Positions 1 through 45,204 of a stretch of DNA of 45,204 nt are shown here, piece after piece; the first letter of the stretch is position 1, and every line of letters starts with the position of its first letter. The position numbers and the translations under genes were made by a program. The stretch is from assembly GCA_937923745.1 (NCBI GenBank), contig CALDUO010000215.1, positions 1 through 45,204 on the forward strand, given 5' to 3'. The notes beneath the pieces were generated by a model that saw nothing but the letters and a program-made list of their open reading frames with translations, made no database searches and was not told the origin of the DNA. This stretch comes from an uncultured Granulosicoccaceae bacterium. Lineage in GTDB: Bacteria > Pseudomonadota > Gammaproteobacteria > Granulosicoccales > Granulosicoccaceae.

Positions 1-10
1 ATGAATTTTC

Positions 11-87
11 TGGTCGGGATGAGAGGATTTGAACCTCTGGCCCCTGCCTCCCGAAGACAGTGCTCTACCAGGCTGAGCTACACCCCG
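11..87 (-). tRNA. tRNA-Pro, anticodon CGG
   Basis: Reading the minus strand gives a full 77-nt cloverleaf ending in an encoded CCA. The acceptor stem pairs CGGGGTG with CATCCCG (one G-T wobble), with discriminator A. The anticodon stem CTGTC/GGCAG closes the loop TTCGGGA, so bases 34-36 are CGG, which reads the proline codon CCG. The T arm is AGAGG-TTCAAAT-CCTCT. It lies about 100 bp downstream of hemH on the same strand. Pairing was done by eye. Confidence 0.95.
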
Positions 88-134
88 AATAGCGCGCAGT
101 TTACGGAAAAAACGTGATTGTTTCAACGCTTCGA

Positions 135-159
135 GAGCCGGATGCACAATTCCCGGCTC
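135..159 (-). terminator. hairpin downstream of hemH, possible terminator
   Basis: A perfect 7-bp inverted repeat (GAGCCGG at 135-141, CCGGCTC at 153-159) with an 11-nt loop lies 29 bp past the hemH stop. The T-run on the minus strand comes about 20 nt later rather than directly after the stem, so it is a weak candidate for an intrinsic terminator between hemH and the tRNA. Confidence 0.35.
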
Positions 160-188
160 CCATAGACTCCCGACCTATCTTTTGGCAG

Positions 189-1301
189 CTATGCCTCTGC
201 CATGAGTGTTTTGGCCAATCGACCGCTGAGCTCGTTGTGTTGGTGCTCTATTGCCCGGTCCCGATTCACATCAGCTTCTGGCCATCCCTGAATATGGCGT
301 GTGACCAAGGTTGCGAGGCAGTCAATATGAGCGGGCGAATCGTTCAGGCAGTGAATGTAGCTGTAACGCTCTCCACCGTGTTCCATAAAGTACTCCTTGT
401 TCTCCTCGTCAATCTCCTCGATAGTCTCAAGACAGTCGGCTGAAAATCCGGGGCACATGACGTCAATGGATTTCACGCCGGTACCCGGCAACGTTTTCAT
501 GGTTTCATCGCAATAAGGACGCAACCACTCCTCTTTGCCAACGCGTGACTGGAACACAACCTTGACGGTGGCGGGATCCACCTGCAGCTCATCAACCAAC
601 AGTCGGGTGGTTTTGTGGCACTGGCAATGATACGGGTCGCCGTTCAGGAGGTAACGTTTGGGTATACCGTGATAGGAAGTTACCAGTAACTCTGCGCGAC
701 CATGTTCTGCCCAGTGTGCTCTCACACTGTCGGCCAGCGCGCTGATATAGCCTTTTTCGTCAATGAACTGATTAATAAAACGCACTTCCGGTAACCATCG
801 CGTGCGCTGTAGTCGCGCAGTAACCGCATCAAAAACAGAAGCGGTAGTGGTGCCGGAATACTGCGGATACATGGGCAGAACAACCAACCGCCTGACGTTT
901 TGCGCTTCGAGACGGGTCAGTGCTTCGTCAATAGACGGTGTCCCGTAGCGCATGCCCAGTTCCACAACCACGCTGTCTCCAAGGCTCGATTGCAGTTCCT
1001 GGTGCAGTGCATTTTTCTGTTTTGTGGAAATAGACAACAGCGGCGAACCCTCGGTGTCTGACCATACCTGTTGGTACGCTTCGGCACTTTTGGACGGGCG
1101 CACCCGTAAGATGACACCGTGCAGAATGATCCGCCACAGCCAGCGCGGCAGTTCGATGATGCGCGGGTCGCTCAGAAACTCAGCAAGATACCGCCTGACT
1201 GATTTGGTATCCGGTGCGTCGGGCGTGCCCAAATTCACCATAAGCACACCCAGTTTTTCGGGAGTGCCGTGTTCGAAGTCAGGTTGGCCGATGTATTTCA
1301 C
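189..1301 (-). CDS. hemH: ferrochelatase
   Basis: Inserts Fe2+ into protoporphyrin IX, the last step of protohaem synthesis, in the cytoplasm or at the inner membrane. The 370-residue product shows the family pattern throughout: an N-terminal VNLGTPDAP segment near residue 22, the SYHGIP motif with the metal-binding His at 211, and the MCPGFSADCLETIEEI block with the conserved Glu at 292. Length is within the upper part of the bacterial range. The start is GTG at 1299-1301, with a GGACGGA stretch about 8 nt upstream on the minus strand. It points away from priA across the DnaA-box region. The neighbouring-pathway gene hemJ is at the far right end of the window. Confidence 0.96.
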   Translation of the reverse strand: MKYIGQPDFEHGTPEKLGVLMVNLGTPDAPDTKSVRRYLAEFLSDPRIIELPRWLWRIILHGVILRVRPSKSAEAYQQVWSDTEGSPLLSISTKQKNALHQELQSSLGDSVVVELGMRYGTPSIDEALTRLEAQNVRRLVVLPMYPQYSGTTTASVFDAVTARLQRTRWLPEVRFINQFIDEKGYISALADSVRAHWAEHGRAELLVTSYHGIPKRYLLNGDPYHCQCHKTTRLLVDELQVDPATVKVVFQSRVGKEEWLRPYCDETMKTLPGTGVKSIDVMCPGFSADCLETIEEIDEENKEYFMEHGGERYSYIHCLNDSPAHIDCLATLVTRHIQGWPEADVNRDRAIEHQHNELSGRLAKTLMAEA

Positions 1302-1634
1302 GTGAGTTGTCCGTCCAGATCGTTGGGTATAAAAGAGTATGATACGCGGAACGGCGCGCCAAGGATTGTCGCTCTGGCGTGTTGTCAGAATCGGTTGTGG
1401 GGGTTATTACCACCATGCCGGTAGGCGGTGACGGCCACACAGGTTTGTGAAGCCAAAGCACGGTGTCGGGTTTCGGTATGGGGGCTGACACTGTCGGCAG
1501 ACTTCGCGAAAATTGGCAAGGTACCAAACACTGTCGGTATCATGGCGGGAGTCGTAGTTTTCAGGCGGTTTTTTTCGTCATTTGAGGCTAAAAAAACGCT
1601 GCAAATCTATTGACATTCAATGATTTCAATTTAT

Positions 1635-1643
1635 TTATGCACA
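1635..1643 (+). promoter_or_regulatory. DnaA box, exact TTATNCACA match
   Basis: The sequence TTATGCACA matches the DnaA consensus TTATNCACA exactly. It sits at the hemH-side edge of the AT-rich stretch. Confidence 0.5.
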
Positions 1644-1823
1644 CACGCTGAAAAAGGTTGATCTGTCTCTCAAATTGGTTTATTGGGACGTCCTGCTCAT
1701 TAAAAAAATACTGCAAAGTATTGATTTATAAAGAAATATTAAAATTGTTCAAAATTTAAACAATTTGATGACTAACCACAAATTTAAGGGTTTTTTGGCT
1801 GTTTTTGCCATTAGTCCACAGGG

Positions 1824-1846
1824 TTATCCACAGGTTTTGTGGATAA
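1824..1846. promoter_or_regulatory. paired inverted DnaA boxes
   Basis: TTATCCACA at 1824-1832 and its exact reverse complement TGTGGATAA at 1838-1846 are separated by 5 bp. The symmetry extends outward (GGTTATCCACA against TGTGGATAAACC apart from one extra A). A weaker 7/9 match lies at 1812-1820. This is the highest-affinity form of the box and is rarely paired so closely by chance. Confidence 0.65.
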
Positions 1847-1912
1847 ACCTGTTTGGCGAATCTACAGCACGCGTCGAAGCGCATGGTGGCGTCGTATTTC
1901 CGCCAGTCTGAC

Positions 1913-4114
1913 GTGAAAATTGCCCGTGTCGCCTTACCAACGCCGCTCCATCAGGTGTTCGATTATTACTGGCCTTTCAGTCAGCCAATAGAGCCCGGTA
2001 TCAGGGTCACGGTACCGTTTGGCCGACGCTCTCTGGTGGGTGTCGTGGTGGATAGTTGTGACACGCCCTCCGTGACACCTGAGCGTATGCGTAAGGTCAG
2101 TCGGGTGCACGATCAACAGCCGTTGTTACCGCCCGCGTTGGTCAAGCTGCTGTTATGGGCCAGCAGTTATTATCATCATCCGATTGGCGAGGTGCTGGCA
2201 AGCGCTCTGCCGGTGAATCTTCGCAAAGGCAGTGATGCCGTACCGCAACAACTCACCGCCTATCGTGCAACAGATCTGGCCGACGAGCTCGCCCTGGATT
2301 CACTGACCCGTGCGCCACTGCAACACCGCATTTTGCAGCGTATTCTGGAAATTCATCGCACTGACCCGAACGGTGGCATGTTGCCCGATGCACTCAAACT
2401 CATGGGTAGCTCTTGGCGACAGGCGATTAATCAACTCACCAAAAAGGGCTGGGTGGAGTCGTTTGATACCGAACTGGTCAGTGCTTCGACACCCACCGAT
2501 ACGGTGCCGATGCTATTGCCAGAGCAGCAGGTAGCGGTTGACAGTATTCGCGGGTCATTCGGCGAGTTCGGATGTTTCCTGCTCAACGGCATCACCGGTA
2601 GTGGTAAAACCGAGGTGTATCTGCGGCTGATCACCGAGCAGGTGGCCAAAGGCCACCAGGTGTTGGTGCTGGTGCCCGAGATCAGTCTCACCCCGCAACT
2701 CCTGCAGCGTTTCCAGCGCCGAATTCAGGGTGTCCTTGTCAGTTTGCATTCGGCATTGAACGATACCGAGCGAGCGCATTACTGGTTACAGGCAGCCAAC
2801 GGTACGGCGGATGTGGTCATTGGTACTCGTTCAGCGGTATTCACACCGATGCCACGACTTGGTTTGATTGTTATCGATGAAGAGCATGACGGGTCGCTCA
2901 AACAGCAGGAAGGATTTCGTTACCACGCGCGCGATCTGTCTTTGATGCGTGCGCGGGATTGTTCCTGTCCCGTGGTTCTGGGCAGCGCGACACCGTCCAT
3001 GGAGTCACTGAATAACTGTGCGAAGGGGCGCTACGACCAACTGATCCTGAGTCAACGAGCCGGCGATGCGCAATCACCGGAGATCGGTCTGCTCGACATT
3101 CGGCGCAGACCGCTGACTGAGGGTATGTCAGACACCCTGATTTCAGCGATCGGTGAGCAGCTCGACAGTGGTGGGCAGGTGCTGATCTTTTTGAATCGCC
3201 GCGGGTTTGCACCAACGTTATTGTGTAACGACTGTGGCGCGACTGCCGACTGTAAGCGGTGTGACGCTCATATGACCGTACATGCAACGCGGGGGGTATT
3301 ACGCTGCCATCACTGTGGCGCCGAACGACCCGTACCCCAGGGGTGTGAGTCCTGTGGTTCGGTGCGGCTGGATACTCGCGGTTATGGCACCGAGCGCATC
3401 GAGCAGGCTTTACAAAAACGCTTCCCGGAGACTGTTATCGCCCGTATCGACCGTGACACAACACGGCGGCGTGGCGCATTGGAGAAGCAGCTTGCGGATG
3501 CGACCAGCGGCATCTCGCAACTGTTGGTTGGCACCCAAATGCTGGCGAAAGGACACCATTTTCCGAATGTCTCGCTGGTAGGTATCCTCGATGTTGATCG
3601 CGGACTGTACGGCACCGACTATCGCGCGCTTGAACAAATGGGGCAGTTACTGGTTCAGGTGGCAGGGCGAGCAGGGCGGGCACAACGCCGCGGCAAAGTG
3701 TTGGTCCAGACGCGCTCGCCCGACAACCCGTTGTTGCAGACACTCATCCGCGAAGGTTATGGACCGTTTGCGGCTGAGGTACTTAAAGATCGTGAGGCAG
3801 CAGCCCTGCCGCCCTATACGTTTGTCGCTCTAATTAGGGCCGAGGCGTCATCCGCTGCCGCTCCCCGTCAGTTTTTACAGGCTATTGTTGCGAGTGTGAA
3901 TGACAGGCCGGTAGCAGGTCTAAGCTGCTTCGGTCCTGTGCCAGCGCCTATCGAGCGGGTGAGTGGCCGGTACCGTGCACAGTTGTTGGTGCAGGCCAAT
4001 TCACGTTCGTCTCTGAACCGTATGCTCAGCGAATTAACGCAGCGTCTCGACCAGAGTAAGGAGTCGCGTCAAACCCGTTGGTCTATCGACGTCGACCCGG
4101 TTGATTTTTTCTAA
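1913..4114 (+). CDS. priA: primosomal protein N', replication-restart helicase
   Basis: ATP-dependent 3'-5' DNA helicase that recognises stalled forks and reloads the replisome. Visible features are Walker A GITGSGKT (residues 226-233), the DEEH box in VIDEEHDG, a run of zinc-binding cysteines (CNDCGATADCKRC, then CHHCG and CESCG) and the C-terminal GYGTERIEQAL and helicase motif VI-like QVAGRAGR. The frame is open back to TTG 1853 (753 residues), but that start nearly touches the DnaA boxes and adds unaligned residues. GTG 1913 begins VKIARVALPTPLHQVFDY, which matches the E. coli PriA N-terminus, and gives 733 residues, close to the E. coli length of 732. ATG 1883 is a third possibility. No strong ribosome-binding site decides between them. 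Confidence 0.95.
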   Translation: MKIARVALPTPLHQVFDYYWPFSQPIEPGIRVTVPFGRRSLVGVVVDSCDTPSVTPERMRKVSRVHDQQPLLPPALVKLLLWASSYYHHPIGEVLASALPVNLRKGSDAVPQQLTAYRATDLADELALDSLTRAPLQHRILQRILEIHRTDPNGGMLPDALKLMGSSWRQAINQLTKKGWVESFDTELVSASTPTDTVPMLLPEQQVAVDSIRGSFGEFGCFLLNGITGSGKTEVYLRLITEQVAKGHQVLVLVPEISLTPQLLQRFQRRIQGVLVSLHSALNDTERAHYWLQAANGTADVVIGTRSAVFTPMPRLGLIVIDEEHDGSLKQQEGFRYHARDLSLMRARDCSCPVVLGSATPSMESLNNCAKGRYDQLILSQRAGDAQSPEIGLLDIRRRPLTEGMSDTLISAIGEQLDSGGQVLIFLNRRGFAPTLLCNDCGATADCKRCDAHMTVHATRGVLRCHHCGAERPVPQGCESCGSVRLDTRGYGTERIEQALQKRFPETVIARIDRDTTRRRGALEKQLADATSGISQLLVGTQMLAKGHHFPNVSLVGILDVDRGLYGTDYRALEQMGQLLVQVAGRAGRAQRRGKVLVQTRSPDNPLLQTLIREGYGPFAAEVLKDREAAALPPYTFVALIRAEASSAAAPRQFLQAIVASVNDRPVAGLSCFGPVPAPIERVSGRYRAQLLVQANSRSSLNRMLSELTQRLDQSKESRQTRWSIDVDPVDFF

Positions 4115-4287
4115 GCGCCGGGCAGATTCTTAGCCTGTCCCCGGCAACCTAAAGAGTATGAATAGCGTTGCAACGTATGGGTTGAAGTTCCGGCGCGTGT
4201 TACTATTCTGTACTGACCAATAGGCGTTATACCCGAACGTCCCGGCCTTCCCTGTCAGTACAGTTATAAAACAGCCACGGCATCATT

Positions 4288-6042
4288 TTGAAACCATTAC
4301 TCGAACAATTACTGACCGACGCCGTTGGCCAGTTGAAAGAACAGGGCGTTGTGCCGGCCGATGTGCAACCCGCTATCGCGGTTACCCGCACCCGTGATGC
4401 GTCGCACGGTGATTTTGCGTCCAACCTGGCTATGGTGCTGTCCAAGCCCGCCGGTATGAAACCGCGTGACCTGAGCGAAAAAATTGTCGCGGCGTTGCCC
4501 GCCAGCGACCGCCTCGACAAGGTCGAGATTGCAGGCCCCGGTTTTATTAACTTTTATATGGTCAGCGACGAGCTCAGCGCGGTGGTCGGCAGCATTTTGT
4601 CAGCCGGTGAGCAGTTCGGCAGGTCAGATGCGGGCAAGGGTCAAAAGATTCAAATTGAATTTATCTCGGCCAACCCGACAGGGCCATTGCATGTCGGCCA
4701 CGGACGGGGTGCGGCGATGGGTGCTTCTATCAGTAATCTGTTGGCCGCGGCCGGGTACGATGTGCAGCGCGAATACTATGTGAACGATGCAGGTCGGCAG
4801 ATGGATATTCTGGCCACCAGTATTTGGTTGCGCTACCTCGGCCAGCACAATGTCACCTTTGACTTTCCGGTGAATGGTTACAAGGGCGAGTACATTCACG
4901 ACATCGCCCGCGGACTCACCGAACTGGTCGGTGACGAGGCTGTACGAAGTGCTGCCACGTTGTTCGATGGCGTATCACCTGACGAACCGGCTGGTGGTAA
5001 TAAAGAGGCGCACATCGACGACCTTATCCAGCGCGCGCGACAGCTACTCGGTGAAACAGGCTACCGTCAGGTATTCGACCTCGGCCTCAACACTATTCTC
5101 GATGACATTCGGCAAGATATGTCCGAATTCGATGTACATTTCGACGTGTGGTTTAGCGAACGCTCACTCACCGAAGACGTGCAGGCTGTCATTGCACAGC
5201 TGAAAACATCTGGCCATCTATACGAAAAAGAAGGCGCGTGGTGGTTTGCGTCGACTGAATTTGGTGACGAAAAAGACCGTGTTGTTGTACGCGAGAATGG
5301 CCAATCCACCTATTTTGCGTCAGACCTTGCGTACCTGCGTAACAAAATGGAACGTGGCTTTGAAAAAGTGTTGTACGTGTTTGGCGCAGACCACCATGGT
5401 TATGTCGGGCGAATGTTGGCAGCCTGCGATGCGCTCGGTTACGATCGCGACCGTATTGAATTTTTACTGATTCAGTTTGCCAATCTGTTCAGTGCCGGCG
5501 AGCGACAACAAATGTCGACCCGCTCCGGCGAATTTATCACCATTCGCCAGTTACGCGATGAAGTCGGCAAAGATGCTGCCCGTTACTTTTATGTGATGCG
5601 TCGATATCAGCAGCATCTTGAGTTTGATTTGGATCTGGCCCGCTCGCAAAGCAAAGATAACCCGGTCTATTACGTGCAGTATGCGCACGCCCGAATTTGC
5701 AGCGTCGAGCGGCAGGTGCGTGATCGTTCACTGACGATAGATACCGAGGCCGGACTACAGAACCTGGGCCGCCTGACCGAGCCTCACGAGAGCGCGGTGA
5801 TGACCTTGTTGTCGACTTACCCCGACATCGTGCTGCGTGCAGCCAACGCGAGAGAGCCCCACCAGATCACAACCTACTTGCAAGAACTGGCAAATGCACT
5901 AAACAAGTACTACGAAGCGCACAAGTGGCTCGTTGACGATGCGGAGTTGCGCAACGCGCGATTGTGTCTGATTCTTGCATCGCGCCAGGTCATAAAGAAT
6001 GGCCTGCAACTTATTAACGTGTCAGCTCCAGAGGTTTTGTAA
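4288..6042 (+). CDS. argS: arginyl-tRNA synthetase
   Basis: Class I aminoacyl-tRNA synthetase that charges tRNA-Arg. The HIGH-type motif is ANPTGPLHVGHGRGA, the N-terminal Arg-S additional domain is recognisable, and MSTRSGEFITI stands where the divergent KMSKS loop of ArgRS is found. The C-terminal DALR anticodon-binding helices end in the usual short tail. At 584 residues it is the normal length. The start is TTG at 4288, the only early start that keeps the whole N-terminal domain; no ATG is available before residue 49. It is followed after 2 bp by the SPOR-domain gene, a pairing often seen in gammaproteobacteria (argS-ftsN-like). Confidence 0.95.
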   Translation: MKPLLEQLLTDAVGQLKEQGVVPADVQPAIAVTRTRDASHGDFASNLAMVLSKPAGMKPRDLSEKIVAALPASDRLDKVEIAGPGFINFYMVSDELSAVVGSILSAGEQFGRSDAGKGQKIQIEFISANPTGPLHVGHGRGAAMGASISNLLAAAGYDVQREYYVNDAGRQMDILATSIWLRYLGQHNVTFDFPVNGYKGEYIHDIARGLTELVGDEAVRSAATLFDGVSPDEPAGGNKEAHIDDLIQRARQLLGETGYRQVFDLGLNTILDDIRQDMSEFDVHFDVWFSERSLTEDVQAVIAQLKTSGHLYEKEGAWWFASTEFGDEKDRVVVRENGQSTYFASDLAYLRNKMERGFEKVLYVFGADHHGYVGRMLAACDALGYDRDRIEFLLIQFANLFSAGERQQMSTRSGEFITIRQLRDEVGKDAARYFYVMRRYQQHLEFDLDLARSQSKDNPVYYVQYAHARICSVERQVRDRSLTIDTEAGLQNLGRLTEPHESAVMTLLSTYPDIVLRAANAREPHQITTYLQELANALNKYYEAHKWLVDDAELRNARLCLILASRQVIKNGLQLINVSAPEVL

Positions 6043-6044
6043 GC

Positions 6045-6656
6045 GTGGGAATCTTCAACCGAAAAAAGGCAGAAACCACTGCCGGCACAACCTCCAGCCC
6101 GAGGTTCATTGTGCTGTGCCTTGGCCTTCTGATCGGTTTTGTTGCAGGGTTTGTTTTACTGTTGGCGCAAATTCCGGTGAACCCGGGATTGGTCGACTAT
6201 AACGGAAACAACACCACAACCACCGAGGCCCCGGCCTCGGCGTTTGAATTCTACAAACTCTTGCCCGGTGCCACACAGCAGGCTGATGTCGGCGCCATCG
6301 TCACTGCGACACCTGCACCACAGCGTCCCGCGTTTCAACCGGCAACCCGGGTAGTGCCTGCCAACGCCCAGATAGTGCAGGCCCCGGTGACCGAGGTTCC
6401 GGCCAAGTTCAATGCACAACAGTCGTGGTTTTTGCAGGCCGGTAAATTTCAACAGCATGAACAGGCACAGACCATGCGGGCACAAGTGCTGATGCTGGGG
6501 CTTGAGGCATTTATTATTACGCGTGAAGACGCCGACGGTTCCACGGCACATCGTGTGCGGGTGGGCCCCTATTACGACCAGAACCTGTTGACCGAAGCCA
6601 AGAAGCGGCTGCGGCGCGGCAGGATTAGTTATGAAATCGTCCGAGTAACGGGATAA
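6045..6656 (+). CDS. FtsN-like SPOR-domain membrane protein
   Basis: A 203-residue bitopic inner-membrane protein. A short basic N-terminus is followed by one membrane segment (about residues 20-42), a Pro/Ala/Thr-rich periplasmic linker, and a C-terminal SPOR domain from about residue 122 (SWFLQAGKFQQHEQAQTM to the end). SPOR domains bind glycan strands stripped of stem peptides at division septa. Size, topology and position directly after argS match FtsN, but the essential FtsN segment outside SPOR is poorly conserved and I cannot identify it, so the symbol is left blank. The start is GTG at 6045, 2 bp after argS; its stop is 2 bp before the next gene, so the three genes probably share a transcript. 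Confidence 0.85.
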   Translation: MGIFNRKKAETTAGTTSSPRFIVLCLGLLIGFVAGFVLLLAQIPVNPGLVDYNGNNTTTTEAPASAFEFYKLLPGATQQADVGAIVTATPAPQRPAFQPATRVVPANAQIVQAPVTEVPAKFNAQQSWFLQAGKFQQHEQAQTMRAQVLMLGLEAFIITREDADGSTAHRVRVGPYYDQNLLTEAKKRLRRGRISYEIVRVTG

Positions 6657-6658
6657 CA

Positions 6659-7219
6659 ATGGATAAAGAGAGAAAGGGTAACCGCGTCAATAACGGTTTA
6701 CTCGATGCACGTACCATCTTCCTCTGTGAGGGTATTAACCAGGAAGTCGCCAAGAGTGTGTCGGCGCGCCTGTTGGTCCTCGCGCAGGAGTCCGATGATG
6801 ACATTTTTATGTTTATCAACAGCCAGGGTGGTCACGTCGAAGCGGGCGATACCATTCATGACATGATTCAGTTTGTAAAACCGACGGTCAAAGTGATCGG
6901 CACCGGGTTTGTAGCCAGCGCCGGTACCCACATTTTTATGGCAGCCGAAAGCCAGGACCGTTTCTGTCTGCCCAACACACGCTTCATGATTCACCAGCCG
7001 TCGGGCGGTGCACAGGGTCAGGCCAGTGATATTCTGATTCAGCGTGACCAGATTGTTCGTATGCGTGAGAGACTCGCCGTTATTATCAGCGAACGCACCG
7101 GTATGGCAATTGAAAAAGTACGCGAAGATATCGAACGCGATACCTGGATGACGGCCGACGAAGCCATCCAGTATGGCCTGGTCAGTAAAATCATCAAAAG
7201 CTCGGCAGATATTGCCTGA
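6659..7219 (+). CDS. ClpP-family serine protease subunit
   Basis: A 186-residue ClpP homologue, the tetradecameric chamber protease that works with a Clp ATPase. The catalytic triad is intact: Ser87 in FVASAGTH, His112 in MIHQPSGG and Asp161 in RDTWMTADEA, each ten residues earlier than in E. coli ClpP. The surrounding FINSQGGHVEAGDTIHDMIQF block is also typical. The sequence around the Ser (GTGFVASAG instead of GQAASMGA) departs from housekeeping ClpP, and no clpX follows it, so this may be a second, accessory ClpP paralogue whose partner ATPase is elsewhere. The start is ATG, 2 bp after the SPOR gene. Confidence 0.9.
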   Translation: MDKERKGNRVNNGLLDARTIFLCEGINQEVAKSVSARLLVLAQESDDDIFMFINSQGGHVEAGDTIHDMIQFVKPTVKVIGTGFVASAGTHIFMAAESQDRFCLPNTRFMIHQPSGGAQGQASDILIQRDQIVRMRERLAVIISERTGMAIEKVREDIERDTWMTADEAIQYGLVSKIIKSSADIA

Positions 7220-7534
7220 CGCCCAATTGCGTGGCGCCCTAATGCATCATGCCCAAGTGCCTGACGCCTCGTTGAGTGAACGCCAGTCTGGCGTTCGCCA
7301 ACACTGCGGCAGCACGCGCAAGCTCCGACCGGTGGCTGTTCGGCTACCGGTCCAAATACGTTACACTAACGGCTAGCAGTTGGTATCCGGTTGTTGCCGG
7401 CGACCAAACCTGCACCTCAACTGCAAAACAGACGTACAACAGACACTACAGTGTTCAGTGGCTGGCGAGCCTGACCCGTACACTTTTAGGCAGCACAGCC
7501 TCCAACTGCACCCGATAAACCAAATTCATATTTC
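7220..7534. other. gene-free interval with two hairpins
   Basis: No supported gene lies between the ClpP-like gene and hrpA. Two strong stem-loops are present: GAACGCCA/TGGCGTTC at 7278-7296 with a 3-nt loop, and GACCGGT/ACCGGTC at 7327-7352, extended inward by wobble and GC pairs. Neither is followed by a T-run on the plus strand. They could end the upstream transcript with Rho help or fold in the hrpA leader. Short ORFs across it show no protein-like character. Confidence 0.45.
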
Positions 7535-10500
7535 ATGATCCAGACACCGGCCAGTGTGCATGCATTGATTGATCAGTGCATGTTGCGTGATCAGCATCGG
7601 TTGCGCCGACGGATCCGTGATCTAAAACGCGACGGAAATGTACTCGCCGCGACCGATCCCAAACTCGACAAGCTACTGACCGCCGTGCAGGCGTCTGCTC
7701 AGGTGCGTGAACAGCGTCAGCAACAGGTGCCCAAACCGGAATACCCCGACGCGTTGCCGGTGGTGTCGAAACGCGATGCCATTCTCGACGCGATCAGCAA
7801 ACATCAGGTCATCATTATCTGTGGTGAGACCGGCTCCGGGAAAACCACCCAAATACCCAAGATGTGTCTGGAAGCCGGGCTTGGGGTCACTGGTCTGATC
7901 GGACACACGCAGCCACGCCGAATTGCGGCGCGCAGTGTTGCGGCCAGAATTGCCTCTGAATTGAACACCACCGTGGGTGAGGCGGTGGGTTTTCGTATTC
8001 GTTTCAGTGATCAGGTTAGTGAGCGCACCTATGTAAAGCTAATGACAGACGGCATTTTGCTGGCTGAAATTCAAAATGATCCGTGGCTCAATCAGTATGA
8101 CACCATCATCATTGATGAGGCGCATGAGCGCTCACTGAATATTGATTTCCTGCTGGGTTACCTGAAACAGTTGCTGCCAAAGCGCCCTACGCTCAAAGTC
8201 ATTATTACGTCTGCCACCATTGATCCTGACCGATTCTCGCGACACTTTGATCAGGCACCGGTCATTCTGGCGGAGGGGCGGGGATTCCCCGTTGAAGTGC
8301 GTTGGCGTCCGCCTGAAGAAATGACCGCCGAGGCGGACACCGATTCCGATGAGATCGATACACCTACCGCAGTACTGAACGCGGCGACCGAACTTCTGAC
8401 CGAACGTATTCGCGATATTCTGGTGTTCCTGCCGGGTGAACGTGATATTCGGGAGGTCGCCGATACCCTGCAGAAACAGGCAAAATTCAACAAGCTGTTC
8501 AGACCGGTTGAGGTGTTGCCGTTATTCTCCCGGCTGTCGAATGCAGAGCAAAATCAGATCTTCAAACCCGGCAACCGGCCGCGCATTGTCCTTGCCACCA
8601 ATGTTGCCGAGACATCGCTGACAGTGCCCGGTATACGTGCCGTGATCGATGTTGGGTTAGCGCGGATGTCCCGCTACAGTGTGCGCAGTAAGGTGCAGCG
8701 CCTACCGATTGAAAAGGTGTCGCAAGCATCAGCCAATCAACGCATGGGTCGGTGTGGTCGTGAAGCGCCGGGTGTGTGTATCCGGTTGTATTCCGAAGAA
8801 GACTTTGCAGCGCGCGCTGAATTTACCGAACCTGAAATCATCCGTACCAACCTCGCAGCCGTCATTTTGCAGATGGCCTCCATGCGCTTGGGTAAGGTGG
8901 AAGACTTCCCGTTTATCGAACCGCCTGCACTCAAACTGGTTAACGATGGTTACCGGACCCTGCAGGAACTGGCCGCACTGAATGAGTCACGCAAACTGAC
9001 TGCCATCGGCAAACAGATAGCACAAATTCCGATCGATCCGCGCTTGGCCAGAATACTGTTGGCTGCGCGTGATGAGGGGTGCGTCAGTGAGATACTGACA
9101 ATCGTCAGCGCGCTGTCGGTGCAGGACCCGAGAGACCGGCCCTTTGATAAACGTCAGGCGGCCGATGAACTACATGCAGAATTTCAGGATGAGCGATCAG
9201 ACTTTTTGGCATGGCTGAACCTGTGGTCGTTCATTGATGTGCAGCGTAAAAATCTGTCGAATTCGCAGTTTCGCAAAATGTGTCGCCAGCGTTTTTTGGC
9301 ACCGATGCGCATACGGGAATGGGTTGAGGTGCGCACGCAACTGCAACAGCAGTGTCGTAATCTCAAACTGATCTTTAATGATACCGAAGCGCCCTACGAC
9401 AACATACATCGAGCGCTGCTGCATGGTTTGTTGTCCAATGTTGCTGTAAAAACTGACAACCGGGATTTTCTCGGTACCCGTAATCGCCACCTGCAAATAT
9501 TTCCGGGTTCGGCGTTATTTAAAAAAAATCCGAAATGGATAGTGTCAGGCGAGATCAGTGAAACCAGCCGACTGTATGCCCGTCAGGTGGCCGGTATTTC
9601 AGTGGATTGGATTGAACGTCTTGCCGGGCATCTGTTGCAGTACAGTTATCGCGACCCACACTGGTCACGCAAAGCAGGTGTGGTTAGTGCGTATGAGCAG
9701 TCGACCCTGTACGGTCTGATTATTAACCCGAAAAAACGGGTGAACTACGCGCCGCACAATGCGGCCATGGCGCGCGAGATTTTTATTCGGGAAGGGCTGG
9801 TTGGCGGTGCGATGAACAGTCGCGGAAAATTCTTGGCGCATAATCTGGCACTGATGGATGAAGTGACTGGCCTTGAAGAAAAATCAAGGCGTCGTGACAT
9901 CGTGGTTGATCCGGAAGAACTGGTGCGTTTCTATGACGCGCTGTTACCCGACGATATCAACACCACCACGGCATTTGAAACGTGGCGTCGTAACGTTGAG
10001 GCGGATACACCGAAAATACTGTATTTCTCACGTGACATGCTGATTCGTGATGATGCAGAAACGGTCGATACCCATCAGTTTCCGGAGAGCATGGAGTTTG
10101 GCAGTTTAACGGTACCGCTAACCTATCATTTTGCGCCCGGCGAAGATCGTGACGGTGTCACGTTGGTGGTGCCGGTGGAGTTGGTCAACCGCCTGGAGCG
10201 TAACCGGTGCGAATGGCTGGTGCCCGGCATGATTGAGGATCGTATCGCCGCGCTCATAAAATCACTGCCAAAGGCGTACCGTAAGCACTTCGTGCCAGCC
10301 CCTGATTTTGCCCGTGCGTTGACTGAGTCCATGCCTTTTGCCGAGGGTGCTTTGAGACAGGCGATGGCCACACAATTGTTGCGCATGACCGGTGTTGATG
10401 TGCCGGTGGCCGAATTCGATGTGCAGAGCCTGCCAGCTCACCTGAACATGCGTTTTGAAGTGACCGATGCTGACGGTCTTGTGCTGGAGACCAGCCGTGA

Positions 10501-11464
10501 TCTGTCGGCGTTGCAAAAAAATTATGTATCAACCGTTGAGAGCAGTCTGCTGCAGTTCAGTCACAACAGCATAGAGCGCGACAATGTCATTGACTGGAAT
10601 TTTGGTGATTTGCCCGAGAGTGTAGAAATACAAAAGGGTGGCATCAGCATGCAGGGGCATCCGGCGTTGGTGGCAGAGTCCGAGGCACTCGACAGTGAGG
10701 TTTCGATCAAACTGTTTGCTACACCCGAGAAAGCCGCGGCTGCAATGCGAAGCGGTTTGCGCGCACTGTACCGTCGGGTGTTGTCAGATGAGGTCCGTTA
10801 CCTGAAACGCAAACTGCCCGACATCAATCTGCTCAGCCTGCGGTTTGCTCCGTTTGGCACGAAAGAGCTGTTGGTGGCCGACATCATTAATGCCGCTGTC
10901 GATAAAACATTTATTGAAGCAGCACCGTTTCCGCGTGAGCGTGAGCAGTTCCAACAGCTGTTGACGCAGCACCGCAAAGAGCTGGTCGGACATGCCTCAG
11001 CCATTTGCGAAGATTTAAGCCAGGTTTTTGAACAGCATCGCCTACTGTCAAAACGACTGGACGGCTCGGTCAGTTTGAGCTGGGTAGAGCCTGTCAAAGA
11101 CATTCGTGACCAGATTGAGGGCTTGCTCTTTCCGGGCTTTGTCAGTGTGACCGGCGCTGATCGTTTGCGCCGACTGTCTGTTTATTTTCAGGCGATCAAC
11201 AAACGGCTCGACGGCATCGATAAAAGCCCGGACAAAGACCGCCGCCGCCGGGCCGAATTGCTGCCTGTGTGGGAACGGTTTAAACATTTGCCAACATACC
11301 GGGAGGCCCCTCCTAACTATGTCGAGTTACACCAGGGGATTCGCTGGTCCTTTGAAGAGCTGCGTGTGTCATTGTTTGCCGAGGGTCTTGGCACGATAGA
11401 AAAAGTGTCGGTCTCGCGCCTCGAAAATCGAATAGATGCGTTAAATGCGCTGAATCACGACTAA
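7535..11464 (+). CDS. hrpA: ATP-dependent RNA helicase HrpA
   Basis: DEAH-box RNA helicase of 1309 residues, matching the roughly 1300-residue E. coli HrpA. Walker A GETGSGKT is at residues 97-104, the DEAH box at 194-197 and the SAT motif at 226-228. Motif VI (QRMGRCGREAPG) follows, then the ratchet/OB-fold region and the long HrpA-specific C-terminal part ending in SRLENRIDALNAL. Family members act on structured RNA and stalled ribosomes. The start ATG at 7535 gives the normal N-terminus (DQHRLRRRIRDLKR). It stands apart from its neighbours by 315 bp upstream and 100 bp downstream, so it is likely transcribed on its own. Confidence 0.96.
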   Translation: MIQTPASVHALIDQCMLRDQHRLRRRIRDLKRDGNVLAATDPKLDKLLTAVQASAQVREQRQQQVPKPEYPDALPVVSKRDAILDAISKHQVIIICGETGSGKTTQIPKMCLEAGLGVTGLIGHTQPRRIAARSVAARIASELNTTVGEAVGFRIRFSDQVSERTYVKLMTDGILLAEIQNDPWLNQYDTIIIDEAHERSLNIDFLLGYLKQLLPKRPTLKVIITSATIDPDRFSRHFDQAPVILAEGRGFPVEVRWRPPEEMTAEADTDSDEIDTPTAVLNAATELLTERIRDILVFLPGERDIREVADTLQKQAKFNKLFRPVEVLPLFSRLSNAEQNQIFKPGNRPRIVLATNVAETSLTVPGIRAVIDVGLARMSRYSVRSKVQRLPIEKVSQASANQRMGRCGREAPGVCIRLYSEEDFAARAEFTEPEIIRTNLAAVILQMASMRLGKVEDFPFIEPPALKLVNDGYRTLQELAALNESRKLTAIGKQIAQIPIDPRLARILLAARDEGCVSEILTIVSALSVQDPRDRPFDKRQAADELHAEFQDERSDFLAWLNLWSFIDVQRKNLSNSQFRKMCRQRFLAPMRIREWVEVRTQLQQQCRNLKLIFNDTEAPYDNIHRALLHGLLSNVAVKTDNRDFLGTRNRHLQIFPGSALFKKNPKWIVSGEISETSRLYARQVAGISVDWIERLAGHLLQYSYRDPHWSRKAGVVSAYEQSTLYGLIINPKKRVNYAPHNAAMAREIFIREGLVGGAMNSRGKFLAHNLALMDEVTGLEEKSRRRDIVVDPEELVRFYDALLPDDINTTTAFETWRRNVEADTPKILYFSRDMLIRDDAETVDTHQFPESMEFGSLTVPLTYHFAPGEDRDGVTLVVPVELVNRLERNRCEWLVPGMIEDRIAALIKSLPKAYRKHFVPAPDFARALTESMPFAEGALRQAMATQLLRMTGVDVPVAEFDVQSLPAHLNMRFEVTDADGLVLETSRDLSALQKNYVSTVESSLLQFSHNSIERDNVIDWNFGDLPESVEIQKGGISMQGHPALVAESEALDSEVSIKLFATPEKAAAAMRSGLRALYRRVLSDEVRYLKRKLPDINLLSLRFAPFGTKELLVADIINAAVDKTFIEAAPFPREREQFQQLLTQHRKELVGHASAICEDLSQVFEQHRLLSKRLDGSVSLSWVEPVKDIRDQIEGLLFPGFVSVTGADRLRRLSVYFQAINKRLDGIDKSPDKDRRRRAELLPVWERFKHLPTYREAPPNYVELHQGIRWSFEELRVSLFAEGLGTIEKVSVSRLENRIDALNALNHD

Positions 11465-11564
11465 CGTTGGCACCAACGCGGCTGTTGCTTCCTTGAAATA
11501 ATCATAAAACCGTCTACGCTCAAATAGGGCGAGAACGTATCCGTTTTATTGACGCGGTTAACTT

Positions 11565-12155
11565 ATGATGAAAAAAATAATGCTGTCGGCAGTGTTAACA
11601 CTGCTGCTGTCTGTCACAACAACGCTGGCCACAGCTGGCGGGCTGGAGCTGTCGTTATCCAATGACACGGCCAACCTGGTAGTGCATCTGGACCCGGAGC
11701 AGGTGTACAACCGTGCGGGTGGGTCGGATATTTCGGTAGGTGTGTTCACGAACGAAATTGGCGACAACCTGTTGCATGCAACCCTGATGGCGCGCGGTAT
11801 GCGTCAGTTTGCAACGGGTCAGTCCAACCTTGCCGCAGGTATTAAAATTATTGGTGGTGATCTCGATATCGATGAGTCAGTTGGCGCGTTGGCCATTGGC
11901 TTTCAGGCATCACTGTTGGTGGCGCCATCGGAATTTAATCCTGTTGACTTTATTGTCGAAGGCTTCTTCGCGCCGGGCATCAGCAGTTTTGCTGATGCGG
12001 AGAAATTCTCTGAAATTGGTGCAAGACTGCAGGTTGAAATCGTACCGGCTGCTCACGCCTACTTGGGGTATCGTCGCATGAACTTCGACACCAACGATTT
12101 TGAAAACCTAATGCTTGATCGAAGTGTCCACGTGGGCATTAGCGTACGTTTCTAA
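11565..12155 (+). CDS. YfaZ-like outer-membrane protein
   Basis: A 196-residue exported protein. The first 25 residues form a Sec signal peptide (basic MMKK, hydrophobic core, cleavage near ATAGG). The mature part alternates polar and hydrophobic residues in short strands and ends in an aromatic residue (HVGISVRF), the pattern of a small outer-membrane beta-barrel. Overall sequence resembles the YfaZ family, whose function is unknown. It stands alone, with 100 bp on each side, between hrpA and mazG. No ribosome-binding site is clear; ATG 11568 is an equally possible start. Confidence 0.7.
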   Translation: MMKKIMLSAVLTLLLSVTTTLATAGGLELSLSNDTANLVVHLDPEQVYNRAGGSDISVGVFTNEIGDNLLHATLMARGMRQFATGQSNLAAGIKIIGGDLDIDESVGALAIGFQASLLVAPSEFNPVDFIVEGFFAPGISSFADAEKFSEIGARLQVEIVPAAHAYLGYRRMNFDTNDFENLMLDRSVHVGISVRF

Positions 12156-12259
12156 ATGATACAAAGTCCTGGTGCATTCTTGGTCAGTGCATCTTCGACG
12201 CACGCCCGTCGGTACCCGAGGGTAATACCGGCTGACCCCGGGAAAAAGCAGGTTTGAGT

Positions 12260-13096
12260 ATGACCTCCGCCGAAATGAACGGGTCAGGAAACGGCTCCCC
12301 GCAGACAGGAATGGATCGGTTGTTGGAGGTTATGCGCTCGTTGCGCACACCGGAGACGGGGTGTCAGTGGGATTTGGCGCAAACCTTTGACACCATTGCT
12401 CCCTATACCCTCGAAGAGGCATACGAAGTCGCCGATGCAATTAGCCGCCAACACTACCCCGACCTAAAAGAGGAGCTTGGTGATCTGCTTTTTCAGGTAG
12501 CGTTTCACGCGCGTATGGCCGAAGAGGCGCAGTTGTTTGGTTTTGATGATGTAGCACATGGTATCGCCGAGAAAATGATTCGGCGTCATCCGCATGTGTT
12601 CTCGGATGTCGCTGTGACTGATCCTGCGGAGATCAATGCTCGCTGGGAGGCGCAAAAAGCACAGGAACGGCAGGACAAGAACGCGCTCGAAACACCGGTC
12701 TCGTCATTGGATGGGGTTGCGCTGAATCTACCGGCGTTGACACGGGCAGCAAAAATACAGGCTCGAGCCAAACGGGTTGGGTTCGACTGGGACACACTGC
12801 CACCGGTAATTGAGAAAGTCCGCGAGGAAATAGACGAGGTGCTGGAGGCTGTTGACCATGGCGAGCAGAGCGCGGTTGAGGAAGAGGTTGGCGATCTGTT
12901 GTTTGCAGTCGTTAATCTGTCGAGACACACCGGCGTTGACCCCGAGACTGCACTTCGTAAAGCCACCGTTAAATTCAGTCACCGGTTTGCAGGTGTCGAG
13001 AGGCTGGCGGCGGCACGAGGATTGAGTCTCGACGAATGTGAACTGGAGCAGCTTGATGCGTTATGGGATGCAGTGAAGTCCGGCTCGGTATCATGA
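12260..13096 (+). CDS. mazG: nucleoside triphosphate pyrophosphohydrolase MazG
   Basis: Hydrolyses (d)NTPs to the monophosphate and pyrophosphate, a housekeeping function that also lowers ppGpp under stress in E. coli. Two MazG helical domains are visible. The first has EEAYEVADAI and EELGDLLFQVAFHARMAEE, the second EEIDEVLEAV and EEEVGDLLFAVVNLSRH; the acidic EExxE/ExxD pairs bind Mg2+. Length, 278 residues, is slightly over the E. coli 263 because of an unconserved N-terminal extension. The frame also opens at TTG 12254, two codons earlier; ATG 12260 is preferred. It is probably monocistronic: the next gene begins 114 bp later. Confidence 0.94.
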   Translation: MTSAEMNGSGNGSPQTGMDRLLEVMRSLRTPETGCQWDLAQTFDTIAPYTLEEAYEVADAISRQHYPDLKEELGDLLFQVAFHARMAEEAQLFGFDDVAHGIAEKMIRRHPHVFSDVAVTDPAEINARWEAQKAQERQDKNALETPVSSLDGVALNLPALTRAAKIQARAKRVGFDWDTLPPVIEKVREEIDEVLEAVDHGEQSAVEEEVGDLLFAVVNLSRHTGVDPETALRKATVKFSHRFAGVERLAAARGLSLDECELEQLDALWDAVKSGSVS

Positions 13097-13210
13097 TACG
13101 GCTAACGGTAACCGTGTTTCGTGGCGGAAATTCAGCCAAGACGGCGCTATTCGGCCTGAATCCTGCGTCAGATCGTCCCTGGAAATCCACCAACATCAAA
13201 GCTGACGCAA

Positions 13211-14938
13211 GTGCCCAATAGTAGTGCAACCAATAAAGGCCTCGTGAATGTCGTGAAGCCCAAAATCAGAGTGGGATTGCTGGTTGATTCAGATGAGGTG
13301 CCACTCTGGGCGTACCAGATTGTCGAGCGGCTGGTCAGTAGTGACTATGCTGAAATCGCGCTGATTATCGAAAACGGCAGTCCTGGCGACAACACCAAAA
13401 CCCTTTTTAACAGAATTCTGAAAAACGCAGATCGTCTGCTGTATATCGGTTGGTCGATGTTCGACCAGATGCTGTACAGAAAACGCAAGCGCGGCGCGCC
13501 AATGGCCGATGACAAACGGTCGTTGTTGGAGTTGGTGGCGGATGTGCCGGTGATTCAGGTGCATCCGGTCATGTATGTGCATTCCGATTTTTTGCCGGAC
13601 GAAGACGTTCGCAAAATCAATGATCACAATCTTGACCTGATGTTTCGAATTGGGTTTCGGATTATGCGCGGCGAAATTTTGAACGCTGCCAGATACGGCA
13701 TTTGGTCGTATCACCATGGAGACAATCGACAATATCGCGGTGGCCCGGCAGGTTTTTGGGAGACGCTGACAGGTGCCCCCGAGGCGGGTACCGTGTTACA
13801 GATAATCACCGAAGATCTCGATGGTGGCAGCGTGTTGTATCGGTCCTGGTCGCTGACCGATATTTTGAGTCACACGCGACACAAAGACAATGTGTATATG
13901 AACTCCAATACACATCTGCCCCGTAAAATTGCAGAGCTACATCGGCTGGGCGAAACAGAATTTTTCCGGCGTATCAACAAGCAGAATCAGCACCCGCAGT
14001 TTTATTCGCGACGCCTGTATGTTGCGCCAAAGAATCTGGAAATGTTATTCCTTGCAGTGACTCACTATGGTCGATATGCATGGGCGAAATTGATAAAACT
14101 GTTTTGTTTCAGACAATGGATTTTGCTGGTAGCGCATCGCTCCAACGGTGAACTGTCTGAGTCGTTATGGCGATTTAAAAAAATCATCCCACCGGTTGAC
14201 CGTATCTGGGCTGACCCATTTGTTATCTATCGCGATAAAACCTATTTTGTGTTTATCGAAGAAATGCTGACCAGTCGTAATATTGGTCATATCTCGGTGC
14301 TGACCATTGACGAGCAAGGGCAGCACTCAACACCCATAAAAATTCTTGAAAAACCGTACCACCTGTCGTATCCGTTTTTGTTCGAATACGAGGATGAGCT
14401 CTACATGATTCCCGAGAGTGCTGCCAACCGAACCATAGATTTGTATCGCTGTACCGGTTTTCCGCATCAATGGGAACACGTGAAGACACTGATGAATGAT
14501 GTCTTTGCGGTAGATGCTACCTTGTTGGAATATGACGGACTGTGGTGGATGTTTGTGACTATTCGCGAGAATGCAGACACCGGTAGTCTTGATGAGCTCT
14601 TTTTGTTCTATGCTGACAATCCGCTATCTGATCAGTGGACACCGCATGTGGCGAACCCGGTTTGTTCCGATGTCAAACAGTCGCGTCCGGCCGGGCAAAT
14701 TTTTACCTATAACGGTAATTTTTATCGGCCTTCGCAGAACGGTAGTCACCGGTATGGCTACGGTATCAAAGTCAATCAAATAAAAACCCTGAACACCTCG
14801 GTGTATCACGAAGAATGTGTCAGTGATATCAAGCCCGAGTGGGACCGGTACATTAACGCTGTACACACATTGAATTACAATAATGGTATGACCGTCAGTG
14901 ACGCTAGCCTGTTGCGCTGGCGAGCATCACGAAGCTAA
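13211..14938 (+). CDS. formyltransferase-like / beta-propeller fusion, putative glycan-modifying enzyme
   Basis: A 575-residue two-part protein. Residues 15-270 resemble a formyltransferase Rossmann domain: an N-terminal IRVGLLVDS strand, then YHHGDNRQYRGGPAGFW and EDLDGGSVL, corresponding to the His-containing and Asp-containing loops of tRNA-fMet and sugar formyltransferases. The usual first catalytic Asn appears replaced (SYHHGD). Residues about 330-560 have repeated blades (IWADPFVIY, YPFLFEYEDELYMIPES, VDATLLEYDGLWWMF, SRPAGQIF), the five-bladed propeller type seen in glucosamine inositolphosphorylceramide transferase-like proteins and glycosidase families GH43/GH68. I infer action on a polysaccharide or lipid-linked sugar; the substrate is unknown. 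Start is GTG 13211; GTG 13244 or 13253 are alternatives. Confidence 0.7.
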   Translation: MPNSSATNKGLVNVVKPKIRVGLLVDSDEVPLWAYQIVERLVSSDYAEIALIIENGSPGDNTKTLFNRILKNADRLLYIGWSMFDQMLYRKRKRGAPMADDKRSLLELVADVPVIQVHPVMYVHSDFLPDEDVRKINDHNLDLMFRIGFRIMRGEILNAARYGIWSYHHGDNRQYRGGPAGFWETLTGAPEAGTVLQIITEDLDGGSVLYRSWSLTDILSHTRHKDNVYMNSNTHLPRKIAELHRLGETEFFRRINKQNQHPQFYSRRLYVAPKNLEMLFLAVTHYGRYAWAKLIKLFCFRQWILLVAHRSNGELSESLWRFKKIIPPVDRIWADPFVIYRDKTYFVFIEEMLTSRNIGHISVLTIDEQGQHSTPIKILEKPYHLSYPFLFEYEDELYMIPESAANRTIDLYRCTGFPHQWEHVKTLMNDVFAVDATLLEYDGLWWMFVTIRENADTGSLDELFLFYADNPLSDQWTPHVANPVCSDVKQSRPAGQIFTYNGNFYRPSQNGSHRYGYGIKVNQIKTLNTSVYHEECVSDIKPEWDRYINAVHTLNYNNGMTVSDASLLRWRASRS

Positions 14939-14997
14939 CAGAATTTACTCGACCCTAACGGTGGTCAACTTGGCGAAAGACTGATGGGCCTATCATT

Positions 14998-16131
14998 GTG
15001 ACAACCTGCGAAGCAGAAGGTAAGCCTGTCGTAGATGATGCCGTCGTAGATGATGCCAGAGTTATCGAGCGTCTTACCGTTCGTAAAGTGATAGCGCCTC
15101 TGCCCAAACCCCACAAAACGGCCAGTGGTACGGTAGAGGCAGCACCGTTGGTGTTACTCGATATCATGACGCGTGATGGTGTCACCGGCAGCAGTTATCT
15201 GTTTGTTTACACACCTATGATGCTCGAACCTGTCGCTTCTCTGTTACGTGCCTTTGGTGAGATCATTACAGCTGAGATTGCCGAACCTGGCGATATTACA
15301 GCGCAGCTCAGTGCCAAATGTCGGCTGGTGGGCAATCAGGGCGCTACCGGTATGTCGATTTCGGCGATTGATATGGCTCTGTGGGACAACAAAGCTCGCG
15401 CTACCGGACAACCGCTTGCATCATGTCTTGGATTTTCGACACGACCGGTCAGGGTGTATGACAGTCTTGGGCAAATGTCTCCGGATGAGACGGCACGTGA
15501 AGTTGAGCAATCGTTAGAGGCTGGTTTTCGTTGTTTTAAAGTTAAGGCCGGACACGAAAACCTGGCCACTGATGTCGCTGTGGTGCGCGCCATCAGAGCG
15601 GTCGCCGGGGACGATTGCTGGATAGCCATGGATTTTAATCAGGCCTTCACGCCAGCTGAATCAATCGCGCGGATGCAACGACTCGACGGTGAGTCGGTGG
15701 CATGGATAGAAGAGCCGGCACGTGCCGAAGATCATTATGGGCACGCCGATGTGCGGCGTGCTATAAAAACCCCGGTGCAGACCGGTGAAAACTGGTGGGG
15801 CATTGCGGACATGCGACACGCGTTGGCAGTGGGTGCCAGTGATCATGTGATGCCCGATCTGATGAAAATTGGTGGCGTCACCGGTTGGCAGTCGGCCGCT
15901 GCATTGGCGATGGCCGAAGCAAAGCCGGTATCAAGCCATTTGTTTTGTGAGTACTCTGTTCATTTGATGACGGCAACGCCTACTGCGCTGATGCTCGAAT
16001 GGCTTGATGTTGCTGGTATCGTTAACGGTAATCAGCCCACAATCAGCGAGGGTTACGCGATACCGGCTCCCGGTGACGGTGCGGGACTCGTCTGGGATGA
16101 GAGCACGATAGCCCGGTATCTGGTGGCATAA
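14998..16131 (+). CDS. enolase-superfamily enzyme, mandelate racemase subgroup
   Basis: A 377-residue enzyme with the N-terminal capping domain and the (beta/alpha)7-beta barrel of the mandelate racemase/muconate lactonising family. Catalytic and metal residues of the mandelate racemase subgroup are all in place: K181-x-K183, metal ligands D212 (with N214), E238 and E264, and the D287/H314/E318 set (MPDLMKIGG, SSHLFCE). This predicts abstraction of the proton alpha to a carboxylate, as in racemases and sugar-acid dehydratases; the substrate cannot be read from sequence. The start is GTG 14998, 59 bp after the previous gene, so the two may be cotranscribed. ATG 15166 would cut into the fold. 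Confidence 0.85.
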   Translation: MTTCEAEGKPVVDDAVVDDARVIERLTVRKVIAPLPKPHKTASGTVEAAPLVLLDIMTRDGVTGSSYLFVYTPMMLEPVASLLRAFGEIITAEIAEPGDITAQLSAKCRLVGNQGATGMSISAIDMALWDNKARATGQPLASCLGFSTRPVRVYDSLGQMSPDETAREVEQSLEAGFRCFKVKAGHENLATDVAVVRAIRAVAGDDCWIAMDFNQAFTPAESIARMQRLDGESVAWIEEPARAEDHYGHADVRRAIKTPVQTGENWWGIADMRHALAVGASDHVMPDLMKIGGVTGWQSAAALAMAEAKPVSSHLFCEYSVHLMTATPTALMLEWLDVAGIVNGNQPTISEGYAIPAPGDGAGLVWDESTIARYLVA

Positions 16132-16297
16132 AAGAACAAAAGGCATAATAGACAAAGGGCATAATGAATACGGGACCTATTCAACGCGGTGACACCGTGT
16201 GATGTGCAGCGTTATTGCTTTACTATTTTGGTCAACGTTTACAAAGTGTTGCGCCATTTCAGAGGTTTGATTGACGGCTGAGCCGTTTAGACAGGAC

Positions 16298-17725
16298 ATG
16301 ACTATGACCACGTTGAAGTATTTGAGTATCAGGCCTGCGTTGTTGGCACTGGTGTGCACCATCACCCTGCAACCGGTGTTGGCGGCCGACGACACAACAG
16401 CTGGCACATCGGCATCAAAAAGTGCAATCGATACACTGCCTGAGGCAACAGGTGGTGAATGTTATGCAAAGGTCAGTGTGCCTGCGGTGTACAGCACAAC
16501 GCGTATCAATCCAGTCATAAAGGAGGCCACACAACTCATTACCGTGACGGAGCCTGAGTTTGGGGTGGATTATGAGCGTATTTTGCTCCGGGACTCATAC
16601 ACACGTTTGGTCGCCATACCCCCTGTGTACGAGACGGTGACTGAAACCATTGAGGTGGTTCCCAGTCGTTTGGTATGGGTCAGGGATAACGTCGAGAATA
16701 CCGTGCCGGTTGCGCCGGGGGTGCTGGACGATATCAAACGCACCGGCGTTGATGTGGGCGCCGTTGCTGCTGGTCAGTGTTTGTATGAGCACTTTGACGC
16801 CGGTGAGCCGAACATCAGTGAGCAGGAAGTGATAACGCATGTTGCGACAGAGCAGTTCGATATCATTCCGGCGAAACTGGAGCCCAGCTCGACACAGGTT
16901 CGAGTAAAACCTGCTTATGAAACCTTCATTGCAACACCTGCTGTATTTGAGACTATCGACGAGCCTGTGCTGATAGAGGCTGCACATTCAGTGTGGCGAA
17001 AGGGCCGGGGCCTGATCGAACGTATAGACAACACGACCGGAGAAATCATGTGTCGTGTCGATGTGCCTGCTGAGTACGAGACCATACAAAAGCAGGTTGC
17101 AAGGCAGCCCGCGGGTGTCAAGCGAATGATGATACCGGCAGAGTATGCAACCGTTACCACCGAAAAACTGATCGAAGACGCACAGGAATCTCGTGTTGCC
17201 ATTGCAGCCAAAACCCAGACGATTACACGGACGGAGTCTTTTGGCGAAGCACAATTTAGCTGGCTGGATGCAGTGGGTGACAATGCTACCGGTGTGTCTG
17301 TGTGTAAGCGCGAGTTTGAGTCTGAATATATCGACATTGAGCGTGTGCAGATTAAAACCCCGGGATACTACCAGTCGATAGAAGTACCGGCAGAGTATGA
17401 AAACAGAGAAATCGCCACACTTGAGAAGGCGGCTACCAATGTCATTGTGCCGGTACCGGCGGTCACGACCGAGCTGACGCAACGTGAACTGATCAGTGAT
17501 GCAAGACTGGAATGGCGGCCGGTTGTCTGTGAGACCAACATGACTAAAGATGTGGTGGTCAGGCTTCAGGAAGCTCTCAATGAGGCTGGCTATAGTGCCG
17601 GAACACCGGATGGCCTGTTGGGTCCCGGTACGTTGCGCGCGTTAACCCGGTTTCAGAATGCTAATGGTCTGCCGGAAGGTGGTGTCACCTACAGCACCAT
17701 AGAGGCGCTGGGTATCGACCTCTAG
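16298..17725 (+). CDS. secreted protein with four Cys-delimited modules and a peptidoglycan-binding domain
   Basis: A 475-residue exported protein. A signal peptide covers about the first 30 residues, ending near LAADD. The body has cysteines at 55, 161, 252, 336 and 411 that mark four related segments, each carrying copies of a VPAEY-type motif (VPAVYSTT, IPPVYETV, VPAEYETI, IPAEYATV, VPAEYENR) and most a W shortly before the next cysteine. Residues 415-475 form a PG_binding_1 domain (VVVRLQEALNEAGY, DGLLGPGTLRALTRFQ). It is probably periplasmic or wall-associated. I do not recognise the repeat module. The frame extends to TTG 16271, but ATG 16298 or 16304 gives a normal signal peptide. Confidence 0.75.
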   Translation: MTMTTLKYLSIRPALLALVCTITLQPVLAADDTTAGTSASKSAIDTLPEATGGECYAKVSVPAVYSTTRINPVIKEATQLITVTEPEFGVDYERILLRDSYTRLVAIPPVYETVTETIEVVPSRLVWVRDNVENTVPVAPGVLDDIKRTGVDVGAVAAGQCLYEHFDAGEPNISEQEVITHVATEQFDIIPAKLEPSSTQVRVKPAYETFIATPAVFETIDEPVLIEAAHSVWRKGRGLIERIDNTTGEIMCRVDVPAEYETIQKQVARQPAGVKRMMIPAEYATVTTEKLIEDAQESRVAIAAKTQTITRTESFGEAQFSWLDAVGDNATGVSVCKREFESEYIDIERVQIKTPGYYQSIEVPAEYENREIATLEKAATNVIVPVPAVTTELTQRELISDARLEWRPVVCETNMTKDVVVRLQEALNEAGYSAGTPDGLLGPGTLRALTRFQNANGLPEGGVTYSTIEALGIDL

Positions 17726-17772
17726 TCTTACCGTTTGACACACGTTAGCTACTGTTAAGTCTTTAAACTGAC

Positions 17773-17799
17773 GCCGCATTGGGAGCCTCCCTTTGCGGC
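17773..17799 (+). terminator. strong hairpin after the peptidoglycan-binding gene
   Basis: GCCGCA/TGCGGC and GGGA/TCCC form a two-part stem with a TT/TT internal loop and a 3-nt end loop, 47 bp past the stop codon. No T-run follows. It is probably a transcript end or mRNA 3' stabiliser. Confidence 0.45.
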
Positions 17800-17805
17800 G
17801 AAATC

Positions 17806-17830
17806 AGGCCAGACCGTCCAGCTCTGGCCT
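17806..17830 (+). repeat. perfect inverted repeat, 8-bp arms
   Basis: AGGCCAGA at 17806-17813 and TCTGGCCT at 17823-17830 flank a 9-nt loop. It follows the previous hairpin by 6 bp and leads straight into the pentanucleotide run. The TCTGGCC arm has the same core as the 15-bp repeat 300 bp downstream. Confidence 0.6.
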
Positions 17831-17885
17831 GTCCCGCCTCACTCTGCCCTGTTCTGTCCTGCCCCGTCCCTGCCCGTCCTGCCAA
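17823..17885 (+). repeat. degenerate pentanucleotide run, YCTGY-like
   Basis: The stretch reads as successive 5-mers of the CCTGT/TCTGC/CCCGT type, almost free of A. It looks like a slippage-generated simple repeat and has no coding support. Confidence 0.6.
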
Positions 17886-18103
17886 TTGCCCTGCGCTGAT
17901 CGCGGCAGTTGGAAAATGCACAGCACCCGGTTTTGATCGCTATTGTTAAATAAGAGCCGTTTTATGCCGTTAACAGAGGTGGTAACTGGCCTTAAGGGCG
18001 TTTATACAACAGGTGTCACTGCGGGTTGGCAGCAGCCAATAGTGCGGCTGTCTGTGCTGATAGCCCTCGTGTCTCTCAGCGTCGCAAGGGCGGTGCGCCC
18101 GCG

Positions 18104-18268
18104 TTTTACTGGCCCGTGTTTTACTGACTTGGGTTTTACTGGCTTGGGCATAACTGGCCGGGGTTTTACTGGCTTGGGCTTAACTGGCCAAGTTGGTATC
18201 GGCCCGAGGTAGTCTGGCCGAAATATGTCTGGCCAGAATGAGTCTGGACCAATAATTACGGCCGGAGC
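18104..18268 (+). repeat. 15-bp tandem repeat, about 11 copies
   Basis: Copies start every 15 bases from 18104 (18104, 18119, 18134, and so on to 18254). The first six are close to TTTTACTGGCTTGGG; later copies keep a CTGGCC or CGGCC core at the same place while the rest drifts. On the plus strand it would encode FTGLG-type pentapeptides until a stop in copy 8. On the minus strand it stays open in all copies as xPVKP/xPDxx pentapeptides. Period and copy number were worked out base by base. Confidence 0.85.
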
Positions 18269-18399
18269 GGTATGACGACATCTGTGCAGCGAATTCGGTA
18301 CCAATACTCCTTTTTATCGCGAGTGCTCACTCTTGGCAGTAATTTCGCATTCTCAGTTTGCTTTAGCGTCTCAGATGCCTGAAATGCCTGTATCACAAC

Positions 18400-20319
18400 A
18401 TGAATAGGATATTCGCAGAAAAAAGCCAAACGGTTAAGTCGCCAGATACGGCCGCTAATGACGAGCGGTGCGATCTGGATGAGTCCCGTCAGGGTCTCGG
18501 CGACGCTGTGCCCGGCGACAGCTCACCATCCGACTCAGCTCCCTATTTTACTCCTGGTCTGTTACCCGACATACAGTTCTGGCTGGATTGGCAGTCTCGC
18601 ATGATCAGTGGCGTGGTGCAGGCATCTGTGCACTTGCATCATCAGCCCGACCGCAGCGATCTTCAGCGTGTTGCTGTATGGCCTGAAAACGCGGCCGAAT
18701 TCCTCGAAATAGAAAGCCTGGTGCAGCACTGTACCGCCAGCGGAGAAGTCGTTTCCAATACCGGCAGTGTGCTTGGTAAGGAAAAAGTTGAGGTACTGTT
18801 ATGTCCGGTCACAGTCAATGGCATTGGGGCCGGTGCGGTTTCTTTTGTGTTGCAATCCCGCCCTGAATCGCAACGTGATGCAGTGACACAGCTGGTTCAA
18901 TGGTGTGTCGTCTGGTTACAAAAAAGACTAACGGCTGCCGAGGCTTTCGTGTCAGGTAATCGGTCTGTGGTTGCGCAAGCGGTTGACTTGCTGGCCGCAG
19001 ACGGACCGCTGGAAGTCAATGGTATGAAGCTCTGCGACTATCTGGCCGAAACATACGCGTGCACACTGGTGGCGCTTGGACTTGCCGACGGGTTGCATGT
19101 GCGTACCGTCGCTGTCTCGCACCAATTGGTGTTTGATCGCAGGGTAACGCGTATTACCGAGCTCGAGCAGGCAATGGAGGAATGCCTTGATCAGCAACAG
19201 GCGATTCATGTACCGATGCCGACCGAGGAGGGAGGCAGTTTGACCAACGCGCACAACATCGTGCGGGACAATCACAATCAGTGTGCGGTGCACAGTGTGC
19301 CGGTAAAAAGCCGCGATAGCATTGTCGCTGTGCTGATTTTTGTCAAAGACAGCGGAACACCGTTTGAAAACACCCGTGGCAGGCAATTGCAGGCAGTCGC
19401 GGAGAGTCTTGGCCCGATTGTTCAGCTTCAGCGTGCGGTGAATCAATCCTTGTTGCACAGAGCTGGTAGTGTGCTGAAACGCACCGCAGAAAAGTTAACT
19501 GGCAGGGAGATTACCCGCTTTAAGTGTCTGGTTGGGCTGTGTATTCTGGTGCCGCTGCTGCTGGCCCTTGTGCCTGCGACGCATCGCGTGTCGGCAACCG
19601 CCATGCTCGAAGGTTCATTACAGCAGGCGATTGCAGCACCAGTCAGTGGTTATGTTAAGAGTGTTCACGTCAGGGCCGGTGACAGCGTCACACAAGGTCA
19701 GGTTTTAGCAACACTGGATGATAGCGAACTCAGGATTGAGTCACTGAAATGGCAAAGTGAAAAAGACAAGCTGACAAAAGAATACCAGCAGGCATGGGCC
19801 AATCGGGACAAGGCGCAGGTCACCATATTGGCATCACGGTTGGAGCAGGCTGAAACCCGATTACGACTTGTCGCAGAAAACCTGACCCACACCAAAATGG
19901 AAGCACCGTTCGACGGCATGTTGATCAGCGGTGATCTTAGCCAACAGGTTGGGGTGCCCGTCGAGCGTGGTCAACTGCTGTTTGAAATTGTACCTCTGGA
20001 AGGCTACAAGGTCATATTGCACGTGGATGAATTTGATATTGGTCAAGTAACCAAAGATCAGCCCGGCACACTTCGCCTCAGTGGTATGCCGGAAGAGCTT
20101 ATAGATATACAGATAGCGTCGATCTTTCCGCTGGCATCGAACGAACAGGGCAGCAGTTTTTTCAGGGTCGAGGCGCACATACCCAATCCGCCAGACAGCT
20201 TGCGCCCCGGTATGCAAGGTGTAGCGAAGGTTGCAGTCGGGCGAGCCAGTATCGGTTCGGTGTGGACACGCTCGCTACGTGAAAAGTTTAGTCTGTACCG
20301 TTGGTACCTTGGGTTTTAA
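18400..20319 (+). CDS. GAF-domain, membrane-anchored HlyD-like adaptor
   Basis: A 639-residue inner-membrane protein of unusual build. The long cytoplasmic N-terminal half includes a GAF-like fold (about residues 205-340). A single membrane segment lies at 376-395 (CLVGLCILVPLLLALVP). The periplasmic part is HlyD-like: a biotinyl-lipoyl half-motif (QAIAAPVSGYVKSVHVRAGD) from about 407, a coiled coil (SLKWQSEKDKLTKEYQQAW to the LEQAETRLRLVAENL region), a second lipoyl half (MEAPFDGMLISGDLS) and a beta-barrel domain. Adaptors of this type join an inner-membrane pump to an outer-membrane channel. The GAF part suggests control by a cytoplasmic ligand. The start is ATG 18400. It opens the accessory locus; the protease-adaptor gene follows after 29 bp. 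Confidence 0.85.
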   Translation: MNRIFAEKSQTVKSPDTAANDERCDLDESRQGLGDAVPGDSSPSDSAPYFTPGLLPDIQFWLDWQSRMISGVVQASVHLHHQPDRSDLQRVAVWPENAAEFLEIESLVQHCTASGEVVSNTGSVLGKEKVEVLLCPVTVNGIGAGAVSFVLQSRPESQRDAVTQLVQWCVVWLQKRLTAAEAFVSGNRSVVAQAVDLLAADGPLEVNGMKLCDYLAETYACTLVALGLADGLHVRTVAVSHQLVFDRRVTRITELEQAMEECLDQQQAIHVPMPTEEGGSLTNAHNIVRDNHNQCAVHSVPVKSRDSIVAVLIFVKDSGTPFENTRGRQLQAVAESLGPIVQLQRAVNQSLLHRAGSVLKRTAEKLTGREITRFKCLVGLCILVPLLLALVPATHRVSATAMLEGSLQQAIAAPVSGYVKSVHVRAGDSVTQGQVLATLDDSELRIESLKWQSEKDKLTKEYQQAWANRDKAQVTILASRLEQAETRLRLVAENLTHTKMEAPFDGMLISGDLSQQVGVPVERGQLLFEIVPLEGYKVILHVDEFDIGQVTKDQPGTLRLSGMPEELIDIQIASIFPLASNEQGSSFFRVEAHIPNPPDSLRPGMQGVAKVAVGRASIGSVWTRSLREKFSLYRWYLGF

Positions 20320-20348
20320 GGGGTGTTGGTTGCAGTGCGGGTAGCCCG

Positions 20349-22496
20349 ATGATCAACGAACAAAGTGCCGCGATTTGGCAACAGGTGTCAGTGTTACGAC
20401 CTCGCCTGAGACGTCATATACGGGTGCGGCCCCAAGTGTACCGCCATGAAAAATGGTATGTATTACATGACGAGACGGCGGGTAAATTCTTACGCTTTAA
20501 TCAATCTGCCTACGATTTAATTGGCCGGTTTAACGGTGATTTGACCATTGCTGAAATCGTCGACTCTGTGAATACAAGACGAACAGAGGAGCACCAATGG
20601 GAAGTCGAAGATGTCTTGTTGGTGCTCGCCCAGTTACATGAGTTTGAAGCGCTGAAGGGTGGTCTGCCCATGAATGCCCGCGATGCATTGGCGCGTTTTC
20701 GACGGCACCGACGTTCTGGTTTTTTAAAGCAGTGGGCAAACCCGATATCGATGCGCATCCCACTGTTTGATCCCGATCAGTTATTGAATCGGTTGGTGGT
20801 CCCCGCACGCTGGCTGTTTTCAGCCGCAGGGTTTTATGTGTGGCTAGGACTACTGTTGATCGCAGCCATTTTGGTGGGCGTCAATCTGAACGGGTTAACG
20901 GCACAGATAGCCGAGAAAGCAGTATCAATGCCTAATCTGCTCGGGCTGTTGATCCTGTACCCGGTTGTAAAACTTTTGCATGAATTTGGTCATGGACTGG
21001 CGGTAAAAACCTGGGGCGGCGAGGTTCATGAAACCGGGGTTTTACTGCTGATATTTTTCCCGATCCCGTATGTCGATGCATCAGCTGCCTGGTCTTTCAG
21101 GGACAAGCGTAAACGTATCATTGTCAGTGCTGCCGGTATCATGGTGGAGCTTGCACTCGCCGCTATCGGTATCCTTGTCTGGAGTCTTTCCGAACCTGGT
21201 CTGGTGAATAGCCTGGCGCTGGATATTGCGATTCTGGGTGGTCTGTCAACGATACTGTATAACGGCAATCCGCTGTTGCGTTTTGACGGCTACTATGTGC
21301 TGGAAGATCTGACTGAAATACCCAACATGGGTGCACGATCGTCACGATATTATCTGTATTTGGCGCAACGTTATTTACTGGGTATAACCAACGCACGGTC
21401 CCCTGTTACCGCCAAAGGCGAAACCCGCTGGTTTCTGGTGTATGGGTTTCTGTCACCTTTGTATCGGTTGTTTGTATTGCTCGGTATTTCGATATACCTG
21501 GCTGGCCAGTACCTGGTTGTGGGTGTGGCATTAGCAGCGTTTGCCGTCTTCAAGCAAGTAGTACAACCGGTATACAGTGCCATAGCATTCCTGGTCAGTG
21601 ACTCCCGCGAGGGCTACAATCGTGTTCGCGGAATTTCTGTCACTGCGTTTGTGATAGTGCTGATCACTTTGGTAATGGTGGTTGAGCGTCCCCGGGTTAC
21701 CCGAACCCAAGGTGTTGTGTCAGTCCCGGACAGTGGCCAGATCAACGCCAAACATGGCGGGGAAATTATACAAGTTCTGGCAGCCACCGGCGATGTAGTC
21801 TCACAAGGCGACATTATCGTGCGCATGAAAAACCGTGAGATGGAGAGTCAACTTATCGCGCTGCAGGCAAAAGTTGCAGAGCTGAAAACGCTGGCGGCAC
21901 AAGAGCGACAAATCAGTCGTGTCAGAGGTAAAATAGCGGAGGCCAATGTCACTGCGGTGGTATCCGAATTACAGGAGCGCCAGCGATTGTTCGATGCCCT
22001 GTCGGTAAAGAGTCCAGCTGACGGCACCTTGGTTTTTGACAATCCGCATTTGCATGCCGGAGGCTACATTCAGGCGGGCGACACACTGGCCTACGTGGTG
22101 CAAAACGATCAATCAGTGGTTCGTGCTGTGGTGGATCAGGACAGTATTGGTGGCTTTGACGCTGGCGTGACCGGTGCCGAGGTTGTATTAGCCAACCGTC
22201 CGGGTGTGATCATTAATGCATCGGTTGTGCGTGCGGTACCTGCAGCGGGCTCCAGGCTTCCCAGTCGTGCTTTGGGCGTGCCCGGCGGTGGCCCGATACC
22301 GGTGAGCCCCGCTGATCCTTCGGGGCTACATGCCATTCATCAAGTGTTTCAGTATGACCTCTCTATGCCGGCGGGTACCGCGATAGCAGGAATTGGTGAG
22401 CGAGCTTATGTGCGCCTGACTCATGGCTCAGAAAGATTGTGGCGACAGCTGTTCAGGCGTTTTCAGCAACTCTTTTTGTCACAACTGGGTATTTAG
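20349..22496 (+). CDS. PqqD-like / M50 membrane protease / HlyD chimera
   Basis: A 715-residue multidomain membrane protein. Residues about 20-95 resemble a PqqD-like peptide-binding domain (KFLRFNQSAYDLIGRF, TIAEIVDSVN). A multi-pass region carries the site-2-protease zinc site: HEFGH at 211-215 and NPLLRFDG at 307-314, both intact. After a last membrane segment (about 430-448) comes a periplasmic HlyD-type part with a lipoyl half (DSGQINAKHGGEIIQVLAAT), a short coiled coil (ESQLIALQAKVAELKTLAAQ), a second half (SPADGTLVFDNP) and a beta-barrel. M50 enzymes cut substrates in or near the membrane, and PqqD-like domains often present peptides to partner enzymes. The open frame extends to TTG 20301 within the preceding gene; ATG 20349 is preferred. 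Confidence 0.85.
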   Translation: MINEQSAAIWQQVSVLRPRLRRHIRVRPQVYRHEKWYVLHDETAGKFLRFNQSAYDLIGRFNGDLTIAEIVDSVNTRRTEEHQWEVEDVLLVLAQLHEFEALKGGLPMNARDALARFRRHRRSGFLKQWANPISMRIPLFDPDQLLNRLVVPARWLFSAAGFYVWLGLLLIAAILVGVNLNGLTAQIAEKAVSMPNLLGLLILYPVVKLLHEFGHGLAVKTWGGEVHETGVLLLIFFPIPYVDASAAWSFRDKRKRIIVSAAGIMVELALAAIGILVWSLSEPGLVNSLALDIAILGGLSTILYNGNPLLRFDGYYVLEDLTEIPNMGARSSRYYLYLAQRYLLGITNARSPVTAKGETRWFLVYGFLSPLYRLFVLLGISIYLAGQYLVVGVALAAFAVFKQVVQPVYSAIAFLVSDSREGYNRVRGISVTAFVIVLITLVMVVERPRVTRTQGVVSVPDSGQINAKHGGEIIQVLAATGDVVSQGDIIVRMKNREMESQLIALQAKVAELKTLAAQERQISRVRGKIAEANVTAVVSELQERQRLFDALSVKSPADGTLVFDNPHLHAGGYIQAGDTLAYVVQNDQSVVRAVVDQDSIGGFDAGVTGAEVVLANRPGVIINASVVRAVPAAGSRLPSRALGVPGGGPIPVSPADPSGLHAIHQVFQYDLSMPAGTAIAGIGERAYVRLTHGSERLWRQLFRRFQQLFLSQLGI

Positions 22497-22622
22497 TGAG
22501 TCCCGCCTTCCTGTCGTTACTCGTTACAATTCACAAAAAAGAATTCCAATTTAATACTCATTTGCCGATACCTACACCAGGAGAGACTCTAAAACTCGGA
22601 CTGGTCGAAGAGGGAATTCAGT

Positions 22623-22706
22623 ATGTGGCAAGTGAGGATGTTCATTGATTGTCGATTGACTGATGAGGTGGCTTTTACTCATCGGTTAGGAATGCAGAGC
22701 GCATGA
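22623..22706 (+). CDS. possible 27-residue leader ORF coupled to the next gene
   Basis: A short frame starts at ATG 22623, 7 nt after AGAGGGA (22609-22615), the best ribosome-binding site in this interval, and its TGA overlaps the next gene's ATG (ATGA at 22703-22706). The product (starting MWQVRMFIDCRL) has no recognised motif. The site and the stop-start overlap suggest translational coupling of the downstream adaptor; it may be chance. Confidence 0.3.
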   Translation: MWQVRMFIDCRLTDEVAFTHRLGMQSA

Positions 22707-24202
22707 TCCAATCAGTAGGCACAATAATTAAACAAAGATTAATAAGCGCTCGCTGGATAATCCCGTTTTGTTTGTTGTCTGTATCACCGTTCGTTTTTGC
22801 CTCCTCATTTACTGATGTAGCCTCGTTGGACGCTACCGCAATTGGCGAGCTGGATTGCGTTATCTATCCCAGTGCGCAAGCTGATATTGGCAGCGGTGTT
22901 CCTGGCGTGCTGGTCAGCATACCGGTTGATCGTTCAGACACTGTCAAAAAAGGGCAGGTCGTGGCGGTGCTTGAATCGAGTGCCGAGCAAGCGGCTGTTG
23001 CGCTTGCCAAAGCGCGGGCAGAAGCGGCATCTGAAATCAGTTTCAGGCGCATCGGTGCTGAACATTCCAAGCGCCAGCTGGTGCGTCTCGAGGAACTCTA
23101 TCGTAACAAATCCATATCCAACCAAGACTACGATGACCGCAAAACCGAAGCGCTGCTGGGGCAAGTCCAATTGCAACAGGCTAGGGAAAACCAGAGTATT
23201 CTTGAATTAGAGTTAGCTCGCGCTCAAGCGCTGCTTGATCGAAAAACGATACGTAGTCCTTTCGACGGAGTGGTGCTGGAACGCGTCAGCGTAGTTGGTG
23301 AGTTTGTTAACGATCAGCCCATTGTTCGAATCGCCCAACTGAATCCGTTGCATGTTGAAACTATTTTACCCAGTGAGTATATCCGCGACATAAAGAGTGG
23401 TATGACTGCTCGGGTATGGTCTGATCATCATCCGGATAGGATATCTACCGCTCACGTTGATCGGGTGGATTCAATCATTGATGTGGCCAGTGCGACATTT
23501 GGCGTGCGCCTCAATTTGGCCAACACCAATCAGGACATAGCGGCAGGCTCGCGATGCAGGCTGGAATTTACATCGTCTGATGATGCGCAAGCGAGCTCAG
23601 GGGTTATGTCAGCTGAAACACAGTATCAAACCGCCTCCGCCGCCGCATCCTTTTATTCAGAACCTGTGTCCTATCCAGAACCTGTCATGGGTGCGGCCTT
23701 AGGTGATGTGCTGGTCAATAGTGAGCCTTTGGCAACAAACGCTCGGGTGGTTAACGGTGCCGCTCAGCAGGGCTCAGGCCCCTTGGACTCAGGCCACTTG
23801 GACTCAGGCCATTGCAAGAGTGTTGGGCCTTATCCTGACCGGGAAAGTGCTCGTATTGCGCTGAACAAACTGGCCCACAAAGACGGAGAGCTCGCGGTTA
23901 AGGAGATAACCACAGAGCGGCAGATCGGTTACCTTGTCATGTCGTATCCCCTGGACACGAATAAAAAAATCAATGACTATCTCGCAAAGATAAACACGCT
24001 GGGTATCACTGATTTTCAACTCCAGAAAAAAAACCTGCCCGCCAAAGTGTCGTTTGGTGCCTTCAAAAACAGATCCTCTGCAGAAAATCTATTAAGTGAC
24101 CTGTCTGCCAAGAACCTAACAGTCAGAATGCTGCCATGGCAGCGAAGTATGCCTGCGTATTTCCTGGTGGAGCAACAAGATGGTGCGCCAGGCGCATGCT
24201 GA
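22703..24202 (+). CDS. exported HlyD-type adaptor with C-terminal SPOR-like region
   Basis: A 499-residue periplasmic protein. A signal peptide (about residues 1-33, ending near VFASS) is followed by an RND/HlyD adaptor core: a lipoyl half at about 55-92 (QADIGSGVPGVLVSIPVDRS), a coiled coil (RQLVRLEELYRNKSISNQDYDD), the second half (IRSPFDGVVLERV) and a barrel (LNPLHVETILPSEYI). A Ser/Ala-rich linker with a short LDSGH duplication leads to a SPOR-like region from about 370 (CKSVGPYPDRESARIALNKL, and VSFGAFKNRSSAENLLSDL later). SPOR domains normally bind denuded peptidoglycan, so this adaptor could be held at the wall. This domain pairing is unusual. ATG 22703 overlaps the possible leader ORF. 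Confidence 0.8.
   Translation: MIQSVGTIIKQRLISARWIIPFCLLSVSPFVFASSFTDVASLDATAIGELDCVIYPSAQADIGSGVPGVLVSIPVDRSDTVKKGQVVAVLESSAEQAAVALAKARAEAASEISFRRIGAEHSKRQLVRLEELYRNKSISNQDYDDRKTEALLGQVQLQQARENQSILELELARAQALLDRKTIRSPFDGVVLERVSVVGEFVNDQPIVRIAQLNPLHVETILPSEYIRDIKSGMTARVWSDHHPDRISTAHVDRVDSIIDVASATFGVRLNLANTNQDIAAGSRCRLEFTSSDDAQASSGVMSAETQYQTASAAASFYSEPVSYPEPVMGAALGDVLVNSEPLATNARVVNGAAQQGSGPLDSGHLDSGHCKSVGPYPDRESARIALNKLAHKDGELAVKEITTERQIGYLVMSYPLDTNKKINDYLAKINTLGITDFQLQKKNLPAKVSFGAFKNRSSAENLLSDLSAKNLTVRMLPWQRSMPAYFLVEQQDGAPGAC
23782..23811 (+). repeat. 15-bp direct duplication inside the adaptor linker
   Basis: The unit CTTGGACTCAGGCCA occurs twice in a row, giving the repeated LDSGH peptide between the adaptor core and the SPOR-like region. 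It looks like recent linker slippage and preserves the reading frame. Confidence 0.6.
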
Positions 24203-24275
24203 GGGTCACAGGTATTGCCTACACGCATGATCCGGATGCAAAACGCCTGTTTGACCGCGTTGTTCGTGGCTAGTC

Positions 24276-27200
24276 ATGCGAAAACCTCGCGGTTTAAAAC
24301 CTTATAGTGCACTGAGCCATGGTGTAGCCAAAGCCTCACAGCGCGCTAAATCAACACACAGACACCATCCGGTTGCAGAAATATTGCAACCAAGAATACT
24401 ACTGTCGGCGGATATTCCGGGTCTGGAGCTTTCCTTACTGGATAAAAATACGGTGTCGACAGACCTGCGGGATCTTGTGTCGAACGCGTATGCACAATAC
24501 GCCGAGCTCCCACCTGAACAGGTTACGCTAACGACAGAGCCTGTCGCTAACGCTGATGCGGGCCATGAGAACGTGGTGGCGCTTGAGCCATACGCACCAA
24601 AGCCTGAACTGACGGCTGTACACACAGAGCTCACCGCTGTGCTGAATGATTATGCGGCTCATAACAGTGAATTCAGTGCTGCCAATGATCCAGCCATGAA
24701 TGCCGCTGACCGGTCTTTCAGCGGACCGTTGACGATTGATAACATACAGGGCGCAGCGCCGTCGCAGACGCATTTATCAACACCACAAAATCTCACCGAG
24801 AACACGGCTGTTGTGTTCAGCACTGCCAACAGTAATGCGATTGTTGTTACAGACAACGATGCATCGACAGATGTCAGGTTACAAGTTGAGCTGTCGGTTC
24901 AGGACGGCACACTGACTCTGTCACAAACGACAGGCCTGACCACAGTCGGGGGAGCCGATGGGACTAACCTGATCATCATTCAGGGCTCTGAGTCAGACAT
25001 CAATGCAGCACTGGAAGGCCTCACCTATACACCCGATACGAACTATACAGGGCCGGATACCTTGTCGGTTGAGACGTCTTTGGGTGCAGAGCTTGTCGGT
25101 CACTATACGTTTGATAGCGGTAACGCAAATGACTCCAGTGCCGGCACGAGCGAACACGGCACTCTGAACGGCACTGCAACTGTCACTACCGATGCGAGTC
25201 GCGGAGATGTGCTGAACCTGGCTACAGCCGGTGATTATGTAGAGATCAACTCTGTGTATGGTACACCGGCTGATGTGACGTTGGCCGCGTGGGTAGATGT
25301 CACAGCAATTGACACCAGTGGTGGCGAGATTATTTCTTTGGGGTCCAACGTATCGTTGCGGCTTGACGCCGCTGGTGATCTGACGCTGGCTTATGAGAAT
25401 GGTCTCGGCCAACAGTACACTACAGTAACCGGGTCGCAGTTGGTAGGTGCCGGCTGGCATCATGTCGCGGCGACGTTTGATGACGCCAATGATGTGGTAA
25501 CCCTGTACATTGATGGTGTGGTGGTTGAGACATCAAATACTATCGACTCAATTGGTTACTTGCATGACACTGTTACCCGATTGGGTGCTCATACTGACCC
25601 GTTGGAAAATGCCGATTTGCAGGGTAATCTTGATGATGTTCGACTCTACTCGCGTGCGTTGTCTGCTGATGAAATAAACAATCTCGCCAATGACACTACA
25701 TCTGTCCAATCGATGGTTGCATTGCAGGTGCATGCTGCCAATAACACATCGCCGACAATTGCGACTTCCACCATACTGGTCAATGGGGATTTTCAGACAG
25801 GTAACCTGACGGGTTGGACGTCGACCGGTACGGTGTCCGTAGACGGAAGCGAAGTTAGATTTGGTGAAAATGATGCGATAGGCCCTCACTCGATCTCGCA
25901 GTCATTTACGACAGAGATAGGGCAGAGGTATCTGGTCAATTATGTGATACGTGACGACAGTGCATCGGCAAGCCAAACCATTCAGGTATCGATTGATGGC
26001 AACACAAATAATGCTATTAGCACCAGGGAGTCGTCGCTAGTCGGTACACACTATTCTGCGACAACGACAAGCTTTGTCGCAGATTCGACGACTACCACCA
26101 TTACAATAACAGATATTTCTACTGACTCAGTTGGCGTTGACGGATTTCTTCATGAAGTTACTGTCGGCGAAGTACCAACATTTACATCTGTCGCTGCGAA
26201 TGATGTCAATAATCCCGGCAATACAGTGGGGTCGTTGTTAGCCAGTGTTTCTGACGACAGAGTTACTGATCCGGATTCGGGTGCTGTCGAAGGTATAGCG
26301 ATAACAAATCAAACGGCAGGCTTCGAGTATTCAATTGACGGTGGCGCGACGTGGCAGACGATAACCAACCCGTCGTCGGTTAACGCACTGCTGCTGCGTG
26401 AGACTGATTTGGTACGCTTTGCCGCTACTGGAGTAACAACGGGAAACCAATTTATAATTTTTGCTGCCTGGGATCAGACCAGCGGGGCTGCCGGTACATA
26501 TGTGAGCGTACTAAATCCACCTGCTGACAGTGCTTTTTCGCGATTCACAGATCGTGCGATTATTGAAGTGACTGTGGCGACTAACACAGCACCTGAATTT
26601 GGTTCGCAAGCTGGCTTTGCCGTGGGTCATGGTGAGTCCGGTGAGGTGCAAAATGCTGCGCAGCTTGTATTGCCGGACGGGAGTATTCTGTTCACCCCAT
26701 TTAATAGCAATTCTGTGTCTGTAGTTGGAAAACTGGACCCAATGGGACAGTTAGACACTGATTTTGGAACTGACGGTTTTTTTGATTACTCGTCATTGAC
26801 TTATATAAGCAGCCTTGCAGTGCAGTCAGATGGCAAGTATCTGGTTGGGGGTGTGACGGGGAATGACATTGCCATTGCGCGGTATCACACGGATGGAACG
26901 TTGGATACAGACTTTGGCATTGCAGGTGTTGTTACCACAGATTTAAGCACGGATGATAAGGTGCTCGACGTTACGATCCAGACTGACGGTAAAATCATAG
27001 TCAGCGGCGAAAGTGGTGTCGACGCTATTATTATTCGTTACAACGCAGACGGCAGTCTTGACACTACCTTCAATGTTACCGGTTATGTCACCGTAGATCT
27101 CGGCAGTGATTTTGATTACTTTGACTCTGTGTTGGTGCAAGCCGACGGTAAATTTTTGGCAAGCGGAAATACGAACATTGTCAGGTTTAACACGGACGGT

Positions 27201-30200
27201 AGTTTAGACATGTCGTTTGATGGTGATGGCGTTGTCGATGTAGGTCATAGTGTAAAAGGTATGTTGCTTCAGGCAGACGGCGACATAGTCATCACCGGCA
27301 ATCAGACCCAACCGCTGAAATTAATGATAGGCCGATACAACAGCGACGGGTCCGTCGACACAACTTTTGGCACTGCAGGTTTTACTGTGCTGTCAAATCC
27401 GGATATTGGCGCATCGTTTGGTGAAGATATTGTTCAACAGGCAGACGGAAAATTACTGGTAGGTGGAGAAGCAAGGACCAGCACAAGCCCCGACGGTTAT
27501 GAATTGACGGTAGTGCGTTTTAACAGTGATGGTACCCTTGACACTCAGTTCGCTGATAATGGGATATGGCTCTCCGGTTATACACCTGCTTTGGCAGAGG
27601 GCCTGGACGTGTCACTGTATAACGACAACGGCTCTGAAAAAATTGTCATAGGCGGCTATTCCTCTCAATTTGGTCCCGCAAGACCGGTCGTCGCCCGATT
27701 AGATGCAGATGGTTCTCTAGACACCGCGTTTTCGTCTGGACAGCTCGATGGCAGTGGTGCTTTTATTGAGAACGGTGGCGCTGTGGTAATGGACAGCAAC
27801 GTACAGATTTTCGATAACGAACTCGATGCAGCGAACGATTATGGTGGTGCGAGTCTGACGTTGGCTCGTGACGGGGGTGCTAATGCTGACGACGAATTTA
27901 GTGCCACGGGTGAACTTAACTTTAATGCTGGCATCCTTGAGCTTTCGTCTGTTGCGGTCGGTACCTACACACAAAGTGACGGATTACTCGAACTGGAATT
28001 TAGCGCAGGTACGACCAATGAGCAGGTCAATCGTGTCATGCAGTCTATTGCGTATACGAATACCAGCGACACGCCTCCAGCCAGTGTTCAGATTAAATGG
28101 ACCTTCGGTGATGGTAATGCGGGTAATCAGGGAAGCGGTGGCGAGCAGCTAGCGGTTGGGTTTACGACAGTGACGATAACCGCTGTGAATGATGCGCCAA
28201 CCAACATTGGAGGGTTGCCTGCAGTTGTCACGGTGACAGAAGATGTAATCACCAGTGTTGATCTCTCCGCCATAGATTTGCAAGACGCTGATGCTGCAGG
28301 CTTACTAACGATACAAATCAGTACCACCACAGGTGGATACCTGCATGCCTCGTCTGCCAATGGGGTGACTGTTGCTGATAGTGGTAGCTTTGCACTGTCC
28401 CTGACCGGTAGCCAGGCCGACCTGAACCAGTATTTGAATACGCCCGATGTCATTGGTTACGTGCATGCAACGCCTGACAATACAGGTTCAGGTGCCGATA
28501 GACTCAATATCGATGTCACTGACAATGGAAACACCGGATTCGGTGGCGGTGGTTATATCTCTCTGGGCACGGTGTCTGTTTTTATTAGTGGCGTTAACGA
28601 TGCCCCTGTTGTGTCTGACAATGCTGCAACTGTGACTTATATGTCCGGCACGGTAGCGGTAGACTCAGCACTGACAGTGTCTGACATTGACAGCAGTACG
28701 CTGGAATCAGCGCAAGTCAGTATAGGAACCGGGTACTCCCAGGCTCACGACCGGCTTGTGTTCATCAATACCCCCAGTGTGACGGGTACTTTCGACAATA
28801 CCACGGGTATATTGACCCTCACAGGCGTTGCCAGTGTTGCCGACTATCAGTCTGCACTTCGGGATGTGCAATTCGAAAACACTGACCCGAGTGCTACGCC
28901 GGGTAATAGAACCATAGAAATTGAAGTATTCGATGGAACAGATACCAGCCAGGTAGAGACCCGCACCATTGAGGTTGTCTCAAACGAACCGCCGCAAGCA
29001 AGAGATGATTTGTTGACGGTGGCAGAGGGCGTCTCGGTAAGCATTTTTGTGAATGGCAACGATACCGATGCAGAAAACTCACTGGATGTTGCCAGTATCA
29101 ACATTGTTACTGGTCCTGCGCACGGCAGCGTTACGGTCAATAACAATGGTTCTGTTGTGTATACACACGACGGGTCAGAGACACTCAGCGATAGTTTTAC
29201 CTACACGATCAATGATACCGACGGCAATACGTCTAATGTTGCAACTGTGGCATTGGTGGTTGATCCTGTTAATGACAGTCCGCAAATAGCGCTCAATACC
29301 GGTATGACAGTTGAAGAGGGCTCTGTTGGTAATGTACTTACCGATGCGATGCTCAACGAAGGTGATCCGGATGATGCCGGGCCCTCTCTTATCTACACGT
29401 TGACACAGAATGTCAGTCACGGTTCGTTACAACTGAACGGTAGCGTGTTGGACTTGGGCATTTACTTTTCACAAAGTGATATTGCTGCGGGTCGTGTCAC
29501 CTATGATCATGATGGTAGTGAAACTTTAAGTGATTCCTTTGAGTTTCAGCTTGTGGATCAAGGAGAAGATAATGCGGTACCTGCCACCGGTGTCTTTCAG
29601 GTGACGGTGTTACCGGTGAATCAGGATCCGGTTAACGCAGGTGGCTTGCCCACGGTTGTGTCAGTGACAGAAGACATCTTGTCTGATATTGATATCTCTG
29701 CCATTGAAGTTGCAGACAGTGATCATGGAGGGGGTAATTTAACCGTCGAATTGGCAACGACTGGCGGAGGCGACCTCTATGCCAGTGCAGCCAACGGTGT
29801 CTCTGTTGTAGGCAGTGGCACTGAAACGTTGCTGCTGGAAGGTTCATTGGCTGCGATCAATGATTTTTTAAATCAAACTAACAGCATGCAGTATTTGCAT
29901 AGTGTTGCCAATACTACTGGTGATGCGGTCGATACCATAGTCATTACCGTCAACGATAACAATAACTCGGGTTCAGGTGGCGGAGAGGATCAGGACTTTG
30001 GCAGTGTCTCGGTGAATATCACGTCGGTCAATGATACTCCTGCATTCGTCTCTGATACTGAATTTATTGTGACTGAAAACAGCCTTGCTATAGGCATTGT
30101 GAATACTGTCGATATTGACGGTGGCGCACCGCGATACAGTGTAGTGGGCGGTACTGATGAATCTCTGTTCACCATCGATAGCAACACGGGGGTATTGTCG

Positions 30201-31814
30201 TTTCAGACTGCACCTGACTTTGAAACGCCAGCTGACGCAGGTGGCGACAACACTTATGACTTAACCGTTCAGGTTGACGATCAGCAGGGTGGTATCACGT
30301 TGCAGCAGATCACTGTGTCTGTTAGTGATGTTGGCGAAGCACCTGCTTTTGACTCTGCTGCCCTCAGTAGTATCAACGAAGACCAACTCTACACCTATGA
30401 TGTTAGTGTCAATGACCCGGATGCCAGTGACACGCTGACCATTACAGCTGCTGAGTTGCCTGATTGGCTCGCACTGATCGATCACGGTGACGGTACCGCG
30501 ACGCTCTCGGGGACACCGGGGAATAATGAAGTTGGTTCGCACGCAATCAGGTTGCAGGTCACCGATGGCATGTCGGTGGATTATCAGGATTTCACATTGA
30601 CGGTAGCCAACGTCAATGATCAGCCAGTGATCGTTAGTCATGGTGGCACCGAGGTAGCAACCATTGCGATGGCCCGTGACGAAGCAGTCGTTACAACGAT
30701 TGTGGCTACTGAGCAAGATGTGAATGACACGCCGACCTACACCATCACTGGTGGTATGGATGCGGGTTCCTTCGCGATTGATGCTGATTCTGGTGTTGTC
30801 ACGTTCGCAGCGTTTGGTGATGCAGGCCAACCGTTTGATGCAAACGGAGACGACGTATTCGAAGTCGAAGTGACGGTCACTGACGGTGCTGGAGCGTCTG
30901 ATTCACAGATGTTACTGATCGCTAGGGAACCGTTGCCCGAGGTCGCCGAGGCACTCGGTGTCGAAGAACCGCAACCAGAACCGCAACCAGAACCGCAACC
31001 AGAGCCACAACCAGAACCTTCACCGGAGTCTGCGGTAGATCCTGAGCCCTCAACAGCGCCACAGCCGTTACCAGAACCGGTACCAGAGGCTGTGCCGGAA
31101 TCAATACCAGAACAGCCGGATGACACTGATGTGTTCTATGTGCCTGTAGGCCCGGCAGACGTTTCGCCAAGTGTCGCGCCAGACGCTGTTGTGGCCGTCG
31201 ACACTGACACGGAAACCATGGATGAGGTGCCTGTCATTGAAAAGACAGGTGTCGTTGAGGAGAGTGCAGGTTTTCCGCGAGTCTCTTTACCCGAGCAGCT
31301 ACCTGTTGAAGGTTTTACGGCGGCTGCCAGTGAGTTAGTGGCACCCGAGACCGTGCAGATCATTCAGGCTGATGATTCGGTGGTCGAGGCACCTCCTGAG
31401 CTGACCACCCTTCAAAAGCTTCTGCAATCCTGGAAAAATAAAGCTGTACCTGAATTTGTGGGGATACCTGAAGACGTGACAATAACGCCTTTTTACCGTG
31501 ATCTTGATCGAATGAATCATGACATGGAGGAGGCAGGTAAAGCCGAGCAGTCGAAGCAAGAGTTTAGTGTACAAACCGTTGCCGGGCTGACGGTCACCGC
31601 AACCGCGGGTTTCCTGAGTTGGATATTAAGGGCTGGATCAATGGTTGCTAGTTTAATCACCAGCCTGCCCGCGTGGCGTCAGTTTGACCTGCTGCCTATC
31701 GTCTCTGGTCGTGAAAAAGCATTGCAGGGCGACGGAAATAACCATTCTTCAGACGCTACAGGTGACGACGGTGCGTCGATAGACACCAAAGTAGACCGGT
31801 TGATCGGTAAATAA
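24276..31814 (+). CDS. giant LEPR-XLL-type surface protein
   Basis: A 2512-residue predicted surface protein. The N-terminus has LQPRILLSAD (37-46), a variant of the LEPRxLLSAD signature found near the start of very large bacterial surface proteins. In order follow a cadherin-like repeat (about 165-265), a LamG/concanavalin-type domain (270-478), a carbohydrate-binding-like beta-sandwich (504-632), seven delta-60 repeats forming a probable propeller (789-1158), several cadherin, CSPG and tandem-95-type Ig repeats (about 1180-2220), a PEPQ-rich linker (about 2230-2280) and a hydrophobic C-terminal segment (about 2430-2475, AGFLSWILRAGSMVASLI) before a polar tail. No RTX nonapeptides and no LPXTG are visible. 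I infer adhesion or glycan binding outside the cell. ATG 24276 is the start; no strong ribosome-binding site is seen. Confidence 0.85.
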   Translation: MRKPRGLKPYSALSHGVAKASQRAKSTHRHHPVAEILQPRILLSADIPGLELSLLDKNTVSTDLRDLVSNAYAQYAELPPEQVTLTTEPVANADAGHENVVALEPYAPKPELTAVHTELTAVLNDYAAHNSEFSAANDPAMNAADRSFSGPLTIDNIQGAAPSQTHLSTPQNLTENTAVVFSTANSNAIVVTDNDASTDVRLQVELSVQDGTLTLSQTTGLTTVGGADGTNLIIIQGSESDINAALEGLTYTPDTNYTGPDTLSVETSLGAELVGHYTFDSGNANDSSAGTSEHGTLNGTATVTTDASRGDVLNLATAGDYVEINSVYGTPADVTLAAWVDVTAIDTSGGEIISLGSNVSLRLDAAGDLTLAYENGLGQQYTTVTGSQLVGAGWHHVAATFDDANDVVTLYIDGVVVETSNTIDSIGYLHDTVTRLGAHTDPLENADLQGNLDDVRLYSRALSADEINNLANDTTSVQSMVALQVHAANNTSPTIATSTILVNGDFQTGNLTGWTSTGTVSVDGSEVRFGENDAIGPHSISQSFTTEIGQRYLVNYVIRDDSASASQTIQVSIDGNTNNAISTRESSLVGTHYSATTTSFVADSTTTTITITDISTDSVGVDGFLHEVTVGEVPTFTSVAANDVNNPGNTVGSLLASVSDDRVTDPDSGAVEGIAITNQTAGFEYSIDGGATWQTITNPSSVNALLLRETDLVRFAATGVTTGNQFIIFAAWDQTSGAAGTYVSVLNPPADSAFSRFTDRAIIEVTVATNTAPEFGSQAGFAVGHGESGEVQNAAQLVLPDGSILFTPFNSNSVSVVGKLDPMGQLDTDFGTDGFFDYSSLTYISSLAVQSDGKYLVGGVTGNDIAIARYHTDGTLDTDFGIAGVVTTDLSTDDKVLDVTIQTDGKIIVSGESGVDAIIIRYNADGSLDTTFNVTGYVTVDLGSDFDYFDSVLVQADGKFLASGNTNIVRFNTDGSLDMSFDGDGVVDVGHSVKGMLLQADGDIVITGNQTQPLKLMIGRYNSDGSVDTTFGTAGFTVLSNPDIGASFGEDIVQQADGKLLVGGEARTSTSPDGYELTVVRFNSDGTLDTQFADNGIWLSGYTPALAEGLDVSLYNDNGSEKIVIGGYSSQFGPARPVVARLDADGSLDTAFSSGQLDGSGAFIENGGAVVMDSNVQIFDNELDAANDYGGASLTLARDGGANADDEFSATGELNFNAGILELSSVAVGTYTQSDGLLELEFSAGTTNEQVNRVMQSIAYTNTSDTPPASVQIKWTFGDGNAGNQGSGGEQLAVGFTTVTITAVNDAPTNIGGLPAVVTVTEDVITSVDLSAIDLQDADAAGLLTIQISTTTGGYLHASSANGVTVADSGSFALSLTGSQADLNQYLNTPDVIGYVHATPDNTGSGADRLNIDVTDNGNTGFGGGGYISLGTVSVFISGVNDAPVVSDNAATVTYMSGTVAVDSALTVSDIDSSTLESAQVSIGTGYSQAHDRLVFINTPSVTGTFDNTTGILTLTGVASVADYQSALRDVQFENTDPSATPGNRTIEIEVFDGTDTSQVETRTIEVVSNEPPQARDDLLTVAEGVSVSIFVNGNDTDAENSLDVASINIVTGPAHGSVTVNNNGSVVYTHDGSETLSDSFTYTINDTDGNTSNVATVALVVDPVNDSPQIALNTGMTVEEGSVGNVLTDAMLNEGDPDDAGPSLIYTLTQNVSHGSLQLNGSVLDLGIYFSQSDIAAGRVTYDHDGSETLSDSFEFQLVDQGEDNAVPATGVFQVTVLPVNQDPVNAGGLPTVVSVTEDILSDIDISAIEVADSDHGGGNLTVELATTGGGDLYASAANGVSVVGSGTETLLLEGSLAAINDFLNQTNSMQYLHSVANTTGDAVDTIVITVNDNNNSGSGGGEDQDFGSVSVNITSVNDTPAFVSDTEFIVTENSLAIGIVNTVDIDGGAPRYSVVGGTDESLFTIDSNTGVLSFQTAPDFETPADAGGDNTYDLTVQVDDQQGGITLQQITVSVSDVGEAPAFDSAALSSINEDQLYTYDVSVNDPDASDTLTITAAELPDWLALIDHGDGTATLSGTPGNNEVGSHAIRLQVTDGMSVDYQDFTLTVANVNDQPVIVSHGGTEVATIAMARDEAVVTTIVATEQDVNDTPTYTITGGMDAGSFAIDADSGVVTFAAFGDAGQPFDANGDDVFEVEVTVTDGAGASDSQMLLIAREPLPEVAEALGVEEPQPEPQPEPQPEPQPEPSPESAVDPEPSTAPQPLPEPVPEAVPESIPEQPDDTDVFYVPVGPADVSPSVAPDAVVAVDTDTETMDEVPVIEKTGVVEESAGFPRVSLPEQLPVEGFTAAASELVAPETVQIIQADDSVVEAPPELTTLQKLLQSWKNKAVPEFVGIPEDVTITPFYRDLDRMNHDMEEAGKAEQSKQEFSVQTVAGLTVTATAGFLSWILRAGSMVASLITSLPAWRQFDLLPIVSGREKALQGDGNNHSSDATGDDGASIDTKVDRLIGK
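30965..31020 (+). repeat. 12-bp tandem repeat encoding PEPQ
   Basis: Four near-identical copies of a GAACCGCAACCA-like unit encode the PEPQ run that links the last cadherin-type domain to the C-terminal region. Such Pro/Glu linkers are stiff and commonly span an envelope layer. Confidence 0.85.
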
Positions 31815-31836
31815 ACAGATGGTGCTTTATTAAACT

Positions 31837-34800
31837 ATGTTAAATATTTCACCTATCGTAAGACTGGCTATAGGGGTGACGTTGCTTGCCAGCACCGTAC
31901 TTCTGATGCTGGATCATTTTGGCTATATCCCGAATAAAGCGGAGAATGATCTGGCTTCACGCAAAGCTACTGCTGAATTGTTGGCCGTGCATGCTACCGC
32001 CATGGTCAACGCAAACCAAGTGAGTGAGTTACAACAATCGCTGGCCATGCTGTTAACTCGTAATGAGTCGATGTCGTCCGCTGCACTGAGACTCGACAGC
32101 GGTGATTTACTGTTTACCACCGGCAATCATGCACTGCACTGGAAACCAACCTCTGACGGGCGTTCCACGATAAACCATATTGTCGTGCCTATCTTTGACG
32201 GCGACAACCGTTGGGGTGCCGTCGAAATCAGTTACTACGATCAACAGCGAAGTATCTTGAGCTGGTTAAAAAGCGGATCTGTTGGGCCACTGGTCCTGCT
32301 TATGGGTCTCTTCGGATTTTTGATCAACTGGATCTTTCTGAAACGAGCGCTGAAAGAGCTTGATCCGAGTGCAGTGGTGCCCGAACGAGTCAGTATGGCG
32401 TTGGATATTCTTGCCGAAGGGCTTGCAATGATTGATCGCAGCGGCCGTGTGGTGCTGACCAATACGTCCCTCGAAACGACACTGGGTCAATCAAAATCAG
32501 CGTTGGTCGGTACACACCTGTCCGCATTGGATTGGAGTGAGTGCGGTGTTGAGGCGAGTAGCGAGGAAGCTGAACAGGCCGATGCCAAAAAATCAGCGAA
32601 GCGCATAGAAGCGCCGTGGGATCTGATTCTTGGTAGTGAGATTGATCCCGAGCCCACGCAGATGTCAGTGACCAACGCGTATGGCGAATCTGTCCGGTTT
32701 GCAGTCAATGCTGTGGCCATTCGATCAGGTGATGGCGTTTTAAAAGGCGTTGTGGTGACCTTTGATAATGTTACCGATATTGAAAAGAAAAACGTGCGGC
32801 TGGAAAATGTCGTCAAGCAGCTAAAGGTCAGTAAGCTTGAAATTGAGCGCAAGAAAAACGAACTCGAGGTGCTGGCCACAAGAGATTCTTTAACCGGTGT
32901 GTTGAACCGCCGTTCACTGTTCGAAGGTATGCAGGCGCTAACACGCGAGGCAGGGGCGTCGAAAAAACCGTTGAGTTGCATTATGACTGATATTGACCAT
33001 TTCAAAAAGGTTAATGATAACTATGGTCACGCAACGGGTGATGAGGTGATTGTACTCATGGCTCAAATCCTTACCGATAACATGGATCCCACTGCGTTGG
33101 TCGGTCGTTATGGTGGTGAAGAATTCGTGGTTGCACTGCCTGACACCGATGAATCACAAGCTGCCATCTATGCCGAAAAACTGCGACAGTTGCTTTACGC
33201 GTGCGAATCACTGCCCTCAGGGCAGGCGATCAGGTTGTCAGCCAGTTTCGGGGTTGCTACTGATCACACCGGGCTGATACCGCCCGGCGAATTGGTAGAC
33301 AATGCCGATAAGGCATTGTACAAAGCCAAAGAATCGGGCAGGAATCGCGTCGTAAAACTGTCTGATATCGATAATGTCGGACCCGCTAATACTATTGAAC
33401 ACGATACCGGCAGTACCGATAACGCGCCAAAAGCCGACGCTGCAAGTGCTGTCGTTAAAACCGTGCCGGCTGACACTGAAGCATCAGGTACAAGCGAGTC
33501 AGATTTGGGCAAAGATGCTAATGCTGAGCGCGATATTGTGTTGGCAGACAGAATCTCTCAAGGTATTGAAAGAAGTAAACGACTGGGAACCCATGTGGCC
33601 GTGTTATCTGTGTCTATCGAGGCGATGGATGTCATTAGCGGCGCCACCGGTAACGCAGAAGCCGTCAAGATCATAAAAGGTGTCATTGATCGAATCAACG
33701 GCATCATCCGCACTTCTGACGTAGTGTCTGCGCCATCAGCACCGCAAGGTGTCAGCGTGTCAAAGATGGGTGTTACCGAACTGATTGTGGTTGTTACTGA
33801 TATTAGCGACACGAAGAATATTACATGGATAGGCAAGCGTGTCTCCGAGGCCGTATCTGCACCCATTGATTATAATGGTGCCGATATCAATTTGGATGCG
33901 CGTATAGGTATCAGTTTATTCCCGGGTGACGGGGACTATACACAAACATTAATCGCCAATTCTCGTATGGCGTTACGCGATGCCAAGCGTGCTGACACCC
34001 GAAACAGCGTGGTGTATTACGACGAAAATATGAACACCAGCTCTGAAAAATTACTGCTGCTTGAAAACCAGCTACAAAAAGCGCTGGGGCAAGACGAGTT
34101 GTTTTTGGTATTTCAGCCAATGGTAAATCTCGCAACCGGAAAGTTAAGTGGCTTTGAGACACTGGTACGCTGGAACAATCCGCAGTATGGTCTCATATCG
34201 CCGGTACAGTTTATTCCGATCGCAGAGCAGTCTGGTCTCATCCGTTCTATTGGCTTGTGGATATTTGAAAATGCTGCGCGCCAATTAAAAAAATGGCGAG
34301 ACAACGGACACACAGATATCAGTATTTCGGTCAATTTTTCGGCCATACAAATTATACAAAGTGACATCTTCGAGACGGTTTTGGGGGTAGTACAGAGGCT
34401 GCAAGTGCCACCCGAACACATAACCATCGAGATCACCGAGTCCGCAATCATCGATGATCTTGACACTGCATCAGAGAAAATCAGGGCGTTTCAACATGCA
34501 GGATTCAAAATTGCGCTGGATGACTTTGGCACTGGTTATTCATCCCTTGTGTATCTAAAGCGTATGTCTATTGATATCGTCAAGATAGATCGCTCATTTT
34601 TTATAGACTATCCCAGTAACCAACGAGATGCCGCGATAGTGTCGGCCATCATTACGTTGTCGCATAATCTCGGATTAAAAGTCGTGGCAGAGGGAGTTGA
34701 AACTGACGGGCAACTGGCGGCTATCGCAAGTATGCAATGCGATACGGTGCAAGGTTATGTGTTTGCTGCTCCGTTGAGCAGGCAGCAAGCGACCAATCTG

Positions 34801-34941
34801 CTCGAAAATGCTATTGAGCAGCGAAAAATGCTGCGTACCTTAAGCGCCAGCAAACAGCAGGATGTGGTGTTTAACAATGCGATTATCGATGGTGTTCTTA
34901 ATGAGATAGACGAACTCTATCGGTCGATAGAGGTGGGTTGA
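31837..34941 (+). CDS. membrane GGDEF-EAL c-di-GMP turnover protein with PAS and degenerate second GGDEF
   Basis: A 1034-residue inner-membrane signalling protein. Two membrane segments (about 7-25 and 149-170) enclose a periplasmic sensor. A PAS-like region follows (about 190-320), then a coiled-coil stretch and a GGDEF domain with an intact GGEEF at 426-430. The usual inhibitory RxxD site just before it is absent. A second GGDEF-like domain (about 560-735) has lost its signature (MGVTELIVVV). The C-terminal EAL domain has ETL at 774-776 with the catalytic Glu, NFS, EITES, DDFGTG at 895-900, the KID lysine and EGVE all kept, so it can probably hydrolyse c-di-GMP. It starts 22 bp after the giant-protein gene, suggesting control of that protein. 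Confidence 0.93.
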   Translation: MLNISPIVRLAIGVTLLASTVLLMLDHFGYIPNKAENDLASRKATAELLAVHATAMVNANQVSELQQSLAMLLTRNESMSSAALRLDSGDLLFTTGNHALHWKPTSDGRSTINHIVVPIFDGDNRWGAVEISYYDQQRSILSWLKSGSVGPLVLLMGLFGFLINWIFLKRALKELDPSAVVPERVSMALDILAEGLAMIDRSGRVVLTNTSLETTLGQSKSALVGTHLSALDWSECGVEASSEEAEQADAKKSAKRIEAPWDLILGSEIDPEPTQMSVTNAYGESVRFAVNAVAIRSGDGVLKGVVVTFDNVTDIEKKNVRLENVVKQLKVSKLEIERKKNELEVLATRDSLTGVLNRRSLFEGMQALTREAGASKKPLSCIMTDIDHFKKVNDNYGHATGDEVIVLMAQILTDNMDPTALVGRYGGEEFVVALPDTDESQAAIYAEKLRQLLYACESLPSGQAIRLSASFGVATDHTGLIPPGELVDNADKALYKAKESGRNRVVKLSDIDNVGPANTIEHDTGSTDNAPKADAASAVVKTVPADTEASGTSESDLGKDANAERDIVLADRISQGIERSKRLGTHVAVLSVSIEAMDVISGATGNAEAVKIIKGVIDRINGIIRTSDVVSAPSAPQGVSVSKMGVTELIVVVTDISDTKNITWIGKRVSEAVSAPIDYNGADINLDARIGISLFPGDGDYTQTLIANSRMALRDAKRADTRNSVVYYDENMNTSSEKLLLLENQLQKALGQDELFLVFQPMVNLATGKLSGFETLVRWNNPQYGLISPVQFIPIAEQSGLIRSIGLWIFENAARQLKKWRDNGHTDISISVNFSAIQIIQSDIFETVLGVVQRLQVPPEHITIEITESAIIDDLDTASEKIRAFQHAGFKIALDDFGTGYSSLVYLKRMSIDIVKIDRSFFIDYPSNQRDAAIVSAIITLSHNLGLKVVAEGVETDGQLAAIASMQCDTVQGYVFAAPLSRQQATNLLENAIEQRKMLRTLSASKQQDVVFNNAIIDGVLNEIDELYRSIEVG

Positions 34942-34984
34942 TACGCAGCCAGCCAACATTACGGCGTATAAGGCACCCTTTGAA

Positions 34985-35410
34985 TCAAATAGTTTTCAGA
35001 GATTCCAGGTAGGCTTGTTCATCGGGCAGTGTGTTGGCCACCTGCGCGTTCCATAACATCAAACCCAGCTTTTCCATCATCAAATGTTCGACATGATGGC
35101 CGTCCTGATACTTCAGTAGCAGTGCACGCGTTACCGCTTTTATACCCGCCGGACGGTCAGTGCCTACCTGTTCTCGCAGGGCGAGATGCATGCCCATATG
35201 CATAAACGGATTTTCTTCACCACCGTCGGTGCCAAAATCACGATCGGCAACATCTGCCGGATCATGGAGCAGGGCATGATATTCCGGGTGCTCATCAATG
35301 ACTGACACAATTTGTTTTTCGAGCGGCTCAAGCGGCTCACCGGCACGATGTTTTTTCCAGCTGTCAAAGAACATCTGTCGCGATTGTTGTCGGTTCTGAT
35401 TAAAAAACAT
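34985..35410 (-). CDS. DUF1841 family protein
   Basis: A 141-residue cytoplasmic protein typical of the DUF1841 family, with MFFNQNRQQSRQMFFDSWKK at the start, the central HPEYHALL and the ENPFMHMGMHLALREQ block. No function is known. It is the last gene of the leftward rnf run: its ATG overlaps the rnfE stop by one base (TAATG on the minus strand), so it is translated from the same message. In many proteobacteria DUF1841 genes sit near rnf, which suggests a link to the complex or its cofactors. It meets the GGDEF-EAL gene tail to tail across 43 bp containing a weak ATACGC/GCGTAT inverted repeat. Confidence 0.9.
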   Translation of the reverse strand: MFFNQNRQQSRQMFFDSWKKHRAGEPLEPLEKQIVSVIDEHPEYHALLHDPADVADRDFGTDGGEENPFMHMGMHLALREQVGTDRPAGIKAVTRALLLKYQDGHHVEHLMMEKLGLMLWNAQVANTLPDEQAYLESLKTI

Positions 35411-36111
35411 TAGTGATCCGTGGGTAGGGGTTTGACCAAGTCAGCCGCTGAGTCATCTTCGCGGGCTGTCTGCCGGTCATCGACGATATTTTTTAATGCC
35501 AACAGGAGCCCGAGGGTGATGAATGCACCGGGAGGTAACAGTGCAAACAGGAAAGGGTCATCAAAGTGCACGACTGTGATTGTCTGGATGTGGCCGAGCG
35601 CGCTGAACAGAGTGTCGGCGTCACGAAACAGTGTACCGTGGCCCAGTAACTCGCGACAGCCACCGAGTAAAACCAGCACTGCAAGAAACCCTGTGCCCTG
35701 TGCCAATGCATCCACGATAGAGAGACGAACCGGCTGCCGTGATGCGAAGCTTTCGGCACGGCCAACAATCATGCAATTGGTCACAATCAGTGGAATAAAA
35801 ATACCCAGCGTTTTATACAGCGGATTCAGAAAAGCCTGTAGGGATAGCTCAATCAGGGTAACCGCCGTGGCGATGATCAACACATAGACCAATAACCGGA
35901 TCTCATCCCTGAGCCAGTGTTTGACTAACGAGACGATAGTGCTGGAGACGAGTAGCGTGATCAGCGTGGCCAAACCGAGGCCAAGTCCGTTAACGGTTGT
36001 ATTGCTGACTGCGAGCAGTGGGCACAAGCCGAGTAGCTGTACCAGCCCGGGATTGTTATGCCAGAGCCCATCGGTCACAACCCGCCGCAGCGGTGGCGTA
36101 TTACTGCTCAT
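35410..36111 (-). CDS. rnfE: Rnf complex membrane subunit RnfE
   Basis: Integral membrane subunit of the Rnf (Rsx) complex, which couples electron transfer between NADH and ferredoxin to ion movement across the inner membrane. The 233-residue product has about six membrane segments and the shared RnfA/RnfE pattern: an N-terminal NNPGLVQLLGLCPLLAVS stretch and the central FIPLIVTNCMIVGRAE half-site whose cysteine, with the one in the GLCP loop, holds an intramembrane iron-sulphur site with RnfA. Length is normal. It overlaps rnfG by 11 bases and DUF1841 by 1. Confidence 0.96.
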   Translation of the reverse strand: MSSNTPPLRRVVTDGLWHNNPGLVQLLGLCPLLAVSNTTVNGLGLGLATLITLLVSSTIVSLVKHWLRDEIRLLVYVLIIATAVTLIELSLQAFLNPLYKTLGIFIPLIVTNCMIVGRAESFASRQPVRLSIVDALAQGTGFLAVLVLLGGCRELLGHGTLFRDADTLFSALGHIQTITVVHFDDPFLFALLPPGAFITLGLLLALKNIVDDRQTAREDDSAADLVKPLPTDH

Positions 36112-36811
36112 GAGTAAACTGACCTAACACATTTTGCCCAACATTATGCTGCACCGTGTCTTTGGTATCGTGAACGGGTGCTTCGCAGTTACTTTCGCAA
36201 AACACTGTGTCAACATGATTATCAAAAAAATGCAGTGCGCGATACACCGACCTGACCACAGCGCGTGGTGTGATGGTAGCACCGGTAAACTGATCAAAAT
36301 AGCCTCCGTCACGGCGAACCTGCCATTGATTGTCCGGCAACGCATCCATTGACAGGTTGTCGAATGATCGAATCCACGATGACCGGGGTAATTCAATATC
36401 ATCGCCAAGCCCTGGTGTTTCGCGGTGACTCAGCACTCTGACACCCAAAATATTACCTGCCACATCAATACCCACGAGGCTGATGATATTGCCGTTATAC
36501 CCATCGGGTGCCGTGACAGTCAGAACGGCTGCTGTTGGCCTGTTATTCAGACGGGCTCGCCAGATCTTTGCGGGTTGATCGGGTGCCAACGCAGGGTGTG
36601 TGAGTGTCACGGTGTCGTTGTGTATGGCATTATCGTACAAGGTAGGCGGGATAATCTCGTTCAGGCGCGCGGTGGTCGCAATGATTTCGCTGTGTGCAAT
36701 GCGTTCACGTGTGAGCTGATGCATAGCCGCAAGGCTGCTCGTGCAAACAAACGTAACGGCAGCAATGATCAGTGCGGTTTTTACACGCGGATCGGTCGTC
36801 AGCGTGTTCAT
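36101..36811 (-). CDS. rnfG: Rnf complex flavoprotein subunit RnfG
   Basis: Periplasm-facing subunit carrying a covalently bound FMN. One membrane segment (about residues 12-30) is followed by the FMN-binding domain; the attachment motif is TGATITPRAVV, with the acceptor threonine present. ATG 36811 gives a 4-base ATGA overlap with rnfD and 236 residues; the frame extends six codons further to 36829, which would overlap rnfD by 22 bases. The 4-base overlap fits the other junctions in this operon. Confidence 0.95.
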   Translation of the reverse strand: MNTLTTDPRVKTALIIAAVTFVCTSSLAAMHQLTRERIAHSEIIATTARLNEIIPPTLYDNAIHNDTVTLTHPALAPDQPAKIWRARLNNRPTAAVLTVTAPDGYNGNIISLVGIDVAGNILGVRVLSHRETPGLGDDIELPRSSWIRSFDNLSMDALPDNQWQVRRDGGYFDQFTGATITPRAVVRSVYRALHFFDNHVDTVFCESNCEAPVHDTKDTVQHNVGQNVLGQFTHEQ

Positions 36812-37749
36812 GTTGTTTTTGGCCGACAATAATAATCAATGAACGGCGCTGCCGAATTCATTAATAAAACAGCAAATGCAACGCCATCCGGCCAACTACT
36901 CCAGCGTCTTATCACGTAAATCAGCACCCCAATACCCGCCGCATAAATCAGCCTGCCGGTCGGACTGGTGGCGGCACTGACCGGATCGGTCGCGATAAAA
37001 AAAGCGCCCAACATTGCAGCTCCGGTAAAGCAAAGTGTCAGCGCATTGAGTCCCGAGTTAACGGTAAGCTGATCCAGGATACCCAAAAGTACCAGCGTAC
37101 CGAGGATAGTCAACGGTATGTGCCAGGTGATCATGCGAGTGACCAACAACCATACACCACCGACGAGAAAACCTGTATTGATCCACAGCCATTCGGATCC
37201 TGCCGATAGCGCGGTATTGGCAGTCATCAATGCAGTGTTGCGCAGTTGATCGAGCGGTGTGGGGCGAGTGATGCCGTCCCACAACGTGTCGTCAATGGTG
37301 CCGGGGCTCAGCAGGTATTGGAGCACAGCGTCGAGTTCGGACAGTCTGGCCGGGTCAGGCCACAATGACACGTCACGCGGAAACGACACCAACAAAAAGG
37401 CGTAACCGACCATGGCGGGATTAAAGGGATTAAAACCGATACCGCCATACACCTGTTTACCCAGCAGTATGGCGACTGCGGTGCCCATTAGTGTCAGATA
37501 CCACGGAAACAAAGGTGGCAACGCCAATGCCAACAACCAAGCGGTCAGTACGGCCGTGCAATCCTCAAGGGTATAACGGACGGGACGTCTCATCGCGATC
37601 AATACGACAGCCTCGACAATGACGGCACTCATTGCCGCAACGACGATATTCCACAGAACACCCACGCCAAAAAACCAGGTCATGATCAGCGTACCCGGAA
37701 TCAGTGCGAGCATCACACGATGCATAATCTGCGCAGTCGTCAGTGTCAT
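36808..37749 (-). CDS. rnfD: Rnf complex membrane subunit RnfD
   Basis: Multi-pass inner-membrane subunit (313 residues, about eight to ten membrane segments), related to NqrB. The block GAAMLGAFFIATDPVSAATS is typical. The expected covalent-FMN site, normally SGAT-like before PLD, reads TRPTPLD: the acceptor threonine remains but the residues before it differ. The gene overlaps rnfC by 4 bases and rnfG by 4, so all subunits are translationally coupled. Confidence 0.95.
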   Translation of the reverse strand: MTLTTAQIMHRVMLALIPGTLIMTWFFGVGVLWNIVVAAMSAVIVEAVVLIAMRRPVRYTLEDCTAVLTAWLLALALPPLFPWYLTLMGTAVAILLGKQVYGGIGFNPFNPAMVGYAFLLVSFPRDVSLWPDPARLSELDAVLQYLLSPGTIDDTLWDGITRPTPLDQLRNTALMTANTALSAGSEWLWINTGFLVGGVWLLVTRMITWHIPLTILGTLVLLGILDQLTVNSGLNALTLCFTGAAMLGAFFIATDPVSAATSPTGRLIYAAGIGVLIYVIRRWSSWPDGVAFAVLLMNSAAPFIDYYCRPKTT

Positions 37750-39125
37750 CCAGGGCTACCTTTTGCGCGCGACGCTTTAGCCCGTTTTATTGCATCCTGA
37801 ATGGCCGTGTGACGATCAGAGCCAGGCTTTCGGGTTTTGGCCAACTCTGTTTTACGTGCAGCGATACGCGCCGCTTTTTCCTGCTCACGTCGTTTTAGGC
37901 GCAGCTCACGAGCCGTGTAACGTTGGGCCGCGAGATCAGCGCGTGCCTCTCTTTCGCGGCTGTCGTCGAGCGCCACTTTTGCAACCCGAAACTGTGCTGT
38001 CAGTGGTATCTGGCTGGGACACACGACATCGCAGCAACCGCACTCGATACACTGATCAAGGTGAAAGCGTTGCAAATCATCGAGCATGATCTGCGAGTCG
38101 CGGGCGTACCAGTGTAGTTGTTGTGGTAACAGGTTGACCGGACACACATCGTTGCATTGACCACAACGAATACAACGACGTGCAGGGAGTGCCTCTGCGG
38201 GTTGATCAATAATCAGACAGTTGGTTTTGGCAGTGATGGTTTCGTCGATGCCGTGCATAGCCCGACCGGTCATCGGGCCGCCAACGGTGACTTCGTATTG
38301 TTTAAGGTTTGCAGAGTCTATTGTCGGTTCGACGCTAGTGATCACCTGTGTGATCGGTACGCCAAAAGCCACACGCACGTTACGTGGTGTGTCGATGGCA
38401 TTGCCCGCAACAGTGACAATGCGGCTGGTCTGACTCAACCCTTCACGCATCCACACCCCAAAAGCATGGGCAGTGGCTATGTTAAAACACAGCACACCAC
38501 AGTCGCGGGGTAAGCCATCGACAGGTACCTGACGGCCGGTCAGCACCCTGATCAATAACGACTCGCTGCCGGTGGGGTATCGTGGTTCAATGGTATGTAG
38601 TGTGATACCACGACGGTGAGCGAGTGCATGGCGCAGCAGTGAGATTTCAGTGGTGCGATGCGATTCGATACCGATCATCGCACGCATCACACCTGTGTGA
38701 TGTAACAGGTCTTCAATGCCATGAACAATAGCAGCCGCCGATTCACGGATCAGTGCCTGATCACACGCCATCATCGGCTCACATTCGGCTGCATTGATAA
38801 TCAGCGTATCAATGTTGCTGTGTTGTCCGCTGGCAATTTTACGCGCCAGCGAAAATCCGGCCCCACCCAAACCACACAGATGCTCAATGCCTGCCCGATC
38901 GGCGCTTGGTGACCGGGTGCCATTTATAGGGTCACCTAAACTCTTTAGTGGATCGGTGTCGTGTTGTCCGTCATGATTGATGACTGCGTCAGTATTGCTT
39001 CGGTGACGGTCGCTTTGGTGAGGGTTTGGTGGCAGTGATTGGGTCAGATCCAGAATGGGTAACAGGAGTGCCGGTGACTCATCCAGCGGTAGCGTCAATC
39101 CTCCCCGAAAACCGCGTGATTTCAT
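37746..39125 (-). CDS. rnfC: Rnf complex NADH-binding subunit RnfC, short N-terminal form
   Basis: Peripheral subunit that oxidises NADH through FMN and passes electrons to two 4Fe-4S clusters. The FMN/NADH loop GLGGAGFSLARK begins at residue 85, and the cluster motifs CIRCGQCNDVCP and CIECGCCDVVCP are intact, as is the basic C-terminal helix. In E. coli RsxC the GLGGAGF loop starts near residue 145. Here FRGGLTLPLDES is followed by a hydrophilic stretch without the usual QHIGAP, VGD and HAPTSG segments, so the lipoyl-like domain before the NADH site seems to be missing. The 459-residue length also lacks the long Ala-rich C-terminal repeats of the enteric protein. It overlaps rnfB and rnfD by 4 bases each. 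Confidence 0.93.
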   Translation of the reverse strand: MKSRGFRGGLTLPLDESPALLLPILDLTQSLPPNPHQSDRHRSNTDAVINHDGQHDTDPLKSLGDPINGTRSPSADRAGIEHLCGLGGAGFSLARKIASGQHSNIDTLIINAAECEPMMACDQALIRESAAAIVHGIEDLLHHTGVMRAMIGIESHRTTEISLLRHALAHRRGITLHTIEPRYPTGSESLLIRVLTGRQVPVDGLPRDCGVLCFNIATAHAFGVWMREGLSQTSRIVTVAGNAIDTPRNVRVAFGVPITQVITSVEPTIDSANLKQYEVTVGGPMTGRAMHGIDETITAKTNCLIIDQPAEALPARRCIRCGQCNDVCPVNLLPQQLHWYARDSQIMLDDLQRFHLDQCIECGCCDVVCPSQIPLTAQFRVAKVALDDSREREARADLAAQRYTARELRLKRREQEKAARIAARKTELAKTRKPGSDRHTAIQDAIKRAKASRAKGSPG

Positions 39126-39631
39126 GAGGTAGCCACTGAGCGTGTGACCGGTAGTAATGTGATGCAGTCAACCGGGCAGGGAGGCAGGCACAGCTCGCAC
39201 CCTGTGCATTCAGACGCAATGACAGTGTGCATGAATTTACCGGCACCCAGAATCGCATCGACCGGGCATGCATGAATACACAGCGTACAGCCTATGCAGG
39301 TCATCTCGTCAATGAACGCGACAGCATCCGGTTTGGTCTCACCAAAGGTGCTATTCAGCGGTATAACCTCGCGACCCAGTAAACCTGCCAGTTGTTCAAT
39401 CGTGTGCGTACCACCGGGTGGACACTGATTGATAGGTGCTTCATCTGCTGCAATCGCATCAGCATACGGTCGGCACCCGGGGTATCCGCATTGTGCGCAT
39501 TGGGTTTGTGGCAACAGACGGTTGATGGAGTCGGACAGAGTCTCGGTGTTATTGCCGGTGTGGTGATGGATAACCGACAACATGGCACCGATGGCCAATG
39601 CGAGACCGGTGATAACAAGAACAGCGATCAT
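39122..39631 (-). CDS. rnfB: Rnf complex iron-sulphur subunit RnfB
   Basis: Electron-entry subunit with one N-terminal membrane anchor (residues 1-20). It then has a CAQCGYPGCRPYADAI cluster-binding domain of the Fer4_7 type and two ferredoxin motifs, CIGCTLCIHACP and CTGCELCLPPCP. These clusters pass electrons to or from ferredoxin. Length (169) is close to the short enteric form. It begins directly after rnfA with no gap and overlaps rnfC by 4 bases. Confidence 0.96.
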   Translation of the reverse strand: MIAVLVITGLALAIGAMLSVIHHHTGNNTETLSDSINRLLPQTQCAQCGYPGCRPYADAIAADEAPINQCPPGGTHTIEQLAGLLGREVIPLNSTFGETKPDAVAFIDEMTCIGCTLCIHACPVDAILGAGKFMHTVIASECTGCELCLPPCPVDCITLLPVTRSVATS

Positions 39632-40216
39632 TCACGCAACCCCTGCGAAACCCATAAATGCCAGTGACATGATACCAGCGGTAATCAGGGCAATAGCGCT
39701 GCCGCGAAAGGGTTTGGGGACATCGGCTGCGTCCAGTCGTTCACGCATAGCTGAAAATAACACTAACACCAGCATAAAGCCGCAAGCTGCGCCAAAACCA
39801 TAAAACAGTGCCTGTTCAAAGTTATGGTTTTCGCGCGTGCTCAATAATGCAACACCGAGTACTGCGCAGTTGGTGGTAATCAGTGGCAGGTAAAGTCCGA
39901 GCACGGTGTGTAATATCGGGCTGTATCGGCGCATGACTATTTCAGTGAACTGCACAACGGCTGCAATAATCAGGATATACACAATGATGCGCAAGTACGC
40001 GGCATCAAGCGGCGCCAGAATATAGGTGTTGGCCAAAAAACTCAGCACAGAGGCTAACGTCAGCACGAATAGTGTGGCCAGCCCCATGCCCCAAGCACTC
40101 TCAAGCTTACGCGACACACCCATAAACGGACACAGCCCCAAGAAACGGGTGAGTACGAAGTTGTTAACAAATACTGTGCTGATCAGTATGAGCCACAGGC
40201 TGTCGCTGCTGGTCAC
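39632..40216 (-). CDS. rnfA: Rnf complex membrane subunit RnfA
   Basis: A 194-residue, six-segment inner-membrane protein, first gene of the rnf set. The signature segments are [18 protein letters not shown] at the start and [16 protein letters not shown] in the middle; their cysteines, with those of RnfE, hold an intramembrane iron-sulphur cluster. The start is only 4 bases past the metG stop, so the rnf genes are probably transcribed through metG. Gene order A-B-C-D-G-E is the standard gammaproteobacterial one. Confidence 0.97.
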
Positions 40217-40220
40217 CGGA

Positions 40221-42248
40221 TTACTTCACCCGCATTCCCGGCATGGCGCCATCATCGGGATGCAGAACAAAAAGATCTTTGCCGCCAGGACCTGCGGCGA
40301 GCACCATACCCTCCGATAGACCAAAGCGCATTTTGCGCGGTGCAAGATTCGCCACCATCACGGTCTGTTTGCCGACCAGATCCTCGGGTGCATAGGCCGA
40401 CTTGATACCGGCAAACACCTGCCGTGTTTCACCGCCGATATCGAGTGTCAATTGCAGCAGTTTGTCAGCGCCTTCCACATGTTCGGCCGCAGTGATTAAT
40501 GCGATGCGTAGATCAAGTTTATTGAAGTCGTCAAAACTGATTTCAGGTTTGATCGGGTCGTCGGCCAACGGACCTGTCGGTGCAGGTGTCGCCGGTGTGT
40601 CGTTGAGTGCTTTGGTGGCTTCAATGACACGATCAACGTTGTCTTGCTCCACGCGTGTCATCATTGGCTTGAACTTACCAATAGTGTGGTTCACCAGCGG
40701 TGACTCCAGTGCGTCGAGTGACAGTGGTGATTGCAGGAAGTCGGCGGTTTTGTCGGCCAGTGCCGGTAACACCGGTGACAGGTACGTCACGATGATCCTG
40801 AAATAATTCAGTGCGACGGTGCAGATATCCTGCACGGCTTGGCTTTGGCTGTCGTCTTTGATTTTGACCCACGGTTCAGCGTCGGCGATGTACACGTTGG
40901 CTTGCTCGGCGAGCAGCATAATTTCACGAATAGCCTTGCCGTACTCGCGGGTTTCGTAGTGATGCAGAATACTGTCACCGGCGGCAACCATTGCATCGTA
41001 GTCGGCTTGCCTGTCGGCCGGGAAAGTGGCCGACAGCTGGCTGTCGAAGCGTTTGGTCACAAACCCCGCACAACGGCTGGCAATGTTAACAACCTTGCCC
41101 ACGAGGTCGGCATTGACGCGCATGACAAAGTCGTCGAGGTTCAGGTTCAGGTCTACGACGCTGCTGTTGAGCTTTGCGGCAAGGTAGTAACGCAGGTACT
41201 CGGCGTCGAGGTGTTCCAGCCATGTCGCTGCACGAATGGAGGTGCCCCGGGACTTGGACATCTTGGCGTCGTCAACCATTAAAAAGCCGTGACAAAACAC
41301 GCCAGTGGGTTTGCGAAAGCCTGCACCTTCGAGCATGGCAGGCCAAAACAGGGTGTGAAAGTTGGCAATGTCTTTTCCGATGAAGTGATACAACTCGACA
41401 TCGGAGTCGGCTTTCCAGCTGCTGAGGTAGTCCATGCCGTCGGTGCGGTCACTGAGATTTTTGTGGCTGGCGATATAACCAATCGGTGCGTCCAGCCACA
41501 CATAAAAGTATTTGCCCGGCGCGTCGGGAATTTCAAAACCCCAGTAAGGCGCGTTACGCGAGATGTCCCAATCCTGTAACCCCTCGTCGAGCCACTCACG
41601 AATCTTATTGGCGATTTCGGGTTGTAAGGTGCCGCTGGTGGTCCACTCTCGCAGCATGTCGGTGTAGTCACTGAGTGCAAAAAAGTGTTGCTCGGAGTCG
41701 CGTAACTCCGGTGTGGCGCCCGAGACCACCGAGACAGGGTTGCCGAGTTCGGTGGCGTCGTAGGTTGCGCTGCACACTTCGCAGTTGTCGCCATACTGAT
41801 CGGCTGATTTGCAGTTTGGGCAGTCGCCTTTCACATAACGGTCTGGCAGAAACATGTTCTCTTTGGGATCGAACAGCTGTTTAATCGTGCGTTTGCGAAT
41901 AAGTCCGGCGTCATTCAGGCGGCCATAGATCAGTTCGGCGATTTCACGGTTTTCGTCGGAGTGGGTGGTGTGAAAGTTGTCGGGCGACAACAGAAAGCCC
42001 GCGATATCGCGCTCGTGATCAGCTTTGACCTGATCAATGAGTTCCTGTGGCGAAATACCCAGCTCGGCCGCCTTGAGCATGATGGGTGTGCCATGGGCGT
42101 CGTCTGCCCAGACCCACAGACACTCGTTTCCGCGGAGTCGCTGGTAACGCACCCAGATATCGGTTTGCACCTGTTCCATCAGGTGGCCAATATGCAGTGG
42201 ACCATTGGCATAGGGCAGGGCGGCTGTGACTAGAATTTTTCGACTCAT
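40221..42248 (-). CDS. metG: methionyl-tRNA synthetase
   Basis: Class I synthetase that charges elongator and initiator tRNA-Met. HIGH is LHIGH at residues 18-22, the zinc knuckle [17 protein letters not shown] follows, and KMSKSRGTS is the KMSKS loop. A C-terminal EMAP/OB-fold tRNA-binding domain ([15 protein letters not shown] to the end) makes it the long, dimeric bacterial form; 675 residues match E. coli. ATG 42248 is the start. It is divergent from mrp across 144 bp and leads into rnfA after 4 bp. Confidence 0.97.
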
Positions 42249-42392
42249 GTGATCTGTTGCTTTTTTACTCGAATAGTAGGGTGATGGATATAGGGGTAAC
42301 GCGGTATCGCCCGGTGGGTGTAAACTAACGGTTTTACAGCCCGAAACCCGAAGTTTACCGCAAAGGGCGGTTATCCGAGCGATTCATACACC

Positions 42393-43511
42393 ATGTCTGA
42401 CGAAAGCCACACACAATCCAATCCGCTGTCCGAGTCCAGCATCGAACAGGTGCTTGATCAGCACATTGACCCGCACCTCGAAGCAGGCCTGAAACAAGCT
42501 GGAGTGATCAAGGCAATACGGGTGACATCAGAGACACGGGCCGAGATTGATCTGGTCATGCCGTATCCGTGCGCGCGATACAAAAGCGAGATCGAGGCGG
42601 CGGTCAGCGCAAAGCTGGCAGAGGCGTTTGGTCAAGCAGAATTCGTGGTGGCAATCTCGCATCGTGTCATTGCGCATTCAGTCCAGACCAATGTGACCCG
42701 CATGGACAACATCCGCAATATCATCGCGGTTGCGTCGGGTAAAGGGGGTGTGGGCAAATCGACCACATCGGTTAATCTGGCGCTGGCACTCGCGGCAGAG
42801 GGTGCCTCGGTAGGTATTCTCGACGCTGATATCTACGGTCCCAGTCAGCCACGTATGATGGGTCTGAGCGGCCAGCCGGACTCCAAAGACGGCAAGAGCC
42901 TCGAACCCATGGAAAACTATGGCGTGCAAAGCATGTCCATCGGGTATCTTATCGAAGAAGACACACCGATGATCTGGCGTGGCCCGATGGTCACCGGCGC
43001 GCTCGAGCAATTGTTGAATGACACCCGTTGGCGCGACCTTGACTACCTCATCATCGACTTGCCACCTGGCACCGGTGATATTCAGCTGACCCTGACCCAG
43101 AAGGTCCCGGTCAGTGGTGCACTTATTGTCACGACGCCACAGGACATTGCATTGCTCGACGCACGCAAGGGTCTGAAGATGTTTGAAAAAGTGAAGGTGC
43201 CGGTGCTCGGTATCATAGAGAACATGAGCACGCATATCTGTAGCCAGTGCGGGCATGAAGAAGCCATCTTTGGCTCAGGTGGTGGCGAGTCGATGGCTAC
43301 TGACGCTGAGGTGCCGTTGCTCGGACAATTGCCTCTTGAGATGAACATCCGGTTGCAGGTCGATAACGGCAAGCCGACCGTGGTGTCTGATCCTGATGGC
43401 CGCACCAGTGCCATCTACCGTGAGATCGCCCGGAAAGCGGCGGCACGGTTGTCGCGACAGGCCAAGGACTACAGTGCCAAATTCCCGAAGATCGTTATTC
43501 AGAATACCTGA
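42393..43511 (+). CDS. mrp: Mrp/ApbC iron-sulphur cluster carrier ATPase
   Basis: P-loop ATPase (ParA/MinD type) that binds and delivers 4Fe-4S clusters in the cytoplasm. An N-terminal DUF59-like domain (about residues 1-90) precedes the deviant Walker A GKGGVGKST at residues 116-124. The C-terminal part has MSTHICSQCGHEEAIFGSGGG, the CxxC that holds the bridging cluster. Length (372) is normal. Next to metG and the rnf genes, it may help mature the Rnf clusters, though Mrp next to metG is a common pairing. Confidence 0.95.
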   Translation: MSDESHTQSNPLSESSIEQVLDQHIDPHLEAGLKQAGVIKAIRVTSETRAEIDLVMPYPCARYKSEIEAAVSAKLAEAFGQAEFVVAISHRVIAHSVQTNVTRMDNIRNIIAVASGKGGVGKSTTSVNLALALAAEGASVGILDADIYGPSQPRMMGLSGQPDSKDGKSLEPMENYGVQSMSIGYLIEEDTPMIWRGPMVTGALEQLLNDTRWRDLDYLIIDLPPGTGDIQLTLTQKVPVSGALIVTTPQDIALLDARKGLKMFEKVKVPVLGIIENMSTHICSQCGHEEAIFGSGGGESMATDAEVPLLGQLPLEMNIRLQVDNGKPTVVSDPDGRTSAIYREIARKAAARLSRQAKDYSAKFPKIVIQNT

Positions 43512-43582
43512 TGCGGTCCGCCCCGAAGCGTCACTAATGTGGCTGGCACCAAACCCCGGAATATAAAGGTTTCCCTGTTCAG

Positions 43583-44152
43583 ATGAGTATAAAAGCCGAT
43601 AAGTGGATTCGCCGAATGGCGACTGATCATGGACTGATCGAGCCGTTTGAGCCCGGCCAGGTGCGAAGCGATGCCGACGGTCAAAAGATCGTGTCGTTCG
43701 GCACCTCCAGCTATGGTTACGACGTTCGGTGTGCAGATGAATTTAAAATCTTCACCAACATCAACCATGCAGTGGTCGACCCCAAAGCGTTTGACCCCGA
43801 CAGCTTCGTAGATCTGAAATCCGATGTTTGCATTATTCCGCCTAATTCATTTGCCCTGGCGCGTACGGTGGAATATTTCAGAATCCCGCGAAACGTGCTG
43901 ACCGTGTGCCTTGGCAAGTCCACCTATGCCCGCTGTGGCATTATTGTGAACGTCACACCGCTTGAACCCGAATGGGAAGGCCATGTGACACTCGAATTTT
44001 CCAACACGACACCGCTGCCGGCCAAAATTTATGCAAACGAGGGAGTGGCTCAAATGTTGTTTTTTGAGTCTGATGAAGTGTGCGAAACCTCGTACGCTGA
44101 CCGAGGCGGCAAATACCAGGGCCAGCGGGGTGTCACGCTTCCCAAAACCTGA
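43583..44152 (+). CDS. dcd: dCTP deaminase
   Basis: Deaminates dCTP to dUTP, the first step toward dTMP in many proteobacteria. The 189-residue product shows YGYDVR near residue 46, the [14 protein letters not shown] segment, the [30 protein letters not shown] core (catalytic Glu) and the [15 protein letters not shown] end. It is the length and trimer-forming type of E. coli Dcd. It follows mrp after 71 bp, as in Pseudomonas and relatives. Confidence 0.97.
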
Positions 44153-44327
44153 AAACCGCCACGGTGACCCGTTAAACCTTATGACCCAACTCGCGTCATA
44201 AACCTGGCAAGCTGACGGTACTTGGCTCTGTCCGAGGCAACTTGGAACCGGGGGGTTGCTGGCAGGTCAAAAGTTTGGAAAAATCAGGCAACGAGATGGC
44301 GTCAATTATAAAAATAGATGGTGCGCA

Positions 44328-44804
44328 GTGATTGATCATGATGGATACAGACCCAACGTCGGCATTATTCTCAGTAATGATGAAGGCAAGGTGTTCTGGG
44401 CGCGTCGTGTCGGTCAGAACGCGTGGCAGTTCCCGCAGGGCGGCATTGACGGCAAGGAATCCCCAGAGCAGGCGATGTATCGCGAGCTCGAAGAAGAAAC
44501 CGGCCTCAAACCACACGATGTTGAAGTGCTCGGCTGTACCCGCGAGTGGTTGAAGTACCGTTTGCCCAAACGGTACGTGCGTCGTAACCAGCAACCTGTG
44601 TGTGTTGGCCAGAAACAAATTTGGTACATGTTACGAATGGTCGGTAAAGAATCCGCAGTTGATCTGAGCGTTGGCGACAAGCCCGAATTCGACCACTGGT
44701 GCTGGATCGACTACTGGGAGCCCAGCCGGCAGGTCATTTTCTTCAAGCGCAAAGTGTATTCCCTCGCGCTCAAAGAACTCCACCCGCTACTCGAAAAGGC
44801 CTGA
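44328..44804 (+). CDS. rppH: RNA pyrophosphohydrolase RppH
   Basis: Nudix hydrolase that removes pyrophosphate from mRNA 5' ends and so starts 5'-dependent decay. The Nudix box is [20 protein letters not shown] followed by TGL, matching Gx5Ex7REUxEExGU. GTG 44328 gives a 158-residue protein starting [14 protein letters not shown], which lines up with the E. coli start [15 protein letters not shown]; the frame stays open back to TTG 44256, adding 24 unaligned residues. The C-terminus ends soon after [13 protein letters not shown], slightly shorter than E. coli. Confidence 0.93.
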
Positions 44805-44949
44805 CAAGACGCCCCTGGAGGCATCTTTACCGCCATTGCTTGGCCCTTGTTTGTTGCCCCTGTTTGCTTGTCTGGGCAGGAGTCGGTGAGAGATTGGCAG
44901 GGACTTCTACAAACTGACCCGTGATCTGGTTGCCACCCGCCAACTGCCC

Positions 44950-45204
44950 CTAGAGCGACGGTTTAACCACCACCAGCAGTACAATACCCACCAAAAACAG
45001 CACCGGTATCTCGTTAAAGAGTCGGTACCACACGTGACCTTTGATATTTTGGTCGCGGGCCAGATCTGACACCAGTTTGACGCAGTACAGGTGGTAGACG
45101 ATCAATCCGCCAATGAACGCCAGTTTCCATTGCATCCACCCGAGTGTAATCAGCGTGGGCAACCAGCCTACCAGCAGCCATACCCCAAACAGCAGCGTCA
45201 GCAC
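44950..45204 (-). CDS. hemJ: protoporphyrinogen oxidase HemJ, partial
   Basis: The last 84 residues of an integral membrane protein cut by the right edge of the window. The pattern GWMQWKLAFIGGLIVYHLYC, KGHVWYRLFNEIPVLFL and the ending VVVKPSL are those of HemJ, the haem-b-containing membrane enzyme that oxidises protoporphyrinogen IX to protoporphyrin IX when HemY and HemG are lacking. The N-terminal membrane segments lie outside the window. It converges with rppH across 145 bp. Confidence 0.85.
   Translation of the reverse strand: MLTLLFGVWLLVGWLPTLITLGWMQWKLAFIGGLIVYHLYCVKLVSDLARDQNIKGHVWYRLFNEIPVLFLVGIVLLVVVKPSL

Follow-up and report, generated by a model that had tools for sequence, protein, structure and literature searches.

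We analyzed a 45,204-nt stretch of DNA from an uncultured Granulosicoccaceae bacterium (contig CALDUO010000215.1), referred to below as the window, which contains an operon encoding, in this order, a GAF-HlyD protein, a fused RRE-M50-HlyD protein, a HlyD-SPOR protein, a giant protein of 2512 aa and a PAS-GGDEF-EAL protein. The features of this operon are as follows.

18400-20319, + strand: GAF-like and HlyD adaptor protein, 639 aa, the conserved upstream partner
20349-22496, + strand: RRE/PqqD-like, M50 and HlyD protein, 715 aa (translation, Pfam, NCBIfam, AlphaFold)
20400-20663, + strand: its N-terminal RRE/PqqD-like domain, predicted cytosolic, residues 18-105 (AlphaFold, Foldseek; NF041824 alignment from residue 20)
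20823-21680, + strand: seven predicted membrane helices holding the M50 core, residues 159-444 (AlphaFold, flanking charges)
20979-20993, + strand: HEFGH, residues 211-215; HExxH invariant in 146/146 homologues
21267-21290, + strand: NPLLRFDG, residues 307-314, with D313 as the presumed third zinc ligand; D invariant in 146/146
21684-22436, + strand: periplasmic HlyD/MexA-type adaptor domain, residues 446-696 (Pfam, Foldseek)
22703-24202, + strand: HlyD adaptor with a C-terminal SPOR domain, 499 aa, its HlyD part being the conserved downstream partner
24276-31814, + strand: giant cadherin, delta-60 repeat and lectin-like protein, 2512 aa, the proposed substrate (Pfam, NCBIfam)
24384-24413, + strand: LEPR-XLL-like motif LQPRILLSAD, residues 37-46 of the giant
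31611-31703, + strand: hydrophobic C-terminal segment FLSWILRAGSMVASLITSLPAWRQFDLLPIV of the giant
31837-34941, + strand: PAS-GGDEF-EAL protein, a neighbour conserved in the family

Beyond the operon there are housekeeping genes (Rnf, metG, an ApbC-like ATPase). Two further frames precede it on the + strand, one of 484 aa (16271-17725) with a peptidoglycan-binding domain at its C-terminus and repeats of the PA.YE type, and one of 575 aa (13211-14938) that, judged by eye, joins a formyltransferase-like N-terminal half to a beta-propeller-like sugar-transfer half. The surrounding genes that were inspected include no evident RiPP-modifying enzyme and no daptide enzyme; two TolC-type frames are present elsewhere in the window's genome. 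The SPOR (peptidoglycan-binding) domain sits at the C-terminus of the third adaptor (22703-24202), most of whose homologues, at about 280-320 aa, are too short to contain it.

In the initial annotation, the 715-aa protein was described as a PqqD-like domain, an M50 protease and a HlyD adaptor joined in one polypeptide, and this three-part architecture is borne out by Pfam, NCBIfam and AlphaFold/Foldseek. The opposite strand of 20349-22496 has stops throughout, and translation places HEFGH at residues 211-215 and NPLLRFDG at residues 307-314, exactly as claimed. Pfam assigns Peptidase_M50 at 28.5 bits (cut-off 27.2) and HlyD_3 (PF13437) at 36.6 bits (cut-off 22.2). The whole-chain AlphaFold model (pLDDT 83.7) is composed of the N-terminal domain, seven long hydrophobic helices and the adaptor, which has the barrel-sandwich and hairpin fold of HlyD/RND membrane fusion proteins and resembles MexA/MacA in Foldseek (E about 1e-11); with HlyD_3 above its cut-off, the periplasmic part was rightly read as a secretion adaptor. 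The charges flanking the helices are consistent with a cytosolic N-terminus and a periplasmic adaptor. Among NCBIfam models, the daptide intramembrane protease NF041824 scores best (139 bits, E 1.6e-40, residues 20-402; below the equivalog cut-off of 300 bits), and its alignment spans both the N-terminal domain and the M50 core.

PqqD sequence models alone would not carry the claim of an RRE, as the window protein scores 17.2 bits against NCBIfam PqqD TIGR03859 (cut-off 46; E 0.0035) and Pfam PqqD PF05402 matches only 3 of 28 homologues. The fold itself is supported by structure prediction. Residues 1-120 modelled alone reached a pLDDT of 93.6 with the element order b-b-b-a-a-a, that is, the three strands and three-helix winged fold of RRE/PqqD domains, and the first six PDB matches in Foldseek were RREs solved with leader peptides (TbiB1, lasso-peptide synthetase B1; prob 0.99-1.00, target TM 0.68-0.74, E 0.009-0.07), the modest E-values being expected for 90 residues. 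The PqqD-like domain proposed at the N-terminus thus stands as a fold, with sequence support that is weak and below the PqqD cut-offs.

The M50 core has the hallmarks of a site-2 protease, namely a HExxH in a membrane helix and a third-ligand motif of the NPxxxxDG type, in addition to the Pfam score above cut-off. HEFGH lies within a predicted helix (194-221), and NPLLRFDG follows another (285-305). We aligned 146 homologues, 138 of them mutually less than 80% identical, and observed no variation at H211, E212, H215, N305, N307 and D313. Loss of the zinc site in most members had been named beforehand as one outcome that would refute the initial reading; it is lost in 0/146. Since the site is invariant in a family whose deepest members share about 22% identity, a purely structural role seems unlikely. 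Enzymes of the M50 family carry out intramembrane cleavage.

The locus type itself is not new. Operons of GAF-HlyD, M50, SecA_DEAD and HlyD genes were described in 2015 by Kamneva, Poudel & Ward (PMC4452313), who envisaged a machine resembling type I secretion, in which the M50 protein might be the pore; the role of the locus was given as "completely unknown", no substrate was named and the zinc site was not discussed (PMC4452313). The GAF-HlyD, M50 and HlyD genes occur together in the window operon, in the same order, whereas the SecA-like gene that often adjoins the M50 gene in homologues is absent from this operon and from those of its closest relatives. The same gene set was identified in 80 loci from named genomes (Pseudomonadota, Myxococcota, desulfobacterial and Nitrospira-type organisms), and the SecA-like ATPase gene is usually located 3' of the M50 gene. 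GEGKT and other ATPase residues are invariant in the SecA-like proteins of these loci. No secondary SecA_DEAD protein is encoded in the window operon, and the window's genome (about 85% complete) has one SecA match, which scores like canonical SecA. In many relatives (L067-L082), a PAS-GGDEF-EAL gene adjoins the HlyD genes even where no giant is encoded locally, so c-di-GMP signalling seems to be linked to the secretion system; a histidine-kinase hybrid takes its place in two loci (L032, L182).

The giants encoded beside the family loci share an N-terminal motif: nearly all of those with an intact start carry LEPRLLLSAD or a variant 10-60 residues in. The initial annotation had pointed to a LEPR-XLL region in the window giant; what is present there is a LEPR-XLL-like motif, LQPRILLSAD (residues 37-46), which agrees in position and shape with LEPR-XLL motifs and is probably a diverged form of them. 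It is below the reach of the NCBIfam LEPR-XLL model NF012209 and is recovered (E 7.6e-4) by a broader model, A2, built without the sequence of the window giant. One LEPR motif (G362:C115, 112877-112921) lies within a frame that stays open for 19,427 codons and would possibly encode one of the longest bacterial proteins. Weak matches to the planctomycete N-terminal motif Planc_extracel (PF07595; E 0.1-0.2) were noted in giant N-termini, at residues 53-67 of one giant (L120), where the match overlaps the LEPR motif, and at residues 83-95 of another (L150); the two motifs may be one signal. At the other end of the window giant, a hydrophobic segment with a central Arg is followed by PAWR..DLLPIV, and related segments, hydrophobic and followed by P.W...DP[LV], occur in the giants of eight loci (L033, L055, L107, L108, L114, L137, L180, L182). 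This segment had been suggested as an alternative substrate, a suggestion that fails for the family at large, as the segment is absent from the giants of the D[AG]A class described below and conserved in one giant class only. It is possibly a membrane anchor or a sorting signal of its own.

The proposal that the LEPR-XLL region is the partner of the protease was addressed by genome-wide searches. The protease search and both motif models covered one set of 276 genomes of the class (sample 1); of the motif models, A2 was also applied to a second draw of 199 genomes of the phylum (sample 2), a minority of them already present in sample 1. With A2 at E<=0.01, LEPR giants were found in 29/40 sample 1 genomes having the M50 protein versus 2/236 lacking it (Fisher p = 7e-28). 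Because A2 was trained on giants adjoining the protease, the NCBI model NF012209 was run as an independent check, and at E<=0.001 it gave 19/40 versus 2/236 (p = 2e-16). In sample 2, A2 yielded 54/63 versus 1/136 at E<=0.05 (Fisher p = 6e-38), and 42/63 versus 0/136 at E<=0.01. In both samples, the genomes that underlie these counts are related by descent; protease and LEPR giants vary together in 14 of the 15 contrasts within GTDB families (counted by hand; sign test). In the window's family, LEPR giants occur in every protease-bearing genome but one, with as many as nine in a genome and most of them on contigs other than that of the protease, and in none of the three protease-free genomes. 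On contigs having both, the giant lies from 1 kb to more than 1 Mb from the nearest protease gene, and distances such as 648 kb and 1.07 Mb mean that the pairing is not explained by linkage. An obligatory position of the giant beside the protease can be dismissed, many family loci having no local giant and their genomes encoding LEPR giants elsewhere. The pairing has an exception in a genome without an M50-HlyD protein (G225), which encodes a giant of 7373 aa with the motif LEQRLLLS(TS) (L175:1-11947). The motif went undetected in 11/40 protease genomes of sample 1 and 9/63 of sample 2, some of which contain diverged motifs (LEKRIVLDGA, LEQRVVLDAA). One LEPR match (G117), near the C-terminal end of its frame rather than at the N-terminus, was treated as chance.

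The SecA-like protein was detected in 15 of the 40 protease genomes, always alongside the protease, which excludes it as an obligatory motor in the remaining 25. Among genomes without it, the LEPR pairing persists (15/25 with the protease versus 2/236 without; p = 5e-16). As the SecA-like protein is limited to 15/40 genomes and the pairing holds in its absence, sequence comparison points to the protease-adaptor as the constant part of the system, with the ATPase as an optional one.

The giants carry one of two motif classes, ending in ..L[LFY]SAD or ..[LF]D[AG]A. A tree of 37 proteases, each with a giant next to it, requires a single change of class, on a branch with support 100, and none of 500 shuffles gave a count as low. 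D[AG]A-class operons encode their own TolC-type protein, and no SecA-like gene was seen among the loci of this class that were read. One genome (G014) has both protease types, each adjoining a giant of the matching class. The tracking of protease clade by motif class fits specific recognition, and co-inheritance of the pair would look identical. Together with the genome-wide pairing, it supports the LEPR-XLL region as the partner of the protease, as the initial annotation had it. The link between the protease-adaptor and LEPR-XLL giants as its putative substrates appears to be new. No paper joining LEPR-XLL, DUF4347 and secondary SecA was found in the open-licence PMC literature.

Daptide proteases, in which a site-2 protease carries an RRE at its N-terminus, go with a leader motif, ELExMEAP, and have been assigned leader removal (PMC10036551), and related M50 enzymes cut RiPP precursors (PMC10885120). 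By analogy with the former, we propose, with a probability of roughly 0.6, a dedicated secretion route in which the RRE binds the LEPR-XLL leader, the M50 protease cuts at or near the motif and the HlyD domain passes the giant outward. For this route we infer leader binding, cleavage, the order of events, the motor and the exit. The 715-aa protein would be its invariant inner-membrane core: the cytosolic RRE/PqqD-like domain would bind the N-terminal leader of the giant (here LQPRILLSAD), the fused protease would cut at or just past the motif, near ..SAD, early in export, and the fused HlyD domain with the two further HlyD adaptors would lead the polypeptide through the periplasm as far as an outer-membrane protein of the TolC type. 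The motor may be the SecA-like ATPase where one is present; for the window's organism, whose genome yielded no such protein, we assume that housekeeping SecA or an unlinked factor takes this part.

The main rival of this route, which we regard as unlikely, is a release switch in the style of LapD/LapG-LapA, where the giant, once exported, would remain anchored to the complex in the inner membrane, through its N-terminal leader or, in the window's case, through the hydrophobic segment at its C-terminus, until the M50 protease cuts this tether under GGDEF/EAL control. The conserved GGDEF/EAL or histidine-kinase neighbour is in keeping with such a switch, as are the intramembrane cutting typical of M50 enzymes and the C-terminal hydrophobic and P.W...DP segments of eight relatives' giants, a near form of which is found in the window giant. 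However, giants of the D[AG]A class lack this segment while the zinc site is equally conserved, and the predicted cytosolic location of the RRE-type domain fits recognition before export. Still less probable is a pore acting without proteolysis, the M50 protein replacing an ABC transporter as a membrane channel driven by the SecA-like ATPase, as put forward by Kamneva et al. (PMC4452313). It would account for operons that lack an ABC transporter and for SecA-like proteins with intact ATPase motifs in many loci, but not readily for the invariance of every catalytic residue, the presence of the SecA-like protein in only 15/40 protease genomes and the pairing that persists without it.

Two further explanations remain. 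That protease and giants co-occur merely through genome size or an adhesin-rich lifestyle is very improbable: several giants are common in carrier genomes, as expected of surface-living bacteria, but in the same 276 genomes the giants of two-partner secretion (TPS), used as a control, showed no association with the protease (16/40 versus 74/236, p = 0.28), the within-family contrasts agree in 14/15 cases and motif class tracks protease clade. We give hardly any credence to the last explanation, by which the locus makes a modified small peptide and the giants are mere neighbours; the combination of RRE and M50 is indeed a RiPP arrangement (daptides, epipeptides, pearlins), but the genes examined around the operon include no evident RiPP-modifying enzyme, and the association with giants is genome-wide and extends to unlinked ones.

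We retain the dedicated secretion route as the preferred reading. In its general form, which we hold to be slightly better than an even bet, RiPP-style leader recognition and an intramembrane leader peptidase, fused to an adaptor, would form the sorting and processing gate for widespread giant surface proteins (frames reaching about 19,000 codons) in Pseudomonadota as well as other phyla, the protease-adaptor and not the SecA-like ATPase being the constant part. LEPR-XLL giants are among the longest bacterial proteins, and their exit from the cell is not explained in the open-licence literature searched. Joining them to the locus described in 2015 reduces the questions of substrate and of exit to tests of one gene or one Glu. 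If true, the proposal would mean that the leader/RRE principle of small peptides also holds for secreted proteins of very large size.

The protein shares with the daptide protease MpaP (NF041824; PMC10036551) the N-terminal RRE and M50 core, and the daptide partner peptide likewise has an N-terminal motif of the ELE type. It differs in that the NF041824 family model has no HlyD domain and the daptide substrate is a short RiPP precursor, as opposed to the giant proposed here.

Vibrio parahaemolyticus mfpABC was considered as a known example of the system and rejected, since published descriptions make MfpB an ABC-type transporter and MfpA a calcium-binding protein. In type I secretion with a peptidase-containing ABC transporter and in LapD/LapG retention, leader cleavage or release is joined to the HlyD/TolC-type export of large proteins, as would be the case here. 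Unlike these systems, that of the window has no ABC transporter, its protease is a metalloprotease rather than a cysteine protease, and this protease is fused to the adaptor.
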